The translations under genes and the position numbers were made by a program. From Corynebacterium felinum (GTDB lineage: Bacteria > Actinomycetota > Actinomycetes > Mycobacteriales > Mycobacteriaceae), in assembly GCF_030408755.1 (NCBI RefSeq), contig NZ_CP047209.1, positions 2,480,001 to 2,544,000 on the forward strand: 64,000 nt of DNA, read 5' to 3'. Below the pieces are notes generated by a model that saw only the letters and a program-made list of their open reading frames with translations, did not search any database and was not told where the DNA came from. This document shows positions 1-64,000 of the stretch, in pieces. Position 1 is the stretch's first letter. Each line of letters begins with the position of its first letter.

Positions 1-1725
1 GCGTTGGGATCTATTCACGACTTTGCAGCAATAGGTTCAGCATTTAAAGATGTTGGTCTGCTTGATGGTTTTTCTTCTGTGAGTGGTTTGGATCAGATGG
101 GCCGCTATCATGGTCAGGTACTGGAAGGCTCTGTTGGTAGCGCAAAAGAGATGATGGCCGCCTTAAAACGCCAGGTGCAGTGGTTGGGGCGGAATCTTCA
201 CGCGAATTTAGATGCGTTATCTGGGATGGATCGGTTTTTCGCTGAAGCAATTGATGCTGTTGAAAATGGTGGCACACCGCAGGTCTCTGGGGTTAGGTAT
301 CCTATACGCCCGGAGCTTGGTTTTGAAGCCTTTGATTTTCCTACGCCTGTGACCTCACGAGCTTCATCGCTTCAGGAGTTATTATCAGGGCTGATGTCAA
401 CGAACAACGCTGGGGCATTGGATGCTGCAGCTACATGGGCGAACCTATCGACTGATTTATCAGATATGAGCACCAAGTTACGGCAGGTTGCTACTGATAT
501 GACCGCATCAAACCGCGGAGAGGTATTTGATGCCGCTGCACCACGAATCATTGAAATGGCGAATGCCAGTGCAAATTTCGCACATAACGCAGGACTGATG
601 TCACAATCAGTAGCACAGCTTGCCATGATCGCACCCTCATTTACATCCGCTGTCGGGGCAGCTATCGCCTCCCTTGAAGCAATGCAAACAACCCAAGTCG
701 GTGCATTAATAAAAAAGCAAGCCGAAGAAATGTATCTAATTGGGTTCAAAGAAGCACTATCAACAAGCATCACAGCAGCGATGCCGGTAATCCGCAATCT
801 CATGGAACCTACATCTGCCGGTACCGGTGGTGGCCAATCACAAGCTGCAATAAGCCAAGGACACGCAGGAGGAGGAATCACACGAACCTCACAGACTGCC
901 ACAGGGATGGGCATTGAACCACACGTACTAGCAGAACAGGTGCTAGATACTGTCGCATCACAACAAGCCACGCTCGGGTTTGACCCGAATGTGGTCAACC
1001 CCTTGAATATGCATCAATACCCCGGTGGGGCAAACAGCCTCGGCGCAAGCACCACAAGCTGGGGACCAAATACCGGTGGACCAGGTGGAATGAACCCCAT
1101 AGCAGGTGCCGGTGGACTAGGTGGAGTGAATACTGCTGGTAGCCAGTCTGGTGCGTTCAACCAGCATGGTACTGGCGGTCGTGGCACCAGTGCTGGAGTC
1201 GGCTCAGGTACAGGCTATGGTGTTGGGGGTGCACCAGTTGCAGGTGGGCATGGCTCATCAGGCGGAGTGGGAGCTGGCGGCAGTAACAGCGGTGGTGGTT
1301 CTCGTTCCGGTGCAGGTGGTGCATATAGTACTGGTGGGCTTCGCGGAAACGGGACTGGTTCAGGATCTGGGGCTGGGTCTGGTTCGGGTCGGGGCGGCCA
1401 TGTAGGTGGTGGAGGAACAGGTTCGGGTACAGGGTCGAATGCTGGGCAGGGGTCGTCGGGGGCTGGTGCTGCTGGTTCTTCAGGTCGGGGCTCAACAATG
1501 ATGGGTGGGGCACCCATGGGTGGTGCTGGCGCTGGTGGTGCCGGTGCTGGTGGGGGTCGTGAGAATCGTCGGCGGACTACACCACGCACACGACGCGGAG
1601 GAGTGAAAGGGATCCTGCAGCAAGCCGAGCGGGAAGGGAATTTGCGTGACCTTCTAGGCGATGCACCCAAAGTAGTCCCACGCGTGATCGGCGCGGACGT
1701 ATTCAAACCCCGCGACCAACGCTAA
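1..1725 (+). CDS. Gly-rich secreted-type protein with helical N-terminal domain, 5' end outside window
   Basis: The reading frame is open to the left edge, so the true start is probably upstream; a TTG at position 4 is only the first possible start visible here. About 270 residues of mostly helical, Ala-rich sequence (with a KRQVQWLGRN segment near residue 56) are followed by a 250-residue low-complexity region of Gly, Ser, Ala and Thr, then a basic stretch (RENRRRTTPRTRRGG) and a short ordered tail. The arrangement of a helical head plus Gly-rich tail resembles PPE/WXG-type substrates of type VII secretion in Actinobacteria, but I recognise no defining WxG or YxxxD/E signal with certainty. 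Function unknown. A hairpin follows the stop. Confidence 0.6.
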   Translation, partial: ALGSIHDFAAIGSAFKDVGLLDGFSSVSGLDQMGRYHGQVLEGSVGSAKEMMAALKRQVQWLGRNLHANLDALSGMDRFFAEAIDAVENGGTPQVSGVRYPIRPELGFEAFDFPTPVTSRASSLQELLSGLMSTNNAGALDAAATWANLSTDLSDMSTKLRQVATDMTASNRGEVFDAAAPRIIEMANASANFAHNAGLMSQSVAQLAMIAPSFTSAVGAAIASLEAMQTTQVGALIKKQAEEMYLIGFKEALSTSITAAMPVIRNLMEPTSAGTGGGQSQAAISQGHAGGGITRTSQTATGMGIEPHVLAEQVLDTVASQQATLGFDPNVVNPLNMHQYPGGANSLGASTTSWGPNTGGPGGMNPIAGAGGLGGVNTAGSQSGAFNQHGTGGRGTSAGVGSGTGYGVGGAPVAGGHGSSGGVGAGGSNSGGGSRSGAGGAYSTGGLRGNGTGSGSGAGSGSGRGGHVGGGGTGSGTGSNAGQGSSGAGAAGSSGRGSTMMGGAPMGGAGAGGAGAGGGRENRRRTTPRTRRGGVKGILQQAEREGNLRDLLGDAPKVVPRVIGADVFKPRDQR

Positions 1726-1730
1726 AAACA

Positions 1731-1767
1731 CACCTGTGGTTGGGAAACAAACCCCCAACCACAGGTG
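1731..1767 (+). terminator. Hairpin terminator after Gly-rich gene
   Basis: A 14-bp inverted repeat (CACCTGTGGTTGGG with its complement) with a short loop begins six bases after the stop codon. A T-rich stretch follows about 12 bases later. It lies between two convergent genes and may serve both. Confidence 0.6.
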
Positions 1768-1879
1768 CTCACCTTATCTTTTTACCCACCACCCGTTGGG
1801 GTCGCTGCCTTCCTTCACACAATGGTGATACAACAAAGGGGTGATCCATGGGTGGGTGCAGTTTTCAGGTGCTGCTGGT

Positions 1880-2680
1880 TTAGCCCATTTTGGCGTAGAA
1901 CCAGCCCATGAGTGGGCAAATAATTCCGGTAGGAACCACCTTGGAAATAACATTCATTGCTTTGGACAATGGGCCTGGTACGACGCGGCGTGCATTTTTG
2001 CTCATTGCATTCAGTGTTTCAGCGGAGCACGATTCGTATGTCGTCCACAAGAAATCGGGCACAACTTTATCCACTATGGATTTTTCCGATTCGTCGATCA
2101 CTGCTTCACGCACTGGGCCCGGCGCGAGGAGGGTGCAGCTGACGCCAGTTTTTTTGAGTTCGTAGTGGAGTGCTTCGGTAAAGGCGTTGACGCCGGCTTT
2201 GGTGAATACGTAGGTGGCGTTGTTGGGGATGGGTACGTTGCCCGCCGCAGATCCGACGTTGCAGATTGCGCCTTCGCCGCGGGCGACCATGCCAGGCAGG
2301 ACTGCGTGGGTGAGTTCGAAGACTGCTTGCGCGTTGAGCTGGAATTGTTGGGTTTCGTAGTTCCAGTCTTGTTTGAGGAAGGGGCCGAAGCTGGCGATAC
2401 CTGCTGAGTTGATGATGATAGAAATGTCGCGGTTGGTGATGTCGGCGATCAGTTCGGCGCGTTGGTTGGGGTCGGCCAAATCGCAGGGGTAGACCTCGGC
2501 GATGATGGAGTGTGTGGTTTGTAGTTCTTCGGCGAGTTCGCGTAGGACGTCTTCGCGGCGGGCAACAAGAATGAGGTTGTGGCCGAGGGCGGCCAGGTCG
2601 CGTGCCATGGCGCGGCCGATGCCTTGGCTGGCGCCGGTGACCAGTGCGCGGCTGTTCATGCTGGGAAGTGGTAGTGCCAT
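1880..2680 (-). CDS. cmrA: Short-chain dehydrogenase/reductase, CmrA-type mycolate precursor reductase
   Basis: This is a 266-residue classical SDR. The NAD(P)-binding TGASQGIG motif is near residue 16, NSAG is in the middle, the catalytic Ser is in the GSAAGN segment, and YVFTK supplies the Tyr and Lys. The C-terminal part (VVPDFLWTTYES, RRVVPGPLSKAM, FYAKMG) closely follows, as I remember it, mycobacterial Rv2509 and corynebacterial CmrA. In those proteins the enzyme reduces the 3-keto mycolate precursor in the last step of mycolic acid synthesis. The ATG at 2680 is preceded by AAGGAG about ten bases upstream. It stands alone, convergent with the preceding gene. The family is certain; the specific CmrA assignment is from remembered motif similarity. 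Confidence 0.8.
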   Translation of the reverse strand: MALPLPSMNSRALVTGASQGIGRAMARDLAALGHNLILVARREDVLRELAEELQTTHSIIAEVYPCDLADPNQRAELIADITNRDISIIINSAGIASFGPFLKQDWNYETQQFQLNAQAVFELTHAVLPGMVARGEGAICNVGSAAGNVPIPNNATYVFTKAGVNAFTEALHYELKKTGVSCTLLAPGPVREAVIDESEKSIVDKVVPDFLWTTYESCSAETLNAMSKNARRVVPGPLSKAMNVISKVVPTGIICPLMGWFYAKMG

Positions 2681-3398
2681 GGTGGTGCGGGGCTCCTTGG
2701 GGTGCTGTGGTTGCGAATGGGACCTGTGCTGGTTTTAGTCTTTTCTACTTTAGCGTGCTGTTTTCACGCTGTGGGGTTTGTAGGCTGTGGGCTTTCTTTT
2801 TGGTTGTGTTTCTTCTGGCGTTGTTGCGCTGAGGTTGCACGGTTTCTTAGGGGTGCTTTGTGGGTTGTGTGTACCCCCAACCCCACACCCAATACCTAAT
2901 TTTGGAATAAATTATTGCTGATAATTTACTCAAATTTCAAAAAGAAGTTCATTGAGAAATTTTTGTTTTACCTTTGTGAACCTCCCCAATGATGGGCAAA
3001 ATTTTGCACACTCCCTTCTTTCACAATCAACCCAAACGCGCGCATATATAAGCAGCAGCCACCCCCGCCAGCATTGGGACAAAAGAATACTTACTAGCAC
3101 ATTTTTCACCTTTGCTCCAATGCGAATTCTTTGATAAATCGGCTGGCAGCACCCTTAAAACAGCACCTCAAACCACCATTGCCCCCTTTGGCAACCTTTT
3201 TACTTCACAGGTTTTTACGGGGGTGTTTCTTAAGTGTCACAGCTCTCATTTACTTGCCAGGTGTGCATTGACTCACGATATCCTCAAAACTGTAAGACAT
3301 CAGACGTCCTATGTTTCTGACTCTTCCCACCTTCAGGACACCCTGATGTACTTTTTCAACCTTGCACACATTCCCACTCCCCCCAGAAAGGTGAAAAC
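2681..3398. other. Long intergenic region between cmrA-like gene and nanH
   Basis: 718 bases separate the two divergent genes. The middle (about 2890-2960) is strongly AT-rich and probably holds promoters for both. I see no convincing ORF, RNA gene or clear operator. The sialidase ribosome site AAAGGTG lies at its right end. Confidence 0.4.
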
Positions 3399-6308
3399 AT
3401 GAGTGGAACAATCAAAAGGCGCGCGCTGACCGCAACTGTGTCTGCTCTCGCGCTGGCAACCGGACTCGTCGCCGCCACATCCACCGCGGCTGCGCAAACA
3501 CCCAACACTCCTTTTGCTGGAATTCCAGGGCACGCCGCTAACGGCACCAACGGTTTTGATGCCAACCCCGATATGAATGCCCCTGGCTTTTTGGTTGAGC
3601 ACAAGATCGAAACTGGTGGCACCAATAACTTCAACTGCTACCGCATCCCAGCCTTGATCACCGCCAAAGATGGCACCCTTCTCGCCTCCTATGACGGCCG
3701 TCCCGATAACTGCGCTGACGCCCCTCAGGCCAATTCGATCGTGCAGCGCATTTCCCGCGATAACGGTGCTACATGGGAGGAGTTAAAAGACGTTGCTCCA
3801 GGTAAGCCCACCCCCGTGGCAGAAAAGATCGGTTATTCCGATCCTTCCTACATCACCGACCGTGAAACTGGCGAGATTTTCAACTTCCATGTCAAATCTT
3901 TCGATACCGCGATCGTTGGTGGCAACCCCTCCCAGGTAGGCAATGATCCGAATAACCGCAAGGTGATTCAGGCTGCTTACGCGAAGTCTTCTGATAATGG
4001 CGCTACCTGGTCTTATGATCATGTGATTACGCGTGAAATTACTCCTGATTTGTCGTGGAAGGCACGCTTTGCCACCTCCGGCAACGGCATTCAGCTCACC
4101 TATGGCAAGTACAAGGGTCGTTTGATTCAGCCCGCGATGCTGATTACCACCAGCAATCAGTGGAAGGCTGTGGCGTGGATTTCTGACGATCACGGCAAGA
4201 CGTGGTTCCCTTCTAACCCGTGGGGTCAAAGCATGGACGAGAATAAGATCGTTGAGCTTTCCGACGGCACATTGATGAACAACTCCCGTTCCTCGAACCG
4301 GGGCGAGACGTTCCGCAAGATTTCCTATTCCTATGATGGTGGCATGAATTGGACTGAGCCGGTTTTGGATTACCGTTTGCCAGATCCACGCAACAACGCT
4401 TCGATCATTCGTGCGTTCCCGAACGCCCCTGAGGGCTCGGCTTTGGCTAAGGTGTTGTTGTTCTCCAATACTGCGTCGACATCCGGTCGTACGAACGGCA
4501 CTATCCGCATGTCTTGTGATGATGGCAAGACGTGGCCGGTAGAGAAACTGTTTAAACAGTCTGATCTGCAGTACACGCACATGACTACCTTGGCCAATGG
4601 TGACATTGGTCTGCTGACTGAGGGTCATAATCGTGGCAATATGAACGATATTTATTTCGTTCGTTTCAACCTGGCATGGCTTGGCGAGTCCTGCCTTGGC
4701 ACTGCGGCTGCTCCTGCTTTGGTAGCGGCAGGTGAAAGTGTTGAGGTTCCGGTAACCATCACCAATACCACTGGCGCGGCTATTGTGGATCAGCCGTTGG
4801 AGGTATCGGGCCCAGAGGGGTGGGTTGTTGGTCCGACTCCGCGCTTGACGCTTGCAGCTGGTGAGTCGAAGACTGTTGCTGTGAATTTCACCGCCCCAGC
4901 AACTGCGGTGAATGGGCCAAATGATTTCCGCCTGGGGGTTGCTCATGGCGCTGTTGATGCTGTGGGCCGGGTGACGATTACTGTTCATGGCGGCGTTGAT
5001 CACGGTGGTGCCCCTGAGGTCACTGAGCCAACTGTGTTTGTCACTGTTGCGAATCCAAAGCCGACCTATCAGGTGGGTGAGCGTATTTATTACCGCTTTA
5101 CGGTTGTGAATCCACTGAACAATTCAATTTCTGTGATCCCTTCAGGTGGCTCAGGCTTGGAGAGTTTCGACCCTGCTAAGGGGAGCCCGAACTGCCGTTG
5201 GAATTCTTTTAATGCTCGTCATACCGCTGCGTGCACTTCAGCGTTCCACACCGTGACTGAGGAGGATATCGCACGCGGTGAATTTGTTACTGAAACATCG
5301 TGGGCATTAACTATTGCGCGTGGGCAAACCCGCAACCAGACGCTGAGCACTCCAGTTGTGCGGTTTGGTGAGGTCCCTGCCCCAGCTGCACCAGCGCGTG
5401 TGTCTGCATCTATTGATGCGATCGGCACTGTTGCTTCGACCGGTGAGGCTTTGAATGTACCTGTGAAGGTGCGTGTGCAGTCGACTACTGAGTCTGTTCC
5501 TGCTGATACGAAGGTGGATCTGTATCTTGATGGCCTCAAGGTTGCTTCCGCACTGACTCCTGTTGAGGGGGTTGTGGATGCCACGGTTGAGGTCGATTCT
5601 GTTGCTATTGGCGCACAGCCGGTGTCGCATTCGTTGGTGGCACGCCCTGTGACTGCGGCGGAGAATACGCGCCGGATTGATGGTACTGCAACGTTTGTGG
5701 TCTCGCCACAGGATCGTTTGCGTGGAACGAGCACCTTGACTCTTGCTGAGCTTGCCGACGCCGTGGTTGAGCCAGGCAAGAATGTGCAGGTGTTGGTTTC
5801 GGCGAAGCTGCAGCGTGAGGGCAAACCTGTTGCTGGTGAAAGGATCACTTTTACTTCCGGTGATGCGCGCAGCGATGCGGTGACGAATTCCGAAGGTGTT
5901 GCTTTGGCGTATCTCAAGATTGCGCAGTTGGGTGAGGATCTTACTGAGGCTACGACTGTAACCGTGACAGCCAATGCGCCTGAGGCGGCTACAGCTACTA
6001 CTGATTTCGATGCTTCGGAGGCCACCCAAACCTTTAAGGCTTTGCCTCAGCCGAAGCAGGAGGAACCTGAGCAGCAGCCAAAGGAAGAGCAACCAAAGGA
6101 AGAAAAACCAACGGAAGAGCAGCCTACGGAGCAGCCGCAGCCTCCAGCTACCTCGACTCCACAAGATCCAGAAGATACCCCTGATCCGTCTGTTCCTAGC
6201 TTCGCACAAGCGTTTAAGGATCTGTGGAAGGCGCTTGTGAAGTTCCTCAATAGCATCGGTGCAGCTTTCGCCCAAGCTATGCAGGGCTTGTTCACGCCGA
6301 AGGCTTAG
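3399..6308 (+). CDS. nanH: Secreted exo-alpha-sialidase (neuraminidase)
   Basis: This 969-residue enzyme should release terminal sialic acids from host glycans outside the cell. It has a Sec signal peptide (basic N-end, hydrophobic core, AAAQ cleavage near residue 32). The sialidase YRIP motif with the first catalytic Arg is at residues 81-84. Five Asp-box repeats (S-x-D-x-G-x-T-W type) lie near residues 119, 196, 260, 310 and 371. After the six-bladed catalytic domain (to about 430) come an alpha-galactosidase NEW3-like domain, two or three Ig-like domains and a Pro/Glu/Lys-rich repeat (QPKEE, PTEEQP). The last 35 residues form an amphipathic helix. There is no LPXTG motif, so it is secreted or held non-covalently. 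It resembles NanH of pathogenic corynebacteria. AAAGGTG precedes the ATG. Confidence 0.93.
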   Translation: MSGTIKRRALTATVSALALATGLVAATSTAAAQTPNTPFAGIPGHAANGTNGFDANPDMNAPGFLVEHKIETGGTNNFNCYRIPALITAKDGTLLASYDGRPDNCADAPQANSIVQRISRDNGATWEELKDVAPGKPTPVAEKIGYSDPSYITDRETGEIFNFHVKSFDTAIVGGNPSQVGNDPNNRKVIQAAYAKSSDNGATWSYDHVITREITPDLSWKARFATSGNGIQLTYGKYKGRLIQPAMLITTSNQWKAVAWISDDHGKTWFPSNPWGQSMDENKIVELSDGTLMNNSRSSNRGETFRKISYSYDGGMNWTEPVLDYRLPDPRNNASIIRAFPNAPEGSALAKVLLFSNTASTSGRTNGTIRMSCDDGKTWPVEKLFKQSDLQYTHMTTLANGDIGLLTEGHNRGNMNDIYFVRFNLAWLGESCLGTAAAPALVAAGESVEVPVTITNTTGAAIVDQPLEVSGPEGWVVGPTPRLTLAAGESKTVAVNFTAPATAVNGPNDFRLGVAHGAVDAVGRVTITVHGGVDHGGAPEVTEPTVFVTVANPKPTYQVGERIYYRFTVVNPLNNSISVIPSGGSGLESFDPAKGSPNCRWNSFNARHTAACTSAFHTVTEEDIARGEFVTETSWALTIARGQTRNQTLSTPVVRFGEVPAPAAPARVSASIDAIGTVASTGEALNVPVKVRVQSTTESVPADTKVDLYLDGLKVASALTPVEGVVDATVEVDSVAIGAQPVSHSLVARPVTAAENTRRIDGTATFVVSPQDRLRGTSTLTLAELADAVVEPGKNVQVLVSAKLQREGKPVAGERITFTSGDARSDAVTNSEGVALAYLKIAQLGEDLTEATTVTVTANAPEAATATTDFDASEATQTFKALPQPKQEEPEQQPKEEQPKEEKPTEEQPTEQPQPPATSTPQDPEDTPDPSVPSFAQAFKDLWKALVKFLNSIGAAFAQAMQGLFTPKA

Positions 6309-6352
6309 TGGCCTATAAAGGTTTCACGCCCAAGGATTTCCTTGATCGCCTA

Positions 6353-6390
6353 CCCCTGTGATGGAGTTTTCATGAGCTCCATCATGGGGG
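6353..6390 (+). terminator. Rho-independent terminator of nanH
   Basis: An imperfect inverted repeat (CCCCTGTGATGGAG pairing with CTCCATCATGGGG) about 45 bases after the nanH stop is followed by a short T-run. Confidence 0.7.
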
Positions 6391-6458
6391 TTTGGTCTGT
6401 GTTGGGTGTTTGTGGTGTGCGCACTATTTTCGGCTGGGGGTTGTTAGAGTTAGTTACT

Positions 6459-7088
6459 ATGACTGAACCGAAAGTGGAGTACAACAATCGTCTTGTGTGG
6501 ATTGATCTGGAGATGACTGGCCTAGATATTCACAAGCACACCATCGTTGAGATTGCTGCGCTTGTCACCGATGCTCAGCTGAATATTCTTGGTGAGGGGG
6601 TTGATCTTGTCGTCCACGCCACTGATGAAGAGCTTGCGCAGATGGATGATTTTGTTCAAAACATGCACGATTCTTCAGGTCTTACTCAAGAGATTAAAGA
6701 ATCCACTGTGTCGCTCACCCAGGCTGAAGATGCTGTGTTGGAGCTGATTGCGAAGCACTGCTCCCCTGAACACCCTGCCCCTTTGGCAGGTAATTCTATT
6801 GCCACCGACCGCAGTTTCATTCGGGAGAAGATGCCCCGCCTGGATCAGGCCTTGCACTATCGGATGATCGATGTGTCCTCGCTGAAGGAGCTGGCACGCC
6901 GGTGGGCTCCTGAAGTCTATGCGCATCAGCCGGATAAGGGGCTGGCGCACCGTGCGCTGGCGGATATTGTGGAGTCGATTCGGGAGTTGGATTACTACCG
7001 CCGTTCGATGATCACCCCTGATCCTTCTGGTGACGAGTGCGCCACTGCTAAGGCGGAGGCTACCCAGCGTTACCTGCGGTTTTTGTAA
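6459..7088 (+). CDS. orn: Oligoribonuclease
   Basis: This is a 209-residue DEDDh 3'-5' exoribonuclease that degrades 2-5-nt RNA fragments and linear dinucleotides such as pGpG. The [10 protein letters not shown] motif gives the first Asp and Glu of the active site; a further acidic site is in ATDRSFIRE, and the HRALADI segment carries the last His and Asp. The length matches the family. I chose the ATG at 6459 because homologues begin a few residues before WIDLEMTG; the in-frame ATG at 6342 would add 39 residues that overlap the nanH terminator. A TAGAGT -10-like box lies about nine bases upstream, so the mRNA may have almost no leader. tRNA-His follows directly. Confidence 0.95.
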
Positions 7089-7136
7089 TTTTAGACAAGT
7101 AGGTTAATATAGTCCTCGCTGCTTCAAACAGCGATG

Positions 7137-7209
7137 GTGGCTGTAGTTCAGCTGGTAGAGCACCAGGTTGTGATCCTGGGTGTCGCGGGTTCGAGCCCCG
7201 TCAGCCACC
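7137..7209 (+). tRNA. tRNA-His (GTG anticodon)
   Basis: A full cloverleaf is visible: acceptor GTGGCTG/CAGCCAC, D-arm with AGCTGGTAGAGC, anticodon loop with GTG, and T-arm GGGTTCGAGCCC. A G lies just upstream (7136) opposite C73, as expected for the extra G-1 of tRNA-His. A terminator hairpin follows. Confidence 0.95.
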
Positions 7210-7217
7210 CCCATGTG

Positions 7218-7252
7218 AATGAGGGCCTTCGTATTTTACGAAGGCCCTCATT
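7218..7252 (+). terminator. Terminator after tRNA-His
   Basis: A perfect 16-bp stem (AATGAGGGCCTTCGTA and its complement) with a 3-nt loop begins nine bases after the tRNA. Confidence 0.8.
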
Positions 7253-7308
7253 GCTTTGCACTCCCCTATATTCAAGCTGGGTTACGAGGCTATTTTTCGG
7301 GCGTTCGA

Positions 7309-7671
7309 CTAGAGGGGGTTGAGCCCGAGTTTTGTTTGCATTTTTTCGTATTTGCCTTTGGCGGCATCGTCGATGAGTTTATCGAGTTGCCGGATGAGTT
7401 TCATCAAAGGGTCGTCGATTTCTGGAATTTTCACTCCGCAGATACTTCCCCCGATGAGGTCGCGTGCGGGGTTGATGTGCGGGGCGGCGCTGAAGAATTC
7501 TGTGAAGTTTGTGTCGGCGTCGAGAAGCTCGTGGAGTTGATCGGGGCTGTATCCAGTCAGCCAGCAGATGCAGGCGTCAACCACGGCGGGGTCTACGCCT
7601 TTGCGCTCCACTTTGGTTTTGTAGTGCGGGTAGACCGCTGAGACTGGCATTGTGAAGATTTTATGTTCCAT
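7309..7671 (-). CDS. DUF2200 family protein
   Basis: This is a 120-residue cytoplasmic protein of the DUF2200 family, recognisable from the start MEHKIFTMPVSAVYPHY, the central ICWLTGYS and the segment CGVKIPEIDDPLMK. No biochemical function is established for the family. I place the start at 7671 because family members begin with this M-x-x-K-I-F motif; the longer frame to 7731 adds 20 residues of unrelated sequence. It is convergent with the tRNA-His unit and sits downstream of the L,D-transpeptidase on the same strand, about 110 bases apart. Confidence 0.85.
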   Translation of the reverse strand: MEHKIFTMPVSAVYPHYKTKVERKGVDPAVVDACICWLTGYSPDQLHELLDADTNFTEFFSAAPHINPARDLIGGSICGVKIPEIDDPLMKLIRQLDKLIDDAAKGKYEKMQTKLGLNPL

Positions 7672-7783
7672 TCTCCCCATCCAAGCACAGTGCTGGTAAC
7701 GACGCGAAGCTTGGGGATAAAAAGCAGGCACCGGCGCGAACGCTGATGCCTGCAGGTGTAATCACAGTGGGAAAGTGGGGCGG

Positions 7784-8965
7784 TTATGCCTGGTCGGCGT
7801 TGCCCTTCTTCCAGGTTTCCCAATCAATATTCCAGTCGCCGAGCCCGTCGTAACCGGACAGTGTCTGGCCGATGGTGTTTTTCACGGTGACGAGGTCGCC
7901 GCGTTTGACGAAGTTTTGGAACCACTGGGCGTTTTCGGTGGAGACGTTGACGCATCCGTGGGAGACATTTTGGCTGCCCTGTGCCCACAGTGACCAGGGG
8001 GCGGCGTGGACGAAAATGCCGGAGTAGGACATTTGGGTGGCGAACTGGACTGGGGTTTTGTAGCCACCGTTTTCCAGCGACAGTCCGTAGGTGGTCGAGT
8101 CCATTACCAGCGATGGGTATTGGTCGCCAATGATGTACACGCCGTTAGGGGTTGGCCATTGCGCAGAACCTAATGAGACAGGCATGGATTTTACCTGTTC
8201 ACCGGACTTGTACACGGTCATGGTTTTGGTGTTGTCGTCGACGATTGCTTCAACTTTTTCGCCAATGGTGAATGATGCTTTGTTGTCGTTGCCGACGTAA
8301 ACACCTTCACCAATTTTCACGCCGTATAGTTTTGCATCAACGGTGACTTTGGTGCCGGGCTTCCAATAATTTTCGGGTCGCCAGCGTACTTCCTGGTTGG
8401 AGATCCAGTAGAACGCGCCTTCAACTTTGGGCACGGTGGTCACGGTGATGGCTTTTTCAACATCTTTACGGTTGTTGACGAAAGTGTCGAAGCGCAGCGC
8501 GATTGTTTGTCCGACTCCTACTTCAGCGCCGTCCAGCGGTGCCAGGCTGTTGCTGGAGAGCGCGGCGGTCTGCACGGTTGAGAAGGTGACTGTTGCGGTC
8601 TTCCCGTTTTTGTCTTTCGCTTCCACGGTGTAGGTGCGGTTGAAGCCCAGCTGTTCGGCTGTTGTCCAGCGCATGTTGTCGGTATCGAGGGTTGATTCGA
8701 TAACTTTGCCCTCTTCGTTCGTCATGCGCACGCTTGATAACCCTTCGCCGAGCGATTTCACAACAACGGGCTGATTGGGGTTGACGTCTGTCGCACCGTC
8801 TTTCACGCTAATTTGTGGGGCTAGGAGCTTTGGGGCTTGGGTACTGGTGGTTGCGGGGGTGCTTTTCGCGGTTTCTGCCACACCTTTGTCGATGGTGCAG
8901 GCTGTGCCGGCAGCTAAGACAATACTGAAAGCGACGCCTATGCAAGCATTGCGCATCAATGCCAT
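7784..8965 (-). CDS. ldt: L,D-transpeptidase lipoprotein with Ig-like domains
   Basis: This 393-residue enzyme should form 3-3 cross-links between meso-diaminopimelate residues of peptidoglycan. The N-terminus is a lipoprotein signal with lipobox AGTAC (Cys near residue 23). Two Ig-like domains follow: a DUF-type N-terminal domain with [13 protein letters not shown], and one with [13 protein letters not shown]. The YkuD catalytic domain has the active-site segment HGCVNVS around residue 335 (catalytic Cys with the conserved His). Architecture and length match mycobacterial LdtMt2 and its corynebacterial relatives. It is a single gene with about 450 bases free upstream. Confidence 0.93.
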
Positions 8966-9412
8966 GGTTAAATCTATTTCCTTATCTCTCTAGAAAAGCC
9001 CCTGCGACGAGGTGTGATGGGGTATCCCCCGTTCGCTGCGGCCACTATAACTATCCTAAACAACACCCCCAAGATGTTCCTAGGTTTAGCGCACATTCGT
9101 GCACGATCGTTACCAAATTGATGCGTCCCCACTCTCTCCACCCCCGCTGAAAATACACACAACACGTGGGTTTCTATTCATATTTTCAGCTATCGAATAC
9201 CCTTTTCATTACTTTTATCGCGCACAACAGAGCACTTTTGCGACCAATCGCTCACGCATCCTTCGCTTGTCGACGCCCCCACAGCCTCATCCCCGCACAA
9301 CACGGCACGCAGCCATGTCGCGAAATTATGGCAAGTGACCTGCAGATTTTACTTTGCGTGAATGTAGCTGTTATATTTTTCTTCGTTGCCAAGCAGTGCC
9401 TTGGATAGCGTT
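8966..9412. other. Intergenic region upstream of ldt and tRNA-Lys
   Basis: 447 bases that must contain the ldt promoter (left end) and the tRNA-Lys promoter (right end, around TTATATTTTTCTTCG). I see no supported ORF. The short ORFs here show no codon bias or recognisable motif. Confidence 0.4.
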
Positions 9413-9485
9413 GCGCCATTAGCTCAATTGGTAGAGCAACTGACTCTTAATCAGTGGGTTCGGGGTTCGAGTCCCTGATGGCGCA
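9413..9485 (+). tRNA. tRNA-Lys (CTT anticodon), copy 1
   Basis: A 73-nt cloverleaf with acceptor GCGCCAT/ATGGCGC, D-arm TAGCTCAATTGGTAGAGCA, anticodon loop CTCTTAA (anticodon CTT) and T-arm GGGGTTCGAGTCCC. It is identical to the copy at 9832. Confidence 0.96.
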
Positions 9486-9831
9486 CAGTAACAGTCACCC
9501 CCAGCAAGTTCTTCTTGCTGGGGGTGACTGCATTCTATTGTTGTCTCGCAGGATTTCACACTACATGTTGCATCCTCCTCATGCTGCGATCCCCCTACTG
9601 ATATTCACCGCATTCCACTGCCTCATTCTGGTTTCCGTACTTTGCATTCATGTGCCCCGTTGCACGTGAATCTTCCTCTGTGGGTGATCTACTGGCAGGC
9701 AGTCTCCACCCGTTTTCCTCGTATACAGAAATGAAAATTCTCCGAGATTTTACAAATCTTCAAAGCAGGTGTAGGCTATCTCTTCGTTGCCCAGCACATG
9801 AACCTTATTCAGGTTGGCTGCTCTCAACACT
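9486..9831. other. Spacer between the two tRNA-Lys genes
   Basis: Apart from the terminator it contains no supported gene. The block CTTCGTTGCC-AGCA lies upstream of both tRNA copies (about 9380 and 9782), so the duplication seems to include the promoter region. Confidence 0.5.
9493..9529 (+). terminator. Terminator after tRNA-Lys copy 1
   Basis: A 16-bp perfect stem (AGTCACCCCCAGCAAG and its complement) with a 5-nt loop starts eight bases after the tRNA. Confidence 0.8.
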
Positions 9832-9904
9832 GCGCCATTAGCTCAATTGGTAGAGCAACTGACTCTTAATCAGTGGGTTCGGGGTTCGAGTCCCTGATGG
9901 CGCA
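9832..9904 (+). tRNA. tRNA-Lys (CTT anticodon), copy 2
   Basis: It is base-for-base identical to the tRNA at 9413-9485, with a different downstream hairpin. Confidence 0.96.
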
Positions 9905-9910
9905 CACTGT

Positions 9911-9938
9911 AATCCTCAGCATATTTTTGCTGAGGATT
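9911..9938 (+). terminator. Terminator after tRNA-Lys copy 2
   Basis: The stem AATCCTCAGC / GCTGAGGATT with a T-rich loop is followed by TTTTCTGTTTT. Confidence 0.75.
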
Positions 9939-10105
9939 TTTCTGTTTTCCACCCACACCTTTTTTACTCCACTTCCCCACCCTACAGCGGTAGGTGATGC
10001 GCAATGTTGGCTTGTGGTGGTTGTCCAGCTGGTGTTGTCGCCGCTTGTTGTGCTGCTGGGAGGAAATTGTGGGTGGCGCTACCCCCTTGTTTTCTTCAGG
10101 ATGGA

Positions 10106-10141
10106 TTGAATAGGCGTAGTGGTTGGCTAGACTCGTAAACC
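10106..10141 (+). promoter_or_regulatory. Putative promoter of pncA, giving a leaderless mRNA
   Basis: TTGAAT (10106-10111) and TAGACT (10128-10133) are separated by 16 bases. The expected start of transcription lies within a few bases of the ATG at 10142, and no Shine-Dalgarno sequence is visible. Leaderless mRNAs are common in Actinobacteria. Confidence 0.5.
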
Positions 10142-10705
10142 ATGAGAGCGCTTGTTGTAGTTGATGTTCAAAATGATTTCTGTCCTGGTGGATCTTTAGC
10201 AACGACTCGTGGCGGTGTGGTTGCTGAAGGTATTGCGCAGCATATGGTTGAGCATGCTGACCGTTATAAGGTGATGGTGGCTACGAAGGATTGGCATATT
10301 GATCCTGGTAGCCACTTTTCTGATTCCCCCGATTTTGTGGATTCGTGGCCGGTGCATTGTGTGGCTGATTCTTTAGGTGCTGATTTCCACCCCGCTGTAG
10401 CTGGTGTGCAGGATCGTTTTGATGAGGTTTTTCTCAAAGGTCAGTATTCGGCGGCCTATTCAGGTTTTGAAGGTGTTGCAGCCAGTGATGGCGCTGCCTT
10501 GGATCTGTGGTTGCGTGAGCGCGGAATAGACATTATTGATGTGGTGGGTATCGCCACGGATTATTGTGTGCGCGCGACCGTCCTTGATGGGTTACGCCAT
10601 GGTTTTGAGGTGAAGGTTCTCACTGATCTGGTCTCGGCAGTGACGGAGGAAACTGGTGATGCTGCGATGCAAGAGATGGTGAAAGCTGGCTGCCAGTTAG
10701 CCTAA
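10142..10705 (+). CDS. pncA: Nicotinamidase/pyrazinamidase
   Basis: This 187-residue cysteine hydrolase of the isochorismatase fold converts nicotinamide to nicotinate in NAD salvage; homologues also activate pyrazinamide. The catalytic Asp is residue 8 (VVVDVQNDF). The metal site is in KDWHIDPGSHF, the Lys is in FLKGQYSAAYSGF, and the nucleophilic Cys is in ATDYCVRAT. Length is typical. It pairs functionally with pncB at 57 kb, which uses the nicotinate formed here. A large hairpin follows the stop. Confidence 0.95.
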   Translation: MRALVVVDVQNDFCPGGSLATTRGGVVAEGIAQHMVEHADRYKVMVATKDWHIDPGSHFSDSPDFVDSWPVHCVADSLGADFHPAVAGVQDRFDEVFLKGQYSAAYSGFEGVAASDGAALDLWLRERGIDIIDVVGIATDYCVRATVLDGLRHGFEVKVLTDLVSAVTEETGDAAMQEMVKAGCQLA

Positions 10706-10728
10706 GAAGTACCCCAACTACGCGAAAA

Positions 10729-10792
10729 CCCTCCTTCGACCTTTCTATCCCTTGAATGCTTAAGTCAAGTGGGAGAAAGGTGTGAAGGAGGG
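10729..10792 (+). terminator. Long imperfect hairpin between convergent pncA and DUF3618 gene
   Basis: About 28 base pairs of imperfect stem run from CCCTCCTTC to GAAGGAGGG. It probably terminates both convergent transcripts. Its core, TTCGACCTTTC opposite GAAAGG, resembles the hairpin units at 17.5 and 52.7 kb. Confidence 0.6.
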
Positions 10793-10817
10793 GGGTGAGT
10801 GTCGTAATGGTGAAAGA

Positions 10818-11093
10818 CTAGCGCGCGGCTAGAAGTTGCTGAAGTTCTTTCAGCTGCTTCTTACGTTTGCGGGAGGAGCTGACACCAATGACGACGAGAG
10901 CAGCAACCGCAATGCCGACTCCGGCAACAATTTTTTGAACCTGTGGTTCTTTCAGTTTCTGGGTGATACCGGATTTCACATCGTCAACGATGTGTTGCGG
11001 CTTCGTGCGGTCAGCAATTTCATCCAGCGTCTGCGCCAGCTGGCGGCGGGTGCGCTCAATTTCGCGCTGAATGTCATCAATGTTGCGTGCCAC
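10818..11093 (-). CDS. DUF3618 small membrane protein
   Basis: This is a 91-residue protein. The N-terminal helix RNIDDIQREIERTRRQLAQTL is the signature of DUF3618, found in Actinobacteria. A single membrane segment (VAGVGIAVAALVVIGV) near residues 57-73 is followed by a basic cytoplasmic-type tail. Family members are small envelope-associated proteins with no established function. It is divergent from bcp with a gap of about 90 bases that must hold both promoters. Confidence 0.85.
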   Translation of the reverse strand: MARNIDDIQREIERTRRQLAQTLDEIADRTKPQHIVDDVKSGITQKLKEPQVQKIVAGVGIAVAALVVIGVSSSRKRKKQLKELQQLLAAR

Positions 11094-11186
11094 TTTTTCT
11101 TAGTCTCCTCAAAAGGTATTACAAAGTTCCTAATACACCTTAGTCCTTTGCGAGGGAAAATGCGTGAAGAAGGTAAAGTTGATCCC

Positions 11187-11657
11187 ATGACTGAAAATGT
11201 GCGCTTGGAAACCGGCAGCGTTGCCCCACCGTTTAGCCTCCCGAACGATGAGGGTGGCACCACCTCGTTAAGTGATTTTGCGGGGAAGAAGGTCATTGTG
11301 TATTTCTACCCTCGGGCGAATACTCCAGGGTGCACGAAGGAAGCCTGCGATTTCCGGGATTCTTTAAGCCAGCTGGGTGGTCTTGGTATCGATGTTGTTG
11401 CTATCTCCCCAGATACTCCAGACAAGCTTGCGAAGTTTCGTGCTGATCACGATTTGAACTTCCCCCTGCTCTCCGACGTCGATAAGCAGGTGATGAATGC
11501 TTACGGTGCGTTTGGGGAAAAGAAGAACTACGGCAAGGTTGTCCAAGGTGTGATCCGCTCAACGTTTGTGATCGCAGCTGACGGGACTGTGGAGAAGGCG
11601 ATGTATAACGTGCGTGCGACCGGCCATGTTGCGCGTGTGTTGAAAGATCTGGCGTAA
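11187..11657 (+). CDS. bcp: Thioredoxin-dependent thiol peroxidase (BCP-type peroxiredoxin)
   Basis: This 156-residue peroxiredoxin reduces peroxides. The peroxidatic Cys is in the motif TPGCTKEACDF, with the second family Cys five residues later. PFSLPNDEGG near the start and the length fit the BCP/PrxQ family. I chose the ATG at 11187 (MTENVRLE) because homologues start there. An ATG at 11160 adds nine residues and has GAGGG just upstream, so it is a possible alternative. The much longer in-frame ORF from 10836 runs over the DUF3618 gene and is not real. A TetR gene begins six bases after the stop, suggesting co-transcription. Confidence 0.93.
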   Translation: MTENVRLETGSVAPPFSLPNDEGGTTSLSDFAGKKVIVYFYPRANTPGCTKEACDFRDSLSQLGGLGIDVVAISPDTPDKLAKFRADHDLNFPLLSDVDKQVMNAYGAFGEKKNYGKVVQGVIRSTFVIAADGTVEKAMYNVRATGHVARVLKDLA

Positions 11658-11663
11658 ATCCTC

Positions 11664-12332
11664 ATGGTGGCAGCGGATAAGGGCGACAATAAAGCAGCGG
11701 GTGAGCTAGGTGAGATCCTCCTCCCGCGACGTCGCCCTGCCCAGCAGCGTTCACGGGAGCGTTTTTGTCGCATTTTAACGGCGGCGCGTTCCGTGCTTGT
11801 CGACGTCGGCTTCGAGTCTTTCACTTTCGATGAGGTAGCCAAGCGCGCCGAGGTCCCCATCGGGACGTTGTACCAGTTTTTTGCCAACAAGTATGTGCTG
11901 ATTTGTGAGCTGGATCGGGAAGATACAGCGGCAACAGTAGCGGAGTTGACGACGTTTGCGGATCAGGTTCCGGCGCTGCAGTGGCCGGATATTTTGGATG
12001 AGTTGATCGATCACCTTGCCGATATGTGGCGGGCTGATCCTTCCCGGCGCGCCGTGTGGCATGCTGTGCAGTCGACTCCGGCGACGCGTGCGACTGCGGC
12101 GGCGACTGAGCGTGAAATGTTGGTGTTGTTGGCGCATGTGTTGCATCCGTTGGCGCCGCAATCGGATGAGTCTGAGCGGTTGATGATGGCGGGGTTGTTG
12201 GTGCACACGTTGGTGTCGTTGTTGAATTATGCGGTGCATGATCCGCACACCAGTGATGAGGTGTTTAAGGATACGGTTGCTGAGATTAAGCGGATGGCGA
12301 TTGCGTATTTGTTTGCTGTTGCTACTGGCTAA
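11664..12332 (+). CDS. TetR-family transcriptional regulator
   Basis: This 222-residue protein has the TetR DNA-binding domain at about residues 20-75 (RERFCRILTAARSVLVDVG, FDEVAKRAEVPIGTLYQFFANK). The Ala-rich helical C-terminal ligand domain is not assignable. It follows bcp with a six-base gap, so the two are probably translated from one mRNA. The ligand and targets cannot be read from the sequence. It is convergent with acpS with only about 30 bases between the stops. Confidence 0.9.
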   Translation: MVAADKGDNKAAGELGEILLPRRRPAQQRSRERFCRILTAARSVLVDVGFESFTFDEVAKRAEVPIGTLYQFFANKYVLICELDREDTAATVAELTTFADQVPALQWPDILDELIDHLADMWRADPSRRAVWHAVQSTPATRATAAATEREMLVLLAHVLHPLAPQSDESERLMMAGLLVHTLVSLLNYAVHDPHTSDEVFKDTVAEIKRMAIAYLFAVATG

Positions 12333-12364
12333 TTGCCGGGTTAGATTTTTGGCGGGGGGTTGGG

Positions 12365-12754
12365 TTAGGTGTTGAAGATGCAGATGGCGGTGGCGTAGTC
12401 GCCGTCGTGGCTGATGGAGACGGGGATGGTGTCTATCCCGGTGATGTCGGCGATTGTGCCGCTTAGGTGGATGATGGGGCGGTTGTAGGCGTCGGGGATG
12501 ATTTCGATTTCGCGCCAGTTGAGCTGTTCTTGGGTGATGCTTGGGGGTTGTCCGTAGCGGGATTGGCTCCAGGCTTTGATGAAGGCTTCTTTGGCGGCCC
12601 AGCGTCCGGCGAGGTGTTCGTCGCGGCGGGGCTTGGTGGTGGCGATGCGGTGTTCGCGGGCGGAGAAGACTTGGTCGAAGCGTGATCCTGGGGTGTTGAG
12701 GAGTTCGGCGAAGCTGGGGATGTGGACGAGGTCGATTCCGGGGTGGGTGCTCAT
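12365..12754 (-). CDS. acpS: Holo-[acyl-carrier-protein] synthase
   Basis: This 129-residue phosphopantetheinyl transferase moves 4'-phosphopantetheine from CoA to the ACP domain, here most likely that of the type I fatty acid synthase. The magnesium-binding Asp is in GIDLVHIPSF and the WAAKEAF motif carries the conserved Glu and Lys. In several corynebacteria acpS lies directly behind the synthase gene. Here the same-strand order is kept, but a 4.4-kb surface-protein gene lies between them. Confidence 0.95.
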   Translation of the reverse strand: MSTHPGIDLVHIPSFAELLNTPGSRFDQVFSAREHRIATTKPRRDEHLAGRWAAKEAFIKAWSQSRYGQPPSITQEQLNWREIEIIPDAYNRPIIHLSGTIADITGIDTIPVSISHDGDYATAICIFNT

Positions 12755-12794
12755 TGTTCTTAGTTTTCCATTTTTTGTGCTGCAGGGTGTGAAA

Positions 12795-12834
12795 AAACAC
12801 CCAGTGGTTGCTGGTGTGCATTCACTGGGTGTTT
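12795..12834 (-). terminator. Terminator of the surface-protein gene
   Basis: The stem AAACACCCAGTG / CACTGGGTGTTT with a 16-base loop lies 25 bases after the stop of the surface-protein gene, with a T-run on the minus strand. Confidence 0.75.
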
Positions 12835-12859
12835 GTGTTGAACTTTGGTCTAGAAGGGG

Positions 12860-15800
12860 TTAGTTTTCGCGGCGGCGGAGCATGAACACGCCGATTGTGC
12901 TCAGCAGTGCGCCGAAGACTACCCATGCAAGAAGATGCTTATCGACGCCGGTGCGTGCTAGTTGCGCCGGTGCACTCTGTGGGCTGTGGGTTTGTCCTTG
13001 CTTCTCCTGTTCTTTGTGCATGTCCGGGGTTGCTGCCAGTACTGCGCTTTCTTGGTGTGGCGCAGGTTGTGGGATGAATGGTGCTACAACCAGTGGGATG
13101 AGTGGAATCAGCAGCGGAATCCATGGAATGTAGGTGTTTGTTGCTGTGAAGGTGTGGTCCTTGTTGTTCTCATCAAGGATAAAGCGGATTTCAGGTACTT
13201 CTTGGAGCACGAAGCCAAGTCGCTGTGCCTTCTGTGTGTCTTCGGTGATCACGCAGGTGGAACCGAAGGGGATCTGCGCATCAACGTCTACAGGGGTGTT
13301 GTTACCTACTACCTCTACTGTGCCTTCCTTCACGGTGCTGCTTGCACTGTGCTCGCAACGGTAGTTGAAAGTGAAGGTGTTGGTGGCAAACCACGGCCAG
13401 CCTTCTACTTTCTTGGCGAGGTTAAATCCCCCACCGTCGCGGGTGTAGTGGTTGGTGAACTCCACTGTCGCGGGTTGCTCACCGGCACGCACGTTAACGG
13501 TCATAGGTTGGGTGGGTTGGTGAACAAACCCTGGGATTGTCGCCGAATCAGCACGCTCAGTCAGGGTGCAGGTGGTTCCCACTGGGTAGGTGTGTGGTGA
13601 GGCTACTGCCTTGCCATCGCCTGAAATACTGATTTGACCCGTGGTTGCTTTCGCCCCTTCGTAGGCTGGGGTGCAGGTGTAGTCGAAGATGAATGCACGC
13701 CCTGCTGCACGTTGTGTGAGCACATCAACGTCAGTATCTGCGCTTAAGGTTTTACGCAGCATGAAGGGATATTCTTCGGCGGTGTAGGTGTTGGTTGCAA
13801 CGACCGCTACTGCTGGTTGTTGATCCTTTGTCACACTAAAGGTGACGGTATTGTTTTCCACTGGCTGCCCGCCGCCCACGCTCATGTGGGTTTTCAGTGT
13901 GGTGTGTTCAACCTGCGCTGCTTCTTCAGTGATCGTGCATTCGCCGGTGGGGATGTTACTGAGCATGGCTGGTTTTCCAGACTCTACTTCCACGGTGCCT
14001 GTGACACCATCGGCGCAGGTGTAGCGGAAGTGAAAGCGCTTCGGGGCAAGTGCTGCCGCGTTGCCTTCTACTTGCTTAGTGATGCTGAACCCACCTGTGT
14101 CGCGCACATAGGTGTTGGTGATTTCCACCCGCACTGTTTCACCGGCAGTGTTCACGGTGACACTGGCTGGCTGGAAGGTCACGCCGTGGGCGTAGCCTGG
14201 ACGCTGCGCATCAGCTTCCGTGAAACTACACGTGGTGCCGGTGGGCACGGCGTCGATACGCACAGTGCTGCCGTCACCGGGAACAGTGATCGGATCAATA
14301 TTCATCCCCTCGCAGCGCGCGATGATGCTAAACGGCGTGGCCGAAGGTGCAGCCTTGCCGTCAACGATGACATTTTTGCGCAGCTCAATACTGCCTGTCT
14401 CGCGGGTGTAGGTGTTTGTTGCCTCCACCAGCACGGTCGCACCCTTTGTCACCGGCACGCGAATCGACCCGTCGCCATCGGTGGTGACCGGATGCGCGTT
14501 CACACTAAAACCAGTGGCAAGGGTTGTGCCTGCAACTGCGGCATCCTTTTCCTTGATCACGCACTCCCCGACCGGGACGTTGGTGATTGCCGCAAATGCG
14601 CCGCCTTTGACCTCAATGTTGTCCCATTCCTGCTCACCGCAGCGCACGCTAAAGCTAAACGACGCCGGGGCGAGATTCTTCGCATCACCAGCAACAACCT
14701 TCTTGATATGCAGCTCGCCACGATCCTGGGTGTAGGTATTTGTTGCCTGAACAGTCACAACAGGGTCCGCATCTTTGCGCACATCAAAGCGCAACACTTC
14801 GCCATTGCGGGCGTGGGAATCTGCCACCGATACAACAGAAGAATGGCTCACACCAGCAATCGCTGCGGGGGCAAGTTCTTTAATTTCACACTGCCCCGTG
14901 GGGATCTGTGCGATTTCTTGAGTCTGCCCTGCCGCAACAGTCACATCTGTCCACTCTGGTGCCCCATCGCAGCGGTACTGGAAAGTGAAAGGACCCTGGG
15001 CTTTGTTCGCGGCATCGCCATCGACCACCTTGGTGATCTTAAACGCACCCTTATCGCGGGTATAGGTGTTGGTGGCGGTGACAACGACCTGTGCTGCGGT
15101 GTCATCACCAACGGTAAAGGTCAGCTCATTGGTGCCTTCGGCCTGCTGATCACCTGCCTGCAGCACGGTGCTCATGCTCACACCCTCAAGCGGTTGTTGC
15201 GCCGCTTCTTTGATCACACACTGCCCCTTAGGCACATCGTTGACCTGGGTAGGTGTATTCGGCTCAACAGTGATATCTGTCCAGTTGTTATCCCCGCACC
15301 GGTATTGGAACGTAAAAGACGCTGGCGCACGGTCTTTGCTATCGCCTTCCACCTTCTTGATAATGCTGAACCCACCAGTGGTCTTGGTGTAGTGGTTGGT
15401 CAAGATTGTGCGCGCCTTATCTGAAGTTTCGGGTGTAAGCGACGGCTCCACAACAATGTGACTGAAATTTTCGTTCAGCTCATAACCGTCGACGCTCACG
15501 GATTGCTTATCAATCTCGTCCAGGTGACATTCAATACCCAGCGGAAGTTCTGGGGATTGCTTTGTTTCCCCATTCGCTACCTCGATAGTCCCTTCAGTGA
15601 CCAACTGTGGCTGCGTCTCTTTGGTGAAACAGCGGTACTGCACCTTAAAGCTCGCCGGAATGTTCGCAGTAAGGCCACGAACCTGCTTGGTCACGGTGAA
15701 CTTGCCTCGCGCTTCTACATAAGAGTTGGTGAGGGCAACTTCGGTGGTCTGCTTATTTTGAATCGTCACCACAGCTGAAGCGCGATCAAGTGAAATTCTC

Positions 15801-17248
15801 ACATTATCTTGCGCCTCAAGGTTGCCATACTTACCTTGACCCACCACAACATTGTTGTGCGCAAAGCCTTCGATTACTGGTGAGGCAGATTCTGTAAGAG
15901 TTACTTGGGTACCTGTGGGGAGGTCACCCAGGAAACCTGCCAGTTGCGCCTGTGCACCTTCACGCACAGAAAGAGTACGAACCTCTGGCTGTTGTTCGCC
16001 TGGACGCAGAATCTTTGCTTCGATAGTGGCGCTATAATCTTGTGGCTTCTTGTCAGCCGGGATTCCCTCAACATGCTTGAAAATCCTGATGGCACCAGTG
16101 TTGTCTTTATACTGCGCCACAGCAGTGATCACGTTGTAGGCTTTGACTTCGGTTTCCACTCGGCTATTTTCGATGAAAGCCTCGTTGCGCAGTAGGTCAC
16201 CTTCTTGGTGAACACTGGGATCTAATTCCGTCATGATACGCACACGGTACACACGACTATCGGTGGTGTTTTTCAGCACCACAGTTGCTTTTTGCTGCCC
16301 CGTTGGCGTTTCCGACCATTCAACATCGAACTGATCGTGCGGAAGAAAAGACGTCTCGTGAGGTTTCTGGCTGGTTAAGTCCCAACTGCCACCGCCGTGT
16401 GGTTCTTCTAATTTTTTGTCACGGTAACGGATCTCGACCGAATTTTTGAATTCCGGTACCGCGCGCAAATATTGTGCTGGCTGCAAAGGCTTGGCAAAGG
16501 TGTCTGTGATTGTCACATCACCACCAGTACCGTTGGCATAAATGTGCCAACCGATGATGGCTTTGCCCTCCGAGTAGGTGAGCAAACCGTGGTACACGCC
16601 CTCTTTTTTCTGAACCCCATCGAGTGGGGAAAGATTCGGCGGGGTGGATTCACTCCCGAGACCAATAACGCCCTTATCAATGGCATCTTGGCTAACAATC
16701 GAAGACAATTCGACCACGCTACTGAGTGGGCCGAACTGAATGGAGGATTTTTCGATCCGCTGAGTTTTTTGCAGATACAAAGCAGATTCGTAGCTGCCTT
16801 TAGGTTCATCCTTGCGTGAAAGATCCGTGACAAAAGTACACTTGACCTCAGTCTTCTTCTGCACACATTCTGCTACAGCATTGCCTTCGGCATCATTCAT
16901 CGGTGCTGTACCCTCAGCGAAATTAGCCCACGCTGGGATGTCAATCTTGATGTAGTCACCGATTTTGGGAGCCCGATCAGTACGTGCATACGCACTAGCA
17001 TCCCAGTTGAAAGAAAAGACAATGCGCTCGTCTTGGACTAGATCAGCGCTTTTATCTTTTAAGCGGGTCAGCTTGCCGCCCGTGATATATAACTCGCTTC
17101 GATCGTGCCCACTGTCTTGGGCCGAGGCGATAGCAGGTGTCATCGACAGGAGAAGACCAAGGGTTGCAAGCAAAGACACCACTGCCTTTGCCGCAGGATT
17201 ACTCCTTAACCTTCCACCTGGCGAAATCTGTGCATGCGCGGATTTCAC
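12860..17248 (-). CDS. LAxTG-anchored surface protein with about nine DUF5979 repeats
   Basis: This is a protein of about 1460 residues. It has a long Sec signal peptide (core VVSLLATLGLLLSM, cleavage after ASA), an N-terminal adhesin-like region of about 350 residues, then about nine consecutive DUF5979-type Ig-like modules. Each module begins with a G-x-F-x-I-x-K-x-V-x-G pattern and ends with TNTY. The C-terminus has LARTG, a membrane helix and RRREN. LAxTG is the motif class of class E (housekeeping) sortases. The likely role is adhesion or a cell-wall scaffold. I place the start at the GTG at 17248, because AGGAG lies five bases before it; the TTG at 17263 is less likely. The gene separates acpS from fas and is the obvious accessory insertion here. 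Confidence 0.85.
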   Translation of the reverse strand: MKSAHAQISPGGRLRSNPAAKAVVSLLATLGLLLSMTPAIASAQDSGHDRSELYITGGKLTRLKDKSADLVQDERIVFSFNWDASAYARTDRAPKIGDYIKIDIPAWANFAEGTAPMNDAEGNAVAECVQKKTEVKCTFVTDLSRKDEPKGSYESALYLQKTQRIEKSSIQFGPLSSVVELSSIVSQDAIDKGVIGLGSESTPPNLSPLDGVQKKEGVYHGLLTYSEGKAIIGWHIYANGTGGDVTITDTFAKPLQPAQYLRAVPEFKNSVEIRYRDKKLEEPHGGGSWDLTSQKPHETSFLPHDQFDVEWSETPTGQQKATVVLKNTTDSRVYRVRIMTELDPSVHQEGDLLRNEAFIENSRVETEVKAYNVITAVAQYKDNTGAIRIFKHVEGIPADKKPQDYSATIEAKILRPGEQQPEVRTLSVREGAQAQLAGFLGDLPTGTQVTLTESASPVIEGFAHNNVVVGQGKYGNLEAQDNVRISLDRASAVVTIQNKQTTEVALTNSYVEARGKFTVTKQVRGLTANIPASFKVQYRCFTKETQPQLVTEGTIEVANGETKQSPELPLGIECHLDEIDKQSVSVDGYELNENFSHIVVEPSLTPETSDKARTILTNHYTKTTGGFSIIKKVEGDSKDRAPASFTFQYRCGDNNWTDITVEPNTPTQVNDVPKGQCVIKEAAQQPLEGVSMSTVLQAGDQQAEGTNELTFTVGDDTAAQVVVTATNTYTRDKGAFKITKVVDGDAANKAQGPFTFQYRCDGAPEWTDVTVAAGQTQEIAQIPTGQCEIKELAPAAIAGVSHSSVVSVADSHARNGEVLRFDVRKDADPVVTVQATNTYTQDRGELHIKKVVAGDAKNLAPASFSFSVRCGEQEWDNIEVKGGAFAAITNVPVGECVIKEKDAAVAGTTLATGFSVNAHPVTTDGDGSIRVPVTKGATVLVEATNTYTRETGSIELRKNVIVDGKAAPSATPFSIIARCEGMNIDPITVPGDGSTVRIDAVPTGTTCSFTEADAQRPGYAHGVTFQPASVTVNTAGETVRVEITNTYVRDTGGFSITKQVEGNAAALAPKRFHFRYTCADGVTGTVEVESGKPAMLSNIPTGECTITEEAAQVEHTTLKTHMSVGGGQPVENNTVTFSVTKDQQPAVAVVATNTYTAEEYPFMLRKTLSADTDVDVLTQRAAGRAFIFDYTCTPAYEGAKATTGQISISGDGKAVASPHTYPVGTTCTLTERADSATIPGFVHQPTQPMTVNVRAGEQPATVEFTNHYTRDGGGFNLAKKVEGWPWFATNTFTFNYRCEHSASSTVKEGTVEVVGNNTPVDVDAQIPFGSTCVITEDTQKAQRLGFVLQEVPEIRFILDENNKDHTFTATNTYIPWIPLLIPLIPLVVAPFIPQPAPHQESAVLAATPDMHKEQEKQGQTHSPQSAPAQLARTGVDKHLLAWVVFGALLSTIGVFMLRRREN

Positions 17249-18056
17249 TTTCTCTCCTAGCAAAGTTGAATAAGCAACAATTAAGCCACAGCAATCCTAT
17301 CTAGAATGAAAATCACACCCAAAACGTATAAGCCTTTTATATTTTTATTAAAAAGTGCCCCGCTACCTCGCAAAACACAAATCTGCAGCTCAGCCGTTGA
17401 TTTATCAACAACATCAATCAAAAGTTTGTCCCCATCGGGGGCAACTCCCCTAGCCTCAGCACGGCCCATCCCCTACTCGACCTTTGCGTCAACCCAGCCG
17501 CACATCCCAGTGCGTTCGACTGAAAAGGTCGAGTGCGCTTTGAAATACACCACGCGAAAGACCTGCCATCGTCACACGCAGCTCTACTCCTTCCTGACCC
17601 CTCCCCAGGGACTACTCGACCGTATCCACAATCATCAAGTTTTCTTCCTCGAAATTCACCAAACTCGACCTATTCTTTAAAACCAGCGAAAAACCATGCG
17701 CTCAAAAACAAAAGGTCGAGTGAGCCTCCTGGGCCTTCTCTCACACAAGCAAATTCTTCAGACTTAGGGGGCTGTAATAAACAACGAACACGAGAAAACT
17801 CGACCTTTCCACATAAATCCGGCTCTCAAACCTTCCTTCTCACAAAAAGGTCGAGTGAGCGTGATGTGAATCAGCAAAGCTGTGCCTTCTGCACCAAAAC
17901 TCGACCCATTCCCGATGACACCACACACTCACCCAACTTTTTCACACAACAGTCGAGTTACCCTTAGCACTGGAGCAACGCGCAGGGTTCATGTGCGGCT
18001 TGTGTTACTCCATCTAGCAAGGCAATACGCCACATAGTCCGGTACAAAGCACACAA
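17249..18056. repeat. Intergenic region with four degenerate hairpin units (CTCGACCTTT ... AAAGGTCGAG)
   Basis: This 800-base gap contains no supported gene. It holds four units of about 60 nt, at roughly 17475-17534, 17663-17722, 17798-17857 and 17898-17958. Each starts with CTCGACCT or a close variant and ends with its complement AGGTCGAG, and the middle sequence differs between units. A solitary CTCGACCG lies at 17614. The same arms recur in the tandem array at 52.7 kb. The surface-protein promoter must lie near 17270-17340. Confidence 0.65.
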
Positions 18057-18104
18057 AAGCCTCCCTTCCCCACCACAATCAGCTGTGGCGGAAAAGGGAG
18101 GCTT
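18057..18104 (-). terminator. Terminator of the fatty acid synthase gene
   Basis: The stem AAGCCTCCCTT / AAGGGAGGCTT with an inner CACCACA/TGTGG pairing begins about 16 bases after the fas stop codon. Confidence 0.75.
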
Positions 18105-18120
18105 GTGTCGCTGTTAGCGT

Positions 18121-21100
18121 TTAGCTTTCGGTGACGGTGAGAACGCCGTCGATAAGGCGAGTGCTTTCGCTGAGCAGAATCTCGGCTTCACGCTCCTTCG
18201 CCTTCGCACCGGTAGCGCCAAGGTTGCGGTCAACGGGGCGTTCGAACAGCTCCGCACCACCGTGCATTGCATCCTGGATGCGGCGCAAACCGGACTCCTC
18301 ACGCCCTTGAGCCTGAGCCTGCCACTGCGCAACAGCCTGATCACCGAACTGTGCACGCACAGCCTCAACGAACGCAGCAGGGTGCACAATCGCAATCAGT
18401 GCAGACACGTGGCCGAAACCAAGAGAGGTGACCAAACCAGCCTTCGGTGCCTTCGTGCGCAAATCAAGCGGCTTACGCAGCCACACCAGGTGCTCGTGCT
18501 GGCGCAGAACCGGATCGACACAGTCAAGCGCATAGTTCGCAGGAACCTGGCCGGAACGCAGCACCTGGGTCAAACCGATGATCTGGAAAGCAGCGGCACC
18601 ACCCTTCGCGTGGCCGGTGAGGGTCTTCTGCGAAATCACATACAACGGGTTACCGGCGCTACGGCCAATAGCTGCAGAAATACGCTCGTGCAGATCCGAC
18701 TCATTCGGATCATTCGCGGTGGTGGACGTATCGTGCTTGGAAATCACAGCGATCTCATCAGCTTTCACACCCACCTTCGCCAACTGCTTAACAAAGCGCG
18801 ACTGCTCCCCGCCACGGGCAGCACCCAGTGCACCCAAGCCTGGGGCTGGGATGGAGGTGTGTGCACCATCGGCGAAGGACTCGGCGAAACCAATCACACC
18901 CAGAACTGGCAGACCCAATTCGCGGGCAAGGGAACCGCGGGCCAACAGCACAGTGCCACCACCAGCGGACTCCACGAAGCCACCGCGGCGACGGTCATTC
19001 GCACGGGAGAAGTAGCGCTCCTCAATACCCTTCGCGGCCATTTCGCCGGAATCAGCGGTTGCGGCCATGTCACCGAAGCCGGTGATGCCCTCAATGGAGA
19101 GGTCATCATAGCCGCCGGCGACCACGAAGTCGGACTTGCCCAGCTTGATCTTATCCACGCCTTCTTCCACCGACACAGCAGCGGTAGCACACGCGGCCAC
19201 TGGGTGGATCATCTGGCCGTAGCCACCCACATAGCTTTGCATCACGTGCGCAGCCATGACGTTCGGCAGTGCTTCCTGCAGAATGTCATTCTGGCGAGGC
19301 TCAGCCAACAAACCATCAATGTAGAGCGAACGCATCGACTGCATGCCGCCCAGACCGGTGCCCTGGGTCGAAGACACGCGAGCAGGGTGCAGCTGGCGCA
19401 TCAGTTCCGCTGGGGTGAAACCAGACGACAAGAATGCGTCCACGGTAGCCACAATGTTCCACACGGCCACGCGGTCGAGGTTGTCAATCATATCGGCAGG
19501 GATGCCGTAGACCGCTGGGTCAAAGCCCTCAGGGATCTGGCCACCCACGAAGCGCGACATAGCCATGCGACGTGGCACCTTCACCGCAGAACCAGCCTTG
19601 CGGGTGACAATCCACTCGCCAGTCTCCTCATCGAAATGAGCAGTGGTCAGCTCCGGCTCGGATTCGACGAAAGTCTTCGCGGTTTCCTTATCGGCCACGC
19701 TGAAGCTCATGTCCGCATCAAGGTAGATGGTGGTCAGCTCAGGGGCGAGGTTATCCACCATGAAGAAATCATCGTGGTAGCGGCGCACACCCACGCGGGC
19801 GAGAACCTCGTCGTGGAAGCGGTCGAAAATCTCCGATTCCTCCACTGCCTCATCCTCGGCGTCGTACCAGCCTGGCTTCGGGTCGGTGTCCCAGTGGATA
19901 AGACCCATGCTCCACGCCAGCTCAGTGACACCCGCAGCAGAGAGTTTGCCGGAAAGTTCGGCGTCGAAACGCGTGCGGGAGCTGCCCAGCGGGCTCAGCT
20001 CGCCGGCGCCGACGATCACGACCATGTCGTCGAGGTCCTGGCTCACACCACCAGCGAAATCAGGGGTGGTTTCCGCAAATGGGCGGTACGGGGTTGGCAG
20101 TGCCTTGAGCGTTGCTGTGTGCTCCTCAACTTCGGTTGCGGCGTCGCGCTCTACAGAGCGGGCAAGCTCAGGTAGGTTGATATCGGCCTCGCCCAAACCA
20201 CCAGTGACATCCACGGTGATTGGTGCAGTTGCGGCCTGCGCGCGTACCTCATCAGCGACCTGTTCAAGCAGCAGATCCGCCATTTCCTCGGTGGAGTAGG
20301 TGGTCACGCCAGCAGCCTCGACCGCTGCGACCAGCGGATCGTTGCCACCCATCAAGCCGGTGCCACGCACCCAACCGATAAGGATGTGCACAAGCGAGGT
20401 GTAGGGCTGCCATGCTGGCTCCGCGTTCCAGCGAGTCACCAGCGCATCCAGCGCAGCCTTCGACTCACCATAAGCGCCATCGCCGCCGAAGCGACCACGG
20501 TTAGGCGAACCAGGCAGCACCACGTGCAGGCGCTGGCCCACGTGGGTGTCGGTGCCGATCGCGGACAGTCCTGCGATCAAACGCTCCACACTCCACAGCA
20601 GCAGACGCATCTGCATTTCCGCAGCAGGGCCCGCGTCTGCCAGCGAACCGGAAACACGCGGTGCAGCGAATGGGAACAGCAGGGTTGGCTTGAGTGCTGG
20701 CTTGATCAGCTTAGATGCACCGTTGACGGTGGCGGTTTGCTCGGTGCCGATCCACTCAATCACAGCATCAAGATCGGCGTAGCTGGACAGGTTCGCAGGC
20801 ACGATCCACAGTGCGGCAGCGCCGCGAGCAGAACCCGCGTACAGATCCTTGTAGTAGCCAAGGCGGGAGTGGCTCAGCGAGGAGGTGGTCACCACCACGG
20901 TCGCGCCACCTGCGAGCAGGCGCTTGACCACAGATGCAGCAATGGAGTTCGGGGATGCGCCCGTGACCACAGCAACATCACCTGCATAATCAAGCGTTGC
21001 GACGTCGCGAGCCTGCGCTGCCAGCTCGTCCAGGCCGAAGTACTCAGCCTGGGCAGCCACCTGGGCACCAGCGCCGGTCAGGTCGAGGCTTTCAGGGGCG

Positions 21101-24100
21101 ATCTCACCCGTGGCCACGCGAGAAATATCTTCACGCGCCGAAGCCCAGCGGTCGTCCAACAGCACAGCCTTGTTGGCATCAAAGCTTGGGGCCACCTGGC
21201 GAGGCCAGTCGGAACCCAACTCCTTGGAAACCAGCTCGTAGAGAGCAGCATCCGCATCGGCATCGTTATCCAGATCCAGCCCATTGGCCTTCTCATCGAG
21301 GCCAAGGTTATGCAGGATGGTACGCGCGGTTGCGGCCAGCACGCCGGCCTTACCCGTGACCTGCTCGGCGAACTCGCCAAGCGCTGCCGAATCAACCACG
21401 CCACCACCGGCACCGCCGCCACCTGGCATGGCCACAGCCACACCTTGGTCGGCTGCAACGGCCTGGACTGCGGCGTCGATAAGCTGATCCAGCTCAGCAG
21501 CGTTCGACGGTGCAGCAGGGCTTAAGGTTGCGAGGTCGCCGCCACGCAGGGAGGCACCTTCGCGGGCACCGATTACGACAGCTGCAACCACATGGTCAGC
21601 CCAGCCCTGCCCCAGACCCCAGGTGCCGGTCACACGCTCAGCGATGTAGGCGGGGCGCTTGCCGGTCGGGCCGGTCAGGCGGCGAAGGGCATCGGCGGCG
21701 GCGTCGGAAAGCACAGGGCCGAACGCGCTGTAGCCCTTAGCCATGCGGGAGACAGTGCCGTAAAGGTCATTGAGCTCAGCATCAGCCGCACCGTCGATGG
21801 CGCCGAGGCCAAATTCCACGCCGAGATCCAAAAGCAGCTGGTTGCGGCGGGAAGACACACCCTCAACCAGGGTTTCGATGCTGTCGGAAGCACCCATCTG
21901 GTCGGGGCGAACCTTCGTCCACAATGCGATGAGCATCGCGGTGGCATCGGACGGGGTAAAGCTGATATCCGCTGGGGTGCCAGCACCAGCAGCAGCCACT
22001 GGAGCGGCAGGGGCAGCTGGTGCAGTCGCCACAGGCTCAGCCGCTGCTGGGGCCTCCGGCGCAGCCTCAGCAGGGGCATCAGCTGCGGTCTGCTCAGCCT
22101 CTGCAACCTCACGCACATACTCGTCGGTGGCGAAAACAACGGGGCGATCACGCTCAACGTTGAGCACTTCCACCTTCGCCTCAGCATACTGCGGAAGGTT
22201 CAAGGTCTGGGCCATCATGTTCGCAAGCGTTGGGGCGGAACCCACACCAACCTCGACGAAACGCTCGGCGCCCACACCACCCTCTGCACGACTGCGGATA
22301 AGCAGGTCTTGGGTTTCGATCCAGCGCACTGGGGAGGCGAACTGCCACGCTAGCAACTCCACGAGCAGGGTGCGTGCCAGGTGAGCTGGCCTCGAAATTT
22401 CTTCCTCCCAGTTTTCCAGCACTGCTGTCAAAATTGGGGCATCGACCACATCCAGCATGGAGCGGACGAAGTCCTGGGTCAGCTCGAAGGGGCGAGCCAC
22501 AAGGTTCGGAATATAGCGACCAACCAGAACATCCAGCTCAACCTCCTGTGGCAGAAGGTTATCGAGATGGGTACGGAAATCATCCACACCATCAAGCAAG
22601 TGGGTGGAGTGGAACGGCACGTCAATGCCTGGGATCAGGATGAACGCACGTGCACCCGGTGCCTTCGCCTCGGCATCAGCTTCTAAGAACTTCAAGCCCT
22701 TGTAGGTGCCAGCCACCGCGTACTGCATGCCCGCGAGGTTGTAGTTCACAATCTCAAGGAACTCGCCGGACTTCTCCGCCAGCCCCTTAACGTAGTCGAA
22801 AACATTATCTGCGGTCAGGCCCATCTTATGAGGGCGCAGCGCAGCAAGGCCGTAGTTAGAGTTGCCCTCAGCATCGCGCTCGACGAGACGATGCATGGTC
22901 AAACCGCGGCGGTAGACGATCTCCACCACATTTTCCAAAGACAACACAGCTGCATAGGCGGCCAGTGCGTTGTACTCACCCACGGAATGGCCTGCGAAGA
23001 ACGCACGCTGGTTCAGCGCATTCGCTTCACGCATCTCAGCAATTTGGGCCACGCCCAAGCAGGCCATGGCGACCTGGGTGAACTGGGTGAGGAACAAAAC
23101 ACCCTTGGGGTGGGTGAAGGTTTCACCAGCAACAACCACCTCAGTGGGGTTGTTCTGCACGATCTCCAAAACGGAGAAGCCCAGCTTGTTGCGGGTGTGG
23201 CGGTCTGCACGATCCCATACCTCACGTGCGGCAGCGGACTTTGCACGTGCCTCCATGCCCATGCCCTGCGACTGAATGCCCTGGCCTGGGAAGGCGTAGA
23301 AGGTTTCAGGCGCTGCCATGGTTGCGGTGGCGGTAAGCACCAGCTCGCCACCGACGGTGGCGGTGACTTCGCGCACCTCACCGCGGCCTGGGCGGGTGTC
23401 AATGCCGGTGCGCTCCACAGTGAACTCCACCTCAGCACCCGGCAGGATTGGGCTGAGCATGGTGGCGGTGTATTCGGCCACACGGTTCGGCGCGGTGGTC
23501 ACGTTCTCATCCGAGTAGCCGCCTGCGGCGATTAGCTCGGCGATGGCGGAGGTCCACATGCCATGCACGATCACGCCTTCGGGCAGGCCCGCGAGTGCGG
23601 CTGCGGTATCGGAGACGTGGATGGGGTTGCGGTCGCCAGAGACGATGGCAAACGGGGCCATCGACTTCGGCGCGGTCACCTTCGCATAGGCGCGGAAGGA
23701 ACGCGGCGCGTTCACATGCGTAGGCAGTGCGGAGGTGTTGGTGCGCGCGGTGGAATTGCCGCGGCGGCCGCGAATTGCCATGCGTTCGCTCAGCTTCGCC
23801 AGTGGCGTGCCGTTGGCGGTGATGTCGGCGCGAACAACCACGATGCGCCCGATTTCGGTGTCGGACACTTCCTCGGCACGGGCGGTGATTTCCAGCTCCA
23901 CGCTCTGGCCTACCGCTGGGTTTGGCAGAGTGTCGAGCAGTGTGAGGTGGTGCTCTAAGTGCACGAGGCTGAGCATGCCTTCGACCACGGAAGCATCATC
24001 GGTGCCCGGGATCACAGCGGCCTTGACGGCTGCGAAGATAGCAGGCCAAGCGCGGCCAACCAATACATCCGGCGCGGTGCCGTTCGGGGTGATGGTATCA

Positions 24101-27100
24101 GGCAGGTATCCTGCGGTGACGTTCACATAATCGGCGATGTCCGTGGCAGTTAAGGTGGTAGTCCAGGTTGCGGTGGTGCCGTCGAGCTCGCCCATCTGTC
24201 CACCGGAGGCAATGCGGGTGAGCTCACCCATCGCCTTTTCGGCGTCTTCCTGGGTCACGATTGGCACGGTCGCCTGCGCAGCAGTTCCCGAAGGCAAAGT
24301 GAAGCGGATACGAAGGTTGGCGGTGGTTCCGAACGCAGTCGATCCTTGCAGCGGCACGGTCAACACAGCGTGCGACGGATCTTCTTCCACCAAGGTGGCA
24401 CCGGTCGGGGCGTGGCTTGCCTGGGTGCGGCCCTCAGCGTCGCTGAACTCCCACGCATCCACATCGCCCAAACGCGCCACGAGGGAGGTTTGGTGGCGGC
24501 CTGCCCAGTAGGTTCCCGGGGCGTTGATCACACGCGCAACTGGGCTTTGCTGAGCATCCTCAGCTGCCACGCCTTCGTCTTCGAGGCGTGCAACAGTAGC
24601 GGCGTTGAAGCGCGCCAACAGGTCAGCAACCGGCTCGTTGGCTTGGGTGATGCCTGCCACCGCGGCAATGCCGGGGATGATGGCGACCTGGTCGGCGTCG
24701 TAACGCTCGTCGTGGGACTGCCACAGCGAGTCCGAACGCCACCAGCGGCGCACATCTTGGTCGATGACCGGCACAAAATTCACCGGCTTACCTGGGGTGC
24801 GGCACAGGCCGAGGAACCACGCAACGTCGGCGGGGTGCAGCAGGTCGGCGGTGGTGTAGAGCTGATCAAGCTTTGCGACGGCGGCAGCAGGGTCGCCGTC
24901 AACGTCAAGGGTGACTGCAGGGGTGAAGTCACCGTGATCCTGCGTAATCAAGCGAGCCTCGGTACGGTTCAGCATCTCCACAAAACGCTTGTACCAGGAA
25001 ATATCAGTCCACTGACCCTTGTACGGGCCAGACAGCTCAAGGTAGCGGCGCAGCCACTGTGCGTAGCTCATGTCAGCCAGATCACCGAAATACGGCTTCG
25101 CGGTCTTCGCAATAGCAGCGATGATCTCCTCGCGACGGGCGGCAACAGCCTCAGCATCGCCAGCAACCTCATCCAGCAGGCGACCAGCCTTAGCAAAAGA
25201 GTTATCGATCTCGTGAATATCAGCACCAAGCTGGGAACGACCAGAAGCCATACCGCCAGCGGCCTGGCCTGCGCCCACCCACTCCTCAATACCTTGGGTA
25301 GCCACCAACATCTGCTTGACCGACTCGGAAGTCTTCGCCTCCTTAGTAGCCATGGCAGCAGTACCAATCAAAATGCCATCAACAGGCATCGCAGGCAGAT
25401 CATACTTCAGCGACCACGAACCCGTGATGTAATCAGCAGCACGCTCAGGAGTACCAATGCCACCACCCACGCACAACACAGCGTTTTCGTGGGCACGAAT
25501 CTCCGCATAAGAATTGATCAACAGGTCATCAAGATCCTCCCACGAGTGGTGGCCACCAGCCTTACCACCCTCAACCTGAACAATCACAGGAATCTCAGGA
25601 ATATCCTTCGCAATAGCAAGCACACGCTGAATCTGACGCACCGCACCAGGCTTGAACGCAACCCACGGGAAGCCGCCCTCACGCAGCTCCTTCACCAAAG
25701 CAACAGCCTCATCATGCTCAGGAATACCAGCGGTAATCACCACACCATCAATCGGGGCACCATTCGCACGCGCCTTCGGCACCAAACGCTTACCACCGAT
25801 CTGCATCTTCCACAGATAAGGATCCAAGAACATGGAGTTAAACTCCGCACTCACACCCTCATTCAACAATCCCGTGAGCTTCTCAATATTCGCTTCCAGA
25901 ATCTCCGGGGTCACCTGGCCGCCACCAGCCAACTCCGCCCAGTGACCCGCATTAGCAGCAGCAGCCACAATCTCCGGATCCACCGTGGTGGGGGTCATAC
26001 CCGCAAGCAACATAGGGGAACGGCCAGTCAACTGCGTGAACTTAGTGGACACACGAGTCGTTTCACCATCAGAAACCAACTTCGGCGCAAACTCCGCAAA
26101 CGCCTTCGGAAGGGACGGGGCCTTACCGGCGTCGAAAAGCATCGCCTGCCCCTCAACACCACACACAGGGAAAGACACAGCACCATGGCCAGCCAAAATC
26201 TGGGAAGTCAAGCCCACAACACCCGCATCAGGACCCAACTCGAAGAACCAGCGCACCCCCTTCTCAACAGCGCCACGCACCTCCGCAACCCAATCAACAG
26301 GATCTACCATGATCTTGCGCGCAATCTCACGCGCCACCTGCTCATCCAAACCAGCCTTCGCCGCCCACTGCGCAACCTGCTCAACCGCAGGCACCATCGA
26401 CGTGTGGTGGAAACCAATCTGCACATCCAGCTGCGCAATCGACGGCGCAAACGCAGCACCGCCACGCACCTTATTCTCAACAGCCTTCTGATCCTTCGCC
26501 GCCAGCTTCTCCAACAACGCAACAACCTTCGCATTGTCATGAGGGCGACCAACAATCACAAACGTCCGACGCGTATTACGCAACCCAATCTGCGGACGCT
26601 CATCAACATCAAGATCCGCACACGCAGTATCAATAGCCTGCTGCAACTGCTCGCGGCTAATCTTATCCACAGCCACCATCGGCCGCAGATCACCACTAGC
26701 AACCAGACCATTCACACGACCCTGGCGCGTACCGGCCGCACCCACAAGCTGCGCAATCGCAAGAATCTCAGCAACCTGCGTCAAATCCTCAATGGCAAAA
26801 CGACCCAACACACCCTGGGAATGCCCAATAGTGGCGGTCGCCGCCTCCACATCCAAACCCTGCGACTCCAACAAATCCAAAGTCGCCAACTGGGTCACAA
26901 AAATACCAGGAACACTCACACCCGCCTGCGCGGTATCAAAAGGAACCTGATCCTGGTCTGCCCACGCCAACGGATCAAAACCAAACGGGCGCGTACCCGC
27001 AATCTCATCGGCCACAGGTGCCAAAATCTCCGCAGCCCGCTCCACAATCGGTGCAAGAGTACGGCCAGCACCCTGTGCAATAGAAGCGCGCAAAGTCTTC

Positions 27101-27213
27101 AGCCAATCAAAACCCTGACCAGAAAAAACAAGCGCAAAAGGCTCATGGGCAAGGCGGGAAACAAGACGGTCGGCATCGGCAGTAGCGCCAATGGTGAAGC
27201 TGTGCTCAGTCAC
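18121..27213 (-). CDS. fas: Type I fatty acid synthase (FAS-I multienzyme)
   Basis: This 3030-residue multienzyme carries out de novo fatty acid synthesis; its products feed phospholipids and mycolates. The domain order follows bacterial FAS-I. Acetyltransferase has GHSQGV near residue 130. FMN enoyl reductase begins near 400 (LLAGMTPTTVDPEI). The dehydratase hot-dog segment is near 1200 (DRNPIHVSDTAA). The malonyl/palmitoyl transferase has GHSVGEY near 1410. The ACP has the phosphopantetheine site in GVSSRRNQ near 1790, after an Ala/Pro linker. Ketoreductase is near 2085 (VVTGASPNSIAASV). Ketosynthase has the active Cys in VAACATAAVS near 2675 and His residues in SKHDTSTTAND and LTGHAKGG. 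No domain is missing. Which corynebacterial paralogue (FasA or FasB) it is cannot be decided here. Confidence 0.97.
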   Translation of the reverse strand: MTEHSFTIGATADADRLVSRLAHEPFALVFSGQGFDWLKTLRASIAQGAGRTLAPIVERAAEILAPVADEIAGTRPFGFDPLAWADQDQVPFDTAQAGVSVPGIFVTQLATLDLLESQGLDVEAATATIGHSQGVLGRFAIEDLTQVAEILAIAQLVGAAGTRQGRVNGLVASGDLRPMVAVDKISREQLQQAIDTACADLDVDERPQIGLRNTRRTFVIVGRPHDNAKVVALLEKLAAKDQKAVENKVRGGAAFAPSIAQLDVQIGFHHTSMVPAVEQVAQWAAKAGLDEQVAREIARKIMVDPVDWVAEVRGAVEKGVRWFFELGPDAGVVGLTSQILAGHGAVSFPVCGVEGQAMLFDAGKAPSLPKAFAEFAPKLVSDGETTRVSTKFTQLTGRSPMLLAGMTPTTVDPEIVAAAANAGHWAELAGGGQVTPEILEANIEKLTGLLNEGVSAEFNSMFLDPYLWKMQIGGKRLVPKARANGAPIDGVVITAGIPEHDEAVALVKELREGGFPWVAFKPGAVRQIQRVLAIAKDIPEIPVIVQVEGGKAGGHHSWEDLDDLLINSYAEIRAHENAVLCVGGGIGTPERAADYITGSWSLKYDLPAMPVDGILIGTAAMATKEAKTSESVKQMLVATQGIEEWVGAGQAAGGMASGRSQLGADIHEIDNSFAKAGRLLDEVAGDAEAVAARREEIIAAIAKTAKPYFGDLADMSYAQWLRRYLELSGPYKGQWTDISWYKRFVEMLNRTEARLITQDHGDFTPAVTLDVDGDPAAAVAKLDQLYTTADLLHPADVAWFLGLCRTPGKPVNFVPVIDQDVRRWWRSDSLWQSHDERYDADQVAIIPGIAAVAGITQANEPVADLLARFNAATVARLEDEGVAAEDAQQSPVARVINAPGTYWAGRHQTSLVARLGDVDAWEFSDAEGRTQASHAPTGATLVEEDPSHAVLTVPLQGSTAFGTTANLRIRFTLPSGTAAQATVPIVTQEDAEKAMGELTRIASGGQMGELDGTTATWTTTLTATDIADYVNVTAGYLPDTITPNGTAPDVLVGRAWPAIFAAVKAAVIPGTDDASVVEGMLSLVHLEHHLTLLDTLPNPAVGQSVELEITARAEEVSDTEIGRIVVVRADITANGTPLAKLSERMAIRGRRGNSTARTNTSALPTHVNAPRSFRAYAKVTAPKSMAPFAIVSGDRNPIHVSDTAAALAGLPEGVIVHGMWTSAIAELIAAGGYSDENVTTAPNRVAEYTATMLSPILPGAEVEFTVERTGIDTRPGRGEVREVTATVGGELVLTATATMAAPETFYAFPGQGIQSQGMGMEARAKSAAAREVWDRADRHTRNKLGFSVLEIVQNNPTEVVVAGETFTHPKGVLFLTQFTQVAMACLGVAQIAEMREANALNQRAFFAGHSVGEYNALAAYAAVLSLENVVEIVYRRGLTMHRLVERDAEGNSNYGLAALRPHKMGLTADNVFDYVKGLAEKSGEFLEIVNYNLAGMQYAVAGTYKGLKFLEADAEAKAPGARAFILIPGIDVPFHSTHLLDGVDDFRTHLDNLLPQEVELDVLVGRYIPNLVARPFELTQDFVRSMLDVVDAPILTAVLENWEEEISRPAHLARTLLVELLAWQFASPVRWIETQDLLIRSRAEGGVGAERFVEVGVGSAPTLANMMAQTLNLPQYAEAKVEVLNVERDRPVVFATDEYVREVAEAEQTAADAPAEAAPEAPAAAEPVATAPAAPAAPVAAAGAGTPADISFTPSDATAMLIALWTKVRPDQMGASDSIETLVEGVSSRRNQLLLDLGVEFGLGAIDGAADAELNDLYGTVSRMAKGYSAFGPVLSDAAADALRRLTGPTGKRPAYIAERVTGTWGLGQGWADHVVAAVVIGAREGASLRGGDLATLSPAAPSNAAELDQLIDAAVQAVAADQGVAVAMPGGGGAGGGVVDSAALGEFAEQVTGKAGVLAATARTILHNLGLDEKANGLDLDNDADADAALYELVSKELGSDWPRQVAPSFDANKAVLLDDRWASAREDISRVATGEIAPESLDLTGAGAQVAAQAEYFGLDELAAQARDVATLDYAGDVAVVTGASPNSIAASVVKRLLAGGATVVVTTSSLSHSRLGYYKDLYAGSARGAAALWIVPANLSSYADLDAVIEWIGTEQTATVNGASKLIKPALKPTLLFPFAAPRVSGSLADAGPAAEMQMRLLLWSVERLIAGLSAIGTDTHVGQRLHVVLPGSPNRGRFGGDGAYGESKAALDALVTRWNAEPAWQPYTSLVHILIGWVRGTGLMGGNDPLVAAVEAAGVTTYSTEEMADLLLEQVADEVRAQAATAPITVDVTGGLGEADINLPELARSVERDAATEVEEHTATLKALPTPYRPFAETTPDFAGGVSQDLDDMVVIVGAGELSPLGSSRTRFDAELSGKLSAAGVTELAWSMGLIHWDTDPKPGWYDAEDEAVEESEIFDRFHDEVLARVGVRRYHDDFFMVDNLAPELTTIYLDADMSFSVADKETAKTFVESEPELTTAHFDEETGEWIVTRKAGSAVKVPRRMAMSRFVGGQIPEGFDPAVYGIPADMIDNLDRVAVWNIVATVDAFLSSGFTPAELMRQLHPARVSSTQGTGLGGMQSMRSLYIDGLLAEPRQNDILQEALPNVMAAHVMQSYVGGYGQMIHPVAACATAAVSVEEGVDKIKLGKSDFVVAGGYDDLSIEGITGFGDMAATADSGEMAAKGIEERYFSRANDRRRGGFVESAGGGTVLLARGSLARELGLPVLGVIGFAESFADGAHTSIPAPGLGALGAARGGEQSRFVKQLAKVGVKADEIAVISKHDTSTTANDPNESDLHERISAAIGRSAGNPLYVISQKTLTGHAKGGAAAFQIIGLTQVLRSGQVPANYALDCVDPVLRQHEHLVWLRKPLDLRTKAPKAGLVTSLGFGHVSALIAIVHPAAFVEAVRAQFGDQAVAQWQAQAQGREESGLRRIQDAMHGGAELFERPVDRNLGATGAKAKEREAEILLSESTRLIDGVLTVTES

Positions 27214-27486
27214 GATAGGAAGTTCTCCTCAGCTGAAATCTATGGAAAGACCCACAGACTTCGATGGTTAGGGTAGAAGTTTGTACGGATTACCTTATTG
27301 CCACATCGCTTAGCGGAACAAAAGTGTTGCACGCCTCAAACGGGAGATGAAAAAAGGTATTCGTTTCGCGATAAATAATATGCCACAGAACATGAGGAAA
27401 GTGTCATATTTGGCACAGAACGCGCCCCCACAACCAACACCCCCACCCCCATACCCACACCCCCCAAAACAGCACACACCCAGCAA
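27214..27486 (-). promoter_or_regulatory. Upstream region of fas
   Basis: About 270 bases between fas and a small ORF. The left part (27250-27400) is the expected fas promoter region, with AT-rich blocks such as AGGGTAGAAGTTTGTACGG. I see no operator I can name with confidence. The right part is a C-rich low-complexity stretch (CCCCCACCCCCAT). Confidence 0.35.
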
Positions 27487-27687
27487 CTATTCACGCAACA
27501 ACGAATCAACAAACACAACAGTGCGATCTAGGTCACTCCCCCGCTTTTCGACACCACCACCCCCATCACCACCCAACTGCCCCGGCAGCGGTACAAACAC
27601 TTGGCACTCATTCTCCGGCACCACCTCAGCCGAAATTTCAATCCCCCGCTCAGCCACATAAGCATCAAAGTCGCGCGAAATACTCAT
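27487..27687 (-). CDS. Small hypothetical protein
   Basis: This 66-residue ORF starts MSISRDFDAYVAERGIEI. The N-terminal half looks like a normal globular sequence and the C-terminal half has a Gly-rich linker before a short tail (RTVVFVDSLLRE). I do not recognise a family. I prefer the ATG at 27687 over the one two codons upstream. It is divergent from the CRISPR-Cas locus. Confidence 0.45.
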   Translation of the reverse strand: MSISRDFDAYVAERGIEISAEVVPENECQVFVPLPGQLGGDGGGGVEKRGSDLDRTVVFVDSLLRE

Positions 27688-27730
27688 ACACACAAGTGTA
27701 AAGGTTTTCCCAAGGAGAGCACCGACTCTC

Positions 27731-27736
27731 TATAGT
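27731..27736 (+). promoter_or_regulatory. -10-like box of the putative crRNA-like regulator
   Basis: TATAGT lies about 17-20 bases before the first degenerate repeat, so transcription would start at about 27743 and enter the repeat within ten bases. The -35 region is weak (TTTTCC or TTCCCA around 27705-27712). Confidence 0.45.
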
Positions 27737-27742
27737 TGAAGT

Positions 27743-27872
27743 GGGTCTCGAATTTTTCCGGCTAAGGCCGGAATGACCCGTTAGTAATGAAACGATTTAC
27801 GCATTCCCCGCACTAGCGGGGTTAAAACCTAGCCCCGAACGCATCACACGAGGGCTAGGTTTTCGTATTTTT
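27743..27872 (+). ncRNA. Degenerate mini-CRISPR (pseudo-repeat/pseudo-spacer/pseudo-repeat), putative CreR-type cas-regulating RNA
   Basis: Pseudo-repeat 1 (27753-27780) contains a 7-bp hairpin TTCCGGC-TAAG-GCCGGAA and ends in ATGACCCG, one mismatch from the array's crRNA 5' handle ATGATCCG. Pseudo-spacer (27781-27800) begins TTAGTAATGAA. Pseudo-repeat 2 (27801-27829) contains TTCCCC-GCACTA-GCGGGG, very close to the array repeat TTCCCCACGTAAGCGGGG. A 12-bp terminator stem follows directly. The first 11 nt of the pseudo-spacer occur on the minus strand at 30858-30848, inside the cas8e promoter region, with flank AAC in PAM position; overall 16 of 19 positions match. The unit sits between a promoter-like box and a terminator, separate from cas3. 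Inference: processed by Cas6e and loaded on Cascade, it represses cas8e. It could also be a relic of a lost array. Confidence 0.65.
27824..27872 (+). terminator. Terminator of the mini-CRISPR unit
   Basis: The stem AAAACCTAGCCC (27824-27835) pairs perfectly with GGGCTAGGTTTT (27852-27863) and is followed by CGTATTTTTG. Its 5' arm overlaps the end of pseudo-repeat 2. Confidence 0.75.
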
Positions 27873-27890
27873 GTTCGACGATACGGGCTC

Positions 27891-27929
27891 TTATGTTAGA
27901 TCTTTATGGAAAATTATAATCACCATAAA
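27891..27929 (+). promoter_or_regulatory. Putative cas3 promoter with an inverted repeat over the -10 box
   Basis: TATAAT at 27915-27920 is a consensus -10, with TTATGT at 27891-27896 as a possible -35. The -10 is enclosed by the inverted repeat TTTATGG (27903-27909) and CCATAAA (27923-27929), a possible operator. The cas3 ATG is about 26 bases further, with AGGAG in between. Confidence 0.5.
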
Positions 27930-27952
27930 ACCTCGAACATAGGAGTATCAAC

Positions 27953-30808
27953 ATGAGCCGTCTTGAGAGCTTACAACCGCCTCTTCCTACAGAAGTCCAT
28001 AAAGGAGCGTGGGCTAAATTCGATTTCCAAACTGACGAATGCCTTTCGCTAACCCGCCACCTTGATGATGCCGCATGCACCGCTTCATTCTTGTGGGATA
28101 CTTGGGTTCCACCCCACACCAAACTGCTCATTGCTAGGGAACTAAACGGAAATCAGCACTTAGCTAAAAAAGTTGTCGTCTTTCTCGCTGCAGGGCATGA
28201 CATTGGTAAGCATTCCAGCGCTTTCGCCGCAAAAGTCCCCTCACTCAAACAACACATGGAACGCCATGGTGCATCATTTGTGAACTTTAATAAGCATGAA
28301 GCCCAGTCAATGCCACATGGCGTAGTGAGCGCGGCCAGTTTTCGCGAATGGATAGCAAACCGTGGCATCCCTTTGAATAAGAACCTTTCTGATGAAATTG
28401 CCGCCATTGTAGGAGGTCATCACGGCGTTTTTCCCCCACTTGCTCAAGTCGTACAAAATCCCGCACTCAAAAGGGACAGCCGCAGTCACTGGGGAAAAGA
28501 CCGTTTCCACTATTGGGATCGAGCAGCATTGACAGCTCAGCTGAGCCATGATGATTACCTAGCTCTAAGTCAATGCGCTTTCTCAGCTCCTGTTCAAATG
28601 ATCTTGTGCGGAATCCTCATCATGGCTGATTGGATTTCTTCCAATCGCGAGCTGTTTCCTTTAACAGACGATCGAGATAGCAACCTTCGCGCAGAATTAG
28701 CTTTTGAATCGCTCAAATTTCATGAGCACTGGAACCCTCAAGAAATCACCGATCTACTCAGCCTTTTTGCTTCAAGTTTCACGTTGCCCGATGAAGCGAA
28801 ACCTCGACCTGTCCAAACTACCGCGATGGAAATTGCCCACACGGCAGATGAGCCTTGCCTACTGCTTATTGAAGCCCCAACTGGCGAAGGAAAAACCGAA
28901 GCCGCCTTGGCTGCGGCAGAAATTCTTGCCTCGCGATTCTCCCTTTCAGGAGTCACTATTGCACTTCCCACCTGTGCAACCTCAGATGCGATGCTTCCGC
29001 GTATGCTCGCGTGGCTTTCTCGTAGGCTTCCTGCCAATTCTCATGCCGATACTGTGCTTAGTCACGGAAAAGCACAGTTTAATGAGCACTACCAGTCTCT
29101 GTTTAAACCATTTAAGAATGGCTATTCCGCTATCTACGATTCCGAGACAAGCACTAACGTCACCTTTAGACCCAATTCTTGGTTTACCGGTAGAAAAACC
29201 TCAACACTCGCTGATTTCACACTAGGCACAATTGACCAGGTACTCTTTGCAGCCTTACGCTCCAAGCACTTGGTTCTTCGTCACCTCGGTTTCGCAAACA
29301 AGGTGATCATTCTTGATGAGGTTCATGCCGCGGATGCATACATGACTGTGTATCTCGAAAGGTGCTTAACGTGGTTTGGCGCATTGGGGGTACCAGTTGT
29401 CGCGCTCTCTGCCACGCTCCCCCCTCAACGTCGCGCAGGACTATTGCAGGCTTATCGTCGAGGTGCACTTTCTAGTAAAAGTATCAAGTACGATGACGAA
29501 CAACATGCTTCGGACTGCGCCATGTGGTCTGCGGAATCCGGTTATCCTCTCATTAGTTGTGTCACAGCCACTACCTCGGAACTAAAAGTTCTAGCACCCA
29601 GTGGTCGGACGCAAAACTTCTTAATTGAGTATCTTGGCTTTGAGACAGAACTGCTTGCCCATAGAATCGCAGACGAAGCGCGCTTTGGCGGATGCATCGG
29701 CGTTGTGTGCAGCACAGTAGATCGCGCTCAATCCATATACAAGGATTTGCTCACTCTTCTCGATGACGATACCGAATTAGTACTGCTTCACTCACGTTTC
29801 TTGGGATTCGAGCGACGAAGAATTGAAAAAGGGCTGGTTGAACGTCTAGGGCGCAATAGTTCAAAGCGTCCACACAAGCTGGTCGTAGTGTCCACTCAGA
29901 TCATTGAACAGTCAATGGATATCGACTTCGATCTAATTTTCAGTGATATTGCGCCTATTGATCTCATTTTCCAACGAGCCGGACGCCTGCACCGCCATGA
30001 GCGTCCTAACAATGAGAGACCTGCACGTCATCAGTCCGCGAGACTCATCATCGCAGGTTGTAGCGAGCCAACAACTGACGCTACCCCACGCATCGACAAT
30101 GGAAGCGCTGCCGTCTACGGCAAGTCGATACTCCTCCGCACGCTAAGTACCTTATTGACACACGGCAAACATGTGCAATCTCCTACAGACGTTTCACCAC
30201 TTGTTCGAGCTACCTATGACCCCCAACACGAGTTTTTCCGTACGTGGACAACAGACGGTTTAGCAGCAGATGAAGAAGCTGAGAAAATACGCAAAGACCA
30301 GTGTGAACGCGCAAATGACTACCTTCTACCGGAACCAGATTCACGGCCTGTATGGAGTAAAAGAAAAGGTGGAACACTCGAAGCCCGCGAAGAAACACGC
30401 GGGCGAGCTCAGGTCCGCGACATTGAAGATAGCTTGGAAGTAATCCTCGTTCGCAAAAATGGCACCACCTTCGAGGTTCTCCCTTGTTCCCCCAAACGTG
30501 CAGGTGAGGAAATCCATTTTGCTCATGGCATTGACGATGAACTGGCGAAAACCCTAGCTCAAAGTACGGTTTCACTCCCCAGCTGGGTTCTCAGAGGAAA
30601 ACAAGGCAATCAGCTCTTTGACTCACTTGAAGAAGATGTCTTCACTGCGGACGAAGTTGCAGCTCTCTCACGTAATAAGTGGCTTCGGGGACAGCTATTT
30701 ATCCCCCTTGACCTCAACAATTGCGCAAATGTCGCTGGCTTGACGATTGTTTACCGCCAAGAAACAGGACTGCATGTTAGCAAGAATGCTAGCCCCGAAA
30801 TTGGGTAA
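27953..30808 (+). CDS. cas3: CRISPR-associated helicase-nuclease Cas3
   Basis: This 951-residue protein is recruited by Cascade to the displaced strand of a target and degrades it. The N-terminal HD nuclease has GHDIGKH near residue 79, with further conserved His residues in SMPHGVV and GGHHGVF. The SF2 helicase has Walker A GEGKT near 306, the DEVH box near 455, SATLPP, and the C-terminal IFQRAGRLHRHE near 672. The start is the ATG at 27953, with AGGAG upstream. It has its own promoter and is separated from cas8e by 92 bases with another promoter, so Cas3 and Cascade can be controlled separately. Confidence 0.97.
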   Translation: MSRLESLQPPLPTEVHKGAWAKFDFQTDECLSLTRHLDDAACTASFLWDTWVPPHTKLLIARELNGNQHLAKKVVVFLAAGHDIGKHSSAFAAKVPSLKQHMERHGASFVNFNKHEAQSMPHGVVSAASFREWIANRGIPLNKNLSDEIAAIVGGHHGVFPPLAQVVQNPALKRDSRSHWGKDRFHYWDRAALTAQLSHDDYLALSQCAFSAPVQMILCGILIMADWISSNRELFPLTDDRDSNLRAELAFESLKFHEHWNPQEITDLLSLFASSFTLPDEAKPRPVQTTAMEIAHTADEPCLLLIEAPTGEGKTEAALAAAEILASRFSLSGVTIALPTCATSDAMLPRMLAWLSRRLPANSHADTVLSHGKAQFNEHYQSLFKPFKNGYSAIYDSETSTNVTFRPNSWFTGRKTSTLADFTLGTIDQVLFAALRSKHLVLRHLGFANKVIILDEVHAADAYMTVYLERCLTWFGALGVPVVALSATLPPQRRAGLLQAYRRGALSSKSIKYDDEQHASDCAMWSAESGYPLISCVTATTSELKVLAPSGRTQNFLIEYLGFETELLAHRIADEARFGGCIGVVCSTVDRAQSIYKDLLTLLDDDTELVLLHSRFLGFERRRIEKGLVERLGRNSSKRPHKLVVVSTQIIEQSMDIDFDLIFSDIAPIDLIFQRAGRLHRHERPNNERPARHQSARLIIAGCSEPTTDATPRIDNGSAAVYGKSILLRTLSTLLTHGKHVQSPTDVSPLVRATYDPQHEFFRTWTTDGLAADEEAEKIRKDQCERANDYLLPEPDSRPVWSKRKGGTLEAREETRGRAQVRDIEDSLEVILVRKNGTTFEVLPCSPKRAGEEIHFAHGIDDELAKTLAQSTVSLPSWVLRGKQGNQLFDSLEEDVFTADEVAALSRNKWLRGQLFIPLDLNNCANVAGLTIVYRQETGLHVSKNASPEIG

Positions 30809-30900
30809 TTGAAAATTCTTGCCGTCAAGCCCTTGTATATTAAGCGATTCATTACTAAGTTAATATTTGTAAGTTTGAAAATGTATGGAAGGAGGTACCA
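30809..30900 (+). promoter_or_regulatory. cas8e (Cascade operon) promoter containing a match to the pseudo-spacer
   Basis: In this 92-base gap a -10-like TAATAT lies at 30861-30866. Directly before it, 30848-30858 is the exact reverse complement of the first 11 nt of the pseudo-spacer at 27781. GTT at 30859-30861 reads AAC in the PAM position. A strong AGGAGG at 30890-30895 is the ribosome site for the GTG start at 30901. Cascade bound here would cover the core promoter. Confidence 0.6.
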
Positions 30901-32550
30901 GTGATTACCCAATTCAATCTCATCGAAGAGAAATGGATCCCCGTATTAAAACCAACCAACATGGTTGAGCTAGTCAGCATTCGAGAGTTTTTCCAACAGA
31001 GCCACACTATCGTTGACTTTGGATGCGAGCTTGCCTCTATGCGCTTTGCAATCTTCCGAATCATGTTCGCAATCCTTCGTCGGAGTCTCGATGCCAAAAT
31101 GCACAGCGATCCTGAAGGTTACTGGACTGAACTCTGGGAGGCCGATGAGCTTCCTCTCGATTTAATCGAGAAGTATTTAACGCAAGTACACGATCGCTTC
31201 GATCTACTCCACCCCCAAAAACCCTTTCTGCAAACCCCAGGACTTCACGTTAAATCTGGCGAGTGGAAAGAACTGGGTATTCTCGTCGCTGACAGCCCCG
31301 GTGAAGGCGCCCTTTTTACGCAAACCGTTCATACTTCGGAGATCACCTTCGACAGTGCCGCTCGATGGCTTATTCATGCCAACGCGTTTGATTACTCCGG
31401 TATCAAATCTGGCGCAGTCGGTGATCCGCGTGTGAAAGGCGGTAAGGGATACCCGATGGGCATTGGGTGGGCTGGTTGGATGGGGTGCACCATCATTACC
31501 GGTGCGAACATGAAAGAAACATTGCTTCTTAATCACGCCTTACAAGAAGACGTCGATCTATCCAAGGATTTACCAATCTGGGAAGAAGAGCCACTTTCAT
31601 CCGTGCCACGCCCAAACGCCCAACCTTATGGACAACTATCTTTGATCACTTGGCCACAAAGGAGAATACTCCTACACAGTAGCGGAACAGGAATTGATGG
31701 CGTTCTTATCTGCAACGGGGATCCCGTGGACTATCTATCCCAGTTGCTCCATGAAACGATGACACCATGGCGCTTTTCAGAGCCACAGTCGAAAAAAGCC
31801 AAAAAACCTGTATTCATGCCCAAGACTCTTGAGCCAGGAGATTCACTCTGGCGTGGCTTTAGCTCCTTCATGCCACAATTTGCGACTGGCAAAGAGATCC
31901 TCAACTCCTATAGCTCCTACGACTCGAAGGACGATATTCCATCATTCGAACCGCCAGAGACTGTTACTCAAATTGCTAATCGAATCGGAAATCCTTTACC
32001 TGAAGATTTCAGTTTACGCATCGATGTAACCAGCGTTGTTTACGGAAGCCAGAGTGCTTCATTCGAAGAGATTCTTCATGACAAACTGGTTTTCCCTGCA
32101 CTTTTGCTTGCGGTGGAAGGGGCAGATCTTCGTGATCTGGTTGAAACAGCAGTGAAACGAAGCATGGAAGCTACAGAAGTGTTGGCCAATTTTGCAGCGA
32201 ATATTTGCCGTGCTGAAACCGACAGTAAAGACGCTCCGGCCCATGCTAGGGATCGAGCCAAAGCAGAGGCTTTCAGCCTGCTCGATGCGGAATTCCCTCA
32301 GTGGTTAAGCCGTTTACCTATTTCAAAAGATTCCGCTGAAGAAGAATTGCAAAAGTGGACCGACTACGTAAGGTCACTTTTCTCATCGGAAGGTAATCGT
32401 CTCGTGCAAGAAGCCTCCCCTAGCGCATGGCATGGTCGCAAGCGTGATGATGTGATTTTCACAGTTGGCCAGGCTGAGGCTTGGTTCAAATCAAATCTCT
32501 ATAAGGCACTTCCTCCCCAAGAAAAAAGAAAGGAGAAGACTGATGACTAG
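30901..32550 (+). CDS. cas8e: Cascade large subunit Cas8e (Cse1/CasA)
   Basis: This is the 549-residue large subunit of the type I-E complex. It reads the PAM, starts DNA unwinding and recruits Cas3. The N-terminus (FNLIEEKWIPVL) and the segment HPQKPFLQTPGL are typical of Cse1. A C-terminal four-helix bundle is suggested by the helical tail. The start is GTG at 30901, seven bases or less behind AGGAGG. The stop overlaps the start of cse2 by eight bases. Confidence 0.95.
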   Translation: MITQFNLIEEKWIPVLKPTNMVELVSIREFFQQSHTIVDFGCELASMRFAIFRIMFAILRRSLDAKMHSDPEGYWTELWEADELPLDLIEKYLTQVHDRFDLLHPQKPFLQTPGLHVKSGEWKELGILVADSPGEGALFTQTVHTSEITFDSAARWLIHANAFDYSGIKSGAVGDPRVKGGKGYPMGIGWAGWMGCTIITGANMKETLLLNHALQEDVDLSKDLPIWEEEPLSSVPRPNAQPYGQLSLITWPQRRILLHSSGTGIDGVLICNGDPVDYLSQLLHETMTPWRFSEPQSKKAKKPVFMPKTLEPGDSLWRGFSSFMPQFATGKEILNSYSSYDSKDDIPSFEPPETVTQIANRIGNPLPEDFSLRIDVTSVVYGSQSASFEEILHDKLVFPALLLAVEGADLRDLVETAVKRSMEATEVLANFAANICRAETDSKDAPAHARDRAKAEAFSLLDAEFPQWLSRLPISKDSAEEELQKWTDYVRSLFSSEGNRLVQEASPSAWHGRKRDDVIFTVGQAEAWFKSNLYKALPPQEKRKEKTDD

Positions 32551-33124
32551 TAAGAGCAAGCAACTCTCAGAATTCATCTATCGGACGATCGAGCAATATC
32601 AGCAACACTATCTTCAGGGAGCTCCCCATGCGAAAGCTGATCTTGCTAATTTCCGCCGTTTAGCAAACAAACAACTTGGCGATTCTCCCGAAACCTGGGC
32701 AGTATTCTCTCATGGATTCCCTCCCCAGCTCATCGGCAACGGTTTCCAGCCCTCACCTGCTGAAACTGCCGCGTTCATTTCATTGACCTTGTTTGCGAGT
32801 CATATTCAATCGAAACATGAACCCATGCACCTGAAAAACGAAGGACTGGGCGATGCTCTGCGGAAATATGCAGTGAAGACAAACACCGATCTTTTTGAGT
32901 CTTCATTATTTAAGCGCTTTAATTCCGTAATCCACTCCCCCAACATGGAGGGAATTGCCTACCACCTGCGTTCGCTTGTCCAGTTGTTCCGCAGCGAAAG
33001 TATTCCACTGGATTACGGAAAACTTGCAACCGATTTGTATCGCATGCAGTTTCCTGACAGCCGCACTTCCACCCAATTGAGCTGGGCACGCCAGCTTTAC
33101 CGTACTCAAACCATTGAATCCTAG
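32543..33124 (+). CDS. cse2: Cascade small subunit Cse2 (Cas11e/CasB)
   Basis: This is a 193-residue helical protein that stabilises the non-target strand in Cascade. FRRLANKQLGDSPETWAVF and the C-terminal ATDLYRMQFPDSRTSTQLSWARQLY fit the Cse2 family. I use the ATG at 32543, eight bases inside the end of cas8e and behind AAAGGAG; the longer frame from 32465 lies wholly within cas8e. Confidence 0.95.
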   Translation: MTSKSKQLSEFIYRTIEQYQQHYLQGAPHAKADLANFRRLANKQLGDSPETWAVFSHGFPPQLIGNGFQPSPAETAAFISLTLFASHIQSKHEPMHLKNEGLGDALRKYAVKTNTDLFESSLFKRFNSVIHSPNMEGIAYHLRSLVQLFRSESIPLDYGKLATDLYRMQFPDSRTSTQLSWARQLYRTQTIES

Positions 33125-33139
33125 AAAGGGGTTACCACC

Positions 33140-34276
33140 ATGTCCACACTGTTCATCGATTTCCACGCAATCCAAGCCATTGGCCCTGCAAATATCAACC
33201 GTGACGATTCTGGTTCACCAAAATCCACAGTTTTCGGCGGGGTGCGTCGTACTCGGGTCTCGTCGCAGGCATGGAAGCGCGCAATTCGCAAGAAGTTTGA
33301 AGAGGTAATTGACTACGACAAGCTCGGGGAACGCACAGTGCATGCGGTAGATCGCATCGCTGCGAAAATTGTTGAAAAACAACCCGATCTTCAAAACGAG
33401 GCTGAGAAGCTCGCTCAAGCAGTTCTCAAAGCTGGAGGAATCAATACGAGCGTCGCCAAAAAGAATAAAGCTGACAAGGAAGCCGGCGCCCCCGACAAAT
33501 TGGTAACAGGATATCTCCTCTTTCTCTCTCGGGCGCAGATTGAATCCCTTGCCAACCTTGCGATCTCAGCCCACCTGGAAGCTGACGGAAAGTTTGATAA
33601 GAAGGCTGTGAAAGCTGCTATCAATGACCATCACTCAATCGATGTCGCACTATTTGGCCGCATGATTGCTGACTCATCTGATTTGAATGCAGATGCTTGT
33701 TGCCAAGTTGCTCATGCAGTGAGTGTTCATCCCATGGAGTCTGAATATGACTACTTCACAGCTGTTGACGACAATGCGCCTGAAGGAAATGCTGGCGCAG
33801 GCATGATTGGAACGGTAGAGTTCAATTCATCCACCTTGTACCGGTACGCAACTATCAATGTTCCTGCATTGATCAATTCCTTGGGCTCTGTTGAAGCTGC
33901 AGCTTCAGCGGTAGGTACTTTCGCGCAGGCATTTGCTATAACGATGCCAACCGGAAAGCAAAATACGTTTGCAAATCGTACTCGGCCAGAGTTTTTCGCA
34001 GTTTCTTTGCGTTACGATCAACCAGTTAACCTGGTTGATGTTTTCGAAGATGCGATCACGGTTAAATCTGGCCGTATGAAGGAAGCAACCACGCGGCTTG
34101 TTCAACACGCTTTATCCTCTGACGAAGCCTATGGTGTGCAGGCTACTTCATACTATCTTGCTACTGGTGGAGCTGCTCTCGCTAGTTCATTGGAGGATTT
34201 TGGTGAATCGCATACCTTGCCAGAAATTGTGTCTCTTACTGAATCTGCAGTCCGGGCTTTCGCTGAGGAGAACTAG
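33140..34276 (+). CDS. cas7e: Cascade backbone subunit Cas7e (Cse4/CasC)
   Basis: This 378-residue RRM-fold protein polymerises along the crRNA to form the Cascade backbone. The N-terminal FIDFHAIQAIGPANINRDD and the segment GGVRRTRVSSQAWKRAIR are hallmark Cas7e sequence. The central MESEYDYFTAVDD and the fold-back segment TMPTGKQNTFANRT are also typical. AAAGGGG precedes the ATG. Confidence 0.96.
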   Translation: MSTLFIDFHAIQAIGPANINRDDSGSPKSTVFGGVRRTRVSSQAWKRAIRKKFEEVIDYDKLGERTVHAVDRIAAKIVEKQPDLQNEAEKLAQAVLKAGGINTSVAKKNKADKEAGAPDKLVTGYLLFLSRAQIESLANLAISAHLEADGKFDKKAVKAAINDHHSIDVALFGRMIADSSDLNADACCQVAHAVSVHPMESEYDYFTAVDDNAPEGNAGAGMIGTVEFNSSTLYRYATINVPALINSLGSVEAAASAVGTFAQAFAITMPTGKQNTFANRTRPEFFAVSLRYDQPVNLVDVFEDAITVKSGRMKEATTRLVQHALSSDEAYGVQATSYYLATGGAALASSLEDFGESHTLPEIVSLTESAVRAFAEEN

Positions 34277-34278
34277 CT

Positions 34279-34980
34279 GTGGCTGTCTTACTCCTTCAAC
34301 TTGCAGGACCTCTGCAAGCGTGGGGTGATTCCTCACGGTTCTCACATCGCATGACGCGTCGCGAACCAACTAAAAGCGGCATTCTTGGCCTGCTGGCGGC
34401 TGCACAGGGGCGTTCTCGCGATGCAGATCTTTCCGATCTTGTGAAGTTACGCTTTGGCGTACGCATTGATCAAGCTGGTCGACTAGTGCGGGATTTCCAA
34501 ACTGAAATTGACTGGCGCACTGGGAAGTCTAAACAACTGACATATCGCCACTATCTTGCGGATGCCAAATTTCTTGCAGCAGTCGAGGGCGAACGAGAGT
34601 TCTTGAACATTCTGGCAGAAAATCTACGATCTCCTGTTTTTCCCTTGTTCTTGGGACGCCGTTCATGTCCTCCCACTGGGAAACTGGTGCTCGGGCTGAA
34701 GGAGGAATCGTTAGACAATGTCCTAGATTCCCACCCTTGGCTCGCATCGGAATGGTACCGGAAGCAACAACCTAAAAACCTACAGTTAGCAATTTCTCGG
34801 GATTGCCTGCCTGGTGAGCTTCCTGATGAGATGATTCGTGATATTCCAGTTCGTTTTAGCTACCGCGAGCGATCCCATGAATTACGGGCTGTTCGGCATC
34901 GCTTTTCTCCGACTATCGAAAATGAAAATGGTCGCAACACTAACGAACATGATCCGTTCACCCTTATCGGAGGTGCCTGA
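34279..34980 (+). CDS. cas5e: Cascade subunit Cas5e (CasD)
   Basis: This 233-residue RAMP protein caps the crRNA 5' handle. LLLQLAGPLQAWG and SRFSHRMTRREPTKSGILGLL are the Cas5e signature, and LGRRSCPPTGK is the conserved Gly-rich segment. It starts with GTG two bases after the cas7e stop, and its TGA overlaps the ATG of cas6e by one base. Confidence 0.96.
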   Translation: MAVLLLQLAGPLQAWGDSSRFSHRMTRREPTKSGILGLLAAAQGRSRDADLSDLVKLRFGVRIDQAGRLVRDFQTEIDWRTGKSKQLTYRHYLADAKFLAAVEGEREFLNILAENLRSPVFPLFLGRRSCPPTGKLVLGLKEESLDNVLDSHPWLASEWYRKQQPKNLQLAISRDCLPGELPDEMIRDIPVRFSYRERSHELRAVRHRFSPTIENENGRNTNEHDPFTLIGGA

Positions 34981-35636
34981 TGGTTTATCTGAGTCGTATG
35001 GGTCTCAATGCTAGGCGACGAGAAACTGCTAAATTTCTCACGAATCCGCGAGCGATGCATGCTGCTGTTGAAGCTTGTTTCCCTCCCCACTATGACGATA
35101 AAAACCCTCGCTCATTATGGCGTTTGGAGCGTGTGAACAACTCGGTGACCTTATGGTTAGTGAGCGATCGCTGCCCATCCTTCGAGCATCTACAAGAACA
35201 AGGAGGTTGGTCACAGGAGGTTACTTGGGAGACGCGAAATTATGATCAGTTACTTGATCGTCTTCAGCGTGGGCAAAGGTACTCGTTTCGTTTAACTGCG
35301 AATCCTGTGAAAGATACTCTTTGTGAGGATGGTAAGAAACGTCGAGTTCCACTATTTCGTGAAGAAGATCAGGTTAATTGGTTGTTAACTCGATCTGCAA
35401 AGAATGGATTTTCCGCATCGAATGATGAAGGGGCTCCAACTTTTGCAATTACTGAGTCTCGCCAAGTACGTTTCCGGCATGACAATAGTACTGTCACTCT
35501 TCAGAAGTGCACTTTTGAAGGTGTGCTTTCAGTCTCAGACCCCCAACTTTTACGTAATGCTCTCGTCTCCGGAATCGGCAAGGGCAAGGCTTATGGGTTG
35601 GGCATGATCACTCTTGCCCCTTATTCAGGTGGGTAA
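34980..35636 (+). CDS. cas6e: crRNA endoribonuclease Cas6e (CasE/Cse3)
   Basis: This 218-residue nuclease cuts the pre-crRNA below each repeat hairpin, leaving the 8-nt 5' handle. The catalytic His is in PRAMHAAVE (about residue 26-27), and the C-terminal Gly-rich loop SGIGKGKAYGLGM binds the repeat stem. If the mini-CRISPR RNA at 27.75 kb is real, this is the enzyme expected to process it. Confidence 0.96.
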   Translation: MVYLSRMGLNARRRETAKFLTNPRAMHAAVEACFPPHYDDKNPRSLWRLERVNNSVTLWLVSDRCPSFEHLQEQGGWSQEVTWETRNYDQLLDRLQRGQRYSFRLTANPVKDTLCEDGKKRRVPLFREEDQVNWLLTRSAKNGFSASNDEGAPTFAITESRQVRFRHDNSTVTLQKCTFEGVLSVSDPQLLRNALVSGIGKGKAYGLGMITLAPYSGG

Positions 35637-35649
35637 AGATATCCCTGGA

Positions 35650-36603
35650 ATGGCCCCAACGCAGCCGAGTAGTTTGGTTCGCGCTGACGATCGCATCTCT
35701 TTCCTCTATTTGGAGCATTGCACCATTGGTAAGAGCTCTTCGGCGTTAACTGCTACTGATGACAATGGGGTCATCCATATTCCGAGTGCTGTCCTTTCTG
35801 TCCTTATGTTAGGACCTGGCACTCGGGTTACGCACCAAGCCATGGCAACAATTGCAGATTCCGGCATGAGTGTTGTGTGGGTTGGCGAAGAAGGTGTGCG
35901 CTATTACGCACATGGACGGCCAATTGGGCGAAATACTCGTCTTTTGGAGGCTCAAGCCAAAATAGTTAGCAATACACGTTTACGACTTGCTACCGCGCGA
36001 AAGATGTATGAGATGCGTTTTGATGGTGAGGACACGTCCGGACTTTCAATGCAGCAATTACGTGGGCGTGAAGGTGCTCGTGTTCGTCGATTGTATTCCG
36101 AAATGGCGAAGCAGCACGATGTCGAGTGGCGTCGACGGGAATATGACAGCAATAATTTCATGTCCTCCGACCCTATAAATATCGCGCTCTCCGCAGCTCA
36201 TACTAGTTTGTACGGTGTAGTCCATGGATCCATCGTTGCTTTGGGTTGTTCTCCTGGTTTAGGGATCATTCATACAGGGCATGATCGATCATTTGTCTAC
36301 GATATCGCTGACTTGTACAAAGCAGAGGTGACGATCCCCATCGCTTTTGAAGCAGTTGTTGCAATGCGGGACTTGGATTTTCAGTTGGATGAGCTTCCTT
36401 CTTTTACACGTCGTTCGTGCCGTAATGCTTTTAAACAATCGCGAATTGTCGAGCGGATTGTCACCGACATTAAGAATCTTTTGCTTCCGGAAGAAGCAAA
36501 TAAGGCTGAGGAAGATGACTGGTTTGAAGCTTCGATTATTCAGCTTTGGGATAACTCTAACAAACGAGTTTCTGGCGGTTTGAATTACGAGGTCGATCCA
36601 TGA
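35650..36603 (+). CDS. cas1e: CRISPR integrase Cas1e
   Basis: This roughly 317-residue integrase inserts new spacers at the leader end. The active-site Glu is in REGARVRR, the His in GIIHTGH and the Asp in VYDIADLYK. PGTRVTH is typical of Cas1. The start is uncertain. I use the ATG at 35650, which gives an N-terminus as long as that of E. coli Cas1. A GTG at 35629 and a TTG at 35614 (inside cas6e) are alternatives. The last four bases overlap cas2e. Confidence 0.94.
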   Translation: MAPTQPSSLVRADDRISFLYLEHCTIGKSSSALTATDDNGVIHIPSAVLSVLMLGPGTRVTHQAMATIADSGMSVVWVGEEGVRYYAHGRPIGRNTRLLEAQAKIVSNTRLRLATARKMYEMRFDGEDTSGLSMQQLRGREGARVRRLYSEMAKQHDVEWRRREYDSNNFMSSDPINIALSAAHTSLYGVVHGSIVALGCSPGLGIIHTGHDRSFVYDIADLYKAEVTIPIAFEAVVAMRDLDFQLDELPSFTRRSCRNAFKQSRIVERIVTDIKNLLLPEEANKAEEDDWFEASIIQLWDNSNKRVSGGLNYEVDP

Positions 36604-36947
36604 TCACGATAGTTTTAACTGCATGTCCTGAATCTCTCAGAGGCCATCTCACACGTTGGTTGAGCGAAATTTCAACTGGTGTTTTTGTAGGCAAAGTCAA
36701 TCCTAGAATCCGGGAAAAATTGTGGTCTTTGGTGGTGGCCGAATGTAAGACAGGTCGCGCGATTATGACTTTTACTTCACGTGACCTTGAGCAGGGTTAT
36801 AGCTTCCAGGTTCACAATCATGATTGGGAGGTAATAGATATCGAAGGGTTGCACCTTGTTAGGCGTCAATCTCGCACTTACGCCAATAAATCGAAGAAAC
36901 CGAAGAAAGGCTGGTCTAATGCTGGGCGGCGCCGCCGCTTCGGTTAA
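36600..36947 (+). CDS. cas2e: CRISPR adaptation protein Cas2e
   Basis: This 115-residue structural partner of Cas1 has TACPESLRGHLTRWLSEISTGVFVG as the type I-E Cas2 signature and a basic tail (KSKKPKKGW) instead of an extra domain. Its ATG overlaps the cas1 stop. The CRISPR leader begins directly after its stop. Confidence 0.95.
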   Translation: MITIVLTACPESLRGHLTRWLSEISTGVFVGKVNPRIREKLWSLVVAECKTGRAIMTFTSRDLEQGYSFQVHNHDWEVIDIEGLHLVRRQSRTYANKSKKPKKGWSNAGRRRRFG

Positions 36948-37003
36948 TTTATAAAGTGATTCTAAAATAAGGAAACCGGTTCTAAACCTGCATGTCAACT
37001 AGT
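36948..37003 (+). promoter_or_regulatory. CRISPR leader
   Basis: 56 AT-rich bases lie between cas2e and the first repeat (TAATTTATAAAGTGATTC). It must carry the array promoter and the Cas1-Cas2 docking end. Orientation agrees with degenerate repeats being found only at the far end of the array. Confidence 0.7.
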
Positions 37004-40000
37004 AAGTTCCCCACGTAAGCGGGGATGATCCGAGAACCGCGGCACCTGGCTAGACCCAGACAAAAAGTTCCCCACGTAAGCGGGGATGATCCGCGGTCGC
37101 CCTCGACTGGGCGGAAGCGTCCGGAAAGTTCCCCACGTAAGCGGGGATGATCCTGGTGATCGAGCCACGGCGGGCGGTCACAGTGCAAGTTCCCCACGTA
37201 AGCGGGGATGATCCGGGGCGCCCAATGATCCGCCCATCTACCGCCGGAAGTTCCCCACGTAAGCGGGGATGATCCGGCCACCGGACAATCCACAACCGAA
37301 GTACACAAAAGTTCCCCACGTAAGCGGGGATGATCCTGAACTCCGATAGTGTCAATCGCATCAGTGATAAAGTTCCCCACGTAAGCGGGGATGATCCGTC
37401 TGCGGGTCCGGCTCCTAGTTTGTGCCATTTAAGTTCCCCACGTAAGCGGGGATGATCCTTTTACCTCCTTCTATTTTGTCGCTGATGGCTAAAGTTCCCC
37501 ACGTAAGCGGGGATGATCCGACCCCGCCCGCGTAGCGGGTCATTAATAGGCCAAGTTCCCCACGTAAGCGGGGATGATCCTATAGGGGAGGTTTCTATAG
37601 CAGATCGAAGCTCAAGTTCCCCACGTAAGCGGGGATGATCCATTCTCGCTGATGCCAAACAGGCAAAAAACGAGAAGTTCCCCACGTAAGCGGGGATGAT
37701 CCGTTTAATAATGGACATAAGTCCAGTTATAGATAAAGTTCCCCACGTAAGCGGGGATGATCCGAGCTGCATCAGCCGCAGAAGTAGCCGGCAAACAAGT
37801 TCCCCACGTAAGCGGGGATGATCCGGGTGTGTACGCAGTCTCCAATATCACCACCCCAAGTTCCCCACGTAAGCGGGGATGATCCGGGCAGGTACCCCAA
37901 TTTGAGCTACGCGACCTAAAGTTCCCCACGTAAGCGGGGATGATCCGGGCAGGTACCCCAATTTGAGCTACGCGACCTAAAGTTCCCCACGTAAGCGGGG
38001 ATGATCCGGTTTACCGCGTCGAAGAACTGGAAGAACGGCGAAGTTCCCCACGTAAGCGGGGATGATCCGGGTGTGTACGCAGTCTCCAATATCACCACCC
38101 CAAGTTCCCCACGTAAGCGGGGATGATCCGCGTGGGTTTGATTTTACGTTTATGCCAACCCCAAGTTCCCCACGTAAGCGGGGATGATCCTATGTATCCC
38201 AGATATTTTGCAATGTAGAGTTTAAGTTCCCCACGTAAGCGGGGATGATCCGGCATCGCCCTGAATGAGCTCACCGGAGGGGTCAAGTTCCCCACGTAAG
38301 CGGGGATGATCCGGAGTCTATTCTAGTGCAAAAAATCGTACCCGCAAGTTCCCCACGTAAGCGGGGATGATCCTGAGTGCGTGTCAGTCGAGGTAGTTAA
38401 AGCAGCAAGTTCCCCACGTAAGCGGGGATGATCCGGGCAGGTACCCCAATTTGAGCTACGCCATAGGAAGTTCCCCACGTAAGCGGGGATGATCCGGCGG
38501 GCGGTCAGTAGTACCGCCCCTAGTAGCTAAGTTCCCCACGTAAGCGGGGATGATCCGTTCCCGTGCCCCGTCGATCCGAACAAGGTGGTAAGTTCCCCAC
38601 GTAAGCGGGGATGATCCGATTCGGCTCAATTCCGACGACGTAAACGTAGGAAGTTCCCCACGTAAGCGGGGATGATCCGGTGTTAAGCTGGCTACTGATG
38701 CGTGGAAAATCAAGTTCCCCACGTAAGCGGGGATGATCCGGGCAGGTACCCCAATTTGAGCTACGCCATAGGAAGTTCCCCACGTAAGCGGGGATGATCC
38801 GATTTACTATCGTGGTGCGTGACAAGCCTGTTTAAGTTCCCCACGTAAGCGGGGATGATCCTAGCTGCGGTGATCGAGGGCGCGGGCGGTACAGAAGTTC
38901 CCCACGTAAGCGGGGATGATCCGGCAGTGCTCGGTGAGGCGTTGCTACCCGTGGTAAGTTCCCCACGTAAGCGGGGATGATCCGCGCACCCGTCGTACCT
39001 GCGACTGCGGCCATAAAAGTTCCCCACGTAAGCGGGGATGATCCGCCCGGCCAGTTGTGGCCCTGCATGGCTTTTTCAAGTTCCCCACGTAAGCGGGGAT
39101 GATCCGCAGTTTGCGCACGAGTGACCTTAACCGCCCACAAGTTCCCCACGTAAGCGGGGATGATCCGCGCCTTCCGCTTCTCCGGAGACGACGGCCACGA
39201 AGTTCCCCACGTAAGCGGGGATGATCCGGAACCGCCGCCCACGAACTAGCCGAACACAAAAAGTTCCCCACGTAAGCGGGGATGATCCGTAGCCATAGTC
39301 ATAGCCCCTTAATGGTTTCTAAAGTTCCCCACGTAAGCGGGGATGATCCGCCCCGCGCCCTGCCCTTTTTTTCCCTCCCCTTAAGTTCCCCACGTAAGCG
39401 GGGATGATCCGGCTTGACGGGTCACCAGATTCATAAGACTTATAAGTTCCCCACGTAAGCGGGGATGATCCGTTCTGCATCAGTGGCGATAACCCATTTC
39501 AGGCAAGTTCCCCACGTAAGCGGGGATGATCCGGTTTACCGCGTCGAAGAACTGGAAGAACGGCGAAGTTCCCCACGTAAGCGGGGATGATCCGACCAAG
39601 GTGCCGCGTTCGCCAATCTTGCCCAAAAGTTCCCCACGTAAGCGGGGATGATCCGTGTTGGAAGCGCTTCGCATGGTGCCTAAGGATAAGTTCCCCACGT
39701 AAGCGGGGATGATCCGGTACTTTGAAAAAAGAATCTGTCGATCTGCTTAAGTTCCCCACGTAAGCGGGGATGATCCGCAGCGCGGGAATGGATACGAAAA
39801 CTTGACGTAAAGTTCCCCACGTAAGCGGGGATGATCCGCGAAGAACACTTCTTTAAATTCGGCGGTGGTGAAGTTCCCCACGTAAGCGGGGATGATCCGA
39901 ACGGTAAACTCGCTCAGGTTACATTCTGGGAAAGTTCCCCACGTAAGCGGGGATGATCCGCGCCCGAGCAGCCAGGCGCGAAGTTAAGTGAGAAGTTCCC

Positions 40001-43000
40001 CACGTAAGCGGGGATGATCCGTTTACCCACATGCATATGCGCAGGTCAAGTTAAAGTTCCCCACGTAAGCGGGGATGATCCGGTATGCGCTAATCGCGCC
40101 ACGACGTTGTAGGCAAGTTCCCCACGTAAGCGGGGATGATCCTCGTGAGCATACCCGAGCATAGGAGACTATCAAAAGTTCCCCACGTAAGCGGGGATGA
40201 TCCGAACCTTCACGGCCAAGGTGCGGAAAACAGATTAAGTTCCCCACGTAAGCGGGGATGATCCGGTGAGTGTTAGATTCCCTTCATAACCTTGAACAAG
40301 TTCCCCACGTAAGCGGGGATGATCCCAGCTCAACGCATCACTAATCGAGCTTGGTGAGAAGTTCCCCACGTAAGCGGGGATGATCCGGCTTGCTTACGGC
40401 AGGTGCATTCAAATTCGAGAAGTTCCCCACGTAAGCGGGGATGATCCTTTCTTTCCATCTGCAAAACCAGATTTGCGCCAAAGTTCCCCACGTAAGCGGG
40501 GATGATCCGGCGCACCATGATGCCTGGCATAATGTCACGGTAAGTTCCCCACGTAAGCGGGGATGATCCGTCAGGGCGCGAAGCTTCTTTTTAGAGAGCA
40601 GTAAGTTCCCCACGTAAGCGGGGATGATCCGGCATCGGGTCACTACCAACTGCGGAGAAAACCAAGTTCCCCACGTAAGCGGGGATGATCCGGATTGGAG
40701 CAATTTCACCAGTGCAGATGCAGCAAGTTCCCCACGTAAGCGGGGATGATCCGAACAATCTCGCATCGACGTTTGACTTCCAACAAAGTTCCCCACGTAA
40801 GCGGGGATGATCCTCGTTGGCTTTATCTTTGGGGGTTTATGCCTAAAAGTTCCCCACGTAAGCGGGGATGATCCGCCCACAAGATCAGCACTGAAATGCT
40901 GGCGTAAAAGTTCCCCACGTAAGCGGGGATGATCCGTTGGTTGGTGTTGGCGCTGACTTGGCGGCGACAAGTTCCCCACGTAAGCGGGGATGATCCTGGC
41001 AGAGGTTGACAGCCTAGATGACTTGCACGAAGTTCCCCACGTAAGCGGGGATGATCCGGCCGGAACGCCGCTTGAACATGAAACCCCTCGAAGTTCCCCA
41101 CGTAAGCGGGGATGATCCGCGCCAATCGACGCTGCAAGCCCATGACGCTTTAAGTTCCCCACGTAAGCGGGGATGATCCGTTTGGCTTAGACCCCGATAG
41201 GTACGTTATAGAAAGTTCCCCACGTAAGCGGGGATGATCCGCAGCCGTGAGGAATGGCTAGAACAGCGACGCGAAGTTCCCCACGTAAGCGGGGATGATC
41301 CGCAGGAAAAACAAAACCACATACGCGGCAATCTAAGTTCCCCACGTAAGCGGGGATGATCCGGGCACCTTAAGGGCAACCGCCCCTATACTTACAAGTT
41401 CCCCACGTAAGCGGGGATGATCCGCTGCAAATCCTAGACATGGCAGTTGAAATCGCAAGTTCCCCACGTAAGCGGGGATGATCCTCGAACACCCAGGCGG
41501 AAACGCCTCCGCAAGAAAAGTTCCCCACGTAAGCGGGGATGATCCGTGTGGGATTTAGGCAAGCCTGAAGGCAAGGGGAAGTTCCCCACGTAAGCGGGGA
41601 TGATCCGTCGTCGAAGTCGTGGCAGTAGGTGAAGGTGAGAAGTTCCCCACGTAAGCGGGGATGATCCTGGGCAGCCCCGCGCGTGCAGACGTTGTTAACT
41701 AAGTTCCCCACGTAAGCGGGGATGATCCTAAACCGGTCGTAGGCCAGACCAGTCTTACCCAAAGTTCCCCACGTAAGCGGGGATGATCCCTGCCCATCCG
41801 GCTGCAAAGCAATAACCACAGGAAGTTCCCCACGTAAGCGGGGATGATCCTGTCACTGTGACGATTTATATGCCGGAGCGGGCAAGTTCCCCACGTAAGC
41901 GGGGATGATCCGTTATTTTCGAGAAGCTTTCCACTGCTGCTGCGAAGTTCCCCACGTAAGCGGGGATGATCCGCTCACCCAGCGTATGGTCAAGGACATT
42001 AACTAAAGTTCCCCACGTAAGCGGGGATGATCCGGCGATGTGCTGGTAGACCGCGAGGTCGGTTTGAAGTTCCCCACGTAAGCGGGGATGATCCGAAACA
42101 TATCCTCGACTATTTTGGACATGTATTAAGTTCCCCACGTAAGCGGGGATGATCCGGCTTCTACTCGGTCGCCCTTCCTGAGATTGACAAGTTCCCCACG
42201 TAAGCGGGGATGATCCGGTGCAATTCACCGACTTTCGCCCAGTAACGAAAAGTTCCCCACGTAAGCGGGGATGATCCGTGTATCCGTGGGAGCATGCCCG
42301 ATTCGAAGAAAAGTTCCCCACGTAAGCGGGGATGATCCTCCCCACTAAACATTGTTTAGTGGGGTTACCCCAAGTTCCCCACGTAAGCGGGGATGATCCG
42401 CGGTGAAGTCGGCTGCTGCGCAAGTTGCGGCAAAGTTCCCCACGTAAGCGGGGATGATCCCTCATCAGGGTTAGCAACCAACCCGTTTTTGTGAAGTTCC
42501 CCACGTAAGCGGGGATGATCCGTTCGAGTTATGCACGACGGCTACGTAATGATCAAGTTCCCCACGTAAGCGGGGATGATCCTCCGATGCCGATGAGGAC
42601 GTTGATTATGATGGTAAGTTCCCCACGTAAGCGGGGATGATCCTTTCCTCGCTGACGCGGTAGAAACCTATATCGGAAGTTCCCCACGTAAGCGGGGATG
42701 ATCCGGCTTATTGGGGGCACGCACCGACACATGAACGAAGTTCCCCACGTAAGCGGGGATGATCCCCCCGAGTATTCATCAAAAGACTGGGCGGGCGGAA
42801 GTTCCCCACGTAAGCGGGGATGATCCGAAATCAGCATGATCCAGCGCAGTGAGAAGGGTAAGTTCCCCACGTAAGCGGGGATGATCCGGCCGGTGCTGGC
42901 GCTGCGGGCGGCTTTGGATTAAGTTCCCCACGTAAGCGGGGATGATCCCACCACAGCATCGAGAGCCACTATCCGCAGCGAAAGTTCCCCACGTAAGCGG

Positions 43001-44430
43001 GGATGATCCTTTGGGGCCGTGGAGCGACTGAAACCCCCCGCAAGTTCCCCACGTAAGCGGGGATGATCCGCTTATCCTTCACCCCACACTTCACACACCA
43101 TAAAGTTCCCCACGTAAGCGGGGATGATCCGCACGCGAAAGACTTCGCCGAGATCAAAGCACGAAGTTCCCCACGTAAGCGGGGATGATCCGGCGAAGTT
43201 GTCTAAGGCGGAGCGGAATGATCTAAGTTCCCCACGTAAGCGGGGATGATCCGAAGCACCGTCGTGCTTGACACAGTGACCTACTAAGTTCCCCACGTAA
43301 GCGGGGATGATCCGGTTCTCGCCTTACCCCCATACCCCGAGTTCAAAAGTTCCCCACGTAAGCGGGGATGATCCGTGATCCAATGGGTAAGGGACTTTTT
43401 ACCGCTAAAGTTCCCCACGTAAGCGGGGATGATCCGGCGCTTGTGAAGATCACGGGGATTTAATCATGAAGTTCCCCACGTAAGCGGGGATGATCCAGTA
43501 AGACCGCTTCGGAATTAGCTTTAATGCTGAAGTTCCCCACGTAAGCGGGGATGATCCGGAACCGTCGACCGTTCTTTACCGCGTCCTCGAAAGTTCCCCA
43601 CGTAAGCGGGGATGATCCGACCAATACCCGCGCCGACCACGTAAATGATCTAAGTTCCCCACGTAAGCGGGGATGATCCGCGCTGCTCCTGTCGGGACAG
43701 ATCGCCCCAGTGAAGTTCCCCACGTAAGCGGGGATGATCCGTTTTCCATCCAAGGAAACCATGTCAGGGGTTGAAGTTCCCCACGTAAGCGGGGATGATC
43801 CGACCAGCTGCTCGAACTGCTGGTGCGGAATATTAAGTTCCCCACGTAAGCGGGGATGATCCGCTCGAATCAGGCGCGCAAAAAGCAGCCGCCGGAAGTT
43901 CCCCACGTAAGCGGGGATGATCCGGTCAACACCCCGGGGGCATGGATAGCCGCCCGAAGTTCCCCACGTAAGCGGGGATGATCCGGAGATTGCCCCTATG
44001 CCTAAACCCAACTCCCCAAGTTCCCCACGTAAGCGGGGATGATCCGCCTACGGGGAGTCTGATACGCGGTGCTCGATGAAGTTCCCCACGTAAGCGGGGA
44101 TGATCCTCTTCGCGCCACATTCAAATGTGATCGCACCACAAGTTCCCCACGTAAGCGGGGATGATCCAGACAACGCAGCCAAACGACGCAGCACGGTCAC
44201 AAGTTCCCCACGTAAGCGGGGATGATCCGAAATGGCTCCCGGAACCAATGGCAACAACCAAAAGTTCCCCACGTAAGCGGGGATGATCCGGTTCTCGCCT
44301 TACCCCCATACCCCGAGTTCAAAAGTTCCCCACGTAAGCGGGGATGATCCGTGATCCAATGGGTAAGGGACTTTTTACCGCTAAAGTTCCCCACGTAAGC
44401 GGGGATGATCCGGCTGTGATGGAGGGTGCC

Positions 44431-44455
44431 CGCAAGGTCGACCCAAGTTCCCCAC
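44431..44455 (+). repeat. Left copy of the 25-bp direct repeat flanking the insertion
   Basis: CGCAAGGTCGACCCAAG plus TTCCCCAC is made of the end of one spacer and the first 11 bases of the next repeat. It recurs exactly at 44983-45007 on the other side of the insertion, as expected for a target-site duplication. Confidence 0.85.
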
Positions 44456-44982
44456 CGGACTTGTGACATTTTAGTCAGGTTTCGAGATTCTATTGAGCAA
44501 TCTGGTGATTTCTGGCGGTAGTGGTGTCTCGATAGATCCCTTCCAGTAGCAGCATCCAAACCTAGATGAACAAACGCAGACCGGATCGCATCTAACAAAT
44601 CCCCAGCTTTTTGCCCTATCACAGGCACAGGATCATCCACCCCACCTGTGCCCCCACTAGCAACACCAAAATCCAGTGTTAACTGATCACCATCAATCAA
44701 ACGCTGAGCCTGGCTTTTCAACAACGCAAGCTCTTCAGGCGTATGCGCAGAACCAATATGATCCAACACCGGCTTGTTATCAACATACCGCCACAGAACC
44801 TGCACCGCTGAAGCCCCAGAAGCAGTCGGAACAATACGAATCCTCGGCAGTGACATACTCAACAGTTTACGACTACCCCCACAACTACCCGATTAGTCAG
44901 GAATTTCACCCCACCCCACAACCAAACACCAAGGCCACAGTGTCAATATGAAATACAACACACCAAAATGTCACAAGTCAGG
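44456..44982 (-). mobile_element. 527-bp internally deleted IS1634-family-like element
   Basis: It is bounded by imperfect inverted ends sharing the core GACTTGTGACATTTT and flanked by a 25-bp direct duplication. It carries only an N-terminal transposase fragment on the minus strand (MSMSLPRIRIVPTASGASAV, DHIGSAHTPEELALL), which is typical of the IS1634/IS1549 group, joined to a short C-terminal-like tail. The core of the transposase is missing, so the element can move only in trans. IS1634-type elements are known for long target duplications of variable length, which fits the 25 bp. Confidence 0.8.
44459..44862 (-). pseudogene. Truncated IS1634-type transposase
   Basis: About 105 recognisable N-terminal residues remain, then the frame runs through the left inverted end into CRISPR repeats. 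No DDE catalytic residues are present. Confidence 0.75.
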
Positions 44983-46332
44983 CGCAAGGTCGACCCAAGT
45001 TCCCCACGTAAGCGGGGATGATCCGTGGTGAACGGTTTTTTAAAACCAGCCCGCCGGAAGTTCCCCACGTAAGCGGGGATGATCCGGGCTGGAACATGAA
45101 ACTCACCGATAGCGTGGCAAGTTCCCCACGTAAGCGGGGATGATCCCACCGTAGCGCTCGATCGGGTCAGCCTCACCACAAGTTCCCCACGTAAGCGGGG
45201 ATGATCCGGATCACATATTATGAGTCTCCAGCCAACGCCCAAGTTCCCCACGTAAGCGGGGATGATCCGGTGACGCCGATACAACCGACGAACCTATTTC
45301 TAAGTTCCCCACGTAAGCGGGGATGATCCGGTGCCAACCATGCCCATCAGGGCACCGGTACAAAGTTCCCCACGTAAGCGGGGATGATCCGCCTTAGCCA
45401 TGCGCTCACGACGCCCCTTTGTGAAGTTCCCCACGTAAGCGGGGATGATCCGGCTTCGGGGCGTCTATTCCGCGTTGTGAGTGTAAGTTCCCCACGTAAG
45501 CGGGGATGATCCGTGTTATTGGGTACCGGCCCCTCACCGAATTTCAAGTTCCCCACGTAAGCGGGGATGATCCGAAATAGCGAGGTATCCTGCAGCTATT
45601 TCGTAAAAGTTCCCCACGTAAGCGGGGATGATCCGTCGCGCCCGACGTGCCAGAGTGAAAAACCGTAAAGTTTCCCACGTAAGCGGGGATGATCCGTCTC
45701 GTTGGGTAATGTCATTGACTGGTTTCCCAAGTTCCCCACGTAAGCGGGGATGATCCGTTGTCTGCTGCTTCCTTGATCCAGTCGATCAAAAGTTCCCCAC
45801 GTAAGCGGGGATGATCCGTATCCAGCTGATTCTGCTGCTGTTAACGCATTAAGTTCCCCACGTAAGCGGGGATGATCCAGGGGATCGAAGTCAAAGAGCA
45901 TGGGGCACCTGTAAGTTCCCCACGTAAGCGGGGATGATCCTGTCCTCCATGATTGGTTTGGTGATGCACCAGAAAGTTCCCCACGTAAGCGGGGATGATC
46001 CGGGTTCTACGTAATTCACGGAGTCCGTCGACGTAAGTTCCCCACGTAAGCGGGGATGATCCGGTTGCCTACCTTTGGGCATGTGACACAGGTTGAAGTT
46101 CCCCACGTAAGCGGGGATGATCCGGTTGAGGAGTTGCATGTGGAGTATTCGGGTAAAAGTTCCCCACGTAAGCGGGGATGATCCGCTCTAGACGTTCCAC
46201 TTTCCACACGTCATCACAAGTTCCCCACGTAAGCGGGGATGATCCGCTGTGGCAGTTTGGGTCACGTGCGTTGGTGGCAAGTTCCCCACATAAGCGGGGA
46301 TGGGTTGGTGATTCAACGACACAAGGCGCATT

Positions 46333-46362
46333 AAAAGGGAGACGCATATGCGTCTCCCTTTT
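46333..46362. terminator. Bidirectional terminator between CRISPR array and tRNA-Leu
   Basis: A perfect 13-bp stem AAAAGGGAGACGC / GCGTCTCCCTTTT with a four-base loop and T-runs on both strands ends the array transcript and the tRNA-Leu transcript. Confidence 0.85.
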
Positions 46363-46371
46363 TTAATGTGG

Positions 46372-46453
46372 TGCGCCCGGGGAGACTTGAACTCCCACGT
46401 CATAAGACACTGGAACCTAAATCCAGCGCGTCTGCCAATTTCGCCACGGGCGC
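46372..46453 (-). tRNA. tRNA-Leu (TAG anticodon)
   Basis: An 82-nt class II tRNA: acceptor GCGCCCG/CGGGCGC, anticodon loop TTTAGGT (TAG), a long variable arm and T-arm GGAGTTCAAGTCTCC. Confidence 0.94.
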
Positions 46454-46558
46454 GTGCTAGGCAATGATACTTAAACAAGTGGTGTGTATGCAAACTGAGG
46501 TTTGTTCTGTGGTTGAGTGGGATTTTTCTAGTCTTTGGGTTTGATAGGCTTGAGCCTT

Positions 46559-46942
46559 GTGAGTAAGAATTCTGCGCCAAGTCCGAAGCTGCGTGTGAAA
46601 GTGTGGCACATTCTGTTCCTTGGTGTGCTTGTGTCCTGCACGATTGCGTTGGCGTGGTGGCAGTGGACTCGTTTTCAATCTGGTTCGGGAACTTTTCAGA
46701 ATCTAGGCTATGCGTTCCAGTGGCCTTTCTTTGGGCTGTTCTTTGTTTATACCTACCGCAAGATTTTGCAGTATGAGAATGAGAAGGCTGCGGCGGAGGT
46801 TGAGGGGCAGACTTATGTTTCTGTTCCTGAAGCGCAGACGCCGGTTGAGATTGATGAGGGTTTTCTGCCTGAGCGTACTCAGCTCACCGTTGAGGAGTTC
46901 AACGAGCGTAATCGTCCTACTCGTAGGCGTAACAGTAAATAA
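46559..46942 (+). CDS. Small membrane protein next to DUF3817 gene (Rv1343c/LprD-like position)
   Basis: This 127-residue protein has two membrane segments (WHILFLGVLVSCTIALAWW and YAFQWPFFGLFFVYTY) and an acidic C-terminal tail. The phrase TFQNLGYAFQWPFFG resembles mycobacterial proteins found beside DUF3817 genes. I use the GTG at 46559 as start (VSKNSAPSPK); the upstream ATG at 46535 has no ribosome site. It is followed 11 bases later by the DUF3817 gene, so they form an operon. Function unknown. Confidence 0.8.
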   Translation: MSKNSAPSPKLRVKVWHILFLGVLVSCTIALAWWQWTRFQSGSGTFQNLGYAFQWPFFGLFFVYTYRKILQYENEKAAAEVEGQTYVSVPEAQTPVEIDEGFLPERTQLTVEEFNERNRPTRRRNSK

Positions 46943-46953
46943 AGGAGTTTTTT

Positions 46954-47313
46954 GTGTCTACCCCGAATCAGGCTGTGCCGGTTCATCCTGAGCGTCAGCG
47001 TCGTGTGAAGCAGGCGTTAACGTTTTTCTCCATGAGTGCGTGGGTTACTGGTGTGTGGCTTTTGTTCCTTGTGGGTCGCATGGTTGCTGAATATGGCATG
47101 GGTGTGGCGGTCCCGGAGTGGATGCACTATATTGGTCAGGTTCATGGCTTGTTCTACATGGTGTATTTGCTGGCTACGTTGAATTTGGGTACGAAGGCGT
47201 TGTGGCCGCCGCTGCGGTGGGTTGTGACTGCGCTGGCTGGGTGTATTCCGTTCTTGTCTTTCTTTGTGGAGAAGTGGCGTCGTGATGAAGTGAAGGAAAA
47301 GTTCCAGCTGTAA
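46954..47313 (+). CDS. DUF3817 family membrane protein
   Basis: This 119-residue protein has three predicted membrane segments and the family phrase QVHGLFYMVYLLATLNLG. It has a GTG start behind AAAGGAG. The family has no assigned function, but its position next to rdgB/rph is conserved in Actinobacteria. It shares a terminator with the convergent rdgB. Confidence 0.85.
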   Translation: MSTPNQAVPVHPERQRRVKQALTFFSMSAWVTGVWLLFLVGRMVAEYGMGVAVPEWMHYIGQVHGLFYMVYLLATLNLGTKALWPPLRWVVTALAGCIPFLSFFVEKWRRDEVKEKFQL

Positions 47314-47315
47314 TT

Positions 47316-47346
47316 AAAAATGCTCCCTTTGTGAGGGAGCATTTTT
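47316..47346. terminator. Bidirectional terminator between DUF3817 gene and rdgB
   Basis: A stem of 13 bp (AAAAATGCTCCCT and complement) with a 5-base loop and T-runs at both ends. Its right end touches the last base of rdgB. Confidence 0.85.
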
Positions 47347-47966
47347 TATTGGGTGGCGAGTTGCGCGATGATCGGCACTAGTTGGGCGAGGGCGCGTCCG
47401 CGATGGCTGATTGCGTTCTTTTCTTCCGCGCTGAGTTCGGCGGACGAGCGCATGGTGCCTGCCGCGATTTCTTCGTTGGGGAGGAAAAGTGGGTCGTAGC
47501 CAAAGCCGTTGGTGCCTTGCGGTTGCTTCAGCAGCTTGCCTTCCCAGCGGCCTTCCACAACGTGTTCCTCACCGTCGGGGGTGACTAGTGCGCAGGTGCT
47601 CACGAATGCTGCGTGTCGACGCTCGGCTGGCACATGCTGCATTTGTGCCAATAGCAGCGCATTATTGTCCGCATCATTTCCGTGGGTTCCGCACCAGCGT
47701 GCGGAGAGCACCCCGGGGCAGCCGTTGAGTTCGTCGACGCTGAGGCCGGAGTCGTCGGCAAGCGTGATCAGCCCGGTGTGTTTCGCACCGGCACGGGCTT
47801 TGATCAGTGCATTATCGGCGAAGGTGCGGCCGTCTTCGACGGGTTCGGTGTAGGTTGGGGCGGCGCTGAGGGGTAGGATGTTCACACCGGTGATGCCTGC
47901 GTCGGCAAGAATGCTGTGCAGTTCTTTGAGTTTCTTCGCGTTATTCGAAGCAAGCAGGATATCCAT
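47346..47966 (-). CDS. rdgB: RdgB/HAM1-type non-canonical purine NTP pyrophosphatase
   Basis: This 206-residue enzyme hydrolyses dITP, XTP and ITP to monophosphates, keeping deaminated purines out of DNA. Family motifs are the start LLASNNAKKLKEL, then TYTEPVEDGRTFADNALIKA, ADDSGLSVDELNG, PGVLSARW and GFGYDPLFLP. It lies two bases downstream of rph and is probably co-transcribed with it. Confidence 0.95.
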   Translation of the reverse strand: MDILLASNNAKKLKELHSILADAGITGVNILPLSAAPTYTEPVEDGRTFADNALIKARAGAKHTGLITLADDSGLSVDELNGCPGVLSARWCGTHGNDADNNALLLAQMQHVPAERRHAAFVSTCALVTPDGEEHVVEGRWEGKLLKQPQGTNGFGYDPLFLPNEEIAAGTMRSSAELSAEEKNAISHRGRALAQLVPIIAQLATQ

Positions 47967-47968
47967 GT

Positions 47969-48721
47969 TTAGTGTCCTAGTGCAGCTTGTTGGGCAGCAA
48001 TCAGCTCACGGCAGCCCTTCTCCCCGAAGTCGAGCATGGTGGACAGCTGGGTGCGGTTGAAGTTCGCGTGTTCACCAGTGCCTTGGATTTCCACGAAATC
48101 GCCTGCGGCGGTCATGATCACATTCATGTCTACTTCAGCGCGGCAGTCTTCCTCATAGGGCAGGTCGAGGATCACGGTGCCGTCAAGCACACCGACACTG
48201 ACCGCGGCCACAGGTGGCAACAGTGGCTCGCCGGGGACAACACCTTTATCTTTTAGGTAGGAGATGGCGTCGGCAAGCGCGACGTAAGCGCCGGTGATGC
48301 TGGCGGTGCGGGTTCCACCATCAGCTTGCAGCACATCGCAGTCGATCTGGATTGTGTTCTCCCCCAGCGCCTTCAAATCCACAGCCGCACGCAAACTACG
48401 GCCCACGAGGCGGGAAATCTCGTGCGTGCGCCCCTTCACCTTGCCGCGCATCGACTCGCGGGGCATGCGCTCGTGGGTGGCAGCCGGCAGCATCGAATAT
48501 TCAGCAGTCAGCCAGCCCTCCCCGGAATCCTTCTTGAAACGAGGGACACCAGTTTCAACGCTTGCAGTACACATCACGCGCGTATTGCCGTACTCAATGA
48601 GCACAGAACCCGCAGGGTTCGTTGTGAAACCGCGGGTGATTTTCACAGTGCGCAGCTGGTCCACGCCACGCCCATCAGCGCGAGTATATGTGGAGGTTGC
48701 AGGGGTAGTGATTTCAGTCAT
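47969..48721 (-). CDS. rph: Ribonuclease PH
   Basis: This roughly 250-residue phosphorolytic 3'-5' exoribonuclease trims tRNA 3' ends. [16 protein letters not shown], the Arg-rich segment [21 protein letters not shown] (shortened here to its family core) and [19 protein letters not shown] are typical. I use the ATG at 48721 (MTEITTPAT); the ATG three codons upstream has no support. It is the first gene of the rph-rdgB pair. Confidence 0.95.
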
Positions 48722-48769
48722 GCACAACACCCTACCGCACAGCTGAAAAAACTTAAGAGCTTAAAAGGT

Positions 48770-49537
48770 CTACACCTCAAAAATGCCGCCGGGCATCGCA
48801 AGATCAATTGGGCCTGCATAATGCTCGCGCGCCGCCTGCAGCGTCACCTGGGGATCAGCCCACGGCGGGATGTGTGTGAGCACAAGATGCTTCACCCCGG
48901 CCAGTGTTGCAATTTTGCCTGCCTCTGCACCGGAAATGTGCATATCAGGCACCTTCCCTTCGGAAGTATCGCCCCAAGTCGCCTCGCAGAGGAAAAGGTC
49001 GGCATTGCGGGCGCAGTCGATAAGCTCAGTGGTATAGGCAGTATCCCCCGAATAAGCAATCACTTTACCCGTGGCGTTTTCTTCTAGGCGCAAACTGTAA
49101 CTTTCAATCGGATGAATAGCTGTAAACGGAGTAATAGTCACCCGATCAATATGGTGCGGCTTATGCGCCTCCCACGGCAAAAACGCAAAAGTATCACTGA
49201 AATCATCAATACCCTCAGGTATATCAGCGCTCAACCGGCCCATACGCACAGGAGTATCAGAAGGACCCGCACAATAATTACGACCCTTGGCCAGAAACTC
49301 CGGATGGTAGCGACGCCACACCATTAACGAAGGAAAATCCAAACAATGATCAGGATGAAGATGAGAAAAAACCACGTGGGCGTCGCTAGGGTTCTGCACT
49401 GCCTGAAGATTAGCCAAAGCCCCAGGGCCCAAATCCATCACAATGCTCGGGGCATTGTCAAGCTGAATAAGATAGCCCGAGGCGGGATTGCCTGGGGATC
49501 CGAGGCTTCCTGAGCTTCCGAGAACAACGACCTTCAT
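48770..49537 (-). CDS. MBL-fold metallohydrolase (Rv1339-type, possible cyclic-nucleotide phosphodiesterase)
   Basis: This is a 255-residue beta-lactamase-fold hydrolase. The metal motif HLHPDHCLD is near residue 62, with further metal ligands in YSGDTAY and LTHIPPWAD. Position between rph and murI matches mycobacterial Rv1339, which has been described as an atypical class II cAMP phosphodiesterase. Substrate here is inferred from that orthology, not seen in the sequence. Confidence 0.88.
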   Translation of the reverse strand: MKVVVLGSSGSLGSPGNPASGYLIQLDNAPSIVMDLGPGALANLQAVQNPSDAHVVFSHLHPDHCLDFPSLMVWRRYHPEFLAKGRNYCAGPSDTPVRMGRLSADIPEGIDDFSDTFAFLPWEAHKPHHIDRVTITPFTAIHPIESYSLRLEENATGKVIAYSGDTAYTTELIDCARNADLFLCEATWGDTSEGKVPDMHISGAEAGKIATLAGVKHLVLTHIPPWADPQVTLQAAREHYAGPIDLAMPGGIFEV

Positions 49538-49599
49538 GATGGATACTTTCCCACGTTTCGGCGCTGATTGAAAAGAATTTTGCCAAACTGGCGAAAAGA

Positions 49600-50526
49600 T
49601 TACACCCTGCGCCGATGTTCGACACAGGTCACATGTGGTCCAAGGAATCGCTGGGCTAACTGAGCAAACAATTCTGGATCCCCGGTCGCTTCAAACGTCT
49701 TGCTGGGGTTGGGGTTGTTGTCGGCGTCGGCAAGCAAAGAGCGGGCAGAAAGCTCACGCATCACATCTTTCGCAGTCTCCTCCGCCGAACTGACAAGCTG
49801 CACATGATCGCCGATCGCAAGCTGAATCACACCCGACAACAGCGGATAGTGCGTACACCCTAACACCAGCGTGTCCACACCCGCAGCCTGCAACGGCTCC
49901 ACATACGCCTGCGCAATGCCCAAAATCTGGCGGCCAGCCGTGATGCCGCGCTCAACAAAATCCACAAACCTAGGACACGGCTGCGAAAACGCCTCCACAT
50001 GCGGATTAACCGCAAACATTTCCTGGTACGCGCCCGAATTAATCGTCCCCACCGTCCCGATCACCCCGATCTTTCCGTTACGGGTCGAGGAGATCGCGCG
50101 CCGCACAGCGGGCTGAATCACCTCCAAAACTGGGATATCGTAACGCTCACGGGCATCCCGCACACACGCCGCCGACGCCGTATTGCACGCAATCACAATC
50201 ATCTTGCACCCACGCGCAACCAAATCATCCGCAATATCCAGCGCCAACCTGCGCACCTGGGCAATCGGCTTCGGCCCGTACGGGCTGTTCGCAGTGTCCC
50301 CAATATAGATCACAGACTCGTTCGGCATCTGCTCCATAATTGTGCGCGCAACAGTCAACCCCCCAACGCCCGAATCGAAAATCCCAATCGGCGCGTCCGG
50401 GCGCAACAGCGTATCGACGCCGGACTCACCGCCACCCAAAACAGGCAACCGCACCCCCTCCCCAGGTGTCAACGAACGATCAGGGCAGCTGAGATCATCG
50501 GAATCAGTAGAATGCACGCTCCCCAT
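49600..50526 (-). CDS. murI: Glutamate racemase
   Basis: This enzyme makes D-glutamate for peptidoglycan. The first catalytic Cys is in [12 protein letters not shown] and the second in [25 protein letters not shown] is the family start. The frame carries about 45 extra N-terminal residues before that point. I use the ATG at 50526, but an internal start (for example the GTG in GVRLPVL) is possible. Confidence 0.93.
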
Positions 50527-50674
50527 CCTACCGCCTTCCCGCACCAGGCTTTAGCGCACTAGTGTAATAAAGTATTGTTAATATCCGAAGTGTTCCTCAA
50601 GGGAACTAAGTACTGAACCTTATAGTGAGTACACACCACGCAATTATTCACCACCACGGGAGTCCTAGCCTTTC

Positions 50675-51529
50675 ATGTTCGCCACCCTGACCCGCCGCCT
50701 CATCGCAACCACCTTGGCCGCGACAGCCTGCCTCAGCCTCAACACCAGCATCTTTGCCCCAGAAGCGCACGCGCAACAAAAGCAGGTCGTCATGTTCGGC
50801 GACTCCCTCCTCGCAAACCCCTACTTCCTCTGGGCCGACCGCTTCCAAGGCCCCGGTAAAGTCACCCCGAACGCCCCCGGCCAGTGGCGCTGCCCCCGCG
50901 GCGAAAACCGCGTAGCCTCCGCACTCGCCCGCCACACCGGCGCCAAAGTCGAAGACTTCGCCTGCACCGGCGCAGTCGCCTACGCCCCCATCGAACAAAA
51001 CAAACGACTCTCCAAACAAGTCACAACCGCCCTCGAACAAAACCAACTCACCCCCAGCACCACCAACGTGCTCATCCAAATCGGTTTCAACGACACCTGG
51101 AAAGCACCCGGCTTCTACAACGTCCAAACGAAAAACTTCGTCGACGAAATGCGCACCCAAGTAGCCCGCATCCGCCAAGCAGCCCCCAACGCCCGCATCG
51201 CATTCCTCGGCTACCCCGCCATGGTCGGCCCCAACGGCGAAGTCTGCGCCATCCACTGGAACAACAGCCCAGCACTACCCATCCAGTTCGGATTCGTCCG
51301 CAGCGCATTCAACTCCGTCCACGACTGGCAACGCCAAGCAGCAAACGCCACTGGGGCAGAATGGATCGACCTCGAAAAAGAATCCTCCGGCCACGACATG
51401 TGCGCACCACAAGACCAGCGCTGGGTCGCCGGAATCTTCGACAACTCCTCCGCCCCCTACAACATCACCACACACCTGACCCACCACGGCAACGACCAAA
51501 TCGCCGGCATCATCGCCCGCAAGATCTAA
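50675..51529 (+). CDS. Secreted SGNH-family hydrolase/esterase
   Basis: This 284-residue protein has a Sec signal peptide ending AHAQ near residue 30. The nucleophile Ser is in FGDSLL (residues about 41-46), the Asn block in QIGFNDTW and the Asp/His pair near the C-terminus in THLTHHGN. The family includes esterases, lipases and acyl-hydrolases acting at the envelope; the substrate is unknown. It is an insertion relative to the mycobacterial gene order between murI and the rhomboid gene. GGGAG lies upstream of the ATG. Confidence 0.88.
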   Translation: MFATLTRRLIATTLAATACLSLNTSIFAPEAHAQQKQVVMFGDSLLANPYFLWADRFQGPGKVTPNAPGQWRCPRGENRVASALARHTGAKVEDFACTGAVAYAPIEQNKRLSKQVTTALEQNQLTPSTTNVLIQIGFNDTWKAPGFYNVQTKNFVDEMRTQVARIRQAAPNARIAFLGYPAMVGPNGEVCAIHWNNSPALPIQFGFVRSAFNSVHDWQRQAANATGAEWIDLEKESSGHDMCAPQDQRWVAGIFDNSSAPYNITTHLTHHGNDQIAGIIARKI

Positions 51530-51543
51530 GACCGAACCTTCCC

Positions 51544-51574
51544 ACCACCCCCAGAAAAATCTTCTGGGGGTGGT
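51544..51574 (+). terminator. Terminator of the SGNH hydrolase gene
   Basis: A 13-bp stem ACCACCCCCAGAA and complement with a 5-base loop, followed by TTTTCC. Confidence 0.85.
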
Positions 51575-51611
51575 TTTCCTTACCCCCTCCCCTCCTTAAG
51601 TTCTCGTGGCT

Positions 51612-52583
51612 TTAAGCTGCGCGTTTGTGGTGGTTGGTCAGTATTGTGTGGATGTGTCGGATTAGTGGGTGGTCTAGTAGGTGGAGGTTGGGGATGTCGT
51701 TTCTGGTTAGGCTGGGGTCTATTTCGTCGGGGTGGTAGCGGATGATGATGTAGCCGTGGTTTTGGATGTGTTTTTCTCTGAATCTTTCGTTTTCTAGGGC
51801 GTTGAGGTTGTTGCGGGTTTTGAACCGTCCGTCGATTTCGACGGCGATGAATCCGTTGACGACTATGTCGATGCGGTAGCTGTTGACTATTACTTGGGTG
51901 TCGATGCTGGTGATTTCTGGGATGTAGTGTTGGGCGTGTTCGATGAGGCGGCGTGCTTTGGTTTCGTAGAGGCTTTCACTGTTGGTTCGTGCGGTTTTTA
52001 GTAGTTGGTGTGCGCGGGGTTTGCCGTGGATGGCTGGCATGTTTTTCAGCTCGTATAGTGCTTGGTTTTTTGTGATGCGTTTGGTGTGAAAGGCTGCTTC
52101 GATGAAGGTCATGGCGATATCTTCATCGGTTTCTAGGGCTACGAGGTCAACGAAGGTGCGGGTGATCGTGGTGGTGCGGATGCCGTTTTCTTCGATGATG
52201 TCTGTTTCGGGTAGTAGCCGTGAGGTGTAGGTGGCGTGTTTGTTGCGTTTGTTTTGTGCTGGGGGTTTCATTTTCCCCGGGAGTGTCAGGTGGATGGTGG
52301 GTAGGGTTTTGGTGTTGGTGATAAAGGGGATGCCGAGCACGCAGGCTGCTGCTCTTCCGGTGAGTACTGCGCTGCGGGTCGTTGAGGCTACGGCATAGCA
52401 GCGTAGTAGGTTTTGGGTGCTGGGTTTTAGTGCGCTGAAGGTGGGGAAGTTGATTGCTCTGGTGGGTGCAAGGCGGAAGATGCGTGGGGGTAGTTTTAGG
52501 TTTTTGCGCAGGTTGAGCAGGTGGTTGTACGGGATGGTAGGTTCGTTCAGTCCGAGGATGGTTGTGTAGTAGAAGGTGTTCAT
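51612..52583 (-). CDS. DUF559-like protein with a PD-(D/E)XK-type C-terminal domain
   Basis: This is a roughly 323-residue protein. The N-terminal half resembles the winged-helix/AbiEi-like part of actinobacterial hypothetical proteins (STTRSAVLTGRAAACVLGIP, TITRTFVDLVAL). The C-terminal part (SYRIDIVVNGFIAVEIDGRF, then YIIIRYHPDEI) has the D...E-x-D pattern of a Vsr/DUF559 endonuclease fold. The ATG at 52583 is chosen over a start 12 codons upstream. Such genes occur in many actinobacterial genomes with unknown role. Directly upstream lies the tandem hairpin array. Confidence 0.65.
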   Translation of the reverse strand: MNTFYYTTILGLNEPTIPYNHLLNLRKNLKLPPRIFRLAPTRAINFPTFSALKPSTQNLLRCYAVASTTRSAVLTGRAAACVLGIPFITNTKTLPTIHLTLPGKMKPPAQNKRNKHATYTSRLLPETDIIEENGIRTTTITRTFVDLVALETDEDIAMTFIEAAFHTKRITKNQALYELKNMPAIHGKPRAHQLLKTARTNSESLYETKARRLIEHAQHYIPEITSIDTQVIVNSYRIDIVVNGFIAVEIDGRFKTRNNLNALENERFREKHIQNHGYIIIRYHPDEIDPSLTRNDIPNLHLLDHPLIRHIHTILTNHHKRAA

Positions 52584-52657
52584 ATTTGTGATGGAAACAT
52601 ACCTGTAGCAGGTTCGCATCTTTAGTAAGAGTTTCTTATATTGTCGCAGGGGTGTAT

Positions 52658-52680
52658 GGGGGTGAAATCCCCCCTTTTTT
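52658..52680 (+). terminator. Short GC hairpin with T-run
   Basis: GGGGGTGAAATCCCCCC followed by TTTTTT looks like an intrinsic terminator on the plus strand, although no plus-strand gene precedes it. It may end an unrecognised transcript. Confidence 0.45.
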
Positions 52681-52688
52681 GTGTTTTC

Positions 52689-53222
52689 TCGTTCGACCTT
52701 TCACATCCTATGGGCCCAAAATCAGGGGTCTGAAACTGGAAAGGTCGAGCAACTCAACTGGGGCGCACACGGGAAGGGGATGGGGTATCCACGCACACAG
52801 CCAACTCGACCTTTCACTCCCAAAGGGCCCAAAATCAGGGGTCTGAAACTGGAAAGGTCGAGCAACCTAACTGGGGCATAAACGGGAAGGGGCTGGGGTA
52901 TCCACGCACACAGCCAGTTCGACCTTTTGCTTCCAATGGGCGCAAAAACTGGGGCTTAAAACTGGAAAGGTCGAGCAACCTAACTGGGGCGCACACGGGA
53001 AGGGGCTGAGGTATCCACACACAGCCAACTCGACCTTTTACTCCCAAAGGGCCCAAAATCCGGGGTCTAAAACTGGAAAGGTCGAGTTGCAAGGCGCAGG
53101 GGTGGGTAACGGGGAGTGCGTGTTTTTGTGCGGGGGTGTTTGCGGGCACAAAAAACTCGACTTTCGCACGTCATCTCCCATGCAGTGTTAGCGGGGTGTG
53201 AGGTGGGAAAGTCGAGTTATCG
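52689..53222. repeat. Tandem 111-113-bp repeat with hairpin arms CTCGACCTTT / AAAGGTCGAG
   Basis: Four consecutive units start at about 52691, 52804, 52917 and 53028. In each, a left arm TCGACCTTT is followed after about 40 bases (including GGGCCCAAAATC and GGGGTCT) by the complementary arm GGAAAGGTCGAG. A linker with GGGGTATCCACGCACACAGCC then leads to the next unit. A fifth degenerate unit (53156-53217) has CTCGACTTTCG and GGAAAGTCGAG. No ORF with recognisable protein is present. The arms are the same as those at 17.5 kb. Confidence 0.8.
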
Positions 53223-53270
53223 CAACGTTGGTGCCAAAGCGTGCCCGGCGCGTTAGAAGGAGGTTGGGGT

Positions 53271-53978
53271 TTATTTTGCGCGTTTTTGGATGCGCTTTGC
53301 TTCCTTTTTTGCCCGAAGTGCCGGTGGGTCGTCGGAGGTGATGAAGGCGCCTGCGATGATTCCGCCGACTGCGCCAAATAGGTGTCCTTGCCAGCTGACT
53401 CCTGCTTCGCCGGGGAATACTCCCCAGACGAGTCCGGAGTACATGAATGCCAGTAAAACTCCGACGAGGACTTGGGAAAAGCTGAGGTTGAAGACTCCGC
53501 GCACGATGAGGTAGGCAAGCCATCCGTAGATCACTCCACTAGCGCCGACGTGTAATGTGCCCACGCCCCCTAGTAGCCAGACTCCCGCACCACCGATGAC
53601 GACTGCGATCATGGTGACTTCCCAGAACACTCGCCGGCCGGAATATCCGACAAGGAATGCAAACAGTGCCCCGGGTACAGTATTGGCGATGAGGTGTGCG
53701 AAGCTTCCGTGTACTAGTGGTGCGGTGAAGACGTGGAGTGCCATGGATGGTTCGAGTGGCACTATGCCGAAGTACTGTAAGGCCCCGCCGAAGATGAACT
53801 CGTTGGCGATGTGGATCGACCAGGTGAGGATGAGGAAACCTAGGGCGATTCGAATTCCTGTCTTTGCGCGGGCACGCGCCGATACGATGCCGGGTATGGG
53901 GCTGTTCGGTGCGGGGGACTGGCCGTTGAATGCAGAAAAGGATTCTGGGCCAGTCGAGTAAGGAGGAATAGTGCTCAT
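53271..53978 (-). CDS. Rhomboid-family intramembrane serine protease
   Basis: This 235-residue membrane protein has a cytoplasmic N-end of about 45 residues followed by six membrane segments. The catalytic Ser is in HVGASGVIYG, the His in WQGHLFGAVGG, and the conserved HGSFAHLIANT loop is present. It corresponds in position to Rv1337. The natural substrate is unknown. Confidence 0.92.
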   Translation of the reverse strand: MSTIPPYSTGPESFSAFNGQSPAPNSPIPGIVSARARAKTGIRIALGFLILTWSIHIANEFIFGGALQYFGIVPLEPSMALHVFTAPLVHGSFAHLIANTVPGALFAFLVGYSGRRVFWEVTMIAVVIGGAGVWLLGGVGTLHVGASGVIYGWLAYLIVRGVFNLSFSQVLVGVLLAFMYSGLVWGVFPGEAGVSWQGHLFGAVGGIIAGAFITSDDPPALRAKKEAKRIQKRAK

Positions 53979-54035
53979 AATGTGTACTGATTTTACTTCG
54001 CTTATCGTGGTCTGGCACCGTGGCGGGCTGTTTGC

Positions 54036-54995
54036 TCAGGTGAGGGCGATTTCACTGTAGGCGACGGGGGCGCCGGGATGCTGGGTGTTAGGTTGAGCCT
54101 TGACGACGGCGTCGACAAGCGCGCGGGCAACGAGCACGCTCGCAGCTTGACAGAGTTGTCCCAGTTGAGCCACGGATACTCCTGTTGCTTCGGGGGCAGT
54201 TGACATGCAAAACAGGGTGTCGCCATCAAGGGGGGAATGGGCGGGGCGTACCGCAATCGCAATCCCATCATGCCCGACCATCGCCACCCGTTTTGCCTGC
54301 GCTTTTGTCAATGGTGCGTTCGTCGCAATCACCCCGATCGTGGTGTTGAGCTTTGTGCCTAGCGGGACAAGTTTTTCAAACTTCTCCACATCAACTTTGT
54401 GCTTCGCGTCAGCCCATAAGCACCCGGTGTCGGGGTCAACCACACTGCCCACGGGATTGGCCACAATGCCTACCGACATCATCCACGAACCAATCTGCTG
54501 CGAACTTTGACCGAAACCACCCCGCAACACACCAGCAGATGCACCACAGCCAGCACCTACCGAACCAGAATCGCAGGATGCCGGATTAGCAAGCGCCGCT
54601 TGTGCTGCCGCATAACCATCAGCCACAGTCGGACGATGAGCCGGATCGCCCACCAACAAATCAAAAATCACCGCGGCGGGCACAATCGGAACAATCGGAC
54701 CCGGCGTATCTTCGAGCACCCGAAACCCAATACCATGTTCCTCAAGCGCCCGCATCACCCCGTCAGCCGCCGCCAAACCATAAGCGGAACCGCCCGACAA
54801 ACACACCGCATGCACCCTACTGACAGTATTGTGGGGCTCTAAAAGATCCGTCTCCCGCGTCCCCGGTCCCCCGCCGCGCACATCTACAGCACAGGTTGCA
54901 GACTCCGGTGCCACAATCACCGTGCACCCTGTATCCCCCAAACTCTGATGCGCTACCTGAATCCCCGGCACATCACTGAAAAACCCACTCGGCAT
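54036..54995 (-). CDS. P1-family peptidase (DmpA/S58-type aminopeptidase)
   Basis: This is a roughly 319-residue N-terminal-nucleophile hydrolase that cleaves itself and then acts as an aminopeptidase. Family features are VRGGGPGTRETDLL, CLSGGSAYGLAAADGV and the later Gly-rich GVIATNAPLTKAQA before the self-cleavage region. Corresponds to Rv1333 by position. The start is the ATG at 54995, behind AAGGTGAAGGTGG. Confidence 0.88.
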   Translation of the reverse strand: MPSGFFSDVPGIQVAHQSLGDTGCTVIVAPESATCAVDVRGGGPGTRETDLLEPHNTVSRVHAVCLSGGSAYGLAAADGVMRALEEHGIGFRVLEDTPGPIVPIVPAAVIFDLLVGDPAHRPTVADGYAAAQAALANPASCDSGSVGAGCGASAGVLRGGFGQSSQQIGSWMMSVGIVANPVGSVVDPDTGCLWADAKHKVDVEKFEKLVPLGTKLNTTIGVIATNAPLTKAQAKRVAMVGHDGIAIAVRPAHSPLDGDTLFCMSTAPEATGVSVAQLGQLCQAASVLVARALVDAVVKAQPNTQHPGAPVAYSEIALT

Positions 54996-55115
54996 AACCA
55001 CCTTCACCTTTCTCACCTGCGCGAAACCTCAGGTGTGCGCACCCATCAACGGTACGCACACCAGAAAAATCATTCTAGTAATACACGCGAACACACGCAG
55101 CGCGGTGAGAATGCG

Positions 55116-55667
55116 CTACTGGAGTGGAAGCTCCCCCATCATTGCCGTGAGCAAAGAATCTTGGTTAAACGCCAACCACTCCACCAAGTTATCCCGATCC
55201 GACTGCTGCTCAGCATCTGTCACTTCAGAGGCGGCGAAGAACAAACGCATATCGTTTAATGCCCGCAACCAATGGTGCGCCTCCTCCTCACTAATACTGA
55301 TGCTCTCGCTGCCCTGCGGGCCTACCGCGAAACAAATCAGAGAAAGGCTTTCTAGCTTCGCTTTCGTAATGTCGCACTCATGCAGCGAACGCAACAACGA
55401 ATTATCACCCTCATATTCCTCATCCCCGGCGCGCTCAAAGTCAGGTAAAAGACGAGCAAGGCCTGGGTCTTGGGGTGCGTCTTTATGTCCCGAGGGCATA
55501 CCTGTGAGTTCGGCCAGTTCGTCTTTCGGGGCGGTACGGGCGCGCTCCATCAGCGCATCCGCGACGGTAGCGGCGACGTTGCCTAATACTTCCCGTTCGA
55601 TGGGTTCTAGGATGCACGAATATTTCGTGCCCTTGAGTAGGGATTTTTTCTTCTTCCACGCCTGCAT
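55116..55667 (-). CDS. DUF2017 family protein
   Basis: This is a 183-residue protein related to Rv1332. EPIEREVLGNVAATVADALMER and YEGDNSLLRSLHECDITKAK match the DUF2017 family. It follows clpS by about 11 bases in the same direction, an arrangement conserved in Actinobacteria, so a link to ClpS-dependent proteolysis is possible but not proven. I use the ATG at 55667, which lies behind clpS and gives the family N-terminus. Confidence 0.87.
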   Translation of the reverse strand: MQAWKKKKSLLKGTKYSCILEPIEREVLGNVAATVADALMERARTAPKDELAELTGMPSGHKDAPQDPGLARLLPDFERAGDEEYEGDNSLLRSLHECDITKAKLESLSLICFAVGPQGSESISISEEEAHHWLRALNDMRLFFAASEVTDAEQQSDRDNLVEWLAFNQDSLLTAMMGELPLQ

Positions 55668-55678
55668 AGTGTTTACTA

Positions 55679-55999
55679 TTACCCCGCTTGCTGCATCGTT
55701 GCCCATAGACCGGCGGTTTGCAGCTTTTTCACGTCGATTTCTACTTTGTCTTTCTCACCGGAGCTCACAGCGGCTTTACCTTCTGTGTGAACCTGCATCA
55801 TCAATTCCATGGCGCGTTTTTTGTCGTAGCCGAGCACGGTTTGGAAGACGTAGGTGACGTAGCTCATCAGGTTGACGGGGTCGTCCCACACGATACACAT
55901 CCAAGGGAGGTTTTCGCTCGTGGCTACCTCAACGACCAGGTCCTGTTCGAGTTCAGGTGTGGCCATGGGGGAGGCGCACATCGGAGTGGAGGTATTCAT
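55679..55999 (-). CDS. clpS: ATP-dependent Clp protease adaptor ClpS
   Basis: This 106-residue adaptor delivers N-degron substrates to the ClpC/ClpA-ClpP machine. [40 protein letters not shown] and the C-terminal [10 protein letters not shown] are the ClpS signature. Confidence 0.95.
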
Positions 56000-56303
56000 G
56001 CTTTCTAAGAATAGTCGTTGCTGCTTTCTTCGGCGAAAGAGTTGGGTAAATTGAGGGAGATTTTTTGCCTGTGTCGCCTTCGTCCTTTCTCTTTTGCTGC
56101 AGGTGGGGATATGAATCTGTAGGTGCGGGATTGGTGAATGCGATTCTTACAGTCATAATTGCGGGTATGATGTATGTCGCATGATCTACACCACCGTGGG
56201 TCTTTTTCACGGCTGCGATTTGGAATATGCCCCATGTATGGTGCTCATTGTTTCATCAAGCGGGGTGTAGTGTTTCGTTTCTACCAAAGAGAGGTCAAAG
56301 GTA
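56000..56303. other. Intergenic region between clpS and CAP-like gene
   Basis: 304 bases between divergent genes. Promoters for both must lie here. TCAAAGGTAGTG at the right end contains the ribosome site for the following GTG. No other feature is supported. Confidence 0.35.
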
Positions 56304-56882
56304 GTGAATACACCTATGATGCGAGGTGCCGGCATTAATATGCGCGCGGTGTTATCGGGCAATCCTGAGGCGATTGCTCAAATTCAGCGTGTGCTTTCGG
56401 TGTTTATGGCGGTGGTGACTTTTGCAAGTGCGACTGTGTCTACGCTGCAAAGTGGTGCTGGCGTTTCTTCCTCACCTTTGGCTCAGGCAGAACAGCCCGG
56501 CTTGGATTCCCTCGTGCAGCCTTTGGATACTTATCGGGTGTGGGAAGACGCGACGATTCGCAACGATATTGTTTATATTTTGAACCGTTCGCGCACCGAT
56601 ACTGCCCGCCCTATCGTGCACAGTGATTTTGGATTGAGTATGCAGGCACAAAAGTGGGCGGAGCGTAATGCCACCACAGATTCCTATGCAGAAACCCCCG
56701 CGCAAGTGGTGATGGTTCAAGCGGTGCTTCCTTCCAAGGGTGCCTCGGCAGCTAAGTTTTTAGAGGTGTGGTTCAACGATCCGGCAAGCCAGAAAGCTCT
56801 CGCGCGTAAAGATGTAAACAGCATTGGGGTGGGTGTGGCTAGTGCTGGGGATAAAACTTATGCTGTGATTCAGCTCAGCTAG
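56304..56882 (+). CDS. Secreted or membrane-anchored CAP/SCP-like protein
   Basis: This is a 192-residue protein with a hydrophobic segment at about residues 30-48 (VLSVFMAVVTFASATVSTL) acting as signal or anchor. The remainder resembles a reduced CAP (cysteine-rich secretory/SCP) domain: ILNRSRTDTARPIVHSDFGLS, KWAERNA, VWFNDPASQKAL and GVGVASAGDKTYAVIQL. The usual CAP His/Glu pair is not obvious, so activity is doubtful. Start is GTG at 56304 behind AAAGG. It is transcribed towards pncB. Confidence 0.75.
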   Translation: MNTPMMRGAGINMRAVLSGNPEAIAQIQRVLSVFMAVVTFASATVSTLQSGAGVSSSPLAQAEQPGLDSLVQPLDTYRVWEDATIRNDIVYILNRSRTDTARPIVHSDFGLSMQAQKWAERNATTDSYAETPAQVVMVQAVLPSKGASAAKFLEVWFNDPASQKALARKDVNSIGVGVASAGDKTYAVIQLS

Positions 56883-57143
56883 TTTTTCTCGTTACGCTCG
56901 CGCCCTGTCGTCCGTGCGGTAACCCGTGCGGTAACCCCTGTGTGAGCTGAAGGAAAAGCTACTGAAAAAATACCTTGCGATCTTGCTTTTCTTGTTTTCC
57001 CTACCCCCAAAGCAAGTTAGTGTATATTTAACAATAACAAAGGGATTGTGAACACTCAGCTCACCTTCCTTCACACCCCTCCACCCCACACGCACCCTGC
57101 CTACGCCCTAGGCAGAATGCACAAGAATAGTCGAGGCAGTACG

Positions 57144-58460
57144 ATGACCCACATGCACTCATTCCCATCCACCGCGTTAATGACCGACAAGTACGAGCTC
57201 ACCATGCTCCAGTCGGCACTGGCCGATGGCACCGCCAACAGGACGTGCACCTTCGAGGTTTTTAGCCGACGCCTCCCCAACGAACGCCGCTACGGCGTGG
57301 TCGCAGGCACCCAGCGAGTACTCGAAGCCGTGCAAAACTTCATCTTCACCGAAGAGCAGATCGCAATCCTCGACTTCCTCAACGACGAAACTCGAGAATT
57401 TTTACGCAACTACCGCTTCTCCGGCGACATCGACGGCTACCGCGAAGGCGAACTCTACTTCCCCCACTCCCCCATCCTTACGGTGCGGGGTACCTTCGCC
57501 GAATGCGTCATCTTAGAAACCCTCATCCTGTCCATCCTCAACGCCGATTCCGCTATCGCCTCAGCTGCCGCGCGTATGGTCACAGCCGCCGATGGGCGCC
57601 CACTGGTAGAAATGGGCTCACGCCGCACCCATGAAGAAGCAGCTGTTACCGCCAGCCGCGCCGCCTACCTCGCAGGTTTTACCTCCACCTCAAACATGGA
57701 GGCCTCCTTCCGCTACGGTATCCCCACCGCCGGCACCGCCGCACACGCATGGACACTGCTACACATCAATGCGGACGGCACCCCGAACGAAAAAGCAGCA
57801 TTCCAATCCCAGGTGGACATGTTCGGTACCGACACCACCTTACTGGTTGATACCTACGACATCACCCAAGGCGTCAAAAATGCTATTGAGGTTGCCGGCA
57901 CCCAACTCGGCGCCGTACGCATCGACTCCGGTGATTTGGGTGTGATGACCCGCAAGGTCCGCCAGCAACTCGATGAACTCGGCGCACACAATACCCGCAT
58001 CATCGTCTCCTCCGACCTGGACGAATATGCCATCGCCGGTTTGCGCGGCGACCCGGTCGACGGCTTCGGCGTAGGCACCTCCGTGGTCACCGGATCTGGG
58101 GCTCCCACCGCATCCTTGGTGTACAAGCTCGTTGAGGTCGATGGTCTTCCTGTGGCGAAGCGTTCCCGCAACAAAAACTCCGTCGGCGGTGCTAAGAAAG
58201 CAGTGCGTACCCACCGCGCTACCGGCACTGCTGTGGAAGAAATCGTCATCCCCCTGCACATGTCCACCCCAGAAATCGGGCACCTTGACGTGCGGGAACT
58301 GTCCATCCCGCTGGTGCGCAACGGCGCGATTGTCGACGGGCTTCCCACCCTCGACGAGTCCCGCGCTTATCTCGCCCAGCAGCTTGTCACCCTCCCGTGG
58401 GAGGGCTTGGCTTTAAGTAAGGATGAGCCGGTGCTGAGCACCCGCTACATGGGTTTCTAG
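57144..58460 (+). CDS. pncB: Nicotinate phosphoribosyltransferase
   Basis: This roughly 438-residue enzyme joins nicotinate to PRPP to give nicotinate mononucleotide in NAD salvage. MTDKYELTMLQSAL, the FEVFSRRLPNERRYGV segment, MGSRRTHEEAAV, SFRYGIPTAGTAAHAW (with the conserved His) and VRIDSGDLG are family motifs. I use the ATG at 57144, behind GAGG; the frame is open 32 codons further. It takes the nicotinate made by PncA. Its stop touches the dinG start, so the two are co-transcribed. Confidence 0.95.
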   Translation: MTHMHSFPSTALMTDKYELTMLQSALADGTANRTCTFEVFSRRLPNERRYGVVAGTQRVLEAVQNFIFTEEQIAILDFLNDETREFLRNYRFSGDIDGYREGELYFPHSPILTVRGTFAECVILETLILSILNADSAIASAAARMVTAADGRPLVEMGSRRTHEEAAVTASRAAYLAGFTSTSNMEASFRYGIPTAGTAAHAWTLLHINADGTPNEKAAFQSQVDMFGTDTTLLVDTYDITQGVKNAIEVAGTQLGAVRIDSGDLGVMTRKVRQQLDELGAHNTRIIVSSDLDEYAIAGLRGDPVDGFGVGTSVVTGSGAPTASLVYKLVEVDGLPVAKRSRNKNSVGGAKKAVRTHRATGTAVEEIVIPLHMSTPEIGHLDVRELSIPLVRNGAIVDGLPTLDESRAYLAQQLVTLPWEGLALSKDEPVLSTRYMGF

Positions 58461-60452
58461 ATGGCGGAGTCTGAAGCAACCGATCAACCGCTGAACCAGT
58501 CCACTACCGACCTGCTTGCTGCCGCCGTCGCAAGTTTAGGGGGCGCAACCCGCGCAGGTCAGGTACAGATGGCCGAAGCAGTCACCCACGCACTCGAATC
58601 GCAACGACACCTCGCAGTGCAAGCCGGAACGGGCACAGGTAAGTCCCTGGCATATCTTGTTCCGGCGCTTCGCCATGCCCAAGCCACCAACTCCTCGGTT
58701 ATCGTGTCCACCGCCACGATCGCCCTGCAACGCCAGCTCGTCGACCGCGACCTGCCCAGGCTTGCCGACGCCCTCGAACCGTTGATGGAACGTCGCCCCA
58801 CCTTCGCAATCATGAAGGGACGACAAAACTACCTCTGCCAAAACAAGATCGCCCAAGCTGAAGCCCTTGAACAGGAACAAGACGCTCTCGTCGAGGCCAC
58901 CGAACTCAGCTGGATGGCTGCGCACGTCACACGGGTGCACGAATGGGCAAACGACACCGAAACCGGCGACCGCGACAGCCTCGAACCCGGCGTCCCCGAC
59001 CTCGTGTGGCGGCAAGTGAGCACCTCCAGCCAAGAATGCGTCGGCGCCTCACGCTGCCCACACGGCGACTCTTGCTTCGCTGAAATCGCCCGCGAGCAAG
59101 CCCGCGACGTCGACATTGTAGTCACCAACCATGCCATGCTTGCCATCGATGCCATGCTCGACATCAACGTACTGCCTGAGCACGACGTCGTCATCGTCGA
59201 CGAAGCCCACGAACTCGTCGACCGCATCACCTCAGTGTCCACCACCGAAATCTCCGTCAACGCCATCAACCTCTCCGCCAAACGCGCCGGCAAACTCGGT
59301 GCGGAAGGCCGCGACGAGAAGCTTATCGACGCCGTCAAAGACTGGGAAGCAGCCATGTACGGTGTGGAGGAAGGCCGACTGATCGAACTTCCCGAATCCA
59401 TCAAACCCTCACTGTCTGCACTACAAGACTGCCTGTGGCGCGTACGCGAACACATTTCCCGCGCCCCCGACGGGGAAGCCGCCAACGACCCTGAACGCAA
59501 CGCCGAACGCCAAAGCCTCAGCAACCACCTCGGCGACCAACACGACTCCATTGCCCGGATCTTAGAAGTGTTTAAAGAAACCGACGTAGCCCAACACGAA
59601 GACGTGGTGTGGGCTGTCATCGATGATCGCCGCGGCATCATGCTCAAAGTCGCCCCACTCTCAGTATCCGGGCTACTGCATGCTCGCCTCTTTAGCCACA
59701 ACACCGTCGTTTTAGCCTCCGCCACCTTAACCATCGGCGGAAACTTCCGCGCCATGGCCGCCAGCTGGGGTCTGGCCACAGGCACCTGGGACAGCCTTGA
59801 TGCCGGCACCCCCTTCGACCCAGCCAAATCCGGTATCCTCTACACCCCCACCCACATCCCAGAACCCGGCCGCGACGGACTATCTACCGAAACACTCGAC
59901 GAAATCTACGACCTCATCATGGCCGCCGGCGGGCGCACCTTAGGGCTCTTCTCCTCCAAGCGCGCAGCCGAACAAGCCACCGAAGCCATGCGCAAACGCC
60001 TGCCTTTCGACGTCCTATGCCAAGGCGACGACACCACCGGCGCACTCGTGGACAAATTTGCCAAACAAGAAAACACCTGCTTGTTTGGAACCCTCACCCT
60101 CTGGCAAGGTGTGGATGTGCCAGGCACAAGCTGCTCGTTGGTCATCATGGATAAGATTCCCTTCCCCCGCCCCGACGACCCCCTTCTCCAAGCACGGAAA
60201 GAAGCTGCCGATGCCGACGGACGCAACGGGTTCATGGAAGTCGCCGCCACCCACGCCGCCCTCCTCATGGCCCAAGGCGCCGGGCGACTACTTAGGCACG
60301 TCACCGACCGCGGAGTCGTTGCGGTATTAGACAAGCGACTGGTGGAAAAACGCTACGGCAGTTTCCTGCTCAACTCCATGCCCTCGTTTTGGCGCACCAA
60401 CAAAAAAGACGTGGTTCTCGGTGCATTGAAACGACTAGTCGCCGCCCGTTAA
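58461..60452 (+). CDS. dinG: DinG-family ATP-dependent DNA helicase
   Basis: This is a 663-residue XPD-like SF2 helicase. Walker A GTGTGKS is near residue 55 and the DEAH box in VIVDEAHELVD. Four Cys (YLCQNK, QECVGAS, RCPHG, SCFAE) form the [4Fe-4S] cluster. C-terminal motif QGAGRLLRH is motif VI. It unwinds forked DNA and R-loops in homologues. It starts directly after the pncB stop. The adjacent pncB and dinG also neighbour each other in mycobacteria (Rv1330c-Rv1329c). Confidence 0.94.
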   Translation: MAESEATDQPLNQSTTDLLAAAVASLGGATRAGQVQMAEAVTHALESQRHLAVQAGTGTGKSLAYLVPALRHAQATNSSVIVSTATIALQRQLVDRDLPRLADALEPLMERRPTFAIMKGRQNYLCQNKIAQAEALEQEQDALVEATELSWMAAHVTRVHEWANDTETGDRDSLEPGVPDLVWRQVSTSSQECVGASRCPHGDSCFAEIAREQARDVDIVVTNHAMLAIDAMLDINVLPEHDVVIVDEAHELVDRITSVSTTEISVNAINLSAKRAGKLGAEGRDEKLIDAVKDWEAAMYGVEEGRLIELPESIKPSLSALQDCLWRVREHISRAPDGEAANDPERNAERQSLSNHLGDQHDSIARILEVFKETDVAQHEDVVWAVIDDRRGIMLKVAPLSVSGLLHARLFSHNTVVLASATLTIGGNFRAMAASWGLATGTWDSLDAGTPFDPAKSGILYTPTHIPEPGRDGLSTETLDEIYDLIMAAGGRTLGLFSSKRAAEQATEAMRKRLPFDVLCQGDDTTGALVDKFAKQENTCLFGTLTLWQGVDVPGTSCSLVIMDKIPFPRPDDPLLQARKEAADADGRNGFMEVAATHAALLMAQGAGRLLRHVTDRGVVAVLDKRLVEKRYGSFLLNSMPSFWRTNKKDVVLGALKRLVAAR

Positions 60453-60749
60453 CGCCCACCATCAGAAGCAGGTCCGAACAATCCACGTGTTAAGCAAAAT
60501 ATCAGTTAGAGATAGAGCGAGTGCTACCTTTAAAACCGCAGGTCAATTTTTCCCACTCACGCTGAAACTCTAACTATTATTTTTGAATCAATCTACCCAT
60601 ATTGATAGGCATTGGAAATATGGTGGCTACCGTGACATCCCCAGTCCCCCACCAGGTATCGCAGCACAACTACCCGCATCTGCACACTGTGGTGTGCCAA
60701 CGGGAAAGGCTTCCTTGGCAACGCAATGAAACAACAGATATTCCGCCCG
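60453..60749. other. Intergenic region downstream of dinG
   Basis: 297 bases between convergent genes. I see no clear terminator or gene. The small ORFs overlap the DUF4411 gene on the other strand. Confidence 0.35.
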
Positions 60750-61235
60750 TTAAAACACCCACCCGAGGCGCTGAAACATTCCAATCGTATCCACACATGG
60801 AATATGGAAGTATGCTGCAGCATCGGGAATTTTCACTTTTGCGATGGACTGCGGTGCCGGTTTTTCGTTGGTGACAATCACGAACCTGTGTCGTTTCGCA
60901 GAGGCCACCAACCAAGAATCAGCAACTTTGAAAAACTCATCAACAGCAGCGTCAATAAATTTCGGATGGCGAAGGTTTTCTGCCCAGTCAGCCACCTGAC
61001 CTAGTTCATCCAGCTCCTGCTCATCTGGATGAATAATGCAGGTATCTGGAGTATTCGCCTGAAACCAGCGTGAAACTGGACTATTCCACACCGTGAGTTC
61101 TTTTTTCACTTCTTCATGAAAGAAAACTCGGCCAAATGGAAGTTCTTGGGCGAACTGATTCCACAGTGATGGAAAGATAGCTCGAGGATATGTTTGTTCC
61201 AAAGCGATCACAACATTTGTATCAAGCAGAAGCAG
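60750..61235 (-). CDS. DUF4411/PIN-like toxin component, start codon unclear
   Basis: The protein reads LLLLDTNVVIALEQ at its N-terminus, the PIN-type Asp motif, followed by FAQELPFGRVFFHEEVKKEL and SWLVASAKRHRFVIVTNEKP, typical of DUF4411 proteins. No ATG, GTG or TTG precedes the DTN motif after the last codons of the upstream gene. The first standard start (GTG at 61211) would remove it. CTG at 61235 or 61229, or coupling to the upstream stop, would be needed. It overlaps the stop region of the ImmA gene within a few bases, as in type II toxin-antitoxin operons. It may therefore be functional with a rare start, or a decayed toxin. Confidence 0.65.
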   Translation of the reverse strand: MLLLDTNVVIALEQTYPRAIFPSLWNQFAQELPFGRVFFHEEVKKELTVWNSPVSRWFQANTPDTCIIHPDEQELDELGQVADWAENLRHPKFIDAAVDEFFKVADSWLVASAKRHRFVIVTNEKPAPQSIAKVKIPDAAAYFHIPCVDTIGMFQRLGWVF

Positions 61236-61237
61236 TT

Positions 61238-62371
61238 TTAGCCACCACCTCTGACCAATTGAAGGGCTTTATTAAAAGTCTCGGCCTTTTTCACGCCTAG
61301 ATAGCGCGCTGCATCATGACTCGGGAGCATACCCGATTCCTCCGCCGTTGCGATAGCATCCAAGAAGCGCTCACCCACCCGATGTCTCACCATGATATGA
61401 AAAGGTGGCCCTTGTGTACGCTCCTTCTCGTAGCGTTGCGAATTCTCCCTAATACGAGCCAAGAGAAAGTCAGTGGAATCAGGGTCAATAATCCCAAGGT
61501 TGCAACAACGCCACATCAAGGCTTCCCTACTGACGCCACACACCTGCGACTGCTTTTCAAGCATTTCATATAGGTCCTGCGAAGCATCGCACGCCTTAAA
61601 ACACCATTCTGCAGGCATGAGAAATTCTGCTGCAAAACTATTGCACCACTGTTCGATCTCCTGATAAGTGCCGTCCCCAGATATCCCAGGCGTTGCGCGC
61701 ACAACGTGTCCCAATTCATGAGCCAAACTAAAAAGCTGAGCTGTCGCTGAATCACGTGTATTGATAAAAACAAGAGCGTAACCAGAATGAGTAAGTGTAA
61801 AACCACGAAACTCCTCGACAGAAAGAGGACGTTGGGTGTTATTGCCCACAACACTGTTTCTTTCCACGATAAGTCCCGCCGCCTGCATAGCTTCGGCCAG
61901 CACAGTGGTTTTATTTGCCCCTTTGACAGGTAGTGATTGATCCCACTCAAATAATTCCCGGACTTTTCGTGCCGCATCACGCGGATTGCTCTTATCTGAC
62001 GCAAATCCAAGAATAAGTGGATGAGCAACCCCTGTTTCAGCGGCAAACTCGGCATACCACGCCAATCTGTGCTCGGCAGTTTTCAGCACTTCAGAAAGAT
62101 CAACGCTCGGATTTACAAGCTGAGAACTGCGAACCGTCCGAAAATCCGCTACCTTCATCGCTTCCGGAGACGGTGCAGGAAGCAGCAGACGAGGAAAAGG
62201 AATTCGTGCTTTTTCAGCCAGTTTCCGCGCCTGCACAAGAGTTGGTTTTTTCTCGTGGTTCAGCCACTTTTCCAGATCGGGGAAATAATGCACCCGTTCG
62301 TCGACGCTCAGCCCTGAACGCTCGATCGCCCATTTCAAAACTGCAGGAGAAATACTGACACGGGTAGACAT
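61238..62371 (-). CDS. ImmA/IrrE metallopeptidase with N-terminal HTH-like domain (antitoxin-like)
   Basis: This is a 377-residue protein. The N-terminal part (VSISPAVLKWAIERSGLSV, KWLNHEKKPTLVQARKLAEK) looks like an XRE-type DNA-binding domain. The central domain is an ImmA/IrrE zinc peptidase with the motif AHELGHVV and the second Glu in EFLMPAEW. ImmA-type proteins are often antitoxins or regulators for neighbouring DUF4411 toxins. The ATG at 62371 is preceded by AGGAGG four bases upstream; the ATG at 62374 is too close to it. Confidence 0.87.
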   Translation of the reverse strand: MSTRVSISPAVLKWAIERSGLSVDERVHYFPDLEKWLNHEKKPTLVQARKLAEKARIPFPRLLLPAPSPEAMKVADFRTVRSSQLVNPSVDLSEVLKTAEHRLAWYAEFAAETGVAHPLILGFASDKSNPRDAARKVRELFEWDQSLPVKGANKTTVLAEAMQAAGLIVERNSVVGNNTQRPLSVEEFRGFTLTHSGYALVFINTRDSATAQLFSLAHELGHVVRATPGISGDGTYQEIEQWCNSFAAEFLMPAEWCFKACDASQDLYEMLEKQSQVCGVSREALMWRCCNLGIIDPDSTDFLLARIRENSQRYEKERTQGPPFHIMVRHRVGERFLDAIATAEESGMLPSHDAARYLGVKKAETFNKALQLVRGGG

Positions 62372-62597
62372 CATTCCTCCTCGTTTCGAACATGTCCGAT
62401 GGAAAACAGTATTAGGATCAATCCTATTACACGCATCAAACATGCCGTAGGATTATTCTCAGCTCCGAACCGGTACATACCCTTATACGCCCCGAGCACA
62501 CTTTCTTCTGTGGCACATCCGCATGAACTAACCTACTTTACAGCCCCTTTTTTATTGTGCCTCGACCATTGTTCGATCTTGAAAGAAAAGGCTTGAT

Positions 62598-63218
62598 GTG
62601 AGTACTCAACACAACGATTGGGATCCCCCACTTAACCTCACTCATGCACCAGTGATGCCACAGGTAGCTCCGCAGCCGAGCACACCGAAAAATAATCTCC
62701 GAGCACTTATCATCATGCTCGTTGTGCTGGTGCTTATTGCTGCAGCCATGGGGTATCTGCTCATTGGGCGCAATCACACTCAGGATCTCACGCACTCTGG
62801 TGCCCCTAGCCCCACGCATGCCACGCCAGTTGAATCCAGCACCCGCGAAACAGTCACGGTAACGCATACTCAGCACGTGCGTCCTCCTCAGCGCACACAG
62901 GAAGCGAATACAAACGCCCGTTTTAAACATGTAACTATCCGCCACACTGAGTGCCCTTTCGAGCGTTATATTATTGCTGCACGAGGCGGTTTCAACTACT
63001 TTTCGATCTGCGAGGATAACAGCGGCTATACCTATCAAGGCCACATCGACGGCGGGTTTTTAGCCCTACCCGCCACATTAGTGGCGCACAATGAATTTCA
63101 TGTGGATGCCAACCCCTACACAATTGTGGTCACCCCCTCGGTTATCCGGGTGATTGCACACAACAGCGGCGAGGTTGTCCGCATTCATCAGTTCACCGAC
63201 TGGGAAACCAAGAACTGA
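62598..63218 (+). CDS. Hypothetical single-pass membrane protein
   Basis: This is a 206-residue protein with a cytoplasmic N-end of about 32 residues, one membrane segment (LRALIIMLVVLVLIAAAMGYLL), a Thr/Pro-rich linker and an extracytoplasmic beta-rich domain with two Cys (TECPFE and SICEDN), possibly disulphide-bonded. The start is a GTG at 62598, behind GAAAGAAAAGG. No family recognised. Confidence 0.7.
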   Translation: MSTQHNDWDPPLNLTHAPVMPQVAPQPSTPKNNLRALIIMLVVLVLIAAAMGYLLIGRNHTQDLTHSGAPSPTHATPVESSTRETVTVTHTQHVRPPQRTQEANTNARFKHVTIRHTECPFERYIIAARGGFNYFSICEDNSGYTYQGHIDGGFLALPATLVAHNEFHVDANPYTIVVTPSVIRVIAHNSGEVVRIHQFTDWETKN

Positions 63219-63342
63219 CCTCTTCGTATTCCGGCATGCACCACGCGGGCACGAATGCAGGATACTCAACTACATTGGTTTATAGATTCACACAACAAAA
63301 GGAGAAACACTCAACTATCTATATCCTTTAGAGAGGTACATC

Positions 63343-64000
63343 ATGCGCACCTTCAAAAAAGTCATGCTTAGACTCGCCATCACCGTCCTCGTTCTCTTTG
63401 TGACCATACTGGCGGTTCGGCTGATCAACATCAACCGCTTCGGCGATGGTCTCCAGGCCCAGCCCACCCGCGATGAACTGATTGCTCAATACAATGCGCA
63501 AGCAGTCAATGGCGACTATCTGCGTGCTATCCATTTCCCCACCGACAAGGTATCGAAACCTGGCACCGTCGTGGTTTTCGGCGGCTCCGAAGGCAGCTGC
63601 AACCCGCACCTAGCCCAACGGCTTCACGAGCAAGGCTACGATGTGCTCGCTGCCTACTTCTTCGGCCAAGAAGGCCAGCAGCCCGAACTCGCCGAAGTCC
63701 CCCTCGAGCTTTTCGACGACATCACCGCCTGGCAAGAAAGCCGCGGCAAAACAGAGGAACCACTCACCCTAATCGGTGGGTCTAAAGGTGCCGAACTCGT
63801 AGCCAACCTCGCCGTGCGCTATCCCAGCATCGATAATATTGTGCTGTATACCCCCGCCGAATACAGTTTCTTCGCGCTCACCAAAGACCGTTCCAAGGAT
63901 CAAAGCTCCTGGAGCTACCAGGACAAGCCACTCGACTATCTCTCCTTCCGGCACAACACCAGCTTCACCCCAGCTTTAACCAAAGCAGTAATCACCCTCA
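63343..64000 (+). CDS. Acyl-CoA thioesterase/BAAT-C-type alpha/beta hydrolase, 3' end outside window
   Basis: The ATG at 63343 follows GAGAGG at a good distance. A hydrophobic N-terminal segment (LAITVLVLFVTILAVRL) anchors or exports the protein. The hydrolase part has VVFGGSEGSCN, the nucleophile elbow in LIGGSKGAELVANLA and the typical phrase YDVLAAYFFG of BAAT/acyl-CoA thioester hydrolase C-terminal domains. The frame is open at the window end after about 219 residues. The substrate is unknown. Confidence 0.8.
   Translation, partial: MRTFKKVMLRLAITVLVLFVTILAVRLININRFGDGLQAQPTRDELIAQYNAQAVNGDYLRAIHFPTDKVSKPGTVVVFGGSEGSCNPHLAQRLHEQGYDVLAAYFFGQEGQQPELAEVPLELFDDITAWQESRGKTEEPLTLIGGSKGAELVANLAVRYPSIDNIVLYTPAEYSFFALTKDRSKDQSSWSYQDKPLDYLSFRHNTSFTPALTKAVITL

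What the first reader, a model, noticed from the sequence alone, without database searches (positions are those of the whole stretch)
27743..30866. Degenerate mini-CRISPR upstream of cas3 whose pseudo-spacer seed matches the cas8e promoter: CreR-like autoregulation of a type I-E system
Seen: two repeat-like hairpins (27753-27780, ending ATGACCCG; 27801-27829, TTCCCC-GCACTA-GCGGGG) enclose a 20-nt pseudo-spacer. The unit has its own TATAGT box and terminator. The pseudo-spacer start TTAGTAATGAA is an exact 11-nt match to the minus strand at 30858-30848. After one mismatch CG also matches; 16 of 19 positions match in all. The match begins at base 1 of the pseudo-spacer, exactly where a crRNA seed lies, and the DNA flank AAC is in PAM position. 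The site abuts TAATAT in the only promoter region of the Cascade operon. With equal base use, an 11-mer match on either strand in about 90 bases is expected about 4 times in 100,000. Known: crRNA-like RNAs with partial spacer matches repress cas or toxin promoters through Cascade without cleavage (CreA, CreR). A corynebacterial I-E example with the RNA before cas3 and the target before cas8e is not something I know to be described.
Basis: partly seen in the sequence, partly recalled or inferred. Interest (0 to 1): 0.92.

Follow-up and report, generated by a model that had tools for sequence, protein, structure and literature searches.

The report
CRISPR system's own built-in dimmer RNA
Beside its CRISPR immune genes this bacterium carries a tiny, worn CRISPR-like unit whose short guide matches the switch of those same genes, and related species keep guide and switch matched while both change, so the immune system very probably turns itself down with it.

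Summary
A two-repeat degenerate mini-CRISPR (27752-27829) lies before cas3. Its 20-nt guide matches the minus strand of the cas3-cas8e gap, with AAC in PAM position; within positions 1-17 only 12 and 15 mismatch, and 12 is a Cascade flipped-out position. Seed plus AA-PAM occurs once in the 3.24-Mb genome, there. Of 87 I-E loci (window included), 66 carry such a unit with a matching cas-upstream site (41 non-redundant guides). Leave-one-out match is 0.94-1.00 at guide positions 1-5, 7-11 and 13, but 0.33 and 0.23 at 6 and 12, and background from 17. Where neighbours differ at paired positions, both still match in 105 of 133 cases, against 3 of 51 at 6 and 12. This is strong evolutionary evidence for CreR-type, Cascade-guided control of cas genes; expression and repression are inferred. 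CreR is already in print for type I-E, so this is a new member of a known kind. Possibly new: guides are 20±1 nt (45 of 66) or 31-32 nt (21 of 66), nothing between, and sites favour AAC although this array's protospacers mostly have AAG.

The parts
27707..27736 (+). Predicted promoter of the mini-CRISPR: TTCCCA (27707-27712), 18 nt, TATAGT (27731-27736)
   Evidence: Consensus scan, 9 of 12; the scan found no more such sites than shuffles give, so weak evidence by itself
27752..27780 (+). Degenerate repeat 1 (psi-R1): hairpin TTCCGGC/GCCGGAA and 5' handle ATGACCCG at 27773-27780
   Evidence: Read against array repeat AAGTTCCCCACGTAAGCGGGGATGATCC(G); hairpin in RNA fold
27781..27800 (+). 20-nt guide (pseudo-spacer) TTAGTAATGAAACGATTTAC
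   Evidence: 14 of 15 scored positions match the cas8e promoter site with AAC PAM; 0 of 5000 shuffles with AA PAM; seed plus AA-PAM unique in genome; length 20 by loop-centre measure
27801..27829 (+). Degenerate repeat 2 (psi-R2), hairpin CCCCGC-ACTA-GCGGGG: predicted Cas6e substrate and 3' end of the guide RNA
27824..27872 (+). Intrinsic terminator: stem AAAACCTAGCCC / GGGCTAGGTTTT, then T-rich tail
   Evidence: Sequence and fold
27953..30808 (+). cas3 (HD nuclease plus helicase)
   Evidence: cas3_HD and cas3_core above cut-off
30833..30861 (+). Predicted promoter of the Cascade operon: TTGTAT (30833-30838), 17 nt, TAAGTT (30856-30861)
   Evidence: Same arrangement in L034 (TTGCAA-18-TAAGTT) and L035 (TTGACA-17-TAAGTT) although the bases between differ; inferred, not in the consensus scan
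30839..30858 (-). Target site of the guide (protospacer, read on the minus strand from 30858)
30859..30861 (-). PAM AAC (minus strand); its complement GTT is the end of the TAAGTT box
30901..32550 (+). cas8e (cse1/casA), first gene of the Cascade operon; cse2, cas7, cas5, cas6, cas1, cas2 follow to 36947
   Evidence: Open frames, NCBIfam models above cut-off
37004..46306 (+). Canonical CRISPR array, 144 repeat copies, nearly all spacers 32 nt; last repeat degenerate

Best explanation
The unit is a CreR-type gene: a stand-alone degenerate mini-CRISPR making one crRNA-like RNA that guides the cell's own type I-E Cascade to the promoter of the Cascade operon and lowers its transcription. Steps: (1) transcription from the TATAGT promoter to the terminator [inferred from sequence]; (2) Cas6e cuts after the two hairpins, giving ATGACCCG + 20-nt guide + hairpin [inferred]; (3) the RNA loads Cascade, which with a 20-nt guide should hold fewer Cas7/Cas11 subunits than immune Cascade [inferred]; (4) Cascade reads AAC on the minus strand inside the -10 box and pairs through guide positions 1-5, 7-11 and 13(-17), opening the -35 to -10 interval [site, PAM and pairing pattern shown by comparative sequence; binding inferred]; (5) RNA polymerase is blocked, and Cas3 is not fired because pairing is short [inferred]. 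More Cascade gives more repression, and crRNAs that compete for Cascade, or anti-CRISPRs, would relieve it [as described for CreR; not tested].
For: Window: 14 of 15 scored positions, AAC PAM, 0 of 5000 shuffles with AA PAM; the seed plus AA-PAM occurs once in the genome. Comparative: 53 uncurated units, 47 of 53 significant with AA PAM against 2, 3 and 4 of 53 for reversed, complemented and reverse-complemented guides. Curated: 66 of 87 loci; best hit has an unrequested AA PAM in 65 of 66 against 80 of 1320 in other genomes. Footprint: match 0.94-1.00 at 1-5, 7-11 and 13, but 0.33 and 0.23 at 6 and 12, background from 17; similar when the site is picked by AA plus bases 1-5 alone (43 of 53 units). 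Co-variation: 105 of 133 changed paired positions matched in both neighbours, against 3 of 51 at 6/12. Haloarchaeal CreA needs 1-5 and 7-11 and not 6 or 12 (PMC8501985, passages).
Against: No RNA or expression data. 21 of 87 loci have no accepted unit/target pair (one of them, L058, gave an ambiguous hit of 13 of 14 that I did not accept); they include contigs cut short upstream (L082, L119) and L070, whose close relatives L074 and L077 have one. The window's cas8e promoter is below the consensus threshold. The CreR site has AAC although 7 of 9 protospacers found for this array have AAG, so binding at AAC by this Cascade is assumed. L049's best site has GTA, not AA. Units entered the curated set partly because they matched, which lifts the rates at the scored positions (positions 6 and 12 were not scored).
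Confidence: 0.9

Rival explanations
1. The unit is a CreA antitoxin of a CreTA addiction module: its real target is a toxin-RNA promoter and the cas match is secondary.
For: Same architecture of two degenerate repeats beside cas genes (PMC8501985, PMC9458426, passages).
Against: The only seed-plus-AA-PAM match in the genome is the cas8e promoter. In 66 loci the accepted target lies before cas3 (57) or cas8e (9), though only those regions were searched. Only about 80 bp lie between terminator and cas3.
Confidence: 0.04
2. A dying mini-array that once captured self DNA; the match is a relic without function.
For: Repeats are degenerate and the match is partial.
Against: A relic would not show co-change of guide and target at paired positions (105 of 133) with free drift at 6 and 12 (3 of 51), nor the near-constant PAM or two discrete guide lengths.
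Confidence: 0.02
3. The RNA acts as an ordinary antisense RNA on the cas8e leader, without Cascade.
For: In the window the guide is complementary to the plus strand across the promoter.
Against: In 56 of 66 loci the target is on the plus strand, so the guide has the same sense as the cas mRNA and cannot pair with it. Antisense pairing needs no PAM and would not spare positions 6 and 12.
Confidence: 0.02
4. Cascade bound at the site activates rather than represses, or gates Cas3/primed adaptation at its own locus.
For: Only binding is implied by the sequence footprint; the direction of the effect is inferred. In many minus-strand-unit loci the target lies 100-190 bp before the start of the cas3 match, not clearly on a promoter.
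Against: In the window, L034 and L035 the site covers the predicted -35 to -10 interval; pairing ends near position 16, short as in described repressing guides (PMC8501985).
Confidence: 0.05

Closest known systems
CreR, cas-regulating RNAs (Liu et al. 2023, Cell Host Microbe; doi 10.1016/j.chom.2023.08.005). Primary paper not held; known here from passages of reviews PMC13131331 and PMC12737573 and recall
   Same: crRNA-like RNA, partial complementarity to the cas promoter, autorepression; stated for types I-B, I-E and V-A
   Different: Here: a family across the window's genus, target before cas8e in some and before cas3 in others, two discrete guide lengths with 20 nt the commoner, AAC-biased sites. 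Whether the primary paper already shows any of these is unknown to me
CreA of CreTA modules (PMC8501985, PMC9458426: passages)
   Same: Degenerate repeats around one guide, PAM, pairing at 1-5 and 7-11, positions 6 and 12 irrelevant, promoter target
   Different: Target is the cas operon, not a toxin; type I-E not I-B; pairing conserved also at 13 and partly 14-16
Engineered short guides with native type I-B Cascade (Haloarcula, PMC10989794: abstract and passages)
   Same: Guide shortened by 12 nt (36 to 24) represses without interference or priming
   Different: Natural here, 32 to 20 nt; in Haloarcula a 20-bp spacer itself repressed clearly less than 21-24 bp
Cas9 autorepression in type II-A (seen only in the search listing of PMC11417352 and one sentence of PMC13131331; that it uses a natural short guide, tracr-L, is recalled)
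   Same: CRISPR effector represses its own promoter
   Different: Different effector and RNA

Membership tests
CreR (cas-regulating RNA) | Stand-alone mini-CRISPR (degenerate repeats, one guide) beside the cas operon | tested here: met
   Window 27752-27829; 66 of 87 loci
CreR (cas-regulating RNA) | Guide with limited, seed-centred complementarity to a cas promoter, with PAM | tested here: met
   AAC, 14 of 15 positions in the window; per-position footprint and controls; that the site is a working promoter is inferred
CreR (cas-regulating RNA) | Guide and target maintained together in evolution | tested here: met
   105 of 133 changed paired positions matched in both neighbours
CreR (cas-regulating RNA) | Transcribed and processed by Cas6, bound by Cascade | not testable with these tools
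   Promoter-like, hairpin and terminator features only
CreR (cas-regulating RNA) | Represses cas expression; relieved by crRNA competition or anti-CRISPR | not testable with these tools
   Needs expression data
CreTA (CreA antitoxin) | Guide targets the promoter of an adjacent toxin RNA (creT) | tested here: not met
   Single seed-plus-AA-PAM match in the genome is the cas8e promoter
Canonical type I-E CRISPR array | Two or more near-identical repeats with 32-nt spacers | tested here: not met
   Repeats differ from each other and from the array repeat; guide 20 nt

The most novel reading that the evidence does not exclude
The genus keeps a dedicated second kind of Cascade: CreR guides are quantised, most often at 20 nt (12 nt, i.e. 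two Cas7 steps, shorter than immune guides), so a physically smaller Cascade is built for gene control while 32-nt Cascade does immunity. Short guide, pairing that stops near position 16, and an AAC PAM (in the window not the PAM of most of its own array's protospacers) are three separate safeties that stop Cas3 from cutting the chromosome. Length switched between 20 and 32 at least five times on the Cas8e tree, so the two builds are interchangeable solutions.
Probability: 0.4. Interest if true: 0.78.

Novelty: new member of a known kind. Interest (0 to 1): 0.62.

Why it matters
The mechanism is known in outline, but here evolution itself supplies the experiment: 41 non-redundant guide/target pairs show, base by base, which positions the regulatory complex reads in living bacteria (1-5, 7-11, 13) and which it ignores (6, 12, and 17 on). 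That gives a sequence-only test for finding such regulators, shows that the arrangement is common in type I-E systems of this genus, and exposes a testable oddity: guides that come in two lengths two Cas7 steps apart. It also bears on anyone who expresses these systems or uses native Cascade for gene silencing, since removing the unit should raise Cascade levels.

Tried and rejected
Chance match: rejected. Rfam: one sub-threshold hit, DUF3577 RNA, 22.6 bits against a 42.6 cut-off, not believed. Protospacers: array part 37004-44900 gave no match in phage records and four plasmid records, of which one, a Corynebacterium mustelae plasmid, was followed. A simple repeat-alignment scan missed the window's own unit, whose first repeat has an indel, so hairpin plus handle detection was used, then a handle-only rescue and a hairpin-anchored rescue limited to guides of 19-21 and 31-33 nt, from which I accepted nothing; its one strong hit, in L058 (13 of 14, p=0.000), has ambiguous orientation and was left out. 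misread L047's guide as 48 nt (it took the terminator hairpin); read by eye it is 20. The second spacer of L035's mini-array gave no AA-PAM match in its locus among the hits printed. Rows dropped: G034 (weak match with a stop, not fetched); L014 (no cas3); L038, which passed the automatic rule (p=0.047) but was dropped by hand because its hairpins do not resemble the repeat; four rescue hits with p of 0.000-0.023 judged spurious for lack of repeat-like sequence (L053, L060, L080, L115). L049 was kept although its best site has GTA. In one search the array of L081 (and L085) was read in the wrong orientation; L081 counts among the 55.

Literature: eight searches listed no paper that I recognised as a corynebacterial CreR; absence from these listings is not absence from print.
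Full report
WHAT IS THERE. The window carries a complete type I-E system: cas3 (27953-30808), then cas8e, cse2, cas7, cas5, cas6, cas1, cas2 (30901-36947), each with an NCBIfam model above cut-off (frames), and an array of 144 repeat copies at 37004-46306, nearly all spacers 32 nt. The genome is 3.24 Mb in one contig.

Upstream of cas3 lies a two-repeat unit: hairpin, handle ATGACCCG, 20-nt guide 27781-27800, second hairpin with the 6-bp CCCCGC/GCGGGG stem, terminator. It folds with z = -4.84 against 200 shuffles. Its promoter (TTCCCA-18-TATAGT) is only a consensus match, of which the scan found no more than shuffles give (3 against a mean of 3.6).

THE MATCH. Guide bases 1-11, 13, 14, 16, 17 and 19 match the minus strand from 30858, with AAC in PAM position. 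Of the mismatches, 12 and 18 are positions that Cascade flips out and does not pair (6 and 12 shown for CreA in PMC8501985 passages; the general six-base rule is recalled). In 5000 dinucleotide shuffles of both cas promoter regions one reached the score and none did so with an AA PAM. The pattern AA-N-bases 1-5-N-bases 7-11 occurs once in the whole genome, at this site; the control pattern (read backwards) does not occur.

PROMOTER. In the window, L034 and L035 the site sits in the same frame: TTGTAT-17-TAAGTT, TTGCAA-18-TAAGTT, TTGACA-17-TAAGTT, with the PAM complement GTT closing the -10-like box. In the window PAM plus 20-nt guide run exactly from the base after the -35-like box to the end of the -10-like box. 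This promoter call is mine from comparison; the consensus scan does not list it.

RELATIVES. Cas8e was found in 89 of 242 genomes of the genus. I fetched 87 regions; G034 (weak, with a stop) was not fetched and L014 has no cas3, leaving the window plus 86 loci = 87, in which a cas3 match lies upstream of cas8e on the same strand (in L047 and L074 it is in two pieces more than 1 kb apart). Automatic detection (handle ATGNNCC, hairpin before and after, repeat not canonical) gave 53 loci with a unit. For each, the first 17 guide bases without 6 and 12 were scored against the own cas3-upstream and cas3-cas8e regions, with other loci under 70% Cas8e identity as null. Uncurated result: best hit has an AA PAM that was not asked for in 46 of 53, p of at most 0.05 without PAM in 40 of 53 and with AA PAM in 47 of 53. 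Controls (AA at best hit; p with AA PAM): reversed guides 3 and 2, complemented 3 and 3, reverse-complemented 5 and 4 of 53 (the PAM-free score is symmetric under reverse complement, 40 of 53, so only the PAM counts are a control there).

CURATION. From the 45 significant I dropped L038 by hand and added 22 loci from a handle-only rescue, chosen for score, p and hairpin context, leaving out four hits without repeat-like sequence. That makes 66 of 87; 21 have no accepted pair, including two cut contigs, L070, which lies among unit-bearing close kin, so some are misses of the method, and L058, where one search gave an ambiguous hit of 13 of 14 that I left out. Of the 66, 65 have an AA PAM at the best PAM-free hit (null 80 of 1320): AAC 53, AAT 8, AAG 3, AAA 1, GTA 1.

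FOOTPRINT. Leaving each position out when the site is picked (among AA-PAM sites), the match rate over 66 loci is 0.95-1.00 at 1-5, 0.33 at 6, 0.94-1.00 at 7-11, 0.23 at 12, 0.94 at 13, then 0.71, 0.55, 0.47, and about 0.25 from 17 on; in 41 non-redundant guides the picture is the same (0.93-1.00 at the paired positions, 0.32 and 0.20 at 6 and 12). Because inclusion itself used the match (not positions 6 and 12), I repeated it on the 53 uncurated units picking sites only by AA plus bases 1-5: 43 of 53 have such a site (5 of 53 for reversed guides), with 0.88-0.97 at 7-11, 0.47 at 6, 0.16 at 12, 0.93 at 13. This is the pairing pattern of a Cascade R-loop.

CO-VARIATION. In 43 nearest-neighbour pairs (same unit strand, guides alike at 6 or more of 11 positions), 133 paired positions (1-5, 7-11, 13) differ in guide or target; in 105 both members still match, in 28 at least one does not. 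At 6 and 12 the figures are 3 and 48. Pairs are not fully independent, and matching at paired positions helped a unit to be included. Example: window and L034 (61-62% Cas8e identity) differ at 5, 9 and 13, each time in guide and target alike.

ARCHITECTURES. Unit strand and target strand: minus/plus 50, plus/minus 10, plus/plus 6. The site lies upstream of cas3 in 57 and of cas8e in 9 (only these regions were searched). On a FastTree Cas8e tree the fewest changes are 5 for length class, 2 for orientation, 3 for target gene and 20 for presence, the last swollen by missed units (some long branches, so approximate). L068 and L069 (89% identical Cas8e) have a 19-nt and a 32-nt guide.

GUIDE LENGTH. 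Measured from loop centre, canonical = 32: 19-21 nt in 45 of 66 (L047 corrected by eye from 48), 31-32 nt in 21 of 66, nothing between. Among the 44 found automatically, where the rule allowed roughly 10 to 35 nt, it is 29 and 15. The difference is 12 nt, two Cas7 steps (6 nt each, recalled). In Haloarcula I-B, guides cut by 12 nt keep repression and lose interference and priming, though a 20-bp spacer repressed less than 21-24 bp (PMC10989794, abstract and passages). In I-F1, short guides bind but do not fire Cas2/3 (PMC7296934, abstract). [quoted passage not shown] 2016 says shortened-spacer E. coli Cascade can interfere and prime (title only, in a reference list). So in I-E the short pairing and the PAM may matter more than the length.

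PAM. Nine spacers of this array match the C. mustelae plasmid; the flank is AAG in 7, AGA and GAG in the others. Base 29 of the repeat unit, used as a stand-in for the acquired PAM base (as in E. coli, recalled), is G in 111 of 142 units. Yet the CreR site has AAC. Over 55 loci with at least ten spacers and an AA PAM, C at -1 is seen 45 times against 31.2 expected from base 29 (0 of 20000 simulations; non-redundant 26 of 34 against 19.0, P 0.005; one array, L081, was read in the wrong orientation). That AAC is a weaker, binding-only PAM is inference.

OUTSIDE THE GENUS. In 397 genomes of the order 58 match Cas8e, 54 of them outside the genus; loci of 20 of these 54 were read, and 4 of 20 (L133, L134, L135, L141) have a unit with an AAC site scoring 12-14 of 15 and p = 0 of 19; two further hits with p = 0 (L126, L143, score 11) lack repeat-like sequence and were not accepted. 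So the arrangement is not confined to the genus.

WHAT IS KNOWN. CreR autorepression in types I-B, I-E and V-A through partial promoter complementarity is in print (sentence in PMC13131331; passages in PMC12737573); the primary paper is not held. The C. striatum I-E paper PMC9944170 holds none of the words upstream, intergenic, PAM or degenerate in its main text. The finding is therefore a well-supported member of a known kind. I found no description of the discrete guide lengths or the AAC bias in the eight searches named under Tried and rejected, none of which was aimed at exactly these points except (guide length), and I keep them as the novel case.

Noticed in passing
window 37004-46306 against L120 (NZ_CP011544.1, C. 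mustelae plasmid phiCmus45274): Nine spacers of the array match this phage-like plasmid, seven with AAG in PAM position: a rich record of one phage lineage and a PAM estimate for this system.
   Followed up: partly
L035 oriented 3275-3392: Mini-array with a second, about 32-nt spacer between two near-identical repeats; no AA-PAM match for that spacer among the hits printed for its 18.5-kb locus.
   Followed up: partly
L068 and L069 (oriented loci): Close relatives (89% Cas8e identity) whose regulatory guides are 19 and 32 nt long: a natural recent length switch.
   Followed up: no
L133, L134, L135, L141: Units of the same kind in other genera of the order, target AAC.
   Followed up: partly
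window 37004-46306: 142 spacers counted, 136 distinct: six are repeats of others in the array.
   Followed up: no
L047 oriented 2071-6275; L074 oriented 2321-6323: cas3 matches in two pieces more than 1 kb apart, as if an insertion interrupts cas3, while the regulatory unit and its site remain.
   Followed up: no
arrays of L034-L118: Base 29 of the repeat unit is mostly G in the window, L034-L036 and a few others (L069, L074, L077) but mostly C in many other loci, suggesting shifts of acquisition PAM within the genus.
   Followed up: partly
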